Shown piece by piece: positions 1-64,000 of a stretch of 64,000 nt of DNA. The translations under genes and the position numbers were made by a program. Under the pieces are notes generated by a model, which was not told where the DNA came from, made no database searches, and worked only from the letters and a program-made list of their open reading frames with translations. The stretch comes from Gracilariopsis chorda. Taxonomy: Eukaryota > Rhodophyta > Florideophyceae > Gracilariales > Gracilariaceae. The stretch is from contig NBIV01000304.1 in the NCBI GenBank assembly GCA_003194525.1, positions 18,453-82,452 on the forward strand, given 5' to 3'. Positions within the stretch are counted from its first letter, which is position 1; each line of letters opens with the position of its first letter.

Positions 1-2128
1 TGCCTCCCATTCATCATCTCCGAGACCACAAGGAATACTTCCAACATCCCTTCTCGAAATGATCCAGCAGCAGCAAGCTTCATTGGATGCGTTAGCCGCC
101 CAAGTGAGCTTCCTGACCGAGACTGTCGCAGCTGTTTCTCCCGCATCTGGGCCTACAGTTCTTGCCACAGCAACCCTCCCTTTGGACACTACTCCGGTGG
201 ACCCACCATCCCAGCACCAACCCGGAAGCCCACCCTTTCTTCTGAACGTGTTGAAATCGTCAAACTTTGCCACTTATCATGGGAAGGAATCTGAACGGAC
301 TTCCGTCAAAGTTCGTTCCTTTATGTCAGGTATCAGAAAAGTGACAAACTTGTGCTCTAGCATTTCTGACGCTCAAGAAGTTGACATTGCCGTCTGTTTA
401 TTATGTGACCACGCAGATCTGTGGTACGCTCGCGCAACTCGCGATGGCATTTCGTTCCCGAACCTCTCAGTTTTTCAAGAGGCTATGCTAGCCGAATTTG
501 TGCCTGCAAACGAACGTGCAATGGCTCGTGTTGCTTTGATCCAACTGCAACTCAATGGTTCCATAGAGAGACATATCGCGAGCTTTAGAGAACTAGTCGA
601 CATCTGTCACACCCCTGTGTCTGAGGCTTTTACGTTTATGCAGCTCTCGCTACCTCTGCTTTTCCGTAAGAAGTTATCCGAACGCTTTCCGGACGGTAGT
701 CCTATATCGATGTCTGAGGTTTACAACTATGTCTGGACGATCTATATCTCGGAGAAGTGGAACAATGCAAGCTCTTTCCAACCCATTCAATCCAAACGTT
801 CTCACAAGAACAAGGAACCGTGGCAGAAAAACGCAAGTTCAAAGCATCCAGATCCGAGTCTGATCGGTAAGGATCCTGATGCTGTTTCTTAAGGACCCGC
901 CGACGTACGAAACGCTGTCGAGAATGGTGTTTATCGCGCCAACGATCGCTGCATGAAGTGTGGCAAGAAGCCTTGGAGCGACCCTCGTCACCCTTGCCGC
1001 AACATTGCAGCTGATGCCGCAGCACAGCGCTCACCGAATCACCGGGCAAAAAAACTAGGAACTTCGCACACAAGTGCGAATCCAAGCAGTTCGACGGCTC
1101 CACCGAAGCTCTCAGCCATCGACACTGCTCCGAAGGGCGAAATGATCTACGAAGGTGCCTTAAATGGCCATAAGGTTGCCTTCCACCTCGATCCTGGAGC
1201 CTCCCACGCTTTCACGTCACTGAACTTGGCTCGTCTCTGCCAGCTTTCTCTCAGCGCTTCTGCATTCCCCTTTACTGAACTTGGCAACAATTCAACAGTT
1301 CCTATCTTGTTCGAGACACAAACGCACATCTCCCTCGGCGACTTGTCTATTCCGGTCTCGGTTTACGTTACCGAGATGAATGACGAGGATAACGGTCTAC
1401 CATTGGTAACTGTAGGTCGAGAATGGCTTCGTTCTGCTCGCCCGCACGTCGACTGGAAGACCTACAACCTTACCGTACAGCGCGCAAACGGTTCAAGGTT
1501 CAATTTTATTCCTCTGCAGCTGACGCCCTCCCAGGCCCGCGTGAAGAAGCCCACTATCCCAACTGTGTCCTACAAACGCCTTCGTCGAATGGCAAAGAAG
1601 AAGGGATGCGGACTGTATGCCTTGCGCTTACGCCTCTCTTCTTCCGTCGACTACCACCCTGAATTGGCCTCCATAGTCGACGAGTTCCGAGACGTCTTTA
1701 AAGAGGAACTACCGTATGATCTCCCTCCTCAGGGGGAACAGGACTTCGAGATCAACCTGAAACACGACCAGCCACCTACCGTACGGCCGGTCATTCGGCT
1801 CTCAAACGAAGAGCTCAATCTTCTCCGCAACACATTAGAAGAGCTCCTCAGCAAAGGACTCATCCGCCCATCTTCTTCTCCATTTGGTGCACCAGTTTTT
1901 TTCGTGAAGAAGAAGTCGGGACAGCTACGCATGGTCTGTGACTATAGAGGTCTCAACCGAATCACCATTCCGGACGCCACGCCTCTCCCCCTCATTGACG
2001 AAGCACTAGACCAGGTTGCCGGAGCGAAGATATTTACCCAGATAGACCTCGTGGGGGCCTATCATCAGATGCGAATTAAGGAAGAGGACTGCCACAAAAC
2101 TGCCATTCGCACTCGTTAGGCCATGTGC
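1..2128 (+). mobile_element. Ty3/gypsy element A, truncated at both ends
   Basis: This is the gag, protease and N-terminal reverse transcriptase part of a plus-strand Ty3/gypsy element. The frame is open back to the window edge, so the 5' part lies outside. At the 3' side the coding sequence stops inside RT. From about 2129 the DNA instead matches the upstream flank of the secreted-protein gene at 51.6 kb, so the element is cut by a rearrangement or insertion junction. No LTR is visible. Confidence 0.8.
59..2119 (+). pseudogene. gypsy gag-protease-RT fragment with an in-frame stop
   Basis: Codons 59-892 encode a Gag of the Retrotrans_gag type, with an N-terminal Gln/Pro-rich stretch and then the capsid-like block around LWYARATRDG and FVPANERAMARV. 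A TAA at 890-892 interrupts the frame. The same frame continues with a Cys/His cluster (CMKCGKKPWSDPRHPCR), then the retropepsin motif HLDPGASHAF (Pro where Ser or Thr is usual), then RT blocks including SPFGAPVFFVKKKSG, VCDYRGLNRIT and QIDLVGAYHQM. The catalytic YxDD box is absent because the element ends first. Because both sides share one frame, the TAA is either a nonsense mutation (CAA to TAA would do it) or a readthrough stop between Gag and Pol. Family assignment is secure; recoding is only a possibility. Confidence 0.8.
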
Positions 2129-2680
2129 ATTATTCTGGACCCCACAGTATTTGTCGCAAATAAAGGTACAAAGGTACATGCAGTGCTCTGACTACATTTC
2201 TCGTACCGATACTGTACCGTCGCCCTCGCTGGCTTCCTACCGAGCACGAGGACGGGGAGCTCCTGCTGAGCTTCAAAGACAGTTGCAAACCGCCTGATCC
2301 CGCCTCCACTTCTCGTTCCCAGCCCTAGCCCTTGGTCTGATCCTTTCATCCCGCCACTTCTGTCAAGATTGTTCGAAATACCTCTCTTATCGGACGCCCT
2401 TCTCCTTGCGGAGCTGTTCGAAAAGCTAAACGCTACCAATTCCTTCCCCTTTCCACTGCCTGCCGAGCCGACACCTGTTGCGATAGGTGAGGAAGACTTA
2501 ATGATAGAAAGTTCTAGTCTAGTGCCATCAGATTGTCCGTGTCAGTGTTTCGCCTCTTCCAGCCCTCGCGTGGCCATTGCCCACTATATGGCACTTCCGT
2601 TTTGCAGCATACAGATTTGTCGCATCAACGCAGGCCCGTATCTCTGACTAACATCCTGTGGAATATAGTATGACTTGATG
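2129..2680 (+). repeat. Left half of a diverged duplicate of the 51.6-52.1 kb locus
   Basis: This stretch aligns by eye, with many substitutions and small indels, to about 51560-52110. It covers the AATAAA-containing flank (2159-2164, matching 51599-51604), the shared leader around TCGCTGGCTTCCTACCGAGC, and the secreted-protein reading frame. The homology resumes at 9120-9590 (matching 52240-52700), so one duplicate locus was split by later sequence. Confidence 0.75.
2368..2647 (+). pseudogene. Decayed copy of the small secreted Cys-rich protein gene
   Basis: This is the paralogue of the intact gene at 51789-52103. The nucleotide match is continuous, but the ATG has become ATT (2368-2370) and one extra base in the signal-peptide region shifts the frame. 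After the shift the protein is still recognisable: an LLLAELFEKLNAT hydrophobic segment, PAEPTPVAIGEEDLM, then the cysteine segment SDCPCQCF and LPFCSIQICR. The C-terminal CC is lost and the frame ends early at ICRINAGPYL. A TTG at 2369 could nominally start the shifted frame, but no functional start is evident. Confidence 0.75.
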
Positions 2681-2689
2681 AACTGGGTT

Positions 2690-3290
2690 GTTCTTGAAAA
2701 CATAGTTTGCGTTGTCACATTTTAGGTACAGACCACTCTTTTTGGTGCGATTATTTGCTTTTCGACAGGGAATGGCGGCTGTAGCAAAATGATAAAGTAC
2801 AATCTGAGGTTAGTACCCTCTTTCCTCATTTGACTGGAAGACAAATACATTCTCTCCTTCTGACTGAACTTGACGGATCCGAGCAATATGAGACGGGTGA
2901 ACCTGCTCCTTCTTCTCCTCACTCAACGTTACAAAGAACGCAAGCTAGCTTCCGTGCCATTCCCTTTCACGCTATCAAAACCCAAGCGTCAGAGACACGA
3001 TTGACGCATAACAAGAAAAACACTCCAAAGCACGGCCGTGTCTGCATTCAAATATCTTTACGGATCTGAATGTGATCAGTGTCTTATAACTTTAACAGGT
3101 TTCGATCTTCGTGCATTTCGCTATATCAATACTCTGTTCTGTGAAATTTATGAAAAATGCTCTCTTTACTGCGCGGATACATTCGGATGATTTTTTACGT
3201 CCAAAAATACGTTGTAGACCACGCAGCATGACTCGATACAATGTTTGAGGCTAGTGCTGGCAGGAACATGATCCACGGGAAGGGAACCCG
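2690..3290. other. Intergenic, no recognised feature
   Basis: Only short reading frames without family motifs occur here. The stretch belongs to the sequence that separates the two halves of the duplicated locus. Confidence 0.4.
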
Positions 3291-3313
3291 TATGCCAAGT
3301 TGCAATAGAACTG

Positions 3314-4740
3314 GTGGACCCCCCATCTTCCGGGGACCCTTCCACCACCTTTGAGGAATCAGTATATCTGCTCCAACGCGAGAACTATAAACTATTTTTT
3401 TCCTTAGGATGCTCTCCTCTCGCATCAACCAATGCACAGGCCATCTTGGACACAGGCGCCTGTCCAAACCTGGTACATGTCGAAAATATCCCCAGGTCGG
3501 CCCTAAACTATTTAAAGAAGAACAAGTCACAAACGGTGCGCTATGTTCCGCAGAGAACGTTAGATATACTCGGGACTCTGCTTTTATATCTACGTGTCGG
3601 ATATTTAAAGGTAGAGATTTGTTTCTTCTTTCCGACAAACTTGGGCGCATGCTGCATACTGGGGACTTCTTTGGTTCACCGGTATGTGCGTGCCATCTAC
3701 CCACGCCTGTAGAAGGTGACATTTTATAATACCGCCCCTATAGGTATTGTGTACGCATCCCCAGGACTCCATGCAAACGCGCGTCAAGTAGGTAGACTTC
3801 CAAAGGAGACGCAGTCGAACAGCCTTCGCGTGGTGAAATTCCTCAGACACTCGGAAGGAGCCAGGCCGAAATTACGGTGCAATCATCCACTTCAGTTTTG
3901 TGCTTCTTGCAGAAAAGCCCTCACCTTACTACTAGGCAACAATCCATGATGGACAATGGGGTTATGGAAATAGTGCCAACCATCTTCTTCAGGGTTGTCG
4001 TTGCCTACCTTAAGGAGTATTCGTTAAAGCTACACAAGGGAGTCGTAGTGGGAATAGCTTTATCTGCTCCAACAGGACTGGCCCAAATCCCACCAACGGA
4101 ATAACATGCCGTACAGAATACTGTGACCACAATGGAGGCTGAATCTACACCGTCGCCTCCAAAGAAGACACCCCCTGCCCCATGGCTCAAGAAGCTTCAA
4201 ATGGGCGAAGAATTCGTGAAGTATGGCTAGGGATAATAGAAATGTTATCTGCCTTTGAGGATATGTGGTCCATCCCTTTGGGCCAAGTGAACTTAACCAA
4301 GCACCACATCCAGTTAACCCCTGAGATGCAACTGGTACATCAAATCCCAAGGAGAACCTGACCCCATGCATGCGATTTCTAGCGTGAGGAGGTCCCACAA
4401 ATGTTGGAAAAGAACGTGATTGAGCCATCCACCTCCGTATGGGCCTCTCCGGTGGTGTTCGCCGAGAAAAAAGATGGATCCTTGAGGTATTGTGTCGATA
4501 ACAGGGGCATGAATGAGTTAACTGTGCACGATTTCTACCCGATACTTCGCATGGATGAATGTATCGAGTCCTTAGGCGATGCGTCGGTATTCTCTACTAT
4601 GGACGTCAATAGTGGATACTCGAAAATCGAGATGGGCGAAGCCGATAAAGACAAGACAAATTTCACCACACATTGTGTCATATTAAGATGCCCAAGGATG
4701 CCTTTCGGAATGAAAACCGACCCCAAGTATTGAGACATTT
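3314..4740 (+). pseudogene. Ty3/gypsy protease-RT relic
   Basis: A degraded plus-strand pol. The retropepsin region (3314-3712) has the active-site motif LDTGACPNLV and a C-terminal part ending VRAIYPRL. Both resemble the protease of the nested gypsy element (LDTGAGPNFV, VDAIRPRL), so this is a relative of that lineage. A region full of stops follows. From about 4170 RT is readable again: FEDMWSIPLGQ, VIEPSTSVWASPVVFAEKKDG, YPILRMDECIESLGD, DVNSGYSKIEM and PRMPFGMK. The frame ends at 4733, just after the MPFG block and before YxDD. No LTRs were found. Confidence 0.8.
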
Positions 4741-6270
4741 CCTATATATGGCGAATATAGAGAACCGGATTAGCTGGCGATATATGAGTAGCGACGCCGC
4801 TGTACACGTTGCAAAACTGGGGCTATTCTGGAGGTTGTTTTGCCACAGCCCTTGCACCGAGCTATTGGGATATTTATTTATTAATTAATATTTATTTATG
4901 ATGCTATTCTAGAGACACCTGGCCGCCGGCTATACATATCCGACGCCAGCGGGTGAGTTCAAAGTAAAAAGAAGACAAGCTTCGACCACCACTCTAGTTC
5001 CTAGACTCGTGAGCCTTAACCAGACCTCCGGACTAGCTATAGGTCTCGTGGGTGTCAACCACCGTTGTTTTTGACCCGCCGTTAACAGCCGTACCTCTTC
5101 AAGGCTTCTTGATACTATGCCCGCAAGACAAGCACACTCTGTCCTCTTTGGGGTGTTCTCTGCAGATAACTGCACTGGTACCGAGTGGCCATTCGGCCGT
5201 AGTGGGTATACCACATATGTAGTACAGTAGGTACTATATACCCTCTTAAGGATGGGCTGTTCCAGAAGATGCCTAACGAAGTATCTGTATTTTCTAACTG
5301 GTGCTACGTAGCGCACCAATCCAGAGGAATTGTTCGAACGGACTGTAGTTCGATGAGGTAGGATAGCCTAACTTAAATTTTTATAGGGTACAGTAGAAAG
5401 CTTCCGTCGAGGTCAGCTTGCGGCACTGTATATAGTTTGCCGCTGAAGCTCCGCCTCCAGGTAAGTAAACCAAGCACGCTCGGGGCTTGTTCTTCTGGTT
5501 CAACCTCATGATAATCATCTTCAGGTACACTATTACGTTATTCTCTAGTTGTGGCTTCTAAGCCGCCGATACCCAGCGTGTCCCATAGCAGCGCCTGTAC
5601 GATTATCCTCCACCCAGTGAACCCGCTCTGTGTTTGGTGCTTTCGGATCTACCTTTCGGATTCCCCGAGGCGCTGCTCTTATATGAAGGAGACCACCCTC
5701 TATTGAAATTCATCTGTTAGGCCCAATCTAAAAGTCCTATCCTACGGATTTTGTGCTTACCACTGGCTGTACCACAGTCACGTTTGACCCAAGTAACACC
5801 GTCTATTGTTTTAGGATTTAGTTTTTGTCCAACCGTTTGTCGGTGGAGACAAAGACTTTAATTGAAACAGTCTCTCTGACTTTGTTTTTCGTATTTACCC
5901 AGATGAGACCGCTTGCACCGTATTTTTTTCCTCTACGGTCTCTTTATCCTTTTCTTCGTCTTCTCTTTCCCACCAATATATGTTCCCTTCTTCTTGGCCT
6001 CGTTCTTCCCTTTACGAACAATAACGACCGCTCCTTCCACTTGCAGGGTGTATGTCACCCTGCGGAACAGTGGTGCTTGTGACCACTCTCAAACGCGACG
6101 CACTCTCATCTCGCATTTGAAAGAAATGATCGCGGTAAGTTAGTCTATAATCTTGTACCAGTATCTTGGACACATTTTCCTTTTTTAAAGTACTGAGCTG
6201 CAAGGAGAATATGTACTATGCGGCTTCTAATCGATATCCACTGTATCGCTCCGACAGTAGAATAGAATAA
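4741..6270. other. Intergenic, nothing recognised
   Basis: About 1.5 kb with no convincing coding motif. Reading frames are short and lack family signatures. 5880-6020 is pyrimidine-rich. Solo LTR material is possible, but I found no partner copy. Confidence 0.35.
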
Positions 6271-6278
6271 TCATCTGT

Positions 6279-6794
6279 CTAAGTACTTTTTGGTGCAAAA
6301 CCACGATGAATGGCAAATTCTGAACACAACCATATGACGTAACATCCGCAGCTATATAGATCTTCCTGCCTCTTATATTTCCAGTCATTCAACATGTAGT
6401 TAGAGCTCGATACAACAGCAGAGCTGTCTCTCAGACAACTAAACTCAAAAGATTCTTTGAAGAGAGTTATGACATGCTCTGGGCACTTCCACCCTAAGCT
6501 ATCCCCACGCTGCACCGTAGGACGAAGATCACGTACAAAACTCTTTCCCACCAAAGCACCTCAGTGTTCATTGGAAAGGTTAGAAGGTAACACAAAGGTA
6601 TCAATTTCGGTATCTATTCCTGTGAAGTTGCGAATGAACCTTCTGCGTACGGACCATGGCATGTTCATTCGATCGTCTTTCGAGACATCTACGGCTCGAA
6701 GCCGATGTGCATATCCTGTCAACACAGTTCCAGTGCCACAATAACAGATGCAGACACCAGACTTAGGTTTCATAGAAAAAATCACCGATATCAT
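6279..6794 (-). pseudogene. Ulp1/C48-like cysteine protease relic
   Basis: The minus strand holds one frame broken by a single TGA (6561-6563). Its motifs fit the Ulp1/SENP (peptidase C48) fold in order. DTFVLPSNLSNEH is followed directly by the stop, where the family has the Trp of the catalytic His-Trp pair. Then come a GDSLGW segment (catalytic Asp in DSL), and KRQEDLYSCGCYVIW with the oxyanion Gln and catalytic Cys. C48 domains in repeat-rich DNA are usually captured by DNA transposons, but no transposase is visible beside it. The N-terminal boundary is uncertain. The stop is compatible with TGG to TGA. Confidence 0.6.
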
Positions 6795-6799
6795 GACAT

Positions 6800-7985
6800 C
6801 AAGTATGCACCGTTTTCTGCGCTATGGACAACAGCAACTTGAGGTCGCTTATGATGTTCCGCTTTTTCTATTGCGTCGATGTGCAATTGTATTAAAAGAA
6901 ATTTTTGAGCGAAAGCAAATAGATTTAAATTCGTGAACTTCGTGACATCTTCGTAGAACGTCTTGCACATTGCCGAAGCTTTGCGATTGTCATCTTGCGA
7001 CAAAGTAGCTTTCCAATCCTTTCCACTCAATTGCACAAGTGAGGAGTGTGTTGAGACACAGCCGGTTCTTTCTTTGCGGACAAGAAGTGAGCAAAGGCAA
7101 CGGAATTAACCATCAAATGACGTGCAGGTCGATGAACGTCGCTCACATGAGATGAAGCGTGACCAAGCGCTACGATCCGAGCTCAGGATTTCAAACCTGG
7201 CGCCAAATGTGCTTCGCATTGACTGCTTTCTGAGCACACTTGGCGAGCGCCGAAAAGGTTGCGGGCGTTACGAGATCTTTCTTGCAGCATTGATTGGAGG
7301 AGAGACAATATAGAGGGATGGTATTGATTGGCGCCGAGCCTGTCTAAACGAGACAATTTAAGCTGGTACCGGAGTTTTGAGTGTGCTCTGTGACTTGCTG
7401 TTTCTGCTACCACATCTAAGTCGGGTAGATTCGCCTTTGGCCCAACCGTTAAGGATGCCCTTCAGGCGTTCCCAGCGATTGCGCAAGAACTAAAGCCTTA
7501 CACAGTTGCTTGCGTTTCTTGGGTACGGAAGTCACACCACGCGAAGCCAAAACAGGGAGAATTCCGGGCAATCATCATCCTAAATCATAGTTTATGACTG
7601 ATATTTCAGAGATTTGGAACTTCAACAACACAGTTATAGGTAAAATTTACTGTTTTGAGCCATACTTGCCTAAACCCGTGGCCCTGTGCACTGTTGTAGG
7701 AACCTGATCAATGAAGAACCAATTTGAGCAAGGATAGACGAATTACAGATGTACGGTTAAACGGTACTCGCGCCCAGATCAATTAGGACACTGCACACAT
7801 GGCAAATGCTACTCTAAGCCTCACTAAACGCAAGGGCCGCGAAAGGTCAGACATTCAAAATGCAATGCAATTGATTCCACAGGAAATGGGCTTTAAAACA
7901 TGACGAACAATGGGGGAAGCAACACCCCAGAGTAAACGATGGCAGAGAAGATAGCTTAAAGGCAAACAACAGCACATTGCCCCAT
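6800..7985. other. Intergenic, probably includes the 5' LTR of the copia relic
   Basis: There is no clear coding sequence. The right part, ending with CA at 8018, should hold the LTR that precedes the primer-binding site at 8019. Its left edge could not be placed because no second copy is present. Confidence 0.35.
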
Positions 7986-7991
7986 ACCTAC

Positions 7992-9070
7992 ATGAGTGAC
8001 AGCCTTACTCATCTGGCAGTTATGGGCCCAGGGGTTGATGGCTCCTTAGGGCCCGGCGGAAGTTTGAACAACGCACATGTGTTCATTACAATCGTTAATT
8101 CGAAGGTGGAGTATCGGCAGTCTCTACAAACATAGATGGAAGTGACTGCATCTTTTGCAGAGGTTGAAACGTTTAAAACTATTATTGGTGGAGCGAGAAG
8201 GCGGATTTACTTGCGCTGTGATGCTACTGCCAACGAACTCCTAACGGAAGTACAGAACTCCGGACCACTCTCATTTGACTTTAATGAGAAGGATACGGAT
8301 AATGAAACCATGATTGAGTGCATTATAAGCACAATTGCGACTGATTCCCCTACCGAGGTTGTCAAAGAGGGAATTAGACCTCCTCACGGCAGTTCAAAAT
8401 TGCAAAAGAATGTCTGGGGAACAAGTATCTTTTTTTGCGGCGCATTTCAAGGGTGCCGTCGCGAAGTAAAAGAATCATACCTCGGGAATGACAGAATCAT
8501 TTACGAGGCAATTTGCAATACTTATGCTTTGCAGTGCTCGATTGACCCCTGATACCATCAATTTTATTATATTCCTACTCACCACCAATACCTCAGTTTC
8601 TAAGAAGGACCCGCAACTGTGCTTGATGGTATCAGATTCAGAATTTGAACGAAATTAAGAAGGGCATCGAAGGATCTTCTACCGCAAGCGAACTCATTGG
8701 AAAGGCCAGGAAAGTACTTCAGCAGCATCAGTAAGGTAGGGACGACAAATCGCCAATTTTTACATTCGAGGCTGCTGCAGCATCACTTTCTCACGTTCAA
8801 GACGAACAAGAAGTCCGGAATGGTACTTCGGAACAGCACGCAAACCGTTCACTCCTGGGAAAGCGTACATCGTTACAGCCGCCACATCGGGAAGGGTTTG
8901 AGAAGAAGCTCAAAAAAGAGAACCCTTGCCGTAGATGTGATGAATGCGGTCATTGGTACTGAGATCGAAAGGAATGTCTGAAGGAAGTATTACGCAGGCG
9001 AAGGCAGTGTAAGAATGAGGCCCCTTCGGTTTCGAAAATACCGGATGAACCTCCTCCAGAAAAGAATTAA
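7992..9070 (+). pseudogene. Ty1/copia gag relic
   Basis: An in-frame ATG at 7992, inside the presumed LTR end, opens a frame reading ...LTHLAVMGPG across the primer-binding site. A TAG at 8133-8135 interrupts it, and it continues to 8552. After a frame change, 8645-9070 reads as a Gag C-terminus: LNEIKKGIEG, SELIGKARKVLQQHQ, and a Cys/His knuckle PCRRCDECGHWY then DRKEC, with a TGA where Trp is likely. The LTHLAV-MGPG join resembles AHLSV-MGPG in the copia element at 36.7 kb, which ties this relic to that group. Downstream pol is missing; host-locus sequence begins by 9120. Confidence 0.6.
8019..8030 (+). promoter_or_regulatory. Copia primer-binding site (initiator tRNA-Met anticodon arm)
   Basis: GTTATGGGCCCA is the exact complement of TGGGCCCATAAC, the anticodon-arm segment of plant and animal initiator tRNA-Met, as used by copia-type elements primed by a half-tRNA. 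The preceding CA (8017-8018) is the expected LTR end. Confidence 0.7.
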
Positions 9071-9119
9071 AGAGAAATAGAACAACCCAAAGATGTTAAG
9101 AAGTCGCTTTTTCTGCGCT

Positions 9120-9590
9120 GAGAGTCCAGTAAGCTTTCCATCAGGCTCTATTCCTAAATCTGTTTTTCATAGCTACATATCGGGTATTTACTTTTTTCTA
9201 TCCAGCCAGGATATCCTGTACGTTTGTGGTTACATATATTTTCAAAGAATCGTAAATCGTTTCTGCCTTTCCTCACCTTCATGGGTGCAGTAGGCTACCA
9301 TCAATCAATCGCGCCCTTCCAACATCCGTCTGAGCAAACTAGCTCATGAAGTCTCCCCTCTTCATCACTTTGCTACATTCGCACTTTGTGAGCCTTGCTT
9401 TACAATCATTTTGAGCCAATATACGGCTGATTATTTGCCGGATTGATTATTGACGAACTACGGGAATACGAAAACTGCTCAACACCTCCTCTCATTACTT
9501 TTTATCCATCATGGGTGCCAATATTTGGAAATTTAGTTTGCAAACCTCAAGTAATAAGGCATTACTACACTTTTATGATTGGCCATATTC
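9120..9590 (+). repeat. Right half of the diverged duplicate of 52.24-52.70 kb
   Basis: Aligns by eye with 52240-52700, for example AGGCTCTATTCCTAAATCTG against AGGCTCTGTTCGTAAATCTG, the GCTGATTATTTGCCG block, and the GGGTGCCAATATTTGG region. It continues the homology begun at 2129-2680. Confidence 0.7.
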
Positions 9591-9599
9591 ACTATTGAA

Positions 9600-10910
9600 T
9601 GTATTGCAAAACCCGGTAACGGGGATACACTATCCACAACAATAGGGAGGCACTGGCCTCAGGTTCGCCCTCATATAATATAAGGTACCTTGGTGGTGGG
9701 GCTGTCCGATAGAATCGGTACTGGCCAGGTGTCACTCCGGCCGATTCGTTCCTAACTTACAGACGAAGATGGTGCTTTTCGTGGCCCATGACATGTTGTG
9801 TATATCCATGCGAACGGTATACCGCCAGGGACAAACCATGGTCGAAAGAAACAAGATATAATACCAAGCATACGTTTCAAACCTCGTAATACAGGGCGTG
9901 TTAGAGCAAGTCTAGCAGAGAGCTATATCCCCAAAAAATCTTAAAATATCGCGCCCTAGGTGGTTTTGGCATCCCTACCAGCGTTCTTATTGCCATTTCT
10001 CGTTGCCATATCCGCCTTGTGATTTCTTTTTTCATTTCAGTACAAGGAAAATATAGAAATGAGAGTAGACACCGTGATTTGAAATTTTAATGGATTTTGA
10101 GGACTTCATTGACCTACCAGAGCACTGGTTCTATATCAAACAGATTTCTGGCGGGTAAAAGGAGCGGGAAACAAATCTTCGCGCCAACGAAAAGCATTTT
10201 CTGCTACAACCTCTATCTGTCCACAACTTGAAATCTTGTAACTTCAGTGGCGGGGGCGATCAGACAGAGGCGGGGCCATCGAACGGCGTCGTTCAAACAT
10301 GTTGGCTGTGATCCCTTCTACCTCATACAGGGCGCTTAGTGTAGTTCTGACCTCCCTGCTAGCGTTTCTTGTATTGCAGATGGCTCGTACTCGTAGTCAA
10401 GCATATCGCATTCGACTGGTAGACTTGCACATTATTTGGGATGCTAAATTGAATGGTATTTTCAAAACAAGTGTCTATATCATACAGCAATGGTAGACTT
10501 GCTCTTAGTTGCCGGTACTCACGCTGGAAACGACTGAAACAAGTAACGAATGGACCAAATACGTAGCAGTACCATATTGAAAGGCGCCATGCTTTTCAAA
10601 AGTTTCCAATGAATGGTCGATAGAAGTTGATGAAATCTAGGAGTGAGAAAAGTTTCGTTTGATTGCGGGGTTCCTTCCCATGAAGAAGGAATTTGAATCC
10701 ATTATTGTCGATCAACAGCCGCCTGGAGAGAAAATATGTCAAAGACATTCATCTGTATCAGTAAATAACTGCGACCTACTCATATTGAGCATAGACCCTG
10801 CGCCATGCGCTACGGTCATTACGTCTTTGCCATGGGTAGGGGTTCATCCACTTTATTGGAGAAGCGGATAATATGTTGTGGGTAGATGATAAAACTCCGG
10901 CATTTAGGGT
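9600..10910. other. Intergenic, nothing recognised
   Basis: No coding motif, repeat pair or RNA gene was found. This is the left flank of the chromodomain gypsy insertion. Confidence 0.4.
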
Positions 10911-10916
10911 GGTTGA

Positions 10917-11225
10917 TGTTGATAGCATACCTACTTTGCGTAGGTGCTTGGACGTTGTGGTGCTGGAGCCTAGGTTGCAGAAACCCACCAGCACCGTTGT
11001 TTCGTAGTAGATATAGAATAGCTACAATTCATACTGTTACCCAAAAGAGAATTACACTCTTTTGGAAGCCTAAGACGGTACATAAAAACCTGACTTCTGC
11101 AGTACAGTGCAGAAGTCAGAGGCATTGAAGGAACGGACTCCTTCAGCTGTATGCCTGTTCTCTTTGCCCAGTACCCGAGCTCGCTAACCCGATCTGACGG
11201 ACCGCGAACGCTGTTCTACCCAACA
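10917..11225 (+). repeat. 5' LTR of element B
   Basis: 309 bp, TGTTG...CAACA. Contains a TACATAAAAACC segment near 11078 that could act as a TATA-like element, and an imperfect inverted repeat CTGACTTCTGCAGTACAGTGCAGAAGTCAG. The sequence just after it (AAGCGCTTTGCGATTC) does not begin with the usual TGG of a tRNA primer site. Confidence 0.92.
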
Positions 11226-11276
11226 AAGCGCTTTGCGATTCAACGTTGAAGAGCATTACAACGATCGCGGATCGTC

Positions 11277-12732
11277 ATGTCGTCGTATGGCGTTGTGCCC
11301 ACTATCCAAGTCCCGACCCTTGCAGGAGCATCTCAACCGGAGCTGATCAAACTTGAAGTAAACTACACCGCCTACACCGAGGGCGTCGAAGATGTTAACT
11401 CTGGAAAACCCCCCAGCCAACACATCAATCCAGCCTCCGTCCGCCAATGCATGAAACCTCCACTCTTGCACAGCCTGTGCATCTTAGGACGTATCGAGGG
11501 ATCTAGTTCTGCCGAGGATGCAACCGACGAGTCATTGAAAGCGTGGTTCGATTCTCGGCTAGCTTGGACCGTCTGTGATCTCAGTGACCGTGTCTAGGAA
11601 GTGCTGTCGACGGTTAGGTTCAAGCCAGTGCCTCGCGATTCTGCAGGTGCCGCAGAAAATCTTGTTCTGGAAACGATCGCCGCACTAGATGAATACAACG
11701 CATCAAGCATTATCACGGACAGTGATCAATGCAAAGAACGTATCGCAAAATTGTTCAGGAAACTGGAACCGCCAGAGCTCAAGCAAATTGTTGCAGATCA
11801 GATGCGCCTGTGGAAGAAGGAACAAAAGGGAGATTTGAAGTTTTTCACCAATACTTTCTCTACCCCGGCAAGCCAGGTGCACCTCGTACAGTGTGCAAGC
11901 CAGAAGCTAAAGAGAAAGCATCCATCATCGCGCCATCAAGGCAACCTGTCAAAGAACACTGAAGGTTCTAGCACCAAGAAGCAGCCTAACAGCCTACACG
12001 ACAGCCTGCGAAAGACCACCGAACGTCCGGGTGCAGTCGGCCACGCTGGAGAACAATTCAGGAACGGCACGTGGGACAAACCGTGCTTGAACAGTGAGAA
12101 ATGCTCTGGTATACATCCGATCAGCAAATGTCCGGTCACGTCGAAGGAAAAGAGACGCGAACTATTGGACAAGCATCTCGGAAAGCGATACCGACCCTCA
12201 GCCAAGAAAAACGCGAAAGCGGCTGTGCTCAGGTCGACTCCGGGACCAACCCCAAACGCGGATGATGGCAGGTACCGTATCAGACTACAACACATCGATA
12301 CAGTGGCCCTTGGGGACTCAGGAGCCGATTATTCTACCATCTCGTCGGACATGCTGGAAGCAATTCGGAGTGAATGCTCCCAGGTGCAAGCAGAACACCT
12401 AGACGTACCGTTGAAGCTCGACACAGCTCTGAAAGCAGATGAAAGCTTGCCACCTGTCACCGCCTCCAGGAATGTCAGCCTAGACCTGACTATCTTCCTC
12501 TCCAGAACTCGACTGCCGGTAAGAGTTCGTAGAGCCCAATTTCTTGTCGCCAACACGGAAATGCCAGAAACGCTTTTGGGATGACCGCTCTTGAAGGCAA
12601 TGGGTTTTGACTTTAACGAGCATTTACATCGCGTAGCCTCTCTCATTGACTGCAAATCTGAGGAAGAACTGCAAGAAGGAAACTTGCAGGCTGTCGTCTA
12701 CTGCGTTTCGCGGACTGACGTATACGGATGAA
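11277..12732 (+). pseudogene. Element B Gag and protease
   Basis: The ATG at 11277 opens a Gag interrupted by TAG at 11595-11597. The same frame resumes at once, with a central helical region, a basic linker, a Cys/His-rich segment (CLNSEKCSGIHPISKCP) and the retropepsin motif ALGDSGADYSTIS. A TGA at 12582-12584 falls in the segment LLG-stop-PLLKAMGF, where this clade has Arg. The frame then runs to about 12732 (HLHRVASLIDC), where a one-base shift joins it to RT. Without these defects Gag and protease would be one reading frame. Confidence 0.8.
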
Positions 12733-15402
12733 GATGAAGAGCCGATAGAGATACCTGAATGCCTACAAGCTGGATTTGGGGACGACCAACCAGCCGACAT
12801 CAAGGAAGCCATAGACTCAGCAGTTGAAGAAGCCAAAAGGAACGGAATTTCCTCTGACGGCTCTGGGAAGCTCCGCGAATTACTGGAGAAGAACCGAAGC
12901 TGTTTTGGGATCAAGCTGGGAACACAACCTCCTGCTAACGTTCGCCCGCTGTCAATCATGCTTGCCCCGAATGCTACACCTTTCAAGACACCGCAGCGTC
13001 GATACTCTCCGACACAGCGCGTGTTTATCAGGCACACCATCCAGCAGCTTGAGAAAATAGTAGCGGTATACAAGAACGATCAGTCCAGATGGGCCTGTCC
13101 AGCACTTCCCGTCCCCAAGACTGGTACAGACAAACTACGGTTTACTGTTGACCTCCGTGGAACGAATGCAAGAACAGTACCATTGCAGTCAGTAATGCCT
13201 CACCTCGAGTGTATGCTACAGGACTGTGGAGGAAGCCAATGTTTTGCAAACATAGACTTTACACACGGATACTGGCAGATCCCGCTGGACAAGGCATCAC
13301 AGGAAATCATTTCCATCCAGATTCCACTGGGAATCTACTCCCCTACTCGGAATCTACAGAGCGGGACAGACTCTGGCAACCATTTTCAATCGGTAACGAG
13401 CGAAAAGTTCGCGGGCAGGGTAGAACGAATGCTACAGTGGCTGCATGACTTTCTCTTGCACGCTAAGAACGAGGAAGAACTCCTCAGGAACATCACTGCC
13501 TTCGTACACGTCTGCAAGGAGGTGAGATTCAAAGTCAACCCGAGGAAGTCGTGCTTCTTCACAAAGGAAGTAAATTTCTGCGGAAGAATCATCTCCGCTT
13601 ATGGGATCCGTTTTGAACCGAGGAACTTCGACGTTCTACTTGCTATGAAGGCGCCACAGACCGGGGACGAGCTACAGAAACTACTATGCGCGACGAACTG
13701 GATGATGACTGCCATAGCGGACAACGCGCTTTTGATTGAGCCATTACACCAACTTCATGAGCACGCTTGCAGGACAGCAGGCAAGAGAACCAAGAAGGCC
13801 ATGAGGAAAGTGAAGCTCGCTTGAAGTAGCGAGCACACCCGAACATTCGAAGCAGTGAAGATGCAGCTAGCAACCGCAACGAAGCTGGCACTCCCGAAGG
13901 ATGGATATCGCATGTGCCTATTCACCGACGCTTCAGAGACCCACTGGGTCGGAGTACTGACCCAATAACCAGAATGAGAACAGAATAGGGACCTCGAGAA
14001 GCAATCACATGAGCCACTGTGCTTCCTATCAAGCGCGTTCAACGGATCATCAGCCAGGTGGAGCGTTCCCGAGAAAGAAGGCTTCGCCATCTTCGAATCT
14101 ATGTGCCGACTTCACTACCTGACTGTGGGCCGGACCGTCTTCCTATACAAAGACCACTCGAATCTTGTCTACATATATGATCCGTACGGAAGTAACCCTG
14201 GAGTAGCGCGACATATTGCGAACAAGCTGACGCGCTGGGCCTTGAAGGTGAACGGTTTTCGCTTAGTTATTGAACATGTACCAGGAGAAAGAAACGCTTG
14301 GGCAGATATGCTAACAAGGTGGGCGGTCCAGACCAAGAACACAGTTGACCCGTCCAAAATGGGGAGGAAAAAAGCACTGATGACAGCTCCAGCCAATCCA
14401 AGTGTATCGGATGAGTACAATTGGCCTCGAATGCAGCAAATACTCGACTCTCAACACCGAACGAACCTCGACACGCCCGAGAGATGTACAAGCACAAGTA
14501 GAGTTATCCGAATGCCTACTGGACAAATCTGGATTCCGGACGACGATGAGAAGCTTCAGTTGAGAATCCTTATCGCCGCACACAGCGGGAAGGGAGGACA
14601 TAGAGCAACCTATCCCACTTTTGACACCGTAGCAGCTCATTTGTGGTGGAAGGACCTTCGTTGCCGCACTGTCGAGTTCACTCGATCCTGTTTTCACTGC
14701 ATTGCTATAGCACATGGCAAGGTTTTCCCACGACCACTTGGACACACAATGCACGCCAGTCACCCGAACGAGTTACTGCATTTCACCTATTGCTACATGA
14801 ACAAAGGGGAAAAGGGCAAACTCTACACTCTCATCGTGAAGGACGACTTATCTGGATATGTCTGGTTAAGGTGTGCGGAGGAACCCGATTCGGAGACCAC
14901 CGCAGACGTTCTAGTAGAATTGTTCGCCGCATTTGGAGTTGCACGGTCATGGATCTCGGACCAGGGTAGCCATTTTAAGAACAAGCTAGTCAAATCCCTT
15001 TCGAAGAAGCTCAAAGCAGAACATCACTTCACACTACCATATTGTCCATGGAGCAACGGGTCGGTAGAGGTGGTATGTCGAGAACTGTTGAAAGTGTGCA
15101 GAGCACTACTGTCCGAATTCCAACTGCCACAGTCCGCTTGACCGACAGTACTGCCACTCATCCAGTCGGCGCTGAACAGCATGCCGTCGAGACTCCTGAA
15201 TGGGAAATGCCCGCTCACAATCTTCACCGGACTACCCCAGGACTCACCTCTGAAGGTGATTTTGGGAGCACAGGAGGAAGTGGTAACAGTCCAGGATGTC
15301 ACTCAGCATCAAAGAGAAGCCTCCCAGCGAATTGAAGCACTGCAAACAGCGCTTATGAAGCTTCACAGGGACTGCGCAAACCGCTCTCGCAAGCAATACT
15401 AG
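12720..15402 (+). pseudogene. Element B reverse transcriptase, RNase H and integrase
   Basis: One frame with stops at 13822 (TGA), about 13967 (TAA) and 13976 (TGA), 15139 (TGA) and 15400 (TAG). RT shows FTVDLRGTNARTV, NIDFTHGYWQIPL and CGRIISAYG. The YxDD-type box reads WLHDFLLHAK, with CAT at 13444-13446 where related elements have Asp. RNase H is seen in CLFTDASETHWVGV and VPGERNAWADMLTR. Integrase has the HHCC finger (AAHSGKGGH to CFHC). The first catalytic Asp is replaced (HFTYCY, ACC at 14785-14787), while ISDQGSHF and SVEVVCRELL keep the other two acidic residues. RT and integrase should therefore both be inactive. Confidence 0.82.
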
Positions 15403-15911
15403 GCATCAGTTGATGCTCACCACCTCCGCACTGGAGTTAGAGCCGTCGATTTCACTAAAAGAGACTACGTTTCGAAAGCTATGATGCAGAAGAACCTCAG
15501 AGCAAAGACGAGTCTCAGATGGCAGGGACCTTTCCGGGTCCTACAGTGCAAAGATCAGTACATATTCGAGGTTGAAAATCTTGTCGACGGCAAAAAAAGC
15601 TAGTACACGGACGAAGACTTAATTTTTTCTGGAACAAGGACTACGAGATATCTGAAGACATTCGAGAACATCTCGCGTATCAGCAGAACGAGCTTTTAGT
15701 TGTCGAGGATTTCGAAGATATTCGTCGCAGTGAGAACAAAACGGAGCTGTTAGTGAAGTGGACCGGTTTCGCTAAGGACGAAGCAGACTGGATCAGTTTT
15801 GAATCTCTACGCCAGGACGTACCGGAGTTACTGGAAGAGTATCTCAAAGAAGTGCAGAAAACTGGAACACGTAGACATCGCAACATAGTATCTGATATCA
15901 AGAAGAAATAA
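15403..15911 (+). pseudogene. Element B integrase C-terminus and chromodomain
   Basis: After the 15400 stop the sequence still encodes an integrase C-terminal barrel (GVRAVDFTKRDYV, LRWQGPFRVLQC). A shift near a T-run at about 15625 leads to a chromodomain, LLVVEDFEDIRRSENK then LLVKWTGFAKDEADWISFESL, ending at TAA 15909-15911. Such chromodomains are thought to steer integration to marked chromatin. Confidence 0.78.
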
Positions 15912-15939
15912 CAGCATTGGAGTTGCAGTTATGGGAGAT

Positions 15940-16251
15940 TGTTGATAGCATACCTACTTGGTGCGTAGGGTGCTTGGAAGTTGTGGTGCTCGTGCGTAGG
16001 TTGCAGAAACCCACCAGCACCATTGTTGCGTAGTAGATATAGAAGAGCTATAATTCATACTGTTACCAGAAAGAGAAGTACACTCTTTTGGAAGCCTAAA
16101 ACGGTATATAAAAACCTGACTTCTGCAGTACAGAGCAGAAGTCAGAGGCGTTGAAGGAACGGACTCCTTCAGCTGTATGCCTGTTCTCTGTACCCAGTAC
16201 CCGAGCTCGTTAACCCGATCTGACGTACCGCGAACGCTGTTCTACCCAACA
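15940..16251 (+). repeat. 3' LTR of element B
   Basis: 312 bp, the same ends as the 5' LTR. Preceded by a short purine tract ATGGGAGAT, a candidate polypurine tract. Followed by GTTGA, the target duplication. Confidence 0.92.
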
Positions 16252-16256
16252 GTTGA

Positions 16257-16660
16257 ATAGTTTAGTCATTGTGCACTGATAACTAGAAGAATGTCTGGGT
16301 AGACTTAATGGCATGTGCGTGAATAGATAGAACCCGGAGGGTCGGACGAACAGTTTCTTTTGGATATCCTCCTTTGGAACAGAGAGTTAGTCATATCTAT
16401 ATTTCGCCTCCGAAGCCGTGAAAACGGTAAGAGTTCCGAAACAATCGATGCATTTCTGCACAGGAGGGATTAGATATGTGTCTGCAACGAGTGGGATCTC
16501 TTTACTGATACTCTTCCTCTGATAAGTCGATGACCTTCCTTTTGTACTGCTTAGCGAGCATTAACTTCGCTTATGTACATTATTCTCGACGACCGTTCAG
16601 ACCATCTACACCCCTTTCCTTCTGCACCACTTCAAATTAAGACTTCAAGACCGTTCAATT
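16257..16660. other. Intergenic, nothing recognised
   Basis: The right flank of element B. No coding motif or repeat pair seen. Confidence 0.4.
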
Positions 16661-16667
16661 GCTACAC

Positions 16668-17000
16668 TTACGATTCCAAGAAGGTGCCATTGCTACAGTG
16701 TCTGTAATAGCCAAGAATATCAGTCGTCCATCTCAAAACAAACATCCTCAAGGACTCATCAAATTTCAAAAGCAGTACAGCTGGGGATGCCCAGCTGGTC
16801 TCAATCACGACTTTGCAGTTTGTTTTATCCGCTTGGAACTGCTTTTCTTGTGTGTTCGGTCCTGCCCTGTACCGGGGTTGTGAAAATGGATGCATTCTTG
16901 ACAGTAAGTCCATCCGGTGTTTCTTGGCATTAATTCAGGCAGTAAAGCCCTCCCACGTTTTGGTATATTTCCGTACCATATTACAGATACTTGCAAGGTG
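16668..17000 (-). pseudogene. Ty3/gypsy RT N-terminal relic
   Basis: On the minus strand QPRYRAGPNTQEKQFQ and VVIETSWASPAVLL match the start of RT in the nested gypsy element (QPPYRAGPKAREEEQ and GVIEPAQSPWASPVVL). The nucleotide similarity continues to about 17000. It is a short fragment without LTRs. Confidence 0.7.
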
Positions 17001-17009
17001 CGATTACTG

Positions 17010-17560
17010 CAAGTGATGGAGATCAGGCTTTTGGAGAGTCTCCAGAGGGCAGTGGCGTATTTGTGACAACGTTCTCGGAAGCCTTCTAAGTCAGTAGTCG
17101 CGCCTTTTTTGACGGTAGTCAGTCAGATGAAGTCACAATATAGTCATCTTTACTTGTTTCGAATCTCTCGTGCTACGGTACATACTAAACGTCTGAATCC
17201 ATCCACAGCAGATGCAGAAGCCCGATTCGTGGCATTATACAGTATTGTCCTTGAGCTCGTTGGACACGTAAACAGGTATAAGCTAGGTCATTTTCAGAGT
17301 GCTCGACAGTGGGACTGGGACTGGGACTGCTTCCCTTCTTCTTCTTCTTTTTCTTCTTTATGGGCGCACATTGTCTAATTGCGACGCTATGGTAGAGCTT
17401 ATCATAATTCCTTCTCAATCTGTCAACAACTAAGGTTAACCGCTAGCTACTCCTCGTGAATGACAAGTTCTCTCTACCCCGTTACACCAGTCTTTAACTC
17501 CCGACCCAAAATATTGTTGATGGCTGTTGCTTGCTCCCACCCTGCTGCAGCCGTGTTACG
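17010..17560. other. Intergenic, low-complexity tract
   Basis: No gene seen. 17312-17358 holds a (GACTGG)n-like stretch followed by a TTC-rich run. Confidence 0.4.
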
Positions 17561-17568
17561 CTCACTAA

Positions 17569-18706
17569 CTAGTATTCCAAGACGTAGTAGAATGGTACAA
17601 AGCTTCTGCGGGGAGACCCAAATGTATAATCCATTTCGTTCTGGCGCGTTTCGCCTCTTCCAGACTTTGCTTGCTTCCCTTCCAAACGACCAATGTAACT
17701 GAAAAGACTCTCGGCTGGTGCTGATGACGCCTGGGCCGAAAGCGCGGCCCGTGCAACCGTGTTGAAAGGCATAGGGCTGATGAGGGGAGACCCTGTATCG
17801 GCTTGCTTCTGGAAAGAGAGTGCGGCAGATGGCTCCTTTCGGCCATTAGCTTCCAGATGGTCCCTCATTCCTCTGTGGAACAATCCAAACACAACTACCA
17901 TTTCTTCCGAATTGATGGCAAACGTGCCATCCAGCTAGACTGCCTCAAGAACCACTGCATGATGCAGCACCTTAATGTATTCTTGCATCTGTGAATTGTC
18001 ACCATCTAAGAAATCCAAGCAACACTCGTTAATATCGAGAACAGCTGCAATAAGGAAGAGCAGGAGAATATCACGGTATGGTTCATCTGCGTCTTCGTAA
18101 ACTGGGGCCCATATTGCCACTTCAGTATCAACCGGCTTCCAGAGATGACCTAGGCGATGTGCAATTCGATCTGCAATTATGATCGCCAATGCCTTCGTGT
18201 GCGCTTTTCGCAATCGAACTAGACGGGCGTCATCTCGCTCCTTGTCGGCCTCGGCAGAATGTGAAACCGTTGGGCTGGCATGGACGTCCAGGATTCCGTC
18301 TTCATCACTTAAAAACCCTCCGGTAGTCGCACTTCGATTACTATTGGAGCTTCCTTGCTGCGTCACATCACGATCGTCGACTGCGCTCACAAACAACCCA
18401 CCTTCGCTTTGACATCCAACGCGAATCTGTACTAACCCAAACCATACTGACGCTGTTTGCTGCTGTGTGAGAGGCGCTTCTGTTCTTGGCAGGAGATCCC
18501 GTCGTCTTACTGCAGTAACACTTCGGCTGTTACTGCTCATGGTTTGGCCCGGTAATGGATCTGCAATGAACGCGCCGCCGACCATTAATTCCCAAAGTCC
18601 GCACAAGTAACTTCTTTTGCGCAGCTCGCCCCAGCTTTTCACCGCTATTCCGACCGCTCCCTGATCAAAAACCACTTCTTCATTAGCATTAGTTTCACCT
18701 GTAAGA
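17569..18706 (-). pseudogene. hAT-family transposase C-terminal relic
   Basis: A minus-strand frame runs from about 18706 to 17569 with a single TAG at 17935-17937. Its end reads FNTVARAALSAQASSAPAES then LFSYIGRLEG, the hAT C-terminal dimerisation signature (usually ...A.SA.SER.FS.AG...). The upstream part is acidic with a plausible helical stretch (LLLFLIAAVLDINECCLDFL). The N-terminal BED finger and most of the catalytic core are not visible. At its upstream side it abuts, head to head, the copia relic that starts at 18709. No terminal inverted repeats were found. Confidence 0.6.
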
Positions 18707-18708
18707 GC

Positions 18709-20075
18709 GCTCTACACGAAGCAAGAACTGTTCAAGCTACATCGTTCTTTCGGACATCCGAGAGTCAACGCCTTGAACAACCTTCTACGGAATGCTAGAC
18801 CAGAACACTTTTTCACCGAGATTAACACGGCACTTGACGGCATTGTCAAGGAATGCAAGACGTGTGCAAAACGCGCCGGAAATCCAAGATGATTCAAGCT
18901 AACAATCGGACACGAGGGACTGATTTACAACCATACTATCGCTCTCGATATCACGTATATTAGACGAAACCGGTACTGTACGTCGTGCATGAAGTTACGC
19001 CCTTTTCAAGCGCGACATTCCTCAACAAAGTGAGCTCCACTACGGTGCAGAAAGCTTTAATGCAATGTTGTAGCAATTTATACGCAGGACCACCAGATAT
19101 CTTTCGCGTGGACAAGGGATTTATCCTTGTATCCAAGGAGTTTCGAAGGGCCGCTGCATTTTCTGCAATTGATATCGGCGACGCCCCCATCGAGAGCCCC
19201 TCCACAATGTCACATGAGGAAGTCTATTACGAACCTCTACGTACGGTATTCGAAAAATTGACGGTCAATCTTCTTAGGGAGGATAACAAACATCTGTTGC
19301 ACATGGCTGTCTTTTGTCTAAACGGCACAGTCGGCCCGCAGGGTCTCTGCCCAATGTTGTGCGTCTTCGGAAAGACGCCACGACCCGCTCGCGTGGTGCC
19401 ATCTCTGAACACATAAGCCGGCGCAAAAGCAATCGAACACGCCATGAAGATAGTGGAGAAGCAACACGCGTGCCAGAGGTTAGCCTCCGCCAAGAAATAC
19501 AGTGGAGCTTACGGGAATGAAGAACAGGAGATTGACAGCCTACCATTCCGATCAGCAGTCCTTGTCTAACGAGAGTCTAGAAAGACCTGGGAAGAGCCTC
19601 CCTTCGTCAGCAAAGAAGGGGAGACCGTAAGCGTGCAACTCCCGCACGGAAGAAAAATCTTTTGCGGTCACGTCGTGAAGCCCGTTACCCATGAGACGCG
19701 AAGAACCACTGCCTACAGACTTTTTTGAGTGAGATGCTACCACCGCTTACGCAAACAACAATGAAGATGGATTCGTGCTCGCACTCGATGCCGATTTGGG
19801 CGGTTTCGTCTAAGCCAGAAGGAAGGAACTCAAAGAATTCAAGACCTCAATATTTTCAAGGTAATCCACCGATCAGATGTGCTAGATGGAGAACGAATCT
19901 ATAGCACTCTGTTTCTAGACGTGCTGGACCCTACTGGTAGAGGCGTCATTTACAAATCACGATTGATTGCACAGCACTATCAAGACGAGAACGCAAGGTA
20001 TAACCCGACGAAGGTCCCAACCGTCTCACCGCGGCGCACAGCATCCCCCCGGTCGAAGTCCACTTCCTCTTGTCT
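18709..20075 (+). pseudogene. Ty1/copia integrase-RT relic
   Basis: Starts with the integrase zinc finger (LYTKQELFKLHRSFGHP then CKTCAKR). A TGA at 18890-18892 follows, then the core: IALDITYI, VHEVTPFSSATFL, PPDIFRVDKG, IESPSTMS and FCLNGTVGPQGL. Frames change several times. From about 19800 the start of copia RT is readable (ARRKELKEFKTS, DVLDGERIYSTLFLDV, YKSRLIAQHYQDENA, KVPTVS). It ends at about 20075 with no RT catalytic box. No LTR found. Confidence 0.75.
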
Positions 20076-20079
20076 CTCC

Positions 20080-20351
20080 ACTCTGAAGCATTTATATGTG
20101 TATGAGGAGGTGTTGATAGCTAGAAGGCGCTGCGCAAGAAAAGAGCTTTGCACATCCCCCGTAGGCGCATGCAAAGCGGCCTTTGGCGAAATGCCTCCCT
20201 CCCATTAAAAAACTTCAGCAGCAGCAGCAATAGCAAAGCTTGCTGCTTGGGGTTTAGAAATCCCACAACAACTGTAGTGCCAATCAGTTACAGAAAGCAA
20301 CGTGTCACTCCTCACCATCATTGGCTGGCGTTGCAGGAAATTAAGGCACTT
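20080..20351. other. Spacer between copia relic and intact copia LTR
   Basis: No gene found. A short CAG-rich stretch occurs at 20217-20231. The last five bases before the LTR, ACTGT, are the copia target duplication. Confidence 0.4.
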
Positions 20352-20356
20352 ACTGT

Positions 20357-20596
20357 TGAGAGATGTGCTTCGGATATCTTACCGAAGTTCATGACTGCGC
20401 AGTGTAGGGAAGGGCCTATCACAAGCAAACAACAATGTGGCACAGCTGCTTTTTCCCCCCTTACGGTTATCTGGAGGAACTCGTGTGCCTTTATATAGGT
20501 TAACTACGCGACCTTTGGGTTACTATGACGTACAACTTGTACTAATGCAATGTACTATTATGTACGTTATGTCCTAAGTTGTACGTCAATGTCACA
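20357..20596 (-). repeat. 3' LTR of copia element F
   Basis: In element orientation it starts TGTGACATTGACG and ends CATCTCTCA. The polypurine tract adjoins it at 20597-20605. Confidence 0.93.
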
Positions 20597-20605
20597 CACC
20601 CCCCC
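20597..20605 (-). promoter_or_regulatory. Polypurine tract of copia element F
   Basis: The minus strand reads GGGGGGGTG directly upstream of the 3' LTR, the usual primer for plus-strand DNA synthesis. Confidence 0.75.
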
Positions 20606-20739
20606 GTCGCGTTAGTGCCCTTTCAGAGGAAGCAACATTCACTGCCAAGATTCGTGATCGTGAGTGGTGCCCTTGGACTAGTCTATGTTCCAATACCCGG
20701 TAGCCAACATTCGATTCATCTCTGCTGATTGAGTCGTGC

Positions 20740-22742
20740 TACGCTTTGTTAATGCGTCGGCAATATTGTTCCGTCCCGGAATCCAAGATATTTATCAAGC
20801 TCACCGGATTCGAAAGCGTTTTGCAGCATTGTCACTGTTTTGCGCAGCAGAAACTCTCGGCATTCGTGTAGGGTAGTCACTGTATCGAACAGAGACTTCG
20901 AGTCTACTAGCATTCGGTGCTTGATATCGCAGTCCTGGAAGATGTTATTGAACGATTCCTTAATGTCGTATCCACGATCTTCTGCTTCCGTGCAAGCTAG
21001 GATCTCTGCTCCAAACGATTAGTACGTTACTCGGCGTTGTTTTGAGCTCGCCCAGTATAGCGGGTGGAACAAAGGCTTGTCGTGCATGTCAGTCGTAAGT
21101 CTCAGTTCACAGATGAGTCCCGTTTGTCCATATGGTTGTTGGTTAGTTCCGTGTGACGCGTCCGAAAGGCTAACAATATCCACTGCTGATATTCCCAATG
21201 GGCGCACGAACTTGATCACAGGGTGTAGATTTCGTATATCACTCAGCATGGCGTTGGCTTCGACGATGTGTTTAACTCTCAAATCTCCTAGTTGTTGCTG
21301 CATTCTAGACGTGACGAAAGATGCTTGCGGTAACACTCCTGATCCAAGGTACATCATCGTCCCGGCCAATGATCTATACTCGTGCGTCTCATATTCGGTG
21401 GTTTTGTCCTCTCTTTGTCTTCTCCTGGCCCTAGAGAGATCTATGCTGTTCAGGCGCTGTAGATAGGGCTCCATGGATAGTTATACGTCTCCTTCGTCGT
21501 TGATATTGATATCACATCCTGCGAAGTTGAGTTTGCTGTCGAGTCTGATCTTTCCTACCTCGAATTCTTCTTGTAACTTCTGCATGAAGTTTGATATATC
21601 CGACGTATGCCCCGCTACTAGAAGGTCGTCGACGAGTTTGATTACTGCAAGATATATACGACCTTCATCGCGTCGGAGGAACATTCGGTTCACTCCGTAT
21701 ACGCGTGTGAATGCCATGGTATCGAGCAGCCAAGTCTCTATACGTTTGGCCCATTGTCTGCCTGCTTCGACTATGCCGTATGGTAGCTTCGTGAGCTTCC
21801 ACAGCACGTGTCTCTTGATTCTGAACTCAGGCGCCGGTCTGACGTATATATCCCTGCAGATTGGTCCGCTCTGTAGGTAAGCGCCTTTAATGTCTGCCAC
21901 GCCAAAGGAGAATCCTAGACGTAGAGCGATGCTGATAAGGAGTCTGACGATTATCATGTCTGCATTTGCACAATCCTTCCTGATCTCGTCTTTGTGGTCA
22001 TCCTTGTTTCCGTGTGTAACGAGTCTGGCTTTGAGTTTGCGCATTTCTTCCTCATCCTGTTTCACCTTGTACACTGTATGCGACGAAATGATGTTGGCCT
22101 CGTCTGGTAATTCTGATTCGTGGACTTCCTCGTATGCACCGATCCAGTTGTCTCTGTGTTCCTTTTCTGCGGCTTTTTGGAGCAACCATGATGGTGCGAA
22201 CTGGACTTCGCGAGCGGTGACCTGTCTAGTGCCGATTACTTTTTGCATGCTCTTGAGTACTTCTTTTTCCTGGCTATTCAGGGTATTGGGTCCCTCCATC
22301 TCCGAATTCTCTAGCAGTTCTTCGGTGTATGCTCCCATGTCCTTGCGTACGCGTTCCTCCTTCTGCATGCTAGCCATGAGATATGCTGAAACCTGTGGCT
22401 CGTTCTCCTGACCGTCGCTCTGGTCGGGGCTTAACGTGAGGTCGATGTAGTCCTCCATGAGTCCTTCTGACAGCTCCCTAGTGAGTGTTGAGCTGGGTCG
22501 AAGTCGTATATCCTCGTAAGCGACTTTCGATATAGGTCCTTTCTCCTTTCGTCGCACTTCCACGTAATGAGGGTGTGCTCTCACTACGGTTGCCTCTCTC
22601 CACTCGTCGGGTACGTTGTGTGCAGATGTCTTGAAGTAGAACAGGATTTCATCTCCTGGGTTTATATGCAGTTGAGATAGAGTGGAAGGGTTGCGTGATC
22701 GCATGACCTTTTGTAACGCACGGGTCTCGCATTGTTCCATAT
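20740..22742 (-). pseudogene. Copia F pol, RT and RNase H part
   Basis: The copia sequence resumes at 22742 on the left of the nested element, within the integrase C-terminus. RT of the RVT_2 type follows: GIVEAGRQWAKRIETWL, KLVDDLLVAG (catalytic VDD), VADIKGAYLQSGP. A TAA at 21481-21483 interrupts the frame (a Gln codon one transition away would fit). RNase H continues (SLSDASHGTNQQPYGQTG, MLVDSKSLFDTVTTL), with another stop near 21017 and a frame change before the closing motif NIADALTK at about 20755. The enzyme order and length are complete for a copia pol, but it cannot be translated whole. Confidence 0.85.
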
Positions 22743-22747
22743 ATGCC

Positions 22748-23573
22748 TGTGGTGCAATGCCCCAAAGGGGAAAAACACCGAAAGACGTTCGGGATCTTCC
22801 TCTCACGAGGTGAACCCAGTTGGGTAGAGTCCTCCCAGAGGTGTCACGGCGAAGCCGGTTTGTAAGACCAGGGACACCTGTCGCGACTTGCGCAGGGAGG
22901 TGAAGGCGAAGAATCGGTATCCTCGTGAGCGGGGTGTGATCCTCAGTAGAGGTATGTTTCCACGTAAGTGGGGGTGTGTGAGCGGATGCGCACACGAGGG
23001 CTGCGGATAGCGGGAGGTGCTACCCTAAAAAGGGGAAAAAGGAAGGGCAAAGAGGAGGAAGAGAGGACGAAGTGAGTCGCGAGAGCGACGAGGACGAACG
23101 GCGATGCCGGTAACAATATCCCTATACAGGGCGAAACACCAATGCAATTGGAACAATTGTACTCCCAGTGATGGGTCCCTTTAGATGTGCAAGGGGGTTA
23201 GATGTCCCGTGGTTCACGGCGTTTCCCTCCAAGGAGGGGTAGAGCAAGCGCGCGAGCGGTAACAACTAGAGCCAATTCCCCAGGTTGGGGTCCCTTTTTG
23301 GGGAAGGTTTACTGGTGCGACGGCAGTGCGCCGTCGCACTAAGTACTAGCTTCCCAGAAATGGGTGTGCAAATAATAAATAATATTAACTAAAATACTCC
23401 ACATTTCGTGGCAACATCCACTACTGTAGCCAACCGCCAATTGACCCAGAACCGTGTCCCACGTGTCCATATCCACCATAGTGGGGCGTAGTTCATATAC
23501 ACACTACACAACCGATAATATCGGGAAAGCGTTCAAGTACCAAGAATCCCTCCCTGAGGGCGTTTGCACTTCA
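22748..23573 (-). repeat. 3' LTR of element G
   Basis: In element orientation it runs TGAAGTGCAAACGCC...GCATTGCACCACA. It contains a 25-bp inverted repeat at 23315-23339 (arms GTGCGACGGC and GCCGTCGCAC) that is also present at 34183-34207 and 38875-38899. An AT-rich segment (AATAATAAATAATATTA) lies near 23370. Confidence 0.95.
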
Positions 23574-23587
23574 TATCCCCCCCTTAA
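23574..23587 (-). promoter_or_regulatory. Polypurine tract of element G
   Basis: The minus strand reads TTAAGGGGGGGATA immediately upstream of the 3' LTR. Confidence 0.8.
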
Positions 23588-23629
23588 GACGGGAAAACGA
23601 CCGCGGACGCGGAGGATTCCCAGACGAAA

Positions 23630-25417
23630 ATGGGTGATAAAAGCGCGTGCTCTGTCTCCGGTTCTCCGGTAAAGCCCTCTGCACCAGAGTCATCAAGCAC
23701 ACAAACGACAACAACAGCCACCCTCCAAAAGGGAAAAATGAACGACGACAACAACATCAACAACCACAGCCAACCTCCGAGACTTCTCGGGCGATACACC
23801 ACCGGTTTCCGGTCAGTTCCCCTGCCTCAGGGCGATCGAAATCCGGTACAACCGGGGAATATGGCTGCTGCTGCCGACCATCCCTTCGCATTACCACCTT
23901 CGGTGGTGTCCTCCGGAACCACTCCGGTGTCCAACTGGCCAACCTACAACACCCTGGTGGGGCTCAACCCGATGAATCGGAATCACGCGTCGCGCCTGCG
24001 CCTTGCCCCGTGGTTTCACCCGGTCGCTGTCCTCAATGAGGGATTGGTCACCGCTTATGCGGATGGCTCAGACACCCTTCCCGGGGATCTGCCCAGAGCA
24101 GTCACCACGTCGTGGGATTGGCGTCACCGGATTGCGATTCCGCGTCACCACCTCCGAAGAATTTCGGGCGAGACCGTCGCTGCGGCGCAGACCGCGTTGA
24201 CGCGGATGGCGTACCAACAGAAGAGCCGGGCTCCATTCGATGTACCGGTCCCACCGGAGTTTGGCTTTGACGTTAGCTACTTCCGCACTCGCGGGGAGAT
24301 TGGGTACGGCGAGAACCTGTTCCGCCTCGAGACCCTCGCTTGGAGGAATTTCCCCGCAGCGCGGCAAGAAGCCCTTTGCTAGGAGCGACCGATTATTCGG
24401 GCGGAGTTCAGGTACCTTCCCCAGCAATACCGGTCCAACTTTCTCCAAAACTTCATCCGCTACGAGCGGCGTTGGCGATCCCGATTCGGGTATTTTATCC
24501 CGTATCACAACGTGGAGATAGAGCGGATTGCGCCGCCTCACCGACTAGGTCGGTATGTAGCACTCCCCGAGTGGTGGCGCTTCCATGAAGCCTGCCGGGG
24601 GTGCTACATAGAACTCCCGCCGGTACTTACGTACCTCGGTTCGCTGCTCATGCAGGATCCCCGGTCGGGGTTGTGGTCCGTAGTGGTTACGGAGTGGGCG
24701 GCCCGCACTGCGGCTTATATCCTCAACGAGGGTTACGACCAGTATCGTCTCTGGTTCCTTCAACCGCGTGTGCGGGCAGCGATCCGAAACCTGGATCTTC
24801 GCATCCCCCTTGGGGGCCAGGCCAACAATGAAGAGGTCCTCCAATTACTTGGGTACATCGACAGCGTTAGCTGGAGTGAGGTCCCGCTGGAGCAAAGCGG
24901 TCGTGTGGATGGCGGTAGCGGTAACACCGGTGGTCCAGGACTCAGTAGAAACATCGCCCTTGCGGGGGATTTTATCTACTTCGACCCCTGGGAGTTCCGG
25001 GAAATTTCCTCCGAGGAGGCGCGCGAGCTTCGCGATACGCCCCGGCATGTTCCGGAAGACCACCCGGTGGGGTACGTCGATTCTGACGACTACTACCGCG
25101 CATACGGCGGGGATGACCCAATGGTCGATAACGAACCGGAAGAACCCGGGGAGATGGACGTAGAGGAAACCGGCGCTAGCGCGGAAGCTTTCCCAGAGGG
25201 GGTATCTCCGGCCGAGCCGGCTGCTGACCCTTCGGCGGCAAGTGCCGGACCTTCTATCCCCAGCGGGGTGACGGCGAATGAAAACGAAATCATCGCACGT
25301 TTCCTCCGGGGTGCCGGTCTTAGCGCTGCCGAGGTATCGGGGGATGTCACCACCATGGCGGACGCGTTGGCCTACCGCCTTGCTGGGGGTTACGCCCCGG
25401 ACGATGGGGGTGAGTGA
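23630..25417 (+). pseudogene. Antisense accessory ORF of element G
   Basis: On the strand opposite to gag-pol, an ATG at 23630 (57 bp inside the 3' LTR) opens a frame of about 595 codons, broken only by a TAG at 24380-24382. It does not overlap pol, which ends at 25609. The N-terminus is Ser/Thr/Asn-rich. The middle (from about residue 80 to 430) is rich in Trp, Tyr and Arg and looks folded (YRSNFLQNFIRYERRWRSRF, LPEWWRFHEACRGCYIELPP). The last 150 residues are acidic and Pro/Ala-rich, ending with a helical segment (ENEIIARFLRGAGLSAAEV). There is no signal peptide, membrane segment or recognised domain. Antisense extra ORFs in this position are known in some plant Tat/Ogre-type gypsy elements, but I cannot show homology to them. 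Function unknown. Confidence 0.7.
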
Positions 25418-25504
25418 ACCCTCTAGTCTATTTTCCTGGTTCTTCTTTCCCTGGCTATGCCAGTTAGTGTAGTGTAGTATTGTGGGGAGCTAGCTGCTCC
25501 CTTG

Positions 25505-25510
25505 AATAAA
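25505..25510 (+). terminator. Polyadenylation signal of the antisense ORF
   Basis: AATAAA lies 88 bp after the antisense stop codon and before the end of the convergent pol frame, in the right place to end a separate antisense transcript. Confidence 0.45.
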
Positions 25511-25608
25511 CTTTCCCGTTTAGAACGGTGCTTCTCGGTTGAGTTCCCCGTCTTCGACGGACTTTGCCTTGTTATCCTTTCCTTTCGCTCTCCCCTCGCG
25601 CGGCAACG

Positions 25609-28600
25609 TTACCCAACTTGGGCATTAACCAGCGTGGCTGGGGCTGCAGTTCCCGTTTGACGGTGGTATCGCAGGACCTGCGACCGTGGGACGTGTTCAA
25701 TTGGCTCCCACGTATCCCCACTGGGGTCATACCCGTACCAGCGGACGCAGTATTGTAGAATACCATCCTGGTCCCAGGTGTGTCCGACAAGTCGGTCTAC
25801 TACGAACTCTCGTTCGTAGACCTGCCGGCCGTGCCAGGTGGTGGTTGTAATCCCTGGCGAGGGTTGCCCGCGGTGCGGTATAATGTCCCTTAGCAGGGTG
25901 TTCGGCGATAACTCCGACGTTGCCGTGCGCTGTCCTAGTGGCCGCTGCTCATGCGGGAAAATATCCCTCAAGAGGGTGTGTGGTGTCACGGTTTTCACCG
26001 GCAAGTCGTTCCCCAGAGGGGTGTCGTTTTTCCCGTCTTCACGGTAGGCCGGGCGAACCGCCAGTCGGCGGGGGACTTGGGTTCCGCCTTCGCGGTTGAG
26101 CTCACGAACCGCGAGTTTGCGGGAAGATGACCGCTCCTGCGGGATCGGCATTTCCACAATCCCCTGGGGGGGCCCGTGCGACACGGTGATTGGGTGGCAA
26201 ACCGCCTCCCTGCCAGGCGCGCGAGCGCTCTGCACCATACGTTCCGGCGATGCCGTGGTGTCCCCGGCTACTGACGGGTTGCCTGGGGCTAACTCCGGTA
26301 CACCGGTATTTTGGTCAAAATTCCCCTTTGGGGGGTGCCGGGCAGGTGCCGATGACACCCTTTTCAGGGGCTTGGCCGCTAAGTGCGCTGCACCGTCTCC
26401 ACGCGGAGGAGCAGCGTCCGGTATGACCGGTTTCGAGCGTGTGATGGGGTGCGCTTTTTCCGAGTTCCTCGGTTCTTCCCCGCAGCGTTGCGGGAGGTGG
26501 CGCAAATTATTCCCCGTAGCGGGGGCTTTGATTCCGTCAACGACGGGAGGCGTTTCCGGTGCTTGCGAGCCAGGGCATAAAGCTTCGACTGCGGCTTGGC
26601 TGCCTTTTTCCCCAAGAGGGGTGTGGGTATTTCCCTGTGAGGCCGGCGTATCTGGGCGCCCCTTCTCCGCAAGGCGCGGGTCTGATCGACCTGATTGAAC
26701 CGCTTCCGCGGGGACTTCCGCCAACGGCGGCTTCGAGGCATCGCCCTGCTCAGGGGATTGGGGGCAATCGTCACCATACTCCCTTGTCGGGCATCCTTCC
26801 CTGACAGGGGTGTGCGGTAGTTGCGCTTCAACTTCCTGTGTAGCACGGTATGTTTTCCGCGTTTGTGGCGATGCCTCCGGGGATGGATTGGGCGATTGCC
26901 TTTCCGCTGCTGCGGTATTGGAGTGAGACTTCTCGTTTTCCCGTGACAAACGGTGCATTTGCCGCTTTTGCGGGGCCTGCGCGTCTGGTTCCTGTTGCAC
27001 AGCACTGCCCGGGAACGGGGGATTAGTGTCGCGTGACATAATCCGTGCTCTACGGTCAGTGTTCCGTATGTTACGGCGTGTTTCCCGTTGCGACGGCGAT
27101 ATCGTTCCTCGAAAACGAGTGTTCTCCTCCTCCTCCTTAGACGGAGCGGCGGGATAAGGGATAACATTCCCCGCCTGGCGGGTATTGATGCGCGCCAGTG
27201 GGGCGGACGTGGTAGGGGCGGGCGCTGAGGGGCCCGAATTACCCGGCTGAGCCGGTGAGTCCGACAGAGTCGGTAGGTCTGAGAATCCCCGGCTGGGGTT
27301 TGGTAGTACCGTAGGTCTAGTACTCCCGGATGGTTCCGGTGTTCCAGAGTCCGTAGAAACGGGTTTGCCTGGATCCAGGACTACCTCTGACGAGGGAGGA
27401 GGGGCAAGGACAACACGATCACGGGAAATCCGTTCGTGCGTGTCGCCCATCTCTACCACGACAGTGTCGGTGTTAACAGAGATGACCTTGAATCGTCCAT
27501 CGGCCACAGGCGAGAGTTTATGGCGCTTCTCCCGTTCCGGGTTGTAGTACTCCTTCCTGATGAAGACGTAGTTATTCGCCCGAATCGGGGACGGTTTCCC
27601 TCGCAAGCGAGCATCAAAATCCCGCTTGTAAGCGGCTTGGGCCCGTGCCATAGACATCTGCGCAGCGGGGACCAGCTTGGAAAGCCATTGCTTCCATTGC
27701 TGCCGGTAGATACCCACAGATGGGAAATTGTCCAAGGTAGCTTGGGGTTCCAGCGCCACAGACGGGGGTGTTCTAGATAGAACCAACTCGAATGGCGAAA
27801 CTCTGGTAGTCCGGTGTACCTGCGTATTGTACGCGTAGGTTACCGCATCAGCGTAGAGATCCCAATTCGTTGGGTGGTCAGCGACGTAGGGACGTAACGC
27901 CGTGAGTAACGTCCGGTTAAACCGTTCAACTTGCCCATTACACTGGGGGTCGTAGGTAGTCGTGAACAAGTTCTTGACATCCAGGATGCGACAAACATCC
28001 TGGAAGAACTTGCTCACGAACTGCTTCCCGTTGTCGGAGAGCACCTCCACAGGGGGACCGTAGACAAAAATCCAGTGCTTCACCAGAGCCTGGGCCACCG
28101 TGAGAGCGGTTATCCTCCGAAGAGGGACAGTCCGTACCAGCTTAGAAAAGCGGTCGGTGATGACAAGTAGAAACTTGTTTCCAGGTTTTGTGGTGAGTAG
28201 TGGTCCGAGAAGATCAATTGCGATAAACTCGAGTGGCGCCCTTGCGGGGAATAGTTTCATCTTCTTCGCATTTTTGCGGAGTTTGACGCGATTCTTCGCG
28301 CATTCGCTACAAAACCGCACGGTTGCGTAGCAATCCACCGCCATTGCGGGCCAATAGAAATCCCTTCGCAGGGTTAGGTAGAGTTTCCTCCCACCTTGGT
28401 GACCTCCAATGGGGGCGCAGTGTGATAGATGTAACACCCGCGATTGCAGGGAATGTGGTACCACAATCTGTGGGCGGGCTTCGACCTTTCTTACGAGGTA
28501 GCCTTTGTCGTTTACCCCGAAAGGGAGATCTTCACCACCGTTGATACGGGCACGAATCCTCGTACAGAACGGGTCGCCGAACTGTTCTCGGATCATTTCT

Positions 28601-31370
28601 TCCGGTGATACCGGTACAAAGTTTCCCGGTAACGGGTTCTCAGATTTATCTCGCGATGCGAGTAGTTCGTCAAAATCAGCATCCTCGTTCCAGTTTTCTG
28701 GCCTAGCCTCGACGGCATATTCCGCATCATCCGGGTCTATAGCCATGAAACATGGGACTTCATCATCCTCCGTTGGGAGTGCTTCCCCACTTGTGGGTAA
28801 CCGCGACAAAGCGTCGGCCTGGGTGTTCTGCGCACCCTTTTTATAAATGACTTGAAAGTCATATTCCGCGAGGCGGAGTCTCCAGCGCATGAGGCGTCCC
28901 GACGGGTCGGAGATATTCATCAACCACCTCAATGAGGAATGATCCGTGTACACGGTGAAATGAATTCCCATAAGGTAGGAGCGCAGAGTGGTCATCGCCC
29001 ATACGACGGCGAGGCACTCTTTCTCCGATACGGAGTAGTTCCGCTCATGAAAATTGAGCGAGCGCGACCAATAACCAATTGGATGTCGTTCCCCCTCGGG
29101 GGTGGTTTGAAAAAGAGCACACCCGACTTGGTAGTCGCCCGAGTCCGTATCTACGGAGTATGGCAACCCAAGTTTTGGGAGATGTAGGATTGGTGCTGAT
29201 GTGACAGCTTCCTTTAAGGAGTTGAAGGCTTCCGATTGCTCAGGCGTAAACGTTCCCAGTTTTGGGGGGTTCCCCTTTCGCAACAACGCGTTTAGGGGCG
29301 CTGCAGTATCCGAAAAGTTCGGGATAAACCGTCGATAGACGTTGACCAGCCCCAAAAAGGAGCGCAGTTCCGTTTGAGTACGGGGTTCTTTCGCCTCAAC
29401 GAGGGATTTGACTCGAGCTTTCTCGATCGCTAACCGTCCAGGACGGATAATGTGACCCAGATACTTCACAGTATCTGTGAAAAACTCGCATTTCCTCAAC
29501 TTGAGAGTAATTCCCGCATCGCGGAGTACGGTCAGCACGTCTCGGACGTGAGTGAGATGGTCGTCCAACGAGTTGGAGAAGATGATAATATCATCAAGGT
29601 AGACCAGACAACTCCGCCACTTGAAGCGGTTGAGTAGAATATCTACTGCACGCTGAAAGGTGGCAGGGGCGTTGGTTAACCCAAATGGCATCCGCTTGAA
29701 GCGGTACGTCCCTGCATGGCAGGTGAATGCGGTTTTGTCGCGATCCTCCTGTCTGACAGGTACTTGCCAATATCCCCAATTGGCATCAAGGGCCGTGAAC
29801 ACGGCGGCGTCTCCAAGGGAGTCAATGCACTCGTCCATACGAGGGATGGGGTACGTGTCCCTAACAGTCACGGCATTGAGCCGGCGTTAGTCGACACAGA
29901 ACCTCCAGGTTCCGTCGGCCTTTAAAGCCAGTACAACTGGGGATGCCCAGGGTGATTGAGCGGGCTCAATCACACCTGCGCGGAGCATCTTGTCCACTTG
30001 GGACTGCTCCTCTTCCCGAGCTTTCGGACCTGCCCTGTAAGGGGGTTGTGCAACCGGTCACGCACCGGGGATTAAATCGATCCGGTGTTCCGTTGCATTA
30101 ATCTCGCCAAGCGAGCCATCCCACATTGTGGTGAATTCCCGTAACATAGTACGGAGTTTGTCGCGGTGCGACTCTGGCACGTGGCTGAAGTCCAGCGCTT
30201 CAAGTGCTTTTTCCGGATCAATCCGGTCGTTGCTTGATGGAACATTGTCCTGTGGAACAGGTGTGGTTCGCAATTCCGAGTTACTCGGTATGTTCGACGC
30301 TGAAGTAGCGGTTTCCTCCCCCTCCTTAGACTTGACGTCTTCGGACGGCGGGGCGAACTCCTCAGAAGAGGTGGTAACTCCGAGTACATCGGCGGCTGTC
30401 ATCGTTGTTGGCAGCATTCCCATAGGATGGGGGGTTACACTCCCAATTACTTGGTGTTTTACCAGATACTGGGGGTGTTTGCCAAGGTTGGCAACCAATA
30501 TCCGGAAAGGAACATCCGGGGAAATGGAGACAATTCCATTAGCCAGCGCCAGCTGGGATTTCTCGTACAACGAGGCAAGGGGTTGTATAACCCGAAGACC
30601 GTGTTGACGGGAATTTACCTGCACCCAGACTTGGGACTCAGCCGGTATAGAAACCGAGGCAGCGACGCGGAGCTTGGTGGACTCGCGGGACGCGGGCGGT
30701 GGTTCCTGCGCAGCAGGGAGCGGAACGTGTTTCCGAGAGCACCGCTTTAGCGGGCGGCGAACAATCGGAACCGACGATCCGTCGTCAAGTTCTACACGCC
30801 TGAGGCGGGGCCTGATTGCGTCGACAAATCTGTCGCAGTAATCACATCCCAGTATCACTGGTGCTGCCAATGAACGGCAAACGATGAAGTCCAACTTCAC
30901 CACAGAGGTACCAAGTCTCACGACGAGGTCCACTGTGCCCACCGTTTGTAACGGATTGTTGTTCGCATCCGAAATGTCGGGGACCGCGTCAGAGCGGATA
31001 CGCCACCGCACAAGCTGGGGTAACAATGATTCCACAACAAAGTTGGGGCCTGCACCTGTATCCAGGACGGTGAGAAACCTCACCATAAACTGGGGGTCAA
31101 GGCCAAGGTCGGCATGGACCTTATAATTGCGCTTGGCCAAGACCAAGACTCTACCGGGAATCCGGGGATTTTTACTCTGTATCCACGGGCGACACAACAC
31201 ACCGAGGTGCGCAGAGGCCGCGTCAGCGGTGTCTTTCCTCGAGAGGACTTTCACCGGGGAGCGAGGCGAGGACGCCTCAGGCGCCAACAGCCTCGTTGTT
31301 GAGGACGCCTCTCCCAAAGGGGAGACTCCTTCAGTTAGTTTTCCGACTTCGGCGGTGGGTTGGTTTCCTC
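25609..31370 (-). pseudogene. Element G Pol: protease, RT, RNase H, integrase, chromodomain
   Basis: Pol overlaps the end of gag in the -1 frame. Protease has LDTGAGPNFV. A TGA at 30058-30060 (after IDLIPGA) and a TAA at 29887-29889 (after RFCVD) interrupt an otherwise single frame. Counting from 29871, RT has YLDD at residues 91-94 and RNase H ends near TQADALSRLP. Integrase has an HHCC finger (near 480) and catalytic Asp (IAIDLLGPL), Asp (LSDNGKQF) and Glu (NGQVERFNRTL). About 525 residues of Pro/Ser/Arg-rich linker follow. The C-terminus is a chromodomain (YEREFVVDRLVGHTW then YCVRWYGYDPSGDTWEPIEHV). The linker is far longer than usual in chromoviruses. Confidence 0.88.
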
Positions 31371-33509
31371 GACAACGAGTGCTTCATCCCGTTGACGGGG
31401 GTTTCTATCCGCATAAGCGGGGGTTGCAACGGATGGTTGCGTGATCTCCCGAATCGGGGTGTATGAAGCTTGCCGCGCACGCGGGGTCTGTGGTAGGGCG
31501 TGAGAAAAGTCCGTTTTAGCACGGAGGTAGGAAGCCGTCGGGACGGATCGTTTCTCCTCTGGAGTGAGGGCCTCATAATTTGCCACCACCTTGGCCATAT
31601 CCTTCAGTGAACAACTACACTGAGGAGAGGTATGGCCATGGGCATAGCACAGGTGGCAAATGAGAGCCAGCACCGCGACACGCGGAGTATTATTCCGAGT
31701 ATCGGAGAAGCGAACCCTAGGGCGGGTGTCAGTCCATCCAGGCCGTTGATAACGGGATTGACCGTTTGAAAACGGGAGTCGTTGGGGTTGAACCCGACTG
31801 TTACCACCGTACAAAACGGGGTCTTCCGTTCCCGTATCACGGGTCATCTCCGTCGTTGACGGCAAATCACTGGTGGTTATCGACACACCATCCCCCTGCA
31901 CTAAATGCACGGTATCAAATCCCTGTCCAGGGTTCCCATCCGCGGTGAGCGGGAGAGAGGAAGCTTCGCTTTCCAGCAACAACGCCTTGGCGGATTTAGA
32001 CCGATTGTTCGGAGTTCTTGCACGAAGTGCATCCCCTTCCGCTCGGGCGTGTTGGACCAGCTCGAGGTAGGTGATCTTCCGCTTGTCCTCCCGATAACGG
32101 GTAACTAAACTCCGGATTGCCGGGTCAAGACCATCGATGAACATGGTACTGCGCTCCCCAGCGGGGTATACGTTACCACATCTGTGGAAAGCCTTGTTGA
32201 GGCGCACCGAGTAATCGGTCTCGGTCTCTCCAGCACGCTGGCGTGTATCTCGCAAAGCGAGGATAGCCTGCTGAATAGCGGTGTTGGTGGCGTAGGAGCG
32301 CAGAAGATACTGCACAGCCACCGGCCAGCAAGTAACTCCTCCCTCGGAGGCGCGAGAAGATCCTCTGACAGAGGTGTATTGGTCCTCCGCCACTCCCCGT
32401 AAGAAATACGGTAAAGCCAAATAGGCTTGTCCCTCATTCATACCGAGGATATTGGCCTCCGCTACAAAGCAGGATAGGAAATCCAGTACTAAGACTGGGT
32501 CCTCTCCAGTACAATACTGGTTGCGGAGCGAGAGCTGCATTCGCTTAATGCATTCTAGCACCTTTCCCGTACCACGGGGCGTACGTCCAGGTGACGAGTC
32601 TTCGAGCCGGTAGTACCGGTATGATAAAAGCTTCCGGTAATCCGGGTTTGTCGGTTTCAATTCCCGGAGACTGGGGTGTCTTCTCCCCTTCTGGCGGGTT
32701 CGGACCACACCTTCAGTGGCCGATGACCGCTTCGAGCGGGAGGAGTAGCCTCGCTTCTCGTCCTCCGAGTCGGAGTCCGAGGAGCTCGAGCTAACCGAAT
32801 GGTTTCGGGATGATTCCGACGATCTCGAACAATCGGAGTCCGAATATTTTCGGTGGTGTTTCCGTCGATGACGGCGTTTCTTCTTCCCAGCAAGCTGGTC
32901 GTTGTGCGATGCCCCGTTTACCGGATCATCCGGGGATGGTTTGTCCATGAGGACGAACTGCTCCAGCGTCTCCAGGCGGGCACCAATCCGATCAAGTCGG
33001 GCTTCAACTCCTTCGATGAAGGTGGCGGGTTGGCCCAAACTCTCCAACACGGAGTTGACGTCAGACCGTAAAATACGGAGTTCCTCGGCGACCTCCTTTA
33101 CGGGGGTTGCCGAGACCACCTCTTGGAGGGATTTTAGTTCCCCTAAAAGGGTGTCATGGGCGGTCCACAGAGCGCGGACCTGGGATTCCAGGGAAGTCCC
33201 CTGGGGGATGTTATCGCCGGTTCCACGGGGACTTGAAGCCGCGACAGCCGGAGCAGGCCGGGGTGCCTGGGGCACTGCGGCAACAGCCGGAGTCGATGCT
33301 GCATTCCCCTGCGGGGGTGATAACGAGGGCAAAAGGAGGTTCCGGGGTTCACGGTCGGGGGTATCATTCCGCGATGAAGCGGCGCCAGCACGGCTGGAAC
33401 TTGTCCGTATAGGGATACGGGGTACGAACCGAACTTCGGAAGTGTCCGCGTTGTCGCGGGAGCGACTATGCGTAACCACTGGCTCCGCGTCGGAGGGATT
33501 TCTCGACAT
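31335..33509 (-). CDS. Element G Gag
   Basis: A 724-residue Gag starting at ATG 33507-33509. Order of parts: a disordered Pro/Ser N-terminus; a predicted coiled coil (about residues 110-190, VKEVAEELRILRSDVNSVLES); a very basic and Ser-rich block (about 205-290, KKKRRHRRKHHRKYSDSDCS); a capsid-like region (about 320-520, ECIKRMQLSLRNQYC to FIDGLDPAIRSLV); and a canonical CX2CX4HX4C knuckle (CHLCYAHGHTSPQC, near 620). It is longer than typical gypsy Gag. Pol begins in the -1 frame near its end, which suggests a programmed shift, though no standard slippery heptamer was found. Confidence 0.88.
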   Translation of the reverse strand: MSRNPSDAEPVVTHSRSRDNADTSEVRFVPRIPIRTSSSRAGAASSRNDTPDREPRNLLLPSLSPPQGNAASTPAVAAVPQAPRPAPAVAASSPRGTGDNIPQGTSLESQVRALWTAHDTLLGELKSLQEVVSATPVKEVAEELRILRSDVNSVLESLGQPATFIEGVEARLDRIGARLETLEQFVLMDKPSPDDPVNGASHNDQLAGKKKRRHRRKHHRKYSDSDCSRSSESSRNHSVSSSSSDSDSEDEKRGYSSRSKRSSATEGVVRTRQKGRRHPSLRELKPTNPDYRKLLSYRYYRLEDSSPGRTPRGTGKVLECIKRMQLSLRNQYCTGEDPVLVLDFLSCFVAEANILGMNEGQAYLALPYFLRGVAEDQYTSVRGSSRASEGGVTCWPVAVQYLLRSYATNTAIQQAILALRDTRQRAGETETDYSVRLNKAFHRCGNVYPAGERSTMFIDGLDPAIRSLVTRYREDKRKITYLELVQHARAEGDALRARTPNNRSKSAKALLLESEASSLPLTADGNPGQGFDTVHLVQGDGVSITTSDLPSTTEMTRDTGTEDPVLYGGNSRVQPQRLPFSNGQSRYQRPGWTDTRPRVRFSDTRNNTPRVAVLALICHLCYAHGHTSPQCSCSLKDMAKVVANYEALTPEEKRSVPTASYLRAKTDFSHALPQTPRARQASYTPIREITQPSVATPAYADRNPRQRDEALVVEETNPPPKSEN
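31448..31862. repeat. Sample of the micro-hairpin lattice in element G
   Basis: Small inverted repeats occur at 31448-31459, 31473-31484, 31511-31524, 31535-31546, 31673-31685, 31695-31705, 31743-31755, 31762-31775, 31807-31819, 31831-31843 and 31850-31862. Examples are CCGCGCACGCGG, CCGTTGATAACGG and CCCGTATCACGGG. Arms are 3 to 5 bp and GC-rich, with loops of 3 to 6. The same pattern is seen across the LTRs, pol linker and antisense ORF, but not in the flanking copia DNA. Confidence 0.7.
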
Positions 33510-33597
33510 GAGAAAATACCGTTACGACGGGAAACGATCACGGAACTTCCGGTGAATAAAAACAAACCTCGTAAGAGGGAAAACCAAAAACCGATTC

Positions 33598-33612
33598 TAG
33601 GTCGGGAGACCA
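33598..33612 (-). promoter_or_regulatory. Primer-binding site of element G
   Basis: Three bases after the 5' LTR the minus strand reads TGGTCTCCCGACCTA. It begins with the TGG complementary to a tRNA 3' CCA. The cognate tRNA was not identified. Confidence 0.65.
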
Positions 33613-33615
33613 CTT

Positions 33616-34442
33616 TGTGGTGCAATGCCCCAAAGGGGAAAAACACCGAAAGACGTTCGGGATCTTCCTCTCACGAGGTGAACCCAGTTGGGTAGAGCCC
33701 TTCCAGAGGTGTCACGGCGAAGCCGGTTTGTAAGACCAGGGACACCTGTCGCGACTCGCGCAGGGAGGTGAAGGCGAAGAATCGGTATCCGCGTGAGCGG
33801 GGTGTGATCCTCAGTAGAGGTATGTTTCCACGTAAGTGGGGGTGTGTGAGCGGATGCGCACACGAGGGCCGCGGATAGCGGGAGGTGCTACCCTAAAAAG
33901 GGGGAAAAGGAAGGGCCAAGAGGAGGAAGAGAGGACGTTGTGAGTCGCGAGAGCGACGAACAGATACGGCGATGCCGGTAACAATATCCCTATACAGGGC
34001 GAAACACCAATATGATTGGAACAATTGTACTCCTAAGGATGGGCTTCTTTAGATGTGCAAGGGGGTTAGATGTCCCGTGGTTTACGGCGTTTCCCTCCAA
34101 GGAGGAGTAGAGTACGCGCGCAAGCGGCAACAACTAGAGCCAATTCCACAGGTTGGGGTCCCTTTTTGGGGAAGGTTTACTGGTGCGACGGCAGTGCGCC
34201 GTCGCACTAAGTACTAGCTTCCAAGAAATGGGTGTGAAAATAATAAATAATATTAACTAAAATACTCCACATTTCGTGGCAACATCCACTACTGTATCCA
34301 ACCGCCAATTGACCCCAATACCATGTCCCACGTGTCCATATCCACCATAGTGGGGCGTAGTTCATATACACACTACACAACCGATAATATCGGGAAAGCG
34401 TTCAAGTACCAAGAATCCCTCCCTGAGGGCGTTTGCACTTCA
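33616..34442 (-). repeat. 5' LTR of element G
   Basis: 827 bp, with roughly 25 to 30 differences from the 3' LTR by eye (about 96 to 97% identity). Carries the same terminal sequences and the 25-bp palindrome at 34183-34207. Confidence 0.95.
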
Positions 34443-35640
34443 ATGCCTGCATGAGTTCTTCTGATACCATTCTCCGTGGTGCACCCAGTATTGAAGGGGC
34501 GTATCCTTTGGCTAGTTCGAACGAGCTAAGCACTTTAGAACCGGTAAACAGGTTTGAAAGGAAAGCCGCGCGTGAAAATATGGTCTTGTCTGTGTCAGTA
34601 GAGTCTTCTTTCTGGATCTTTTCCATTATGCGTTTAACGACGCCGTTCTTACGCTCGATGATGCCTGTTTTGTTATGTCGTCTAACGGGTCGTACTTTCA
34701 GCTCAATGTTCCTCCCGTTCAAGAATCTTCGAATCTCTTTGGAAGTCATTTCGTCGTCTGCTGACAATGCTTCTGGTGCCCCTTGTCGATTGATCCATTC
34801 GGTCTCTATCAATCTAACGGTCGTGTTGGATTTTCGGTCACTTACTATTCCCGCTTCGGAGTACCCGGTGACGCAGTCAACCATATGTAAACAAGTATAT
34901 TGCGTTCCTCGGATATCTACAAACGTGAAATCGATTTGTATTTCTACGTTGAATGCCTGGTTCACGTGGTTGATCGATATCTTTCGCATTGGCTTTGGGG
35001 GTCCTGATTTGGCGCAGATGAGGCAGTTGTCGGATATCGCTCTTATTTCCTCTTCGACTGATTTCGAGATGTGTCCGGACCTCCTACATAATTGTATCAG
35101 CTCTTCTGGTGTCGCGTGTGTCAGTCGATGCAACCTTTTCGCGAGTGTGGTCGGCCTTATGTGTTGGGAGTTTGCTGACAGGAGTGACTTCATCATATAG
35201 GTTATCCGCATGTGTGCCCTCGAGTTGTATCGAGAAGAGGTGAGGTACACTTCGACAGTTCTCGGCTTCGAGTCTTCTGGACGCCTTATCGTCATCGTGG
35301 CTGGTTTCGAAGTCATGTCCGTTACACTATACCTCCTGATATCCAGTCCAATCGTCAACGGGGTTTCGTCGTCAAATAAGTCGAATGTGAGTTCTATTGG
35401 TTGGTTATGAATGTCCTGGAACGAAACGGACCATGAGCACAGAACTGGTTTGGGCTTGATGCACTCGTTCCCCCATCCTCTATGGTAGCGGGACCTTGGT
35501 CTATCTGGTTGGAATTGTATGTCCATAGCGGTACACAGTCTCAAGGCGGCTCTTATGCTTCTCGAAGATATAGGGCTCCCTTCGTCGAGTATGGGATTCG
35601 GATCCTCTTCCGAATCCCTTATTGAAAAAAAGGTTTCGAG
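34443..35640 (-). pseudogene. Copia F pol, protease-integrase part
   Basis: The copia pol upstream of the nested insertion. A poorly conserved protease-like stretch (FDLFDDETPLTIGLDIRRYS) is followed by an integrase finger (HRLTHATPEELIQLC to CLICAK). The core has catalytic Asp (VEIQIDFTFVD), Asp (ALSADDEMTSKE) and Glu (GIIERKNGVVKR). The frame reads EELMQA and then runs into the LTR of element G. Two frame changes separate it from gag: one at the T7 run at 35622-35628 and one near 35545. At least one of them is probably a mutation. Confidence 0.82.
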
Positions 35641-36776
35641 CTTTTCTGACGATGCTTCTCGCTAGGCCGTGGTTTGTAGCCTTCGCGCTTGTCATCGCGT
35701 CCACGTTTGGTGATCTGATTCAATTCAGTACCATTTTCGACTGCTTTGGCCTCTACCATTTTCCGCTCAGCATCTTCGGTCGACGATTGCTTACCGTTTC
35801 CTGATTCGTCAGTATCCCGGTTGCGCTTCCTGTTCTTCTTGAACATGCGGTTGGTATTCATGAAAGACCTGGATTGACTGTCGTTCGGCTCATTAGGCTT
35901 GGACTCGTCTTCTAAATCCTTTCCTTCGAGTCCCGCTTCTTCTAGTGCCAGGATGGCTTCCTGCAGACCTATCCAGGATTTCGCATCCCCGGATTGGTGG
36001 GATTTGGTTTTCTGGTCTAGAGCTGCTCTGAGCGCAAGGATGGACGTCTTCGATTCTTCTTGAAGATCGGTAGACGAAGAATCCGATTCTAAGACTTTGA
36101 GTATCGTAGCGATTCTGTTCGTAGATATTGGGATTATGGAATCCGTCTCAGAAGTCCTATTCTTGGAACTTGCAACGAGATTGCTGATGATATTGCTGAA
36201 GGTCTGTGAGGTAAGCCGAGCATTTAGGAGCAGAACAATTGCGAAGTTCTGACTGTCCGCGGATTCCTGTTCTGCATTTGTCAGATTAAGGTATGACAAT
36301 GCAGCGCCGGCAAAGCGATTAACGAAGTCGGAGATTGATTCTCCCTCTGATCGAACACAGGAATTGATTTCCTTATACAGACGCACGATGCGGCGTAAAC
36401 GGTCAACAGTAGAATCTTTGGCGACAAGATCGACTATCTTTTTCACCACTTCAATCTGCGTTAGGTGTTGATCTTCTGATTGTGGCGTCAATATGATTTC
36501 GCCGGTGCGGACGGCGTTTTTGACCATTTCTTTTCTTCCAAACTCTAGAGAGCGGTACAGAGTCATACCGAGGGTGGCTGCTCCACCTTTAGCTCTAGAA
36601 TCACCACCTTTGGCTGCAGCGCATAGATTGTCGGCCCATTCGAAGACGACTTCTCTCCAAAGGAGTTTATCTGTCTCAGGGCGGATTTTCGGGGGTAGTA
36701 ATATGTTGCTTGGGGAGAGCTCCTCCCCTGGGCCCATAACTGAGAGATGTGCTTCGGATATCTTACCGAAGTTCAT
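35619..36776 (-). CDS. Copia F Gag
   Basis: The frame is open from inside the LTR. The first ATG downstream of the LTR TATA box is at 36774-36776, giving a start MNFGKISEAHLSVMGPG. The second Met (36735-36737) lies in the primer-binding site. The protein has a helical capsid-like body (LWREVVFEWADNLCAAAK, VRLYKEINSCVRSEGESI, DFVNRFAGAALSYLN) and a Lys/Arg-rich C-terminus instead of a zinc knuckle. It ends SSKPFFQ at TAA 35619-35621, directly after a run of seven T. If translation starts at the primer-site ATG it is 372 residues; from the LTR ATG, 385. Confidence 0.75.
   Translation of the reverse strand: MNFGKISEAHLSVMGPGEELSPSNILLPPKIRPETDKLLWREVVFEWADNLCAAAKGGDSRAKGGAATLGMTLYRSLEFGRKEMVKNAVRTGEIILTPQSEDQHLTQIEVVKKIVDLVAKDSTVDRLRRIVRLYKEINSCVRSEGESISDFVNRFAGAALSYLNLTNAEQESADSQNFAIVLLLNARLTSQTFSNIISNLVASSKNRTSETDSIIPISTNRIATILKVLESDSSSTDLQEESKTSILALRAALDQKTKSHQSGDAKSWIGLQEAILALEEAGLEGKDLEDESKPNEPNDSQSRSFMNTNRMFKKNRKRNRDTDESGNGKQSSTEDAERKMVEAKAVENGTELNQITKRGRDDKREGYKPRPSEKHRQKSSKPFFQ
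36729..36740 (-). promoter_or_regulatory. Copia F primer-binding site (initiator tRNA-Met anticodon arm)
   Basis: The plus strand reads TGGGCCCATAAC, identical to the anticodon arm of plant/animal initiator tRNA-Met. The element strand (GTTATGGGCCCA) can pair with a half-tRNA cleaved in the anticodon loop, as in Drosophila copia. It directly adjoins the LTR end. Confidence 0.85.
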
Positions 36777-36980
36777 GACTGCGCAGTGTAGGGAAGGGTC
36801 TATCACAAGCAAACAACAATGTGGCACAGCTGCCTTGTCTCCCCTTACGGTTATCTGGGGGAACTGGTGTGCCTTTATATAGGTTAACTACGCGACCTTT
36901 GGGTTACTATGACGTACAAATTATACTAATGCAATGTACTATTATGTACGTTATGTCCTAAGTTGTACGTCAATGTCACA
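36741..36980 (-). repeat. 5' LTR of copia element F
   Basis: 240 bp. The minus strand contains TATATAAAG at 36873-36881, a good TATA box, which puts the transcript start near 36845 and leaves about 100 bases of R-U5. Confidence 0.93.
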
Positions 36981-36985
36981 ACTGT

Positions 36986-37830
36986 ATGTGTCTGTATGTG
37001 CAATGATACACAATCACAGACAATGGAGCTACACAAACTTCAACGGCTCTAGTCACTCTACGCGCCTCGGATCCCTACGAGCGCTATTGCGAGCTACAGC
37101 TCGCAGTAGCGCAAGTTGAGCTCCATAAGCTACACAATAAGCAAAGCTACTAAACTCACGCGGCGCCCAGCACCGCCTTCGGCCTAAAGCCGCACCCAGT
37201 TGTCTAAACTACCTAGGAATATCTTTGATAACGAGCTATTTGACACCTTATAATACATGAATAAACGCACATTTGTTTTCTTCCAAACGACTTGCTAATG
37301 GTAATAAGACGATTTGCCTTACTGCCGTGAATCGGTTGAGCACGTGTAAAATCCGTTATTCTGGTCATTTTCAGCTTCTATCAGCGCCGTCGAATCCGTC
37401 TCTAACGTGAACATCTTTAAGGACCAACTAAAAGGCCAAACTTTGATGCGTCCAATTACGCCATACTATTTCTATTCTGTGTACACGATTTCGCTCTTTG
37501 GGCCAACGGAGGAAAACATTTCTTCTAAACAACCAACTTAAAGTGCCATGGTGCACAAAATGTGCTCCATTGCAGCATGTTTTGTGCACAATATTCTCAG
37601 TAAAAAGCCCAAGCGCAGTAGAATAGAATTCTTTGAGTCGTGGAAACGGCATAAGTAAAGGTAGCAAACGTCTGTTTGGGACATATCGGACATAGGGTTA
37701 GATAAGAGTTGAAAGGAAGAAGCATGTAGAGTGAAATAGGTTGTAGGTGGCTGCTTGGAGAAACGGTTTCTGCAACTTTAGAGCAGATATCAGCTTAAAT
37801 ATAGTATCTTTAGCACATTTGGCAATACGT
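36986..37830. other. Intergenic, nothing recognised
   Basis: The right flank of copia F. 37060-37130 has clustered short inverted repeats (GAGCGCTATTGCGAGCTACAG and CTGCGAGC-like arms) but no gene. Confidence 0.35.
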
Positions 37831-37897
37831 AAAATATAAACGTATACTATTCAGGCAACCAAAACAACTTACGTACAGTACCAACTACGTGTACCCT

Positions 37898-38160
37898 TCT
37901 AACAAAAATATTTGTAATCTATGTAGCGCATACGTCGGCTACGCAGTACTGCAAATGTATACACTAATAAAAAATAGTTGCAATCTATGTAATGCCTACG
38001 AAGGCTGCACAGTACTGAAAACGTATACCTTTCTAAAACAATTGTTTCACTTTATGTACTGCATTCGTAGGCCAAACAGTACTGAAATCATAGAACCCTC
38101 TAGCAAGAATAGGAAATAACTATACGCCGTATACGTAGGTGAGATCGTACTATATATATG
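37898..38160 (+). repeat. Degenerate 66-67 bp tandem repeat, about 4 units
   Basis: Units begin near 37911, 37977 and 38044 with variants of GTTGCAATCTATGTAATGC, each followed by TACGnnGGC and CAGTACTG then an A/T-rich tract with GTATAC. A fourth, weaker unit follows. It is AT-rich and shows no lasting coding capacity. Confidence 0.65.
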
Positions 38161-38401
38161 TTAACGTTGGAAACCTATACTGCATAAGATTGCAATGCAT
38201 ACGTATTTAGTGAAGTACTACTTATGTGCACTATCGAACTACTGTTGGTGTCAGAATCATCGTGAGAATATGAGAACAGAATGTAAACGTATATATCACG
38301 CATACAACTATTTTACAACACCAGCTCTCTACTTCAGCGGCAGAGACGATACATTTTCCATGGAAAGGTGATCACCCAATCTCTTAATCTCTCTCCGGTT
38401 C

Positions 38402-38640
38402 TTGCAATCCGACAGGAGTTCTTCTTCTCATCAACCGCCATCACGACGTAGTGGGCCCCGGTTGGCAGCGGGCGTTCTTTCAAAAGAATATATACAGCCC
38501 GTGAATCATGGAAACATAACCAATGAACTTGCGCAGATGGACATAGTAACTAGAATCCATCTTTCACAAAATTTTATGGAACCTCATAACCCTGAAAAGA
38601 TGTACTTGAACGCGTCTTATTCTTCAAGCGCTCACCAGGA
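38402..38640 (+). other. Unrecognised ORF cut by the solo LTR
   Basis: An open frame (SDRSSSSHQPPSRRSG, QMDIVTRIHLSQNFMEPHNP) without a known domain and without a clear ATG. The solo LTR at 38642 interrupts it. Sequence at 39467-39576 beyond the LTR can be read as coding (YGAKYVWNAMAKNAFQAFIE), so a gene or old transposon frame may once have spanned this site. Confidence 0.3.
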
Positions 38641-38641
38641 A

Positions 38642-39466
38642 TGAAGTGCAACGCCCTCAGGGAGAGATTCCTGGTACTTGATCGTTTTCCCGATATTATC
38701 GGTTGTGTAGTGTGTATATGAAATACGCCCCACAATGGTGGGTATGGACACGTGGGACACGGTTTTGGGTCAATTGGCGGTTAGACACAGTAGTGGATGT
38801 TGCCACGAAATGTGGAGTATTTTAGTTAATATTATTTATTATTTTCACACCCATTTCTGGGAAGCTAGTACTTAGTGCGACGGCGCACTGCCGTCGCACC
38901 AGTAAACCTTCCCCAACAAGGGACCCCAACCTGGGGAATTGGCTCTAGTTGTTACCGCTTGCGCGCGTGCTCTACTCCTCCTTGGAGGGAAACGCCGTGA
39001 ACCACGGGACATCTAACCCCCTTGCACATCTAAAGAGACCCATCACTGGGAGTATAATTGTTCCAATTGCATTGGTGTTTCGCCCTGTATAGGGATATTG
39101 TTACCGGCATCGCCGTTCGTCCCCGTCGCTCTCGCGACTCACCTCGCCCTCTCTTCCTCCTCTTCGCCCTTCCTTTTTCCCCTTTTTAGGGTAGCACCTC
39201 CCGCTATCCGCGGCCCTCGTGTGCGCATCCGCTCACACACCCTCACTTACGTGGAAACATACCTCTACTGAGGATCACACCCCGCTCACGAGGATACCGA
39301 TTCTTCGCCTTCACCTCCCTGCGCAAGTCGCGACAGGTGTCCCTGGTCTTACAAACCGGCTTCGCCGTGACACCTCTGGGAGGGCTCTACCCAACTGGGT
39401 TCACCTCGTGAGAGGAAGATCCCGAACGTCTTTAGGTGTTTTTCCCCTTTGGGGCATTGCACCACA
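38642..39466 (+). repeat. Solo LTR of the element G family
   Basis: 825 bp, homologous to both LTRs of element G but in the opposite orientation (TGAAGTGC...GCACCACA on the plus strand). Flanked by the target duplication AGGAA at 38637-38641 and 39467-39471. It is the usual product of LTR-LTR recombination after a separate insertion. Confidence 0.93.
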
Positions 39467-39576
39467 AGGAACGAGAAGAAGGTTATGTGGCTCGCTGAGA
39501 GGCCTCTTTAAGGCATTCACTATGGCGCAAAATATGTCTGGAATGCAATGGCAAAGAATGCTTTTCAAGCCTTCAT

Positions 39577-39803
39577 TGAAACAACGTATGCGAACCGCCT
39601 ACTGAGAATGTAGAAGAGTTATTCTCTGACTGGTTGCTACTCTTCTTTTACAGTGGTTTCTTCTTCTCTTGGTTCTTTTATACTGCTCATCATGCTTAAT
39701 CTATCTGATGCTCGAGACCAATTAGAACCCTCATCCGTCACGAACTCTCAATTGTTCGTTAACGCTTTTCCAAGTACGACCTTTCATAACGATACTCGTT
39801 GCA
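39577..39803 (-). repeat. 3' LTR of element E
   Basis: Ends in element orientation TGCAACGAG...CGTTGTTTCA. Matches 44264-44490. Confidence 0.85.
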
Positions 39804-40044
39804 ACATTGTCCATGCCGCGTATTAACAACCTCTTCAATGCAAATGTGTTAGGAGATTCTTGGTTACAATATAATCACGAAACGCCTTTGTGAGAGTCCC
39901 ATCTGCATCGACAAAGTCTCGCGTTGGTTGCCACTGTGCGTCATGGGTATTCGCATTTTCGATAAGCGTAAGCAACTGATATCCTCTTACTCTTCTGCGA
40001 CTAGCCAAAATGCGTTCAAATTTGTAGTGATTGCCAGAACGTGA

Positions 40045-41581
40045 TTAACTAACCGGTACAGGGGTGCTTCTCATAGTCTGTGCAATTTCACGCGGCTGCT
40101 CCCGATGTGGTTTTGTATGACAAACATGGACTTGGGCATAATTTTTGATGTTTGGAGGAAAATCGAGTCGTACTGCATTCTTCCCTACCAGCTCCGTGAT
40201 TCGAAAAGGATCAAACCTCCGCGCAGACAACTTTGTTGAATCTTGAGCCTTATAATACGACTCTTGACATAGTTGTCGTGAGACCCATACTTCCTCTCCA
40301 ACCTGGTAGTTAGGCTTCTTAAAATGAACGCTTGTCTCCGCTGTTTGGCGAGCTTTCGCCAGTTGATTGGCATATATCGCATCTTCTTTCACTTCTCGTA
40401 GGGGATCCCGAAGATCAAAAAGATCCTCCAGCTTGGTTGTTGATTGAAAAGAAGTGTTCAACGGTGCTCTGTGTCTCCATACAAGATCGATCTCAAACGG
40501 GGAAAGGCCCAAGTCTTCAGATTTTGCGGAGTTGTATGCAAACTCTGCGCTTGGGAGAAGTAAGTCCGAGTCGGTCTGCTCAATTGAACAGAAACAGCGT
40601 ATGTAATTTTGAATCATACTATTCATGACCTCCGATGTTTTGTTTGTCTGAGGGGGACGAGCCGAAGACATACGTGTCTTCACCCCACATAGCTCCATTG
40701 GCGATTGCCAAAATGAAGAGGCAAAACGAGGATCACGATCGGAAATGATGGAATCAGGCAAACCATGGTGTGTAAATATATATCTGAAGAATTCTTTGGC
40801 AAAACCAGGCGCCGTATCCATTTCTTTGCAGGACACAATGCGAACCCTTCTTAACAAGCGATCAAGCCCAAGTGTGGATGGCATCAAATCCAGGGTTCAT
40901 CCTGGGTAGTTTCACAATGAAATCAGTCGCAACCATACCCCAGTGACGAATTGGCACTGGGAGAGCCGTAGGGTCGTTCAAAGTTGGGCCGTGGAAGTTC
41001 TTCTGTTGCTGACAGACGCGGCAGCCTTCAGAATACCGCTTTACATCTTTGGCTTTGCGCTTGCAATGGAATTCACACACACGAGCAAGAGTATTTGAAA
41101 ATGCAAAATGTCCTGTAATCTTAGAGTCATGGGCCAACTTCAATACTTGGCGACGACAATGTGACGGAATGGAGAGTTTTCCATTATAAAAAATACGCCA
41201 ACGTTCTTTCTTAAAGGATGGCAACAGTAGCTCGAGCCATTTGTGATGCTTACGATCCTCTGGCCATTTACCATTAAGTGCTTCCACAACAGATCCGAAG
41301 AATTGGTCTTTCTCATAACTGGACAAACTTCTTTCCAGTTCAGAGAATGATGGAGGCATACATTGAATTTGCTGGAGCGAGGGACAATCGGAAATACGAG
41401 ACAAAGAATCCCCCAGAACATATAACTTGCCTTTCACCAAGCTGACCTTGCGGATGTTAAAACTAGCGAGAACATCCAGCCAGCGGGCTTCACGTCGGTT
41501 CAAAGACTTTTTTGTTGGAAATTTGTCCATGACCTGATTATCAATAAAAGCTTCAATGTTGATCCTTCGAGGTAGCACCAA
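40045..41581 (-). pseudogene. Element E RNase H end and integrase
   Basis: 41581-40862 carries the RNase H end (VLPRRINIEAFIDNQVMDKF, LYVLGDSLSRI) and the integrase finger (KLAHDSKITGHFAFSNT to CRVCQQQKN). It reaches the first catalytic Asp (MVATDFIVKLPR). After a frame change 40887-40045 has SIISDRDPRFASSFW (second Asp), SARPPQTNKTSEVMNS (Glu of EVMN) and the C-terminal domain (YQVGEEVWVSRQLC, PFRITELVGKNAVRLDFP). Confidence 0.82.
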
Positions 41582-41606
41582 AACTGCTGCATCGAAACCA
41601 CTAGCG

Positions 41607-43361
41607 CTAGAAGCTCTCGTTCAATGGTGGTGTGGTTCTGTTTTGCCAAAGTAAGCTTCGTGACGTATACGCAATAACACGATCACACCCATTAGAGCCA
41701 AATAGCGTGAGGGTGGCCCCAAATGTCAGCTGCGAAGCATCAATTTGTAGACGGAACGACCTTGTGCAGTCCGGGGCAACGAGAATGGGGGCTAATATAA
41801 GTGCTTCTTTCAGCTCCAGGAATGTTCGTTCACACTCAGAGTTCCAATCCTTGATACTGCAGCCTTTGCGTGTAAGACCGGTCAAAGGTACAGCTCGCAG
41901 AGAAAAAGGGAGAATAAAGCGTTTGAAGAACTGTACCAGTCCCAAAAAGCTTCTAAGCTTCCTGATGTTACGAGGTCGCGGCCAATTTTTAATAACCACG
42001 ACTTTGCCGGGGTGAGCGGAGAGTCCATCTTGACTAACTCTCAACCGAAAATTCCGTTTCCGTGGCCATGAATGAACACTTCGTTGTCGAAACATATAGC
42101 TCATGTTGACACAATCGGTCGAGGACATATTTCATATGGTGCATGTGCTCTTCCCGTGTTTGGCTGTAAATGAGTGTATCATCAATATATACAACCAGTA
42201 ATCTGTCAATATAGTCATGCAGAATGCCGTTCATCAATGATTGAACGGACGCAGGACCGTTACAAAGCCCCAAAGGCATCAAAATGTATTCGAATTGCCC
42301 TATTTTGTGTTGAAGGCGGTTTCCTCTACATCAGATGGCCGGAGTAGGATCTGATGGAAACCGATTTTCAGATCGAGTTTAGAAAAGAATAGCACTTGGC
42401 CGAGACGATCAAACATCTCATCTGCATGGGGCAAAGGAGCATTATTACGCTTGGTAATACGAATAAGCGCTCGATAGTCGACTACACCACCTAGTTCGCG
42501 ACCGGGTTCCTTAACGAAAAACAAAGGCGCTCCAAAAGGTGAACGACTTGGTCGAATTTTTCCCGACTTCAGGAGCTTGTCAACGTATTTCCGGGCAGCT
42601 ACACGTTCTGCAGGATAGAGCTGATAAGGATCCTGATATGGAGGCTTGGAAGCAGAAACGAACTCGATGGTATGATCAACATCACGAGAGGGAGGTAGGC
42701 CATCCGGAAGTTCGACTTGAAATACATCTTCAATTTTGGAAAGTGTGTCTTGCAGCTCAGTGTTCGCTGTGGCTAGCAGCTCAGTCTTTGGGTCCTTTCT
42801 ACCTGCTTTTTGTTGAACACACTCAGAGCTGAACACCTTTGCAACCCGAAAGAATTGCATTTTAGACCTAGGAGAGCGCAGAGCCCGGCGAAACTGCTTC
42901 ACACCCATGTGTTACACACATGGGTCCTGTGCGCAGGCCACTGGCTGTGCTGATAGTTGCGTATCACCAATGATGACCAGAAGAGCATTGTAAGCGGTGC
43001 CGGGATTAACATCGATATGCCATGGCATACCAAGCAAGACATCGTAGCGATCATCAGCTATAATCCAGTTACTCGTGTACGAATGAGAGCCAATGCGCAG
43101 TGTGTCATTGAGAACCATCTCGGTCGCAATTTCTTGCCATCCAGCCTTTGAATGACATACGTCGACGAGAGGTGGGGGGAAATGGAACGCATGTCGATGA
43201 GCTGCCACAAAATTTCTAGACACTACATTTGAGGTACAACCATCATCGTTCAGGACGTTAACAGGAATGTTGTTCATAGCACCTGACAAAACGAGCAATG
43301 GCTTGCACCGCACACTTTCTGAGCTCTGCAATGCAGGAACAGACGACACGTTTTTTCGCAC
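41607..43361 (-). pseudogene. Element E protease and RT-RNase H
   Basis: Protease 43361-42912 has VNVLNDDGCTSNVVSRNF, in which DDG replaces the usual DSG or DTG. RT begins at 42908 (QVELPDGLPPSRDVDHTIEF, PSRSPFGAPLFFVKEPG, DYRALIRITKRNNAPLPHAD, FSKLDLKIGFHQI). It continues in another frame with VVYIDDTLIYSQT (catalytic YIDD), and then the thumb and RNase H start (RNIRKLRSFLGLVQFFKRFI, LQIDASQLTFGATLTLFG). At least three frame changes are needed. Confidence 0.82.
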
Positions 43362-43528
43362 AAGGCCTTTCTACGTGCTCTTCTCACTTTCGAAAGGACG
43401 GATTAGTTTTCCGAACGATGCGAATCGAAATTTTCAGAGCTGCCATCCGCAGAAGGCAATGCAGTCTCCAAATTTGCCACATTCGCCGTGCGTGCGGGAT
43501 CAATATGGTGCTTCCGCGGGCGACAAAC

Positions 43529-44245
43529 TCAAACTCGTTTATGGCATTTAAAGCAAGCATTGTTGCGGATATCAAGCAAGCATTGCTTGTAACGCTCTGA
43601 GCGACAAAATTCCGTGTTGTCAAGTTCCATAGGCGTAGGCGCCATCTGTATGGAGTGTGCTTTACGAAGCACTTCTGAGATATTCTGATGCACAGAAGAA
43701 GAGCCTGAAAAGGCCGCTTCTACTCGCATTGCAACTTTTTTGGCTTCCTCAAATTCCAAAAAGCTGGAATTACGAACTTCAAATTGGATCTTCGGTTTCA
43801 AAGCACTGATGAACTTGTCCCATTTCTCGCTCTCGCTCATATCAGGAATTGTGAGCAAAATGTTAAGAAAGGTAAAAAGATAATTAGCGACAGTTGTTGT
43901 TTGCATACAGGCTCAAAGAACATCGCGAGGGCGACGTTCGTGATCTTCTGGGACAAATTCTCTTTTGAAAGCTGCAACAAAAGTTTCCCAAGACTGTGGG
44001 ACTTCGTTGGCTTGTAAGCTCGTATACCACCAAATTGTAGCAGTGCTTGTCATCATTTTGGTTGCAAATGCAATGCGGTTTGCATCAGATAAGGCAAAAT
44101 TAGCGTTTGCGACCTGAACGAGTACAAAATACTGTTCAAATTTGTATAACCACATGTTCACGACAAGAAAATCAGGATCTCCAATGAAGCATTAGGGCTT
44201 ATTGGGCTTGAGATTGACCGACACAGAGGATGCTGAAACTTCCAT
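43529..44245 (-). pseudogene. Element E Gag
   Basis: The ATG at 44243-44245 lies right next to the primer site. One frame with stops near 44192 and 43913 contains the Gag core (FLVVNMWLYKFEQYF, ATIWWYTSLQANEVPQSWETF, KREFVPEDH) and the start of a knuckle (NACFKCHK). The knuckle is then broken by a stop, and the following His/Cys are not in place. Confidence 0.72.
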
Positions 44246-44262
44246 TGCAGCAATGCGTACCA
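44246..44262 (-). promoter_or_regulatory. Primer-binding site of element E
   Basis: One base after the 5' LTR the minus strand reads TGGTACGCATTGCTGCA, complementary to a tRNA 3' end TGCAGCAATGCGTACCA. The tRNA was not identified. Confidence 0.65.
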
Positions 44263-44263
44263 G

Positions 44264-44490
44264 TGCAACAACGTATGCAAACTGCCTACTGAGGATGTAG
44301 AAGATTTCTTCTCTGACTAGTCGATAATCTTCTTTTACTGGGGTTTCTTCTTTTCTTGGTCCTTTTATACTGCTCATCATGCTTAATCTATCTGATGCTC
44401 GAGACCAATTAGAACCCTCTTCCCTTAGAAACTCTCAATTGTTCCTTAACGCTTTTCCAATTACGACCTTTCCTAACGATACTCGTTGCA
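44264..44490 (-). repeat. 5' LTR of element E
   Basis: 227 bp, with the same ends as the 39577 copy. Contains TTTTATACTGC on the plus strand (GCAGTATAAAA on the minus strand near 44363), a plausible TATA element. Confidence 0.85.
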
Positions 44491-45780
44491 TTCGCACTTC
44501 TAATTCCTTACATCCGGAATACCAACCAATCACTGGCACACTTCCAGCGTTTTGTGGGACGTGTGGTGCCAACAGTCATCGAGTAACTGGATGTGCTCTC
44601 AAACATTCGGGGTGGGTACTTCGTATTACAACGTGCAAGTATTGGGGCGCAGTTTTGCCTGGTGCAAAGACGGAAGAAACATGCTGTAGATGTAAGAGAT
44701 CAAGATCGATTAGTGTTTCTTTCAGACGAGTGCATAACAATTCGCAACTTGAAGGCATATATCGCTTACGTTCTTTTCAAACGCTATAAACACAATTAAA
44801 TTAATTATTTGCAACCGTTGTCACATTCATGGATACGTAGTTCGTTCCTTCATTTCTTTGAATGCAAGGCAATTTGCCTCTTTCTATTCCAGGCCAGGAC
44901 GTGCAATACACATATTTGTGGGCGAAATAGCCTCCCAGTCTTAATGAAAAGAATGAGGTCCAACCCGAATATTGTATACTTGGTTCAAAAGTTATACGAT
45001 CTCTCGCAACTAAGACAAGACATTGACCGACCGTTACCGACAGAGCTAAAGAAATTTTTTCAGACCAGACAAAATTGCTCGGAAGAGATCAAATGCAGAT
45101 GACTCTATTCTGAAAATTTCTACAGACGCTGTTCAAGAAGGAAAAGCTGTCCGCCAATATCAATGAGCCCATGAAGCACGATTCAAGGTGAAGTCTGGTG
45201 CTGGACCATACCAGAAAACAGCCAAGCCAGATCTCTTGCAATGAGAGCTTTATTCGTAGAGCCAAGTGAAATGTTCAGGTCGGAAGCAGCTGTTGCCGAC
45301 CTGGTAGGGGGAAGTGAATCCTATCATAAGGCAACCGGAAAACTTTGACGTTGAGGTGTCAAGTACAAAAGTGTGAAGCCTGATTCAATGGACGCTGGGA
45401 AGGAGATTCTCTACTGCTCTACAATTACGGTGATTTTCATGATGCCCCGTATGATAGAACAAAAATATATTTCATCTGGAGATGCAAAAACGGAGAGGAA
45501 AGGAGCCAAGTATGGGTAGAACAATCAAAGCAAGGACTGTATACCAATAATGTGCTGCCGAACTCTGGCACTCTTGCTCACCAGTGGTTTCTTCTTATTA
45601 GCATAAATATTGAAGACTTTAGACTTCCGTACTTGGAAACCGAACAAACTACAATGGTTGGAGTACGGAAGCTGCGGTTGGAACCAATAATGGAACAGAT
45701 GAACTCGGCCCTCCCAGTAAACGCTTTCACCAATGTAATCACAAAAACTCTCTAGCGTACTGGAGACAAAAGAGACTGGA
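44491..45780. other. Intergenic, possibly the Helitron 5' region
   Basis: No strong motif. It may include the undetected N-terminal part of the Helitron protein whose Rep core starts near 45788. Confidence 0.35.
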
Positions 45781-46862
45781 TATACAAGCAATGGTCGCTC
45801 CAATAGGCTCCCCGACGCTTTTCGTTATAGTCAAGATGAACGTTGGGTTGGGAAGAGATGAAAAGGCTTGTTATATACAACGAAAAAACCGGCGCATTGG
45901 CTCCACAAGTAGACAACAGCCGTCGTTTTGATAGGGCAGATCTTATTGAAAGAGTTCACAATCCGTAGGCACATTCAATCTTGAAGGATATACAGAACAA
46001 TCCAAAGGAGCTCTTGGGTTTAAAGTGCATTAGGAGTGCTGTCAAAATTGAGTTCCAGGAGAGAAATAATCTACATCATCATATTTTTCTTTGGTTAGAG
46101 GGAGAAGTAATTGAAGATTCTGAGATCATTGAAATCAAAGCCGAACTACATCGGTGTGACTCGCCAAAAGATCAGCAACTTCGAAAATTGGCGAAGAAAT
46201 TCAAAATGCGCAGATGTTCTCCATATTTCCGTGGTCTTACCTTTGACAGGAAGTGTAGATTTGGGTATGATCGAAAAGAAATTGTTCCCAAGACAACTAT
46301 GAATCAAAAAAAAACAATTGACCTATTGAAGAAGAAGGAAAGAAGATTTGAAAGTGGTTGCGTACAATCTGCATGTCTCAATGAAGTACAAGGCTCACAT
46401 CAGTAGTGAAAGAACCCAAGGTTCTAGTGCTGTAGCATACCCGATAAATTCTGCTTTCAATAGTGCCAAAGAGCAGGATTTGGTTGTATCAAGCTGACCG
46501 GAAACCAATCAGGTGCACAGAGTGACATGATTAAAAAAGAGATCACGGCGTACATGAGAGCAAAAGTGGTGTGCACTGTTGAAGCTGCATGAGAATTCTT
46601 CGAGTTCAGGCATTATCGCACCAATCCAACTGTACATGCAATTGAAATACATCTCTGTGATGAGCGACAGGTTTTGGTTCGAAACATAACACTGACTAGA
46701 CGCCTGAAGTCTTCCTGCTGGAAAGATATTACAGACGCCCCTCCCCGATACATGGATTTGGACTACATGACATACTACGAGACAGTAAGTGTATACGATG
46801 AGCTACTCCGCTCTGGACCAGAATCTGAATCTAGTCAGGATGGACGAATTTCACGAATGTAA
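45780..46862 (+). pseudogene. Helitron Rep (HUH endonuclease) relic
   Basis: Motifs occur in Helitron order. AMVAPIGSPTLFVIVK matches the N-terminal 'GxPTLFxT' block. KIEFQERNNLHHHIFLWLEG carries the HUH motif (HHH at 46074-46082). KCRFGYDRKE follows. After a frame change, DLKVVAYNLHVSMKYKAHIS matches the 'VVPYNP..L.KY.AHIN' block. At 46527 ITAYMRAKVVCTVEAA, then a TGA at 46590-46592 in the position of Trp, then EFFEFRHYRTNPTVHAIEIH matches 'ARYVSAVEAxWRIFxF...P.V..L.VHL'. The catalytic tyrosine block is too degraded to score. The frame ends at 46862. Confidence 0.75.
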
Positions 46863-47690
46863 ATCGTGCAACCATCCGAAGATGATTGAAATCTGCCCTA
46901 TGAACATGAAAAATGAGCGTAAAATGGCCGAAACGTGACCAAGATGTGGCCTTATAATAAGTCCAAAATTTGGAAGAACGTGTACCTAAGGAAAAGCGAC
47001 AAGTTTGGTTTCAGACTATGTGGCCGATATGTGGCCGGAATATGGCCGAAGTTTCGTCATGACGCTGAACATAATTTATTCCTCTTGACCAAATACACTT
47101 TCTGCCAAGTGTTTGACTTAAACGGCCATATTTCATTCATATTTTGGCGATAGTTGGGCCATTTTTGATGTTAATAGGTTCACTATTCGCCATATTTGGT
47201 GCTCCGAGGCATGTTTTTTGCAAGTCGAAGCGCTCTTGATGGTTCGGTATTGCAAAGTATTCTGCACACATTGGGTGCTTTCTAATGTACAACTGCCGTG
47301 GCAGGCTGCTACACGTGTGGTGTACCACAGTGCATGACCTCCAATATGGAGTGGATATTTATTTGATGTTTTAATCATTACTGTAGAGCAGACTAGCTGC
47401 AGCAAAGATCTATAAGTATAGTGTCCTCGCGGCCATCCGCAAAGTAAAGTAACAACAACTTTCTTGGGAACTCCGCACACCTAGCTTCGGGTCGATCCCG
47501 TCGTTAGCCATAGTAGCGTGAGGTATTCCTCGTCGTTTCCGATTCCCTATTGCCGCTTTCGGCCCGTTTTCATGTCCGATACACTGCTTCGCCCCCCCTC
47601 TTTGGCCGCGAGCCAAGCCCAGGCTACTTTGGTTGCTTCGTGGTGTGCCAGAGCTCTGCCACTGCCTACTTGAGGCCTTCGTGGTATACC
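46863..47690. other. Insertion or decayed linker between Helitron Rep and helicase
   Basis: There is no Helitron motif here. 46905-47170 contains several copies of ATGTGGCCG/ATGGCCGAA-like words in both orientations, and two short palindromes occur (GTGTGGTGTACCACAG near 47318 and GTGGTATACCAC near 47680). This hints at a small inserted element, but its ends are not defined. Confidence 0.35.
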
Positions 47691-47700
47691 ACAATAGGGT

Positions 47701-48560
47701 GTGACTACAATTAGATTTGCTTGTCCCGCAAATCACGAACTCGTTGCTTTTCGAATATTGCTCAAGAACTCTGCGTTCACCTTTTTTGATGACTCGAAAC
47801 GTGTTGGGAGCGAATCTGACTCAACCTATAAAGACGCAGCAGTAGTTCGGGGACTATATATACATGGTGAGGAGTACGAAACGGCTTTTGATAAGGCTGC
47901 TAGATAGACTTCTACTCTTGCTGAGCTGCGTTATGTAGTGGTCACTTACTTTCAAGAAGGGTAAATCCAAAAACTGTGATTGAAAAGCACGAGCGAGCTC
48001 TAACTGCAGATATAACCGACGGAAACAGAGCAAAAAAAGAGAAGAGATAATTCGAAGAATGGTTCATATTTCGGACAGATATGGTGGCTGGCTTTTCAGA
48101 AATGATTCCTTTTTTCATCATAGTGTATCAAAACTTCGTCCCAGAGAGCGAACTGCAATTAGCAGAGGAAAGAGCTGAAATACGTCGCAACTCTACTTTG
48201 AAGTCGAGGTAAATGTTCAAAGAGCAATATGATGATCTAAAAGGAGGCTAGAAACAAGTTTATGACAAGCTCATGAGAGAAGTACAAAAACGAGAGCGAG
48301 TGAGAGATTCTGGAAGAATCAACACACACGGAAGCATTCCCTACTTACAAGGACGAGCGGGAAACCATATCTCCTATCTTTCTGAGAAGATCATATTTGA
48401 GATCGTGAACACCGTACTGAAAAACTTTAAAAACTCTACCACAACTTTGAAGATGGGTCGTCGTTATGGCCAACGACAATATTCAACTACTTTCAATGGT
48501 TCTAAAACCGAGTATCCAAGAGAGATTAAAAAAGGCCTTTTATTCCAGTGAGTCACGAAC
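47701..48560 (+). pseudogene. Helitron helicase N-terminal relic
   Basis: VAFRILLKNSAFTFFDDSKRVGSE then STYKDAAVVRGLYIHGEEYE, TAFDKAAR and, after a stop, LAELRYVVVTYFQEG. This matches the segment before helicase motif I in Helitrons ('..LR.LL...G..S..DLR...G....T..DAA...GL..DD.EW...L.EA......LR..F'). Near 48240 QYDDLKGG-stop-KQVYDKLMREVQ fits the 'NxxQxxVYDxIMxxV' block. After it the Walker region is unrecognisable. Confidence 0.65.
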
Positions 48561-48569
48561 AGAAGCTTC

Positions 48570-50230
48570 TGTGGTACTTTAGTAAACTTTGGAACAGAAA
48601 AGTCAAAGTTCCCCGTCTAACAGAACAAAATTTTCAAGATGATGATTTAGTTGCCAAACGTTTGCTCAGTTTTGGTAGTTAGGCGTTTCTAGAATCTTTA
48701 AGGCTTCCATTTACGTCTACATCAGATATAAATGAAGCCTATAGGTTGCTGTGAAAACGATCTAAAACATGGTAAAAGAAAGATGTCAAAATAAAACGAT
48801 AGATTATTGTGCCAACAAAACAAATAGTTGACAAATATAACCAGATTTAAATAGATTATTTCGTAGAACTCATTTTTACCTTGACGTCTGCAACGACAAT
48901 AGTTCCCAGTCGAAGTCAAAAAAGTGAAAAAGTTCACAAAGAATAGTATTATTTGCTCTAAGCTGATGTTTGAATACGCTTAAACTGGAGACCCGCTCTA
49001 TCATTTAAAACAAGAGCTGTGTGTGGCTTTTTATATTGATTTGAAACGTATTTCATTTTCATTTGCTGTAAAGAAAGATCTTCATTGCTAGCAGCATTTC
49101 TGGCAAAGTGATTCGACTTTCAGGCATTACCAAACATTGCAAAATTCAGCATAGCGTTTTGCTGCACTGCATTGTTTTTTCTGCGTTTGCAGATGTGCAA
49201 GTCAAACGTTGTCAATATCGAGGCAGATTGCCATGACCATGAATTGCCCAATAGTTGCAAAGACAAGCGCCAAAAGAAATGGCAGTTGAATTTTGAACAA
49301 ATCGTTTTTCGCCTAGTCAGGTCTATGCTCAACGTTTTCGTGTAAAAAGATCTGATAATGTGTTAATGCTTCAACATGTAGAAGACGCGCCCCGAAACGC
49401 GCTTAATTTTTATGCAATGCCGGTTAGCATCAAGAACTTAGTGTGTTTTTCTTTGTTCTTTACTAATCAATATTGCTGAAGGCATCGCATATGCAGAAGC
49501 CAGCATCCTCTAACTGCTGAATAATTTTGGCTTGCGTCAGCCGTTGAGGCAAGCCGAAGTTGATGCCTTAACGAGTGCTTGACAAGAAAATCAGACAGCT
49601 GATTTTTCGTTTCAAGTGTTGTCCGCTTCGATGCCAGCAGTACCGGGCATTCTGCTTGAAAATGAATGACGGTCCACCGAAGCGGAAATAGGTTCCTTTG
49701 AACTCTCAGCAGCCGGGTGTTGCCGGTGGAAACATGGGCCCGCTTTGTTTTCCTCCTCTCAACAGGCCCATCAACGCTTCTTCGTACAACACGAATACGT
49801 GGAAATGTACGCACCGTGTTCGCCTTGGTATAACTCCTCGATCTGCTTCGAATGAGATTCATGCGCCGTTATACACGTGCACGTATTTGTTTGAAGGTGT
49901 TTGTGTTGGGTTTGACGATGGGTCGCAATAATATTAAAAATAATACAAAAACGATAGAAAGTGAGCCCATATTATGGGCTCACGCAGTATTGTTTTTATA
50001 TTAGTTTCTCGAGAGCTATACTGTTATCAATTCTCGTGAACCAAATAGTGTCAATATCAGGTAGATACATGCAATCGCAATTCGGAAACTGAGCAACATG
50101 CTATCATGCTCCTGGGTAAAAAGAATACTCTGACCCAAAACAAAACATCTAATTGCGGATATGCTGCTGCTGAGGTTACAATCATAGAAAGACGGTGCTA
50201 ATCAATTTGAGAAATGCCGTTTGTGAATGT
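48570..50230. other. AT-rich intergenic region before the kinase gene
   Basis: No gene recognised. A conspicuous palindrome lies at 49961-49983. Confidence 0.4.
49961..49983. repeat. 23-bp near-perfect palindrome
   Basis: GTGAGCCCATA then T then TATGGGCTCAC: 11-bp arms around one base. It lies about 250 bp upstream of the kinase TATA box. It could be a regulatory dyad or the end of a small element. Confidence 0.6.
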
Positions 50231-50237
50231 CGGGTAG

Positions 50238-50245
50238 TATAAAAA
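50238..50245 (+). promoter_or_regulatory. TATA box of the CK1-like gene
   Basis: TATAAAAA lies 146 bp upstream of the chosen ATG, leaving a 5' leader of a little over 100 bases. Confidence 0.55.
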
Positions 50246-50383
50246 AGGGAGTAGCTCTGGTGCAGGTCACCAAATAGCACATATCAACTACCAGTTTTCT
50301 AAAAGAGTTTCTGGCAAAGCAACTTAACTCAATCGAAAGCAATTATTAACTGCGCTACTCTGAAAAAGTTGGCAGATAGCAAG

Positions 50384-51373
50384 ATGACACCAGATTTTGA
50401 CGACTTCAGCGGCAAGTGTTTCAATCGCTACGTTCTCCGAGAAAAACTAGGCAAAGGTTCGTTCGGAACCGTCTATTCTGCAACAAACCTCGATAACGGT
50501 AGGCTTTTCGCGGCAAAGTTGGAGGTGAAAAGGAAACACACCGTCCCCTCTCTTTGGAAGGAGCTTCAAATATATAGACGTCTGCATAAGCGGAGCAGAA
50601 TACCTGCTATTCCTAGAATTTATCACTACGAGGAACAGGACAACGTTTGCGTGATGATTATGGATAAAGCGGGCGGTCATATTGACAGGGATGAGGCAGG
50701 GCGCCCGAGAACTCTTCCTATTGAGAGTGTACTTAAGATTGCATATCATGGTCTTATGACTCTTAAAAAGGTTCACAAGAAGGGGCTTATACATGCGGAC
50801 TTGAAACCAAATAATATTCTTCAAAACCCTTTCGGAAACTCGCCATGCATGTACATCGTCGATTTCGGACTGGCGAAATCGTTCTACGAACCCGGCACGA
50901 AGAAGCACATCGAAATGAAGAGTGACCCGCGAGTCGTAGGCCCCATCACATATGCAACTGTGAATACACACGATTACCTGACGCCGTCCAGACGGGACGA
51001 CCTAGAGACGTTTGGATACGTGTTGGTGCAACTGTTCAAGGGGAAGCTTCCGTGGGAGAAAGTGCTAAATGATGAGTTGCGAGAATGCATGCAAAAATTC
51101 AAAACAACACCGTATAGTGAGTGGTACACTTCGTACTGGGATGCTATGTCAAGGGCATACCCCAAGGTCGGGGAATTGAAGAGGAATATTTCAGCCGAGG
51201 ATTTGTGCGAAGGTATGCCTGAGATTTTCACGAAGTACATGAAGTATGTGAGGAGTATGGCGTTCTCCGAAAAACCGTGCTACGATTACTTCTGCGGCGA
51301 ATTCCTCGCCACTGCCGAGCAGCTTGGCTACGACATAAACGCGGATAGGAGGGGGTTAAGAAGAATCCGATGA
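50384..51373 (+). CDS. Divergent casein kinase 1 family protein kinase
   Basis: A single-exon gene of 329 residues from ATG 50384-50386; an open frame 15 bases upstream has no ATG. Kinase motifs: Gly loop LGKGSFGTVY (22-31), ATP Lys (AAKLEV, Lys45), catalytic loop LIHADLKPNNIL (137-144), and DFG (160-162). The CK1 hallmark appears as GPITYATVNTHDYLTPSRRDDLE (residues 186-208). The usual HRD is HAD, and the CK1 GPSLEDLF hinge region is replaced by DKAGGHIDRD. The protein is the bare kinase domain, without the long tail of many CK1s. It is expected to be a Ser/Thr kinase of cytoplasm or nucleus; substrate unknown. VRK-like or lineage-specific CK1 expansion are alternatives. It sits immediately upstream of the secreted-protein gene, same strand. 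Confidence 0.9.
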   Translation: MTPDFDDFSGKCFNRYVLREKLGKGSFGTVYSATNLDNGRLFAAKLEVKRKHTVPSLWKELQIYRRLHKRSRIPAIPRIYHYEEQDNVCVMIMDKAGGHIDRDEAGRPRTLPIESVLKIAYHGLMTLKKVHKKGLIHADLKPNNILQNPFGNSPCMYIVDFGLAKSFYEPGTKKHIEMKSDPRVVGPITYATVNTHDYLTPSRRDDLETFGYVLVQLFKGKLPWEKVLNDELRECMQKFKTTPYSEWYTSYWDAMSRAYPKVGELKRNISAEDLCEGMPEIFTKYMKYVRSMAFSEKPCYDYFCGEFLATAEQLGYDINADRRGLRRIR

Positions 51374-51598
51374 GGCCATGTAAAAGGAGTTGGGAAAAAC
51401 CGGTGTTTCACGTCTGTCGGAGTAGAACGGGGTGTGCTTTTCGCAAGGGATAGCCCAGTGTACAGTTTCCAGCTTTCCCTTCCGTCATGAACTTAAAACA
51501 GCTGTAGATGCTTCACTCAAGCATGACACACGCCGCTGTATGCTGGTAGTACATGTGCCTTATCCTGTACCTGTATTCTGTTTTCAGTCTTTATTGCA

Positions 51599-51604
51599 AA
51601 TAAA
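51599..51604 (+). terminator. Polyadenylation signal after the kinase gene
   Basis: AATAAA lies 226 bp after the kinase stop. The same hexamer is conserved in the duplicate at 2159-2164. Confidence 0.5.
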
Positions 51605-51788
51605 GCTACATACAGTGCTCCGACTATATTTCTCGCACCGATACTGTACCGTCGCGCTCGCTGGCTTCCTACCGAGCACGAGGACGGGGAGCTTAAAAGA
51701 CAGCTGCAACCCGCCTGACCCCGCCTCTACTTATCTTTCCCCGTCCCAGCCCGTGGTCTGATCCATTCATCCCGCCAATTCTGCCAAG

Positions 51789-52103
51789 ATGGTTCGAAAT
51801 ACTTCTTTCATCGCCGTCCTTCTCCTTGCGACGCTGTTCCAAAAGCTAAACGCCACCGATCCCTTCCCCTTTCCAATGCCTGCCGAGCCGACACCTGTTA
51901 TGATAGGTGACGAAGACTTAATGATGGAAAGTCCTAGTCCCGACCCATCGGATTGTCCGTGTCAGTGCTTCACCTTATCCTCCGCTCGTATGGCCCCTGC
52001 GCAATGTCAGGTGCTTCCTTTTTGCAGCATACAGATATGTCGCACTAACCTGTCTACACCTCGTGGATTTGTCGAGTTTCCTGGAATACAATGCTGTGAT
52101 TAG
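51789..52103 (+). CDS. Small secreted cysteine-rich protein
   Basis: 104 residues. A signal peptide (about 1-22, FIAVLLLATLFQKLNA) is followed by an acidic Pro-rich segment (PFPMPAEPTPVMIGDEDLM). The compact cysteine region has Cys at 56, 58, 60, 73, 79, 84, 102 and 103, pattern CPCxC-x12-C-x5-C-x4-C-x17-CC. It is expected to be exported and disulphide-bonded. No known family is recognised. A broken duplicate lies at 2368-2647, and a protein with the same type of cysteine framework is encoded at 57190. Function unknown; a cell-wall or extracellular role is only a guess. Confidence 0.8.
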   Translation: MVRNTSFIAVLLLATLFQKLNATDPFPFPMPAEPTPVMIGDEDLMMESPSPDPSDCPCQCFTLSSARMAPAQCQVLPFCSIQICRTNLSTPRGFVEFPGIQCCD

Positions 52104-52239
52104 TCTTGCATATCCCTAGTTGTTGCGGCAGTTAAGCGTTTTATCTTCGTTTGCTCTGCCGCAGCGATTGCCTTTACTGGTGATGCAGTTGCAGCTGTCT
52201 CTGCGCTGTCTGTTTTGGCTGTGTTGCTGCATTTCTCTC

Positions 52240-52700
52240 GCTTTCTATGAGGCTCTGTTCGTAAATCTGTTCTTCCACACGTCGGGTGTGTACTTCTTTT
52301 GTATCTAGACATGTTGTCCTCTACGTTTCTGGTTACATCCATGTTCGCAGAATCGCAAATTCTATCTGCCTTTCCTCAGCTCCATCGGTGCCTTAGGCTA
52401 TCATCAATCATTTGCGCCATTTCTACATACGTCTGAGCACCACCGCCCATTAACGGTCCCCTTTTAGTCCATTGTCTACCCTCTTCACTTGCTACCTGCT
52501 TCACTTGCTAAGTTTTCCCACATAAGCGTTTTGGGCCAATACATAGCTGATTATTTGCCGAACTGATTCTTGAAGCACCACGGTCAAAGCAAGCACTGAT
52601 CAACACATCTTGCGATTAACGTTTATGGATACTTGGTGCCAACATTGGGAAACGTAGTTTGTAACACTGAAGTGGTAACGCAGACTTTCACTTGTAGCAT
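52240..52700 (+). repeat. 3' flank shared with 9120-9590
   Basis: The downstream flank of the secreted-protein gene, duplicated at 9120-9590. Together with 51560-52110 against 2129-2680 it defines one duplicated segment of more than 1.1 kb. Confidence 0.7.
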
Positions 52701-52709
52701 TGGGAACAT

Positions 52710-55700
52710 CCAATCTTGAACTCCTTCTTTTCACCATGGAAAGAAGAGTTGACTCACCTACTAGTGCATGTGGTGATTATACTAATTAATATTATCACAA
52801 CTGTAAGGATACTGGAGAGGCAAGTTGTTTGAAAAACAATAGTAGTACGGGGAGGGAGCTTGATTATTTGTGCCAGCTGATACATGTTGGTACAGGGGGT
52901 GGGGGGGGGGAGGTCGCGCAATAGTGCCACTTTGAGCACTGCCACCCTCGATATCTATAGTGCTAACCCTCAATCGCGTGGCACAACTGTAGACAGGGAG
53001 CAAGCTTGACGAGGAGCAGTGAACTCCAGCCCTACCTGGGCGCTCCACAGACAGGCAAGGAGACTTTCGACATGATCGCCCCACCTTCTCGACCTCTTCA
53101 AAAGCGCACTCGCGCCACAATAGCTCAAGAAATCCAAATCACTGGCTTGCTCTCCAGTAGTCATAACGCAAGAGGCACAATCGAAGATTTTTCCGTGTGC
53201 CGTGGATCATCTGCGGAAGACACGAGCTGCACTTCTAAACGCCCAACCAGCGGAGAGGCCGTAAGCGCCAATTGCTCATAACTGAAATGATGTAAACCCC
53301 TTTCAATCTCCAGTTCTTAGTAGCGCACATTTCGCCATAGTGCCAAGCCACCGGATATGGCACAGGGTGTCACTATTCAGTGGAACCTTCTGTACCCCAA
53401 ACGCTTTGGCACGATGTTAGTGGGATTTTGGGGGGTATCAAAGGAGAGAGTACTTGTGGCTCCTCATTATATGTACAGAAAGCAAAACGTTGTTTTTCTG
53501 AGGGGCTCCGTTGCCAACACTCAACGTCCGAAGATTTATGATGTGGCTACGAGAAAGGAATCGGGGAACTGTACCAGGGGTTACTCGTCAACTAGACACT
53601 GATTTCTGAAATGCTTCAGTAGATGAACGAAAGCGTGATCGACCTTGAGATCAATTCCAGCATGAAAAACAGGGGTAGCGCTATAACGTGCCCGTCTCAG
53701 TATTCCGTAACGTTGGTAATTCGATATGAATCGCAAGGCTCGATTTCTCCTTTCGAAAGAAAACTCCTTTAAACAAGCCAGCAAAGCAGAAAGGCCTCGT
53801 CAACAGGGAATAAGGTAACTGTCTTCCTTTCTTTCAGCCATGGACGTTTTCTCGAAGTAAATATATTCCAGGCATTCAAATCACTGTCAACAGAGCAGCT
53901 ATGCCGATATGTACTGATTCCAGTGTATACACTTCTGAAGTTATAAGAACCAATGGTGTGCTTCATCGGGTTCAAGACTTTACTTCGAACTAATGTTACG
54001 TAAGTGCCGAGGCGGCTAGTCGAGCTCAACTCCGCAACAGTTAATCTTGGGAAGGGCAGGCAATGCCATCCAAATTCTGACAGCAGTAGTCTCATTTGAT
54101 ACCATCGCACCCCAGAGCTATAATTTCATTGCGTGTACGCTAGTGTTTCATTTGTATAACCAGGAAGCATGATCGCGCTTACGCTGCATGGCCTTTGTAT
54201 ATCCCTTACTCGCAAATCTCGTTGTGTTTGCCTTCTTCACAGAACAGTTTTCTGCGAACTTGACATGTCTCCTGGAAATTGTACAGCTTGCAGAATTTCT
54301 CCACATCTCGTAGGATTTACCCTTCGTTCTCAAGAGATGCACAGCCTTGTCGGACGAAATACAAAAAAGGCACGCCCAGATCCGGGAATCGAAAGCCACA
54401 TAACCATGCTGATGACGTACGTCATTGTCACAAGGATCAAAGGTTGGCCTTCTATTACGATTGGCACGTTTGGGTGCCAAGAGTAAGTGGGAAATTGCGA
54501 AGCACTATCCCTCTGGTATGCTCTGCAGCCGTACCATACTATACTCTTACCGATAAGCGCATACGACGAAACGCTTTTGAAGAGGCCACGAGAGGCATTT
54601 GCCTGAACTGGAAGCGTGACAGCGATGCGTAGCTTTTCTCGTGGCCCCAGGGATAACCTTCCCTTGCGCAAGTCAGTGTCACCAAATCCGAGTTTGCACT
54701 AACCCTTTATCACCAGTTCATACAGTAATTGGGTTGCGTAAGATCTTTAATGTAAGGAAAACCGGGGCGGTGCAGACTGCAACGTCAAAGTCAGCATGCA
54801 AATGAGCACAACTAATTGCACTCAGAACAGTTCACAAGAGATGTGCTCACAATCGAGACGCCAGATCGTGCCAAATTCGCTCAAACTTTGGGTTGCTCGA
54901 TCAACCGCTGCTTGAACCGAGCACTCGCAAAACGGCAGCGCCGAGTGCGGAGATGGTCGGCAAGACCATGGTCTTCATCGTCCCGGCTCGAGTATCGGCT
55001 CGAATAACTCCGTTTGGGCGTTTCATTGAACACGTACTGGTTGTACACGTAGCTTCAGAGAGCGGGGTCAGCTACGCACGATCTTTGTTCTTTGGTGACA
55101 GGTATGAAAGGTGGAAAAACTTTCAACCCTTCGTGCAGCCAGCAGAGCTGCTCTGAACGCAGCATGGCAGGTCTCTGAAAGGCCGGCTGCCCCCCGCGGC
55201 ACGGCTACTCTGGAGGGTGGGAAGAGAAAGAAGGTCAAAGCAGCGCAGCCAAGATGTGAAGATGAATCGAGGTTGCCCGTTTGATGGTGCCGGCGACGCT
55301 AGCGCTGACGTAAGATGAAGCGCGTATCTACAAGCGGTCGGCGCCATCGGCAAACCGTTTTAAATTACAAAATGCCACATGTATTTGTAACGCCAAAAAA
55401 TGTTTATGTCGGAAAACGAGTTTCACACAACTTGAAACAACTGTACACCTGTCAACGCGTTTCGTGACACATGGCGACGTTTTCACCGTGCAAAGCTCTT
55501 GTGCTTCGAGTCCAGGCCGTCGTCTTCTGGCAGCCTATGTACAAAGGTACTGTTGTGAGAACACGTACAAGTCTGTCACTGAGAGAGAAGGAATGACGTA
55601 CAACATCTGAACGCCACGTCCGCCACTGACAGACTTTAGTATCCCAATGGTCGCGTAGTATCCCTATTTAAGTAAAGTCTCATCCCCCAGGGGACCAAAC

Positions 55701-57060
55701 AGTCCCCCGGCAGATTCCTGTGCCGAATACCGTTGCTTGTGAGAGAGGCCCCCTCAATGAACTTCTCACATATATCAGAAGCCCATGCGACAACTGTACC
55801 TTCGGTAATTGCGAATACCAAGGGTACTTCCACGAAGTGTGACTGTAAGACAGAAGGCTTGCAATCTATCGCTACATCAGTGCACAGAGATATAAGAGAT
55901 AGTCTATCCTACGACTGAATGTTGCAGGCAGCTACGCCACTTTTCTCAAGTGAGTGTGATTTCCTCGTTTCTTCGTACACATCCGCATCATATTCCCCAC
56001 ATGGTTGCTGACATGACTCTTGCACGCTAGTACAGGTGCGAAAGAAACTAGAGCACAGGGCATGTGCATGATGACATCAGCTATTTTGAAGGCAGCTCAG
56101 CTTGAACAACCACGCACGCTCCAGGGACTCCTCATTCTTCCTCAACGTTGCTTAGAGCGTGCGGACAGGATCCTGCCGCAGCAGTGCGATCCGAACGTGT
56201 TAACGTGCGAGCGTCAACGGCACGAGTACTGTCCGTACGCCTGACACCAATTACACAGGTGTTTTCATTAAGCGGTCTTCTTCTCCATGATCTTAGAGTG
56301 TTGGAAGCAACGAACACAATTGAACGCGTTTCTCCTCTCCGCAAATTCGCATTCGGATTCTTGTTTCAAACACGTCAAATCTCTGACATTTCGAGATCCA
56401 GCTTTCTGGAACCAGACAAGATAAGGTTGCTATGGAGCCTCTTACCAAAGTACTGTCTCGGTGCGTTGTATCATTGCTTCCAAGATTAGAAGCGTGGCCA
56501 CCTCTTCCATTAACTTGGCTTTTGAGGTGTTCCAAGCGTATGGGTACAATTGGTACAAGCAGAGCGTTGCATCGGCTTCCAGATCGTTTGTTAACACTCA
56601 GCTTTTGAGGTTCGACAATCTCATCTATGATGACTTCCATTCGCTCAATCCACCAACCTCGCTCATTCTTATTTCTCAACAGCGCCATACGTATCTCACT
56701 GGACCAAACAAAGCCTTGGGATACATTGCTGCGGGAATCAAGGACCCGATTTTCACTTACATATGTTGGCTGGTACCGTCGCGGTGGTGTTAGTAAGCCT
56801 ATAGTGCTCTTTGACGTGTCAAAGTGAAGCACAAACTACCACTGTAGCCTTGACCTTCGTAAGCAAGAGCCTAAACTGATACACAAATGATAGTGTGGAA
56901 TCACTTTCCATTTGCAATGACAGTCTTGGAAGATCGAATCTCAGCAATAAATCAGAACTGTGTTCAGAGTATTTGAATTGAAATGCAACAAGGTAGCAAC
57001 TCGTTAAAAGCTTTCTAGGGCACATTCATGTGAAGATTTAACGCTTCTTATCTGGATAGC
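52710..57060. other. Intergenic island, no convincing gene
   Basis: Only short frames without family motifs. The best are an 81-codon ATG frame at 53357-53602 (plus) and a 179-codon minus frame at 56293-56832 that has no ATG at its start; neither could be assigned. 52896-52912 is a G-rich run. No transposon motif was found here, which sets this stretch apart from the rest of the window. Confidence 0.35.
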
Positions 57061-57112
57061 TGCGAGCGTAGCTGGGAGGCCTGTTTGTATTGTGAGCCAG
57101 CACGACGAAGTC

Positions 57113-57120
57113 TATATAAG
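57113..57120 (+). promoter_or_regulatory. TATA box of the second secreted-protein gene
   Basis: TATATAAG lies 77 bp upstream of the ATG at 57190, giving a leader of about 45-50 bases. Confidence 0.7.
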
Positions 57121-57189
57121 AGCTCGACCCGAGCGCTTGAGTACCGCTTCTACAAACCTCACGGTCTCATCAGGATACAACTCTTCAGC

Positions 57190-57549
57190 ATGGTCAAGCT
57201 GCTGTTCATCGCCGCGATCCTACTCTCTCTTCAGTTGTGCAACGCCGCTAGTGTGAAAACGTTGAATATTAAGGATGCTGAGAGGTTGACCCTTGCTCCC
57301 TGTCACGAGCTTGCTATCGTTTCTCGGGATTTGCACGTTGATACACCCCTTGAAGTTCGCCAAGCTATTCAGAAGGTTGTTCGTTCCTGCTTTCCGCCAC
57401 CACCGCCACCACCACCGCCGACTCGTTGCCCATGCAAGTGTACCAGCTACGCGGAGGCTCTCAAGCAGTGCAAAGGATACTCTTTCTCCCAGTGCTGGCT
57501 CATCGGCCCACCGAAATGCAAGAAGGGTCAGCTTAGCTGCTGTTGCTAG
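57190..57549 (+). CDS. Small secreted cysteine-rich protein with a polyproline hinge
   Basis: 119 residues from the first ATG after a well-placed TATA box. Signal peptide 1-19 (LLFIAAILLSLQLCNA). An N-terminal domain of about 45 residues with Cys38 and Cys67 is followed by nine consecutive prolines (69-77). The cysteine domain has Cys at 80, 82, 84, 94, 102, 110 and 117-119, pattern CPCxC-x9-C-x7-C-x7-C-x6-CCC. The CPCxC start and closing Cys cluster match the order in the 51789 protein, which suggests a common family of exported cysteine-rich proteins. No known domain is recognised. Confidence 0.85.
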   Translation: MVKLLFIAAILLSLQLCNAASVKTLNIKDAERLTLAPCHELAIVSRDLHVDTPLEVRQAIQKVVRSCFPPPPPPPPPTRCPCKCTSYAEALKQCKGYSFSQCWLIGPPKCKKGQLSCCC

Positions 57550-57559
57550 GCAGCTACAT

Positions 57560-58140
57560 TGCTGATTTGTTGTGTTACTAGAGCTCAAGCAAACCCCTGC
57601 CGGTTAATATGCCATGGGGAGAGGGAGGGAACGAATTCTTCCACTTAAGTCATAAGTCATAGCTACCTGTCCGGAAAGAATACACCTCCTACGTAAAGGT
57701 CCCTTGTTGCTATTCCCCTCTATCCATCATATTGTATCATTGTACCCGAGCGTAGAAGGAAGAGTTAAGGTTATCCCTAACCCCTCGTTCTACTTGTACA
57801 CCAGACATCTCTTTGTCTCCCGAGCGCCAGAACAATTCATTGCAGTAATGCGAGTAGCATTAAGTTTTGGACGTCATCAAGGGGCGTAGTGCTTTGCAGT
57901 GTGATACTATGCTCATTTATACAGCATACCTCGCCTGATGCATTCGTTTTTGTGAGACGACTGGGCTACAAAAGTGTCCGGCCAGACACTGATGCGAGCT
58001 TGTCCAGCGATACTTGTAGTGAGCTTCCACGAGCGTAGGCGGAACCGAGTTTGAATGAACGAATCAGCTTGTAGTGAGCTCCCACACTCCCCGGTCAAAC
58101 TCGATGGAGCCGAAGCGAAGCGTATGTAACGTTTTGACGA
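57560..58140. other. Intergenic, partly leader of a copia element
   Basis: No gene is recognised. The right part (from about 58095) can be read on the minus strand from the primer site at 58303-58314 as a 71-codon frame starting MGPQCCRCG. Confidence 0.35.
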
Positions 58141-58146
58141 CGTGTT

Positions 58147-58180
58147 GTGTAGATGTGTAGATGTGTAGATGTGTAGGTGT
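58147..58180 (+). repeat. 8-bp microsatellite GTGTAGAT x4
   Basis: Four units, the last with one substitution. Confidence 0.85.
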
Positions 58181-58302
58181 GATTGTAGTGTAGACGTGTA
58201 ATACTCCCCGGTGATCGGTGTGACTTTGTGCGACGGAAAGTGCGGAGCAGAGGCAATGGCGACTGGTGAGAATCGAACTGTGTACCACAGCGGCAGCATT
58301 GA

Positions 58303-58314
58303 GGGCCCATAACC
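58303..58314 (-). promoter_or_regulatory. Copia primer-binding site (initiator tRNA-Met anticodon arm)
   Basis: The minus strand reads GGTTATGGGCCC directly after the LTR end at 58315, the third such site in the window. The ATG inside it opens a 71-codon frame. Confidence 0.75.
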
Positions 58315-58779
58315 TGTGACGACAGAAACCGATGCCCAGGAGCGACGGCGGAAAAGGCCGGAGGTCCTGTGTTGTGAAATAATACGTTTAAAAAAAGGGG
58401 CGGCCTGTAGTGGTAGCTAGGGGCGGCCCAAAAAGGATGATTCCTTTGCTTAGAGAGGTAGATTTGATGATAATAATGGGTTGGAGAACAGACGAGAGGC
58501 GAAAGCCGAGCTCTGTTTCCCCCATTTATACTCAGAGAGAAAGATGCTAGTCGTCCTTCTCAGTAATTAGAGTCCTAACATGCTCGCATGAATGCGGCAT
58601 TGTAAGCAGACAACACACCATCCTCGGGGATGGTGAGAAGCAACGACGCTTTCTCACCATCCCCAAAGATGGTGAGATGATCCACTCCATCTCCTTCTTC
58701 CTTACCGTCTGACAAAGACGGTGAGTGGAGCTTTATCCTCACATTCCCTTCTATTTTCGTATGGCTTACAATTGTCACA
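58315..58779 (-). repeat. Copia LTR
   Basis: In element orientation it starts TGTGACAATTGTAAGCC and ends TCTGTCGTCACA (inverted ends TGTGAC/GTCACA). It includes GTATAAATGGGG (minus strand, near 58525), a TATA-like promoter. A strong hairpin at 58627-58665 has arms GGGGATGGTGAGAAGC and GCTTTCTCACCATCCCC (one bulge). On its right is the end of a copia pol; on its left is a primer-binding site. Confidence 0.7.
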
Positions 58780-58809
58780 TAAAATCACGTATAACTAGTT
58801 GATTAATAT

Positions 58810-60632
58810 CTAAACGCATGTGGAAGTACTTAAAAGTTGGTTCATAGCATCACAGTTCTTAAATTTGGTAAAACAATTGGCGGGGTTGTTGGCGGAGGTG
58901 ATATACCCAACATCGGAAATTTCGTGGTTCGAGTAGGCTTCACGAACTGCAGAAATGTCGATCATTAGTCGCTTTTCAGATGTCGATGAGCTTTTTGTTA
59001 TTACTTCGAATAAACTTTTTGAGTCAGTAAGCATTGTGATTGGAATTTTCTTCCCAATTATTGACTCTAAGACATGTTTGATAACGTAAGCTATATCGAA
59101 TGCATCTGCAAATGCGTATAGCTCTCCACCTAAAACGGATCTGGTAACACGCCGGCTTTTGTGACTTGAGAAATGAAGAATATTGCAGTTATCGAACTTG
59201 TCCAGGAGAAGAATAATGAATCCATCTGGGATGAATTGTCTGCATTGTTGGCAAATGATGAATCGGAATATACCTTGAGGCGGAGTGAATTGGTATCAAG
59301 TTTCACATATTTCAGATTTACATTTTGACTTTGTTGAATATGTTTTACGACTTTGTTGATGTTCTTCACATCTTCGCTTGAGAAAGATTGTTCCGTAACT
59401 TGAGCAGCCATGTTGACAGCGCAGCAAATATCTGGTCGCGTGTGGGTCAACCAAGCAAGTTTATGTCTCAATGAACGGAAATCAGAGAAGGTGCAATCTT
59501 TTGGAAGAATTCGCAATCGTTTGGCATAATGTTCCTGACTTAGTGAAAATCCGTTATCGGTTTTGCGTACTCTTACGCCTGCGAATAAAGCGGAATCCAT
59601 TTCTAAGTCCTTTGATTCAAACTTCTGAACGGTGGGCTTTGCCTGTTGCAGGAATTGATCGGTTCCGCATTGAAGGAGGTCATCTACGTAAACACCGGTT
59701 AAGCCAATGAGCTTTGCCTGTTCGTGTTTCATAAACAGTGACAAATCTCCTTTCGTCGGGGTCATTCCTAGGTTTTCTTTCAGATGAGTTGTTATTGTTC
59801 TGTACCAATAGTCTCCAGAGTCTGAGAGTCCATAAAGAGGGCGGAGAAGTTCCAACAACATGTGTGCTGGAAGTTCCAGTTCTTTTGGAGGCTTCAGGTA
59901 TACTTTACGCATGAGCTTCTGTGCGGATTGCAAGTATGCTTGACGAACATCTGTGTTCCATACTCTATATCCAAGAATAGCGGCGACGGTAACGAGAATT
60001 CGGGTTGAATATTGTCTTAGATTAGGCAAATTGTGCACTAGAAAAGCTTTTTCTGGGTCTTTGTGCCCTTGGGCGACAAATCTGGCTTTAAATATCTCTT
60101 CATCAGTCTCAGGATTTTTGATGGCGAGCACAAAGCAGCCAGTGAGGATATTGGCGTCTTCTGACACTTCGTCTTGTCTAATGACTTTCCACGTTCCGCG
60201 TGATATTAATCCTGCCAGCTCTTTTCGTTTAGCTTCACTGAATGCTGGTAGGTTCCGACGGTGATCGGAAGGACCTAACACTTCAGTGATTTGAACATCA
60301 TAAAGTTCAAAATCACCAGGAAGTATTGGTTCGAGACAACTATGAAGGTTGTCCATTAGTTCGTCACGATGAAAAGGTTTGACCTGCGCAATAGAATGTT
60401 GGACTGTTACACCATTGCGATTGATAAAGACTTGTTTGTTATCAATTCTTATAATATTATAGGGTCCAGTCCATTTTATTGGCTTCAAATCTTCGCGATA
60501 AACTAGAACTTCTTGTCCAACTTTCAAGCTTGTTGATGCGGCAGATGGCATGCGAGCGACGATGGCACGGCGCAAACGAAGTTCCGAAGTGATGGTTTCC
60601 ATCTCAGTGCGCGCGATTTGAAGAGCTCTCAT
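58810..60632 (-). pseudogene. Copia D RT and RNase H
   Basis: A long open frame 60632-59130 holds the integrase C-terminus (LKVGQEVLVYREDLKPIKWT), then RT (TWKVIRQDEVSEDANIL, KARFVAQGHKDPEKA, NTDVRQAYLQSAQKL, LYGLSDSGDYWYRT, TGVYVDDLLQCG with catalytic VDD) and the start of RNase H (LKVYSDSSFANNAD). A single-base shift near 59225 moves the rest (SSHKSRRVTRSVLGGELYAF, MLTDSKSLFEVITK, SANNPANCFTKF) into another frame ending at 58810. Apart from that shift RT and RNase H look complete. Confidence 0.88.
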
Positions 60633-61750
60633 TCACTTCTCATGATTTGGAAGTTCTGTGCTAAACGGTGGAAAGCGAGGAAGAACTCCAAATACGAGTA
60701 GTGAAGGTACAAGTCCTTCGGGATTCATTGTATCGTTCATAGCCTTGACAGCAAGTCGAAGGGCTAAGGCGATGGGGACATCTGGCTCGCTATATCGAAT
60801 CTTTTGGTAGATACGACGTAAGGGTCCATGGTACCGTTCACCGGTTCCAAGGGAATTATGACTTTCAACGCCTGAGAACTGTAAAGTGATTCAAGCCATG
60901 CTTGTCAGTTCTTTCCATCGAGCGGATGTGAATTGTCTGGCTTTATCCAGTCTCATCTTGTCTGGATAGCCGGTGTATAATGTGGCCCAACAACCGAGAA
61001 ATGCGTACCAGATTGCTTCAGTGGTCTGACTCTTGAGGAAAACTGCAGAGCTGAAGTGCGTTTATGTGTCGACAACGTGTAGAACTGGCATTTTGTTCAA
61101 GAACATAAGATCCAAAGCAATTTCACTGTTGAATATTATTCTGCCTGGAATGGATACTTGGAAGGACTGTGGCCGGGGTGTAAAACGTTGGCACGTGGCA
61201 CATGATTTTGAGATATGCTCAATGAGTTTCCTGGTCTCAACCGTGGCATGTTCTGGCTTTCCTCGGGAGATCAAGTTGAAAAGCTTGTTTGCGCTTGGAT
61301 GGTAGAAGTGCATATGCATTTTTCGGAGTTCACTTTTTGTGTAAAGAATCTCAGAGAAGTCCAATTCTAAGTACATATGTCCGAATTTCCGCGTGATTGG
61401 TATCGACCAGTTGAACTTCTTGTTGAGTAACATGTTTTCCACGTTGTCAGGTACAAGAGCGTGTACGTCCAGGACATCGAGTCCAATAAGAAGAGGTACA
61501 GAGGGGTCAACGACCTCAATCTCAAGTGGAAGGAAAGTGTTGCCAGGGATTGGAATGCGTACTTGCATGGTTCCACGGCTGAAGTATATGCCATCTCAAA
61601 ATTTAAAAGCTTTGTTGGAGTGATTCAGCTTAAATGGAATGCCTCCAAGTTTACAGTACGCTTGGGCTTGTTGTTTTCCTACTACAGATTGTTGTGCGCC
61701 AGAATCCAGACATGCGCCTTGAAATTTGCGTCGGTTTCTCTCGAATGAGC
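60633..61750 (-). pseudogene. Copia D protease and integrase
   Basis: In the same frame as the RT part. Retropepsin ACLDSGAQQSVVG, then a TGA, then IPGNTFLPLEIEVVD and PLLIGLDVLD. The integrase finger is HMHFYHPSANKLFNLI to CATCQRF. The core keeps all three acidic residues: Asp (EIALDLMFL), Asp (MRLDKARQFTSARW) and Glu (GVESHNSLGTGERYH). Stops occur at 61062 (TAA), in the middle of the core, and just before RALQIARTEM. Confidence 0.82.
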
Positions 61751-61927
61751 TTGTCTTCACGTTTTGAATATCAACAAGATTCCAACGAGGTGTTCGTGAA
61801 CTGTATCTTGCTTGCTTTCGTGTACAAAAACGAATGATTCGAGGTGAGCCATTGGAGGACTTGTCTGGTCCTTTCTTGTTCTGCTGCTTGGGAGGAGCAC
61901 TACGGCTGAAATGGTTACTACTCCCAG

Positions 61928-63530
61928 TTAAAAATCCTCAAGGCAATTCGAGAGGGAAGGTTTGCTACTCTGCGTTCCAAAATTAGACGCAAAGAATTGT
62001 TCGGAAGGATCAGAGTTTTCGTTGTCTGCATTAATATCTGCCTCGCCGTTGCAAGCAAAGAATGTTTCCGCGCTTTCGAATTCATCGGAATCACTGGACT
62101 CTTCGAGCTGTTGGCAGATTTCATACAGGAAACGTTTCAAAGCCTTGTTCTGATCCTTGTAGCCGTTGCGTTGCAAATATTGCACACGGTTGGCGGCATT
62201 GTTGGTGAGGTCCTTGCGTTGCCTGCATTCGGCAACAACATGTCCGAATTTACCACAATTCCAACAGGTAACATTTCGTCTGCTTTTGGATTGACGAAAC
62301 TTTGTCCGGTTTGTGGAATGCGAGTGACGTACGTATCGGGATTGGCCAGCATAGAACGTTTCACTCGTGTCAGAGTTCTGAAAATCGCCGGTGGAAAGTG
62401 AGTTCAACTGAAGACTCTTTTGATCTCGCATGCGACCGATTTTCTCTTCTTGATCGAGTTGAATTGCGGCTTCCAACTGACCGTAAAGTTCATGATAACT
62501 AATCAGTCCCGCATTGGCTCTGCTGCAGGCATCTCGCGCCCAGGAATTACCAATTACAGCATTATGTAAATATTCGATTATGTTGCGCTCGGATCGGCAG
62601 TGCATAGGGCCTTGTGGGGACAACTTCGAAATTTCTTCGTGGAGTTTCTCCAAAGCGTCGCTTAATGAAGAGCTCTTTGAAACAAGTTTTTGGATTCGTA
62701 ACTTATGTAAGTAGGCAGAAATGCAGTTCTGAAGGAAAGAGAATTATACTATTTCTCCATTATTACTGAAACTTCCCTGAAACTTCGCACTCTGCCATCA
62801 ACGTTTTGTACGTAGAAACGCTCCACGTTTCCACGCAAAAGGTGGTGTAAGTATTGGAGTGGTTGATGATTGGATAGATTGTAATCTAGGGCAGCATACT
62901 TATAGTCGCTCAGAAATTTCTCCCAACATTCACAAAGGCTCCTGAGAATTTAGAAGATTCATATTTGAAACGAGACGCGATATAGTGAGCAGTCCTGTCT
63001 CGATTGTCTCCAAAGTTCGTTTTTGGATCAATTTTAACGTTTTGAGGACGCCATGGCTGGCGTTGGCGATTTCACTCATTCACGCGTTTCGGAGGTGGGA
63101 GCTCCCGTTGTTGCTCAACCTCAGTTTCTTCTTCGACGTCTGCAAATCTCTGTGGTTGTTGTCGCGTAGGCGGAGCAGGTGCCGGCGTTTGCTCGAATAA
63201 ATCTATAGCAGTGAAAGCATCTTCTAAATGAGACTCCTCAAAAATTGTTTTGGCAATTCTTTTTCAGAGGTGACCGCTTTCATGTTCTGCGAGACTAATT
63301 CCATGATCTTCTAAGAACTTTGCAAACTTACGCATAAGCAATCCATTACTTAAAAGTGTAAAAGTGAGTAGCTTATCTGGAAGGTATTCAGTTCTCAGAA
63401 GTTCGATTACTTGAGCAGGCTCTGCTTGGGTATTGTTTTCCTGAATATTCTTAATGAATTCGATAAATTGTCGTTGTTGCTGATTTGCATACCTAACATT
63501 GGTAGTAAAATTTCCGTTAAGTGGTGGCAT
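61928..63530 (-). pseudogene. Copia D Gag
   Basis: The ATG at 63528-63530 starts MPPLNGNFTTNVRYANQQQR. A stop after 88 codons and further breaks follow. The C-terminal part 62653-61928 is intact: a Gag helix bundle (MHCRSERNIIEYLHNAVIGN, QLEAAIQLDQEEKIGRMRDQ), a canonical knuckle CWNCGKFGHVVAEC (CX2CX4HX4C), and an acidic tail. It ends before the protease, which lies in a different frame. Confidence 0.75.
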
Positions 63531-63671
63531 AATGAACTAAACAAATTACTACAATGATATGTATGCCAATATAATAGAGTATTGTGTTTAACTAAGCTTT
63601 ACTAGTATAAAATTAGCCTATTAGTATTGGTAAGTAATTGTAGAGTAATACGCAAAAGCAAATCTATTTAT

Positions 63672-63999
63672 TCATTTAAAATTTTGATTGTAGAGCACTT
63701 TGAAGTGTGCTTTGCCGTTTTTGTGGCAGTTCAAATGATGATGCGACTCAAATGAGCGCTTACAAGTAGCACAGTAAGGCGGGGTACGCTTACACTGCAC
63801 GCAGTTGCGGTGTGTTTTAGACTGAAAGTGGTCAAAAAAAGGTTTTTGCACTGTTGCACTGATTTTTGCACAATGTGCAGAAGCGTTTGGCACGAGCCAC
63901 ACGCGTGGTCTTCTTCTTCGGTTGCAATTGGCCAGCCAAACACTTGGCCTTTTTCCTGCGGAGCTTCTGCATGCCACTGGTGCTCGGCTGCACTGGCAT
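63672..63999 (-). pseudogene. Two-finger C2H2 zinc-finger protein, frameshifted at A7
   Basis: An ATG at 63997-63999 opens a basic N-terminus (KLRRKKAKC, PKKKTTRVARAKR), then CTLCKNQCNSAKTFF and a stop at the T7 run (A7 on the plus strand, 63834-63840). Stepping one base restores DHFQSKTH, which completes a CX2CX12HX5H finger. A second finger of identical spacing follows (CATCKRSFESHHHLNCHKNG then KAH). Such fingers occur in RNA-binding U1C/JAZ-like proteins. It ends at 63672. The gene may start beyond the window. The homopolymer makes a sequencing error, a recent mutation or a programmed shift all possible. Confidence 0.65.
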
Positions 64000-64000
64000 T

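What the first reader, a model, noticed from the sequence alone, without database searches (positions are those of the whole stretch)
22748..34442. Element-wide lattice of micro-hairpins in a gypsy retrotransposon
The nested 11.7-kb element carries small GC-arm inverted repeats (arms 3-6 bp, loops 3-7), often spaced 20-40 bp. Examples: 31743-31755, 31762-31775, 31807-31819, 31831-31843 and 31850-31862 in gag; 25942-25956 and 25975-25986 in the pol linker; 23894-23906 and 23913-23927 in the antisense ORF; and many in the LTRs. They ignore strand, frame and coding status, and the copia DNA on both sides lacks them. This looks like a property of the element itself: RNA structure for packaging or protection, a mutational process that builds quasi-palindromes by template switching, or a way of making double-stranded RNA. 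The description is direct; the explanations are inference.
Basis: partly seen in the sequence, partly recalled or inferred. Interest (0 to 1): 0.85.

Follow-up and report, generated by a model that had tools for sequence, protein, structure and literature searches.

The report
Retrotransposon studded with uniform tiny hairpins
A family of jumping elements carries, along its whole length and on top of its protein code, hundreds of tiny hairpins of one fixed shape that selection appears to keep intact, which points to a structural code not known to me, perhaps docking sites for a protein that coats the element.

Summary
The 11.7-kb chromodomain Ty3/Gypsy element (22748-34442) has 534 short hairpins against 210 in dinucleotide shuffles (z 22); codon-preserving shuffles are exceeded 2.0-2.6x. 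The excess has one main geometry: 5'-CC, 2-3 more Watson-Crick pairs, loop of 3-5 nt, GG-3'. The CC-footed 5-bp + 3-nt form occurs 55 times against 1.4 expected, its GG...CC version 0 times. Overlapping forms counted, there are 294 motifs in the element and 24 in the 51.5 kb outside it and a solo LTR. A sixth pair is avoided (4 of 120, about 30 expected). Three related families have the motif; copia, other retroelement and host-gene controls do not. Among 28 copies, singletons hit arms and linkers alike, but variants shared by 4 or more copies avoid arms (5 against 33.8). I read this as purifying selection on a fixed-geometry stem-loop array, most likely docking sites for an element-encoded nucleic-acid-binding protein such as Gag. 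The reader protein and its step are unproven; strand tests conflict.

The parts
22748..34442 (-). Whole Ty3/Gypsy element (family A); transcript reads on the minus strand; hairpin array covers all of it
   Evidence: LTR pair, ORFs, Pfam; 294 CC motifs with overlapping forms counted, 216 non-overlapping, 22.7% of bases
22748..23573 (-). LTR at the 3' end of the transcript; 17 non-overlapping CC hairpins
33616..34442 (-). LTR at the 5' end of the transcript; 15 non-overlapping CC hairpins; 36 of 826 aligned bases differ from the other LTR
22743..22747 (.). Target-site duplication ATGCC, left copy
   Evidence: flanks printed
34443..34447 (.). Target-site duplication ATGCC, right copy
   Evidence: flanks printed
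31335..33521 (-). gag open frame (728 aa, stop to stop) with an SR-like basic/acidic stretch and a CCHC zinc-knuckle-like motif (both by eye); 103 hairpins against 39.2 in codon-preserving shuffles
30058..31383 (-). open frame following gag (441 aa), protease region by position only; 59 hairpins against 23.4
25609..29886 (-). pol open frame: RT, RNase H, integrase, chromodomain; 172 hairpins against 73.5
23588..24382 (+). antisense ORF 1 (264 aa), no Pfam match; 29 hairpins against 12.4
24383..25417 (+). antisense ORF 2 (344 aa), no Pfam match, conserved in families D (59%) and C (42%); 41 hairpins against 20.2
31743..31755 (.). example hairpin, 5 bp + 3-nt loop, CC...GG (the form most enriched over chance)
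31850..31862 (.). example hairpin, 5 bp + 3-nt loop
31762..31775 (.). example hairpin, 5 bp + 4-nt loop
23894..23906 (.). example hairpin, 5 bp + 3-nt loop, in antisense ORF 1
38650..39467 (+). solo LTR of the same family in the opposite orientation; carries the array too (22 CC motifs)

Best explanation
Shown: the element and three related families carry an element-wide array of stem-loops of fixed geometry (5'-CC, 2-3 more Watson-Crick pairs, loop 3-5, GG-3', usually followed by an unpaired junction), with free inner and loop sequence; in family A shared variants avoid the arms, while sites mostly turn over between families. Read as: purifying selection on the array. Inferred: the array is a set of binding sites for a structure-specific nucleic-acid-binding protein that reads the CC/GG foot, stem length and junction. 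The most likely reader is the element's own Gag (nucleocapsid part), which would coat and condense the element's RNA, and perhaps its cDNA, along its whole length during particle assembly, in the way of dispersed packaging signals. Strand and reader are not established.
For: Excess over dinucleotide and codon-preserving shuffles in every part of the element. Nearly all-or-none pairing in family A: with CC...GG at total length 13, all three inner pairs 55 against 1.4, partial pairings 1.2-2.3x; GG...CC 0. Stem capped: next outer pair Watson-Crick in 4/120 (5+3), 17/199 (4+4), 2/35 (5+4) and 7/184 (4+5), where about 25% is expected; control stems with loops 9-19 give 42/175. Selection: shared variants (4 or more of 28 copies) in arms 5, slid-mask mean 33.8, minimum 15 in 4487 slides; singletons not depleted (202, mean 179.6); holds outside ORFs (p 8.6e-9) and at codon position 3 (0 variants on 388 arm sites, 29 on 819 others). 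Three further families have it, controls do not. Even density across LTRs, coding and antisense regions suits coating of a whole molecule.
Against: No binding data. Strand unresolved: inner single mismatches favour A.C (2.1x) over G.U (1.3x) in the transcript, the opposite of what a sense-RNA structure predicts; junction counts against element composition favour the sense strand (G.U 0.45, A.C 1.15), and permuted flanks show both mildly depleted. Avoidance of the next pair is absent for 4+3 stems (30/125). Small stems barely lower folding energy in families C and D; in family C the array is weaker (CC motif 5.1x) and GG...CC forms reach 1.9-2.2x. Cross-family compensation is weak. The selection test was made on one 4.5-kb piece of one family; it shows no deficit at codon position 1, far-loop control stems show a weak deficit, and family B gave too few variants to repeat it. 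A lower replication-phase mutation rate in paired bases could mimic selection.
Confidence: 0.5

Rival explanations
1. The hairpins work in single-stranded cDNA of the strand complementary to the mRNA (first-strand cDNA): they keep it compact, displace leftover RNA fragments or shield it from deaminases and nucleases.
For: Inner mismatches that are G.T on that strand are over-represented: A.C 99 against 47.0, G.U 54 against 40.7; the direction is the same in all four families. All five arm variants shared by 4 or more copies are of the A.C type.
Against: Arm variants shared by 2-3 copies are even (A.C 7, G.U 7, other 6). Junction counts against composition point to the sense strand. Linker variants shared by 4 or more copies show no G>A excess (G>A 12, C>T 19), so no deaminase mark. 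Shielding does not explain CC orientation or the stem-length cap.
Confidence: 0.2
2. Generic RNA structure (genome-scale ordered RNA structure): any stable local fold is favoured, for persistence or to escape silencing.
For: Folding energy of family A is lower than shuffles (mean z -1.13 sense, -1.00 antisense; flanks -0.1 to -0.2) and of B somewhat (about -0.7).
Against: C and D pieces are at -0.2 to -0.5 although hairpins are 2.1-2.6x enriched there. Longer stems are avoided for most forms, GG...CC stems are not enriched in A, no G.U excess.
Confidence: 0.1
3. A mutational process, such as template switching by the reverse transcriptase, keeps writing quasi-palindromes.
For: Pairing is nearly all-or-none and mainly Watson-Crick, as a copied arm would be.
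Against: Stem capped at 4-5 bp; fixed orientation; differences between families spread over both arms independently (covariance 0.03, RT-IN only); shared variants avoid arms.
Confidence: 0.06
4. Paired bases simply mutate less during the RNA or cDNA phase, so hairpins accumulate passively without function.
For: The deficit of shared variants in arms (odds ratio 0.09) is of the same order as the enrichment of the motifs (8-39x in A).
Against: Does not predict CC orientation, avoidance of a sixth pair, or stronger enrichment of 5 bp + 3 nt than of longer stems. Shared linker variants have an even transition spectrum, not a damage mark.
Confidence: 0.1
5. Chance or base/codon composition.
For: The element is GC-richer (0.565) than its surroundings.
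Against: Dinucleotide shuffles (0 of 200 reach it), codon shuffles (0 of 100 in each of five ORFs), a GC-rich host-gene locus (L062, GC 0.58) at 1.26x, GG...CC at 0.9x in the element.
Confidence: 0.01

Closest known systems
Dispersed packaging signals of ssRNA viruses (MS2, enteroviruses; PMC6281560, PMC4751978, PMC7793301, seen only as search listing with the start of the abstract)
   Same: Many short stem-loop sites spread through the genome, proposed to contact the coat protein
   Different: Here the element is an LTR retrotransposon; hundreds of sites including LTRs and antisense ORFs; one strict foot (CC/GG) and stem length; no binding shown; sense-strand wobble not favoured inside stems
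Genome-scale ordered RNA structure of persistent RNA viruses (recalled)
   Same: Whole-genome excess of local pairing
   Different: Here stems are mostly capped at 4-5 bp and oriented, and folding energy is near background in two of four families
Ty3/Gypsy elements with chromodomain; oomycete Chronos group (PMC5348765, abstract and section 5 read)
   Same: LTRs, RT-RNase H-integrase-chromodomain order
   Different: No PF00075 RNase H found in pol here; the parts read mention no hairpin array; host of the window not identified
Mobile hairpin elements such as GC clusters and double-hairpin elements of organelle genomes (recalled)
   Same: Dense small GC-rich hairpins
   Different: Those are copies of one sequence; here inner arm and loop bases vary from site to site

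Membership tests
Ty3/Gypsy LTR retrotransposon with chromodomain | Two LTRs with target-site duplication | tested here: met
   LTRs 22748-23573 and 33616-34442, ATGCC on both sides
Ty3/Gypsy LTR retrotransposon with chromodomain | RT, RNase H, then integrase, then chromodomain | tested here: met
   Pfam RVT_1, RT_RNaseH, Integrase_H2C2, rve, Chromo in that order
Ty3/Gypsy LTR retrotransposon with chromodomain | primer-binding site complementary to a tRNA | not tested
   region after the 5' LTR printed, not compared with tRNAs
Chronos (oomycete, dual RNase H) | additional plant-type RNase H next to the native one | tested here: not met
   no PF00075 match in the 1425-aa pol frame at E 0.01; a diverged one could be missed
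Dispersed packaging-signal array | recurrent stem-loop motif spread over the genome above chance | tested here: met
Dispersed packaging-signal array | motif conserved by selection beyond the protein code | tested here: met
   (one 4.5-kb piece, 28 copies, family A)
Dispersed packaging-signal array | binding by the capsid/nucleocapsid protein and effect on assembly | not testable with these tools
   needs a bench assay
Dispersed packaging-signal array | structure in the packaged (sense) RNA strand, with G.U tolerated | tested here: inconclusive
   conflict
Genome-scale ordered RNA structure | folding energy clearly below shuffled sequence over the whole genome | tested here: inconclusive
   mean z about -1.1 in A, -0.7 in B, -0.2 to -0.5 in C and D (100-nt pieces; one 4-kb piece each for B, C, D)
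Quasi-palindromes by template switching | one arm rewritten to match the other, stems of open-ended length | tested here: not met
Known Rfam RNA family | match above gathering score | tested here: not met
   0 matches in 22000-40000, both strands

The most novel reading that the evidence does not exclude
A second, purely structural code is written over the entire element: several hundred stem-loops of one exact geometry, free in sequence, read by a dedicated protein on a single-stranded form (RNA, cDNA or both) and kept by selection at each site, with sites gained and lost between families while the array persists. The listings of my nine literature searches showed no retroelement or virus with such a code.
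Probability: 0.4. Interest if true: 0.93.

Novelty: new variant of a known kind. Interest (0 to 1): 0.85.

Why it matters
It would be a whole-genome structural code in a retrotransposon, strong enough to be seen by eye in one copy and to leave a selection footprint at silent and LTR sites. It makes a long-standing question, how retroelement Gag recognises and packs its own nucleic acid beyond a short leader signal, directly testable with short synthetic hairpins. It also gives a simple marker (CC...GG hairpins, 25 per kb against 0.5 per kb in this window with overlapping forms counted) for finding such elements, their solo LTRs and remnants in other genomes.

Tried and rejected
Chance and composition: rejected by dinucleotide shuffles, codon-preserving shuffles, reversed orientation, copia and chaperonin-gene loci and four loci with a Retrotrans_gag domain. 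The copia control is narrower than its 12 loci suggest: L043-L052 are near copies of one family, so it holds about three families. That the Retrotrans_gag loci belong to another gypsy clade is inferred from the domain, which the window's gag lacks in Pfam; 4 of 150 listed places were fetched.

G.U wobble as a mark of RNA structure: no excess. Later strand tests point both ways, so I assign no strand.

Cross-family compensation in RT-IN: weak. Hairpins kept 15.3% against 5.3-12.1% in far-loop controls; double changes restoring a pair 0.47 against 0.37-0.44. Hairpin centres coincide between families more than in slid controls, but shared sequence may explain that. The shared-variant test on far-loop chance stems was not fully flat (7 variants in pseudo-arms, 96 elsewhere; odds ratio 0.44, p 0.045). 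Family B copies held only two shared variants, one in an arm, so the selection test could not be repeated there.

Family B as counted includes about 1.2 kb at the start of L063, part of which matches the window's antisense ORF 1 at 85% and may belong to a neighbouring family A copy; it was cut off. L033 and L064 alone still give CC motifs 18.5x and 11.1x.

Relatives in viral contigs: 19 pattern hits, none confirmed. AlphaFold of antisense ORF 2: mean pLDDT 38, not used. Rfam: none. The first polymorphism run mixed orientations and was discarded; replace it. One search stopped on a division error in its last part; one search replaces that part.
Full report
What is there. The window holds an 11.7-kb Ty3/Gypsy element at 22748-34442, read on the minus strand. 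Its LTRs are 22748-23573 and 33616-34442 (36 of 826 aligned bases differ). The five bases ATGCC flank it on both sides. It has a gag frame, a second frame and a pol frame with RT, RNase H, integrase and chromodomain, and two antisense frames near the 3' LTR without Pfam match. A search with 1.5 kb of its gag region scored 40 of 1069 first-look candidates in the 91.3-Mb genome; all 40 match at 97-100%. The host is not identified.

The count. Inverted repeats with arms of 4 or more and loops 3-7: 534 in the element against 210.1 (sd 14.5) in 200 dinucleotide shuffles made in 500-base blocks; none reaches it. The left 22.7 kb has 364 against 385.7, the right 29.6 kb 655 against 534.9; beyond the solo LTR the right side still has 1.21x. 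Codon-preserving shuffles (100 each) never reach the counts in gag (103 against 39.2), the second frame (59 against 23.4), pol (172 against 73.5) and both antisense frames (29 against 12.4; 41 against 20.2). Exact 4-bp stems are enriched 3.6, 3.7, 3.2 and 2.2 times at loops 3, 4, 5 and 6, 1.4-1.6 times at loops 1, 2, 7 and 8, and about 0.6-1.1 beyond; a loop of 0 gives 0.9.

The geometry. Stems of 3 bp as a whole are not enriched; 5 bp + 3 nt is, 8.4x in family A. The outermost two bases are CC 15.7x over chance in A and 10x in B, C and D pooled; GG is 1.1-1.3x. In A, with CC and GG at a total length of 13, all three inner pairs are Watson-Crick 55 times against 1.4 expected, while partial pairings stay at 1.2-2.3x; in the GG...CC orientation the fully paired form occurs 0 times, in A and in the other families. 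Pooled over families, CC stems of 5+3 number 120 against 4.5, of 4+4 198 against 18.5, of 6+3 only 4 against 1.1; CC-footed 3-bp stems are mildly enriched (1.3-1.7x at loops 5-9). The next pair outwards is avoided: Watson-Crick in 4 of 120 (5+3), 17 of 199 (4+4), 2 of 35 (5+4) and 7 of 184 (4+5), with about 25% expected and 42 of 175 in control stems with loops 9-19; 4+3 stems do not avoid it (30 of 125). Counting stems of 4-5 bp and loops 3-5 (a 5+3 hairpin is then also counted as 4+5), the element holds 294 motifs, the solo LTR at 38650-39467 holds 22, and the remaining 51.5 kb hold 24. Non-overlapping there are 216 in the element, at 15.7-21.3 per kb in its eight parts.

Who has it. I fetched 10 of the 150 listed RT matches; the other 140 were not looked at. 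The ten fall into three further families (B, C, D), 66-72% identical to the window's element over RT-IN. All three have it: CC motifs 13.2x, 5.1x and 9.1x over shuffles, against 14.1x in A (the B figure includes about 1.2 kb that may belong to a neighbour, see Tried and rejected). In C the GG...CC form is also about 2x (1.9-2.2 in three pieces), so the array is weaker there. Twelve copia loci (about three families) give 668 hairpins against 700; ten loci around chaperonin genes 679 against 619. Four loci with a Retrotrans_gag domain (0.82-1.12x; CC motifs 5 in all against 5.5) and a gypsy remnant in the window (1.10x; CC motifs 3 against 3.6) show neither. So, as far as sampled, the array marks one group of elements.

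Selection. Of 30 copies of a 4.5-kb piece (LTR to the second frame) I dropped L002 and L019 (0.83 and 0.91 identity to L001). In the other 28, singletons, which mostly arose after insertion, fall evenly: 201 on 1408 arm sites, 65 on 574 loop sites, 308 on 2498 linker sites. Variants shared by 4 or more copies, which passed through replicating elements, fall 5, 20 and 83 (odds ratio 0.09, p 2.6e-12). The deficit holds outside reading frames (2 against 61, p 8.6e-9) and at third codon positions (0 on 388 arm sites, 29 on 819 others, p 1.1e-4); first positions show none (3 against 9) and second positions are too few (0 against 4). With other reference copies the contrast is smaller but the same way (arms 0.008 and 0.009 per site, linkers 0.031 and 0.030). 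Sliding the arm mask along the sequence gives 33.8 shared variants on average and never fewer than 15 in 4487 positions; singletons in arms are not depleted (202 against 179.6). Arms of hairpins without the CC foot are equally spared (1 on 546 sites). A far-loop control showed a weak deficit (odds ratio 0.44, p 0.045). Differences between the element's own two LTRs, mostly post-insertion, hit arms freely (14 of 278 arm columns, 22 of 548 others).

What it is not. Between families, differences at lost hairpins are spread over both arms independently (covariance 0.03, RT-IN), and most stem forms have a ceiling, so template switching fits poorly. Folding energy of 100-nt pieces is only mildly below shuffles in A (z about -1.1) and near background in C and D, much the same on both strands, so the target is not stability as such. 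Individual hairpins mostly turn over between families (15% kept, controls 5-12%) and compensation is weak: what persists is the array.

Strand. Inner single mismatches of the A.C kind (G.T on the complementary strand) are in excess 2.1x, G.U 1.3x, others 1.3x, and all five arm variants shared by 4 or more copies are A.C, though those shared by 2-3 are even (7 and 7); that points, weakly, to first-strand cDNA. At the junction, G.U is under-represented and A.C is not against element composition, which points to the sense strand; with permuted flanks both are mildly depleted. I leave the strand open.

Interpretation. A fixed foot, stem length and open junction with free inner sequence is what a protein reading shape plus two base pairs would demand; a selection footprint over many sites, even density and restriction to one group fit a protein of the element. 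Gag, with a CCHC-like knuckle and an SR-like basic stretch (seen by eye), is the natural candidate; the antisense-ORF protein, conserved in two other families, is a second. This step is inference. It would work like dispersed packaging signals of RNA viruses (PMC6281560, PMC4751978, PMC7793301, seen as listings); membership cannot be tested here. Nine literature searches listed no report of such an array in a retroelement by title or start of abstract; most subscription papers are not in that library.

Noticed in passing
23588-25417, plus strand: Two adjoining antisense ORFs (264 and 344 aa) opposite the 3' internal region; the second is conserved in families D (59%) and C (42%) and has no Pfam match. 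A stop codon separates them in this copy.
   Followed up: partly
20357-20596 and 36741-36980: 97% direct repeats 16,384 bases apart on both sides of the element, which look like the ends of an older element that the gypsy element inserted into.
   Followed up: no
38650-39467: Solo LTR of the same family, opposite orientation, carrying the same hairpin array.
   Followed up: yes
40045-44068, minus strand: Remnant of another gypsy-like element (SH3_Tf2-1 match in the 40048-40896 frame; Retrotrans_gag match at 43793-44068 by conversion) without the hairpin array.
   Followed up: partly
50303-51370, plus strand: Open frame of 356 aa with a protein kinase domain (PF00069).
   Followed up: no
59133-60632, minus strand: Open frame of 500 aa with a copia-type reverse transcriptase (RVT_2).
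   Followed up: no
39468-64000: A mild hairpin excess (1.21x) with few CC motifs (12 against 7.8) remains in the right flank; unexplained.
   Followed up: no
window element and families B-D: Preferred junction bases differ by family (for example A after GG in A, G before CC in B's 5+3 hairpins), as if the surroundings of the motif drift while the motif stays.
   Followed up: no
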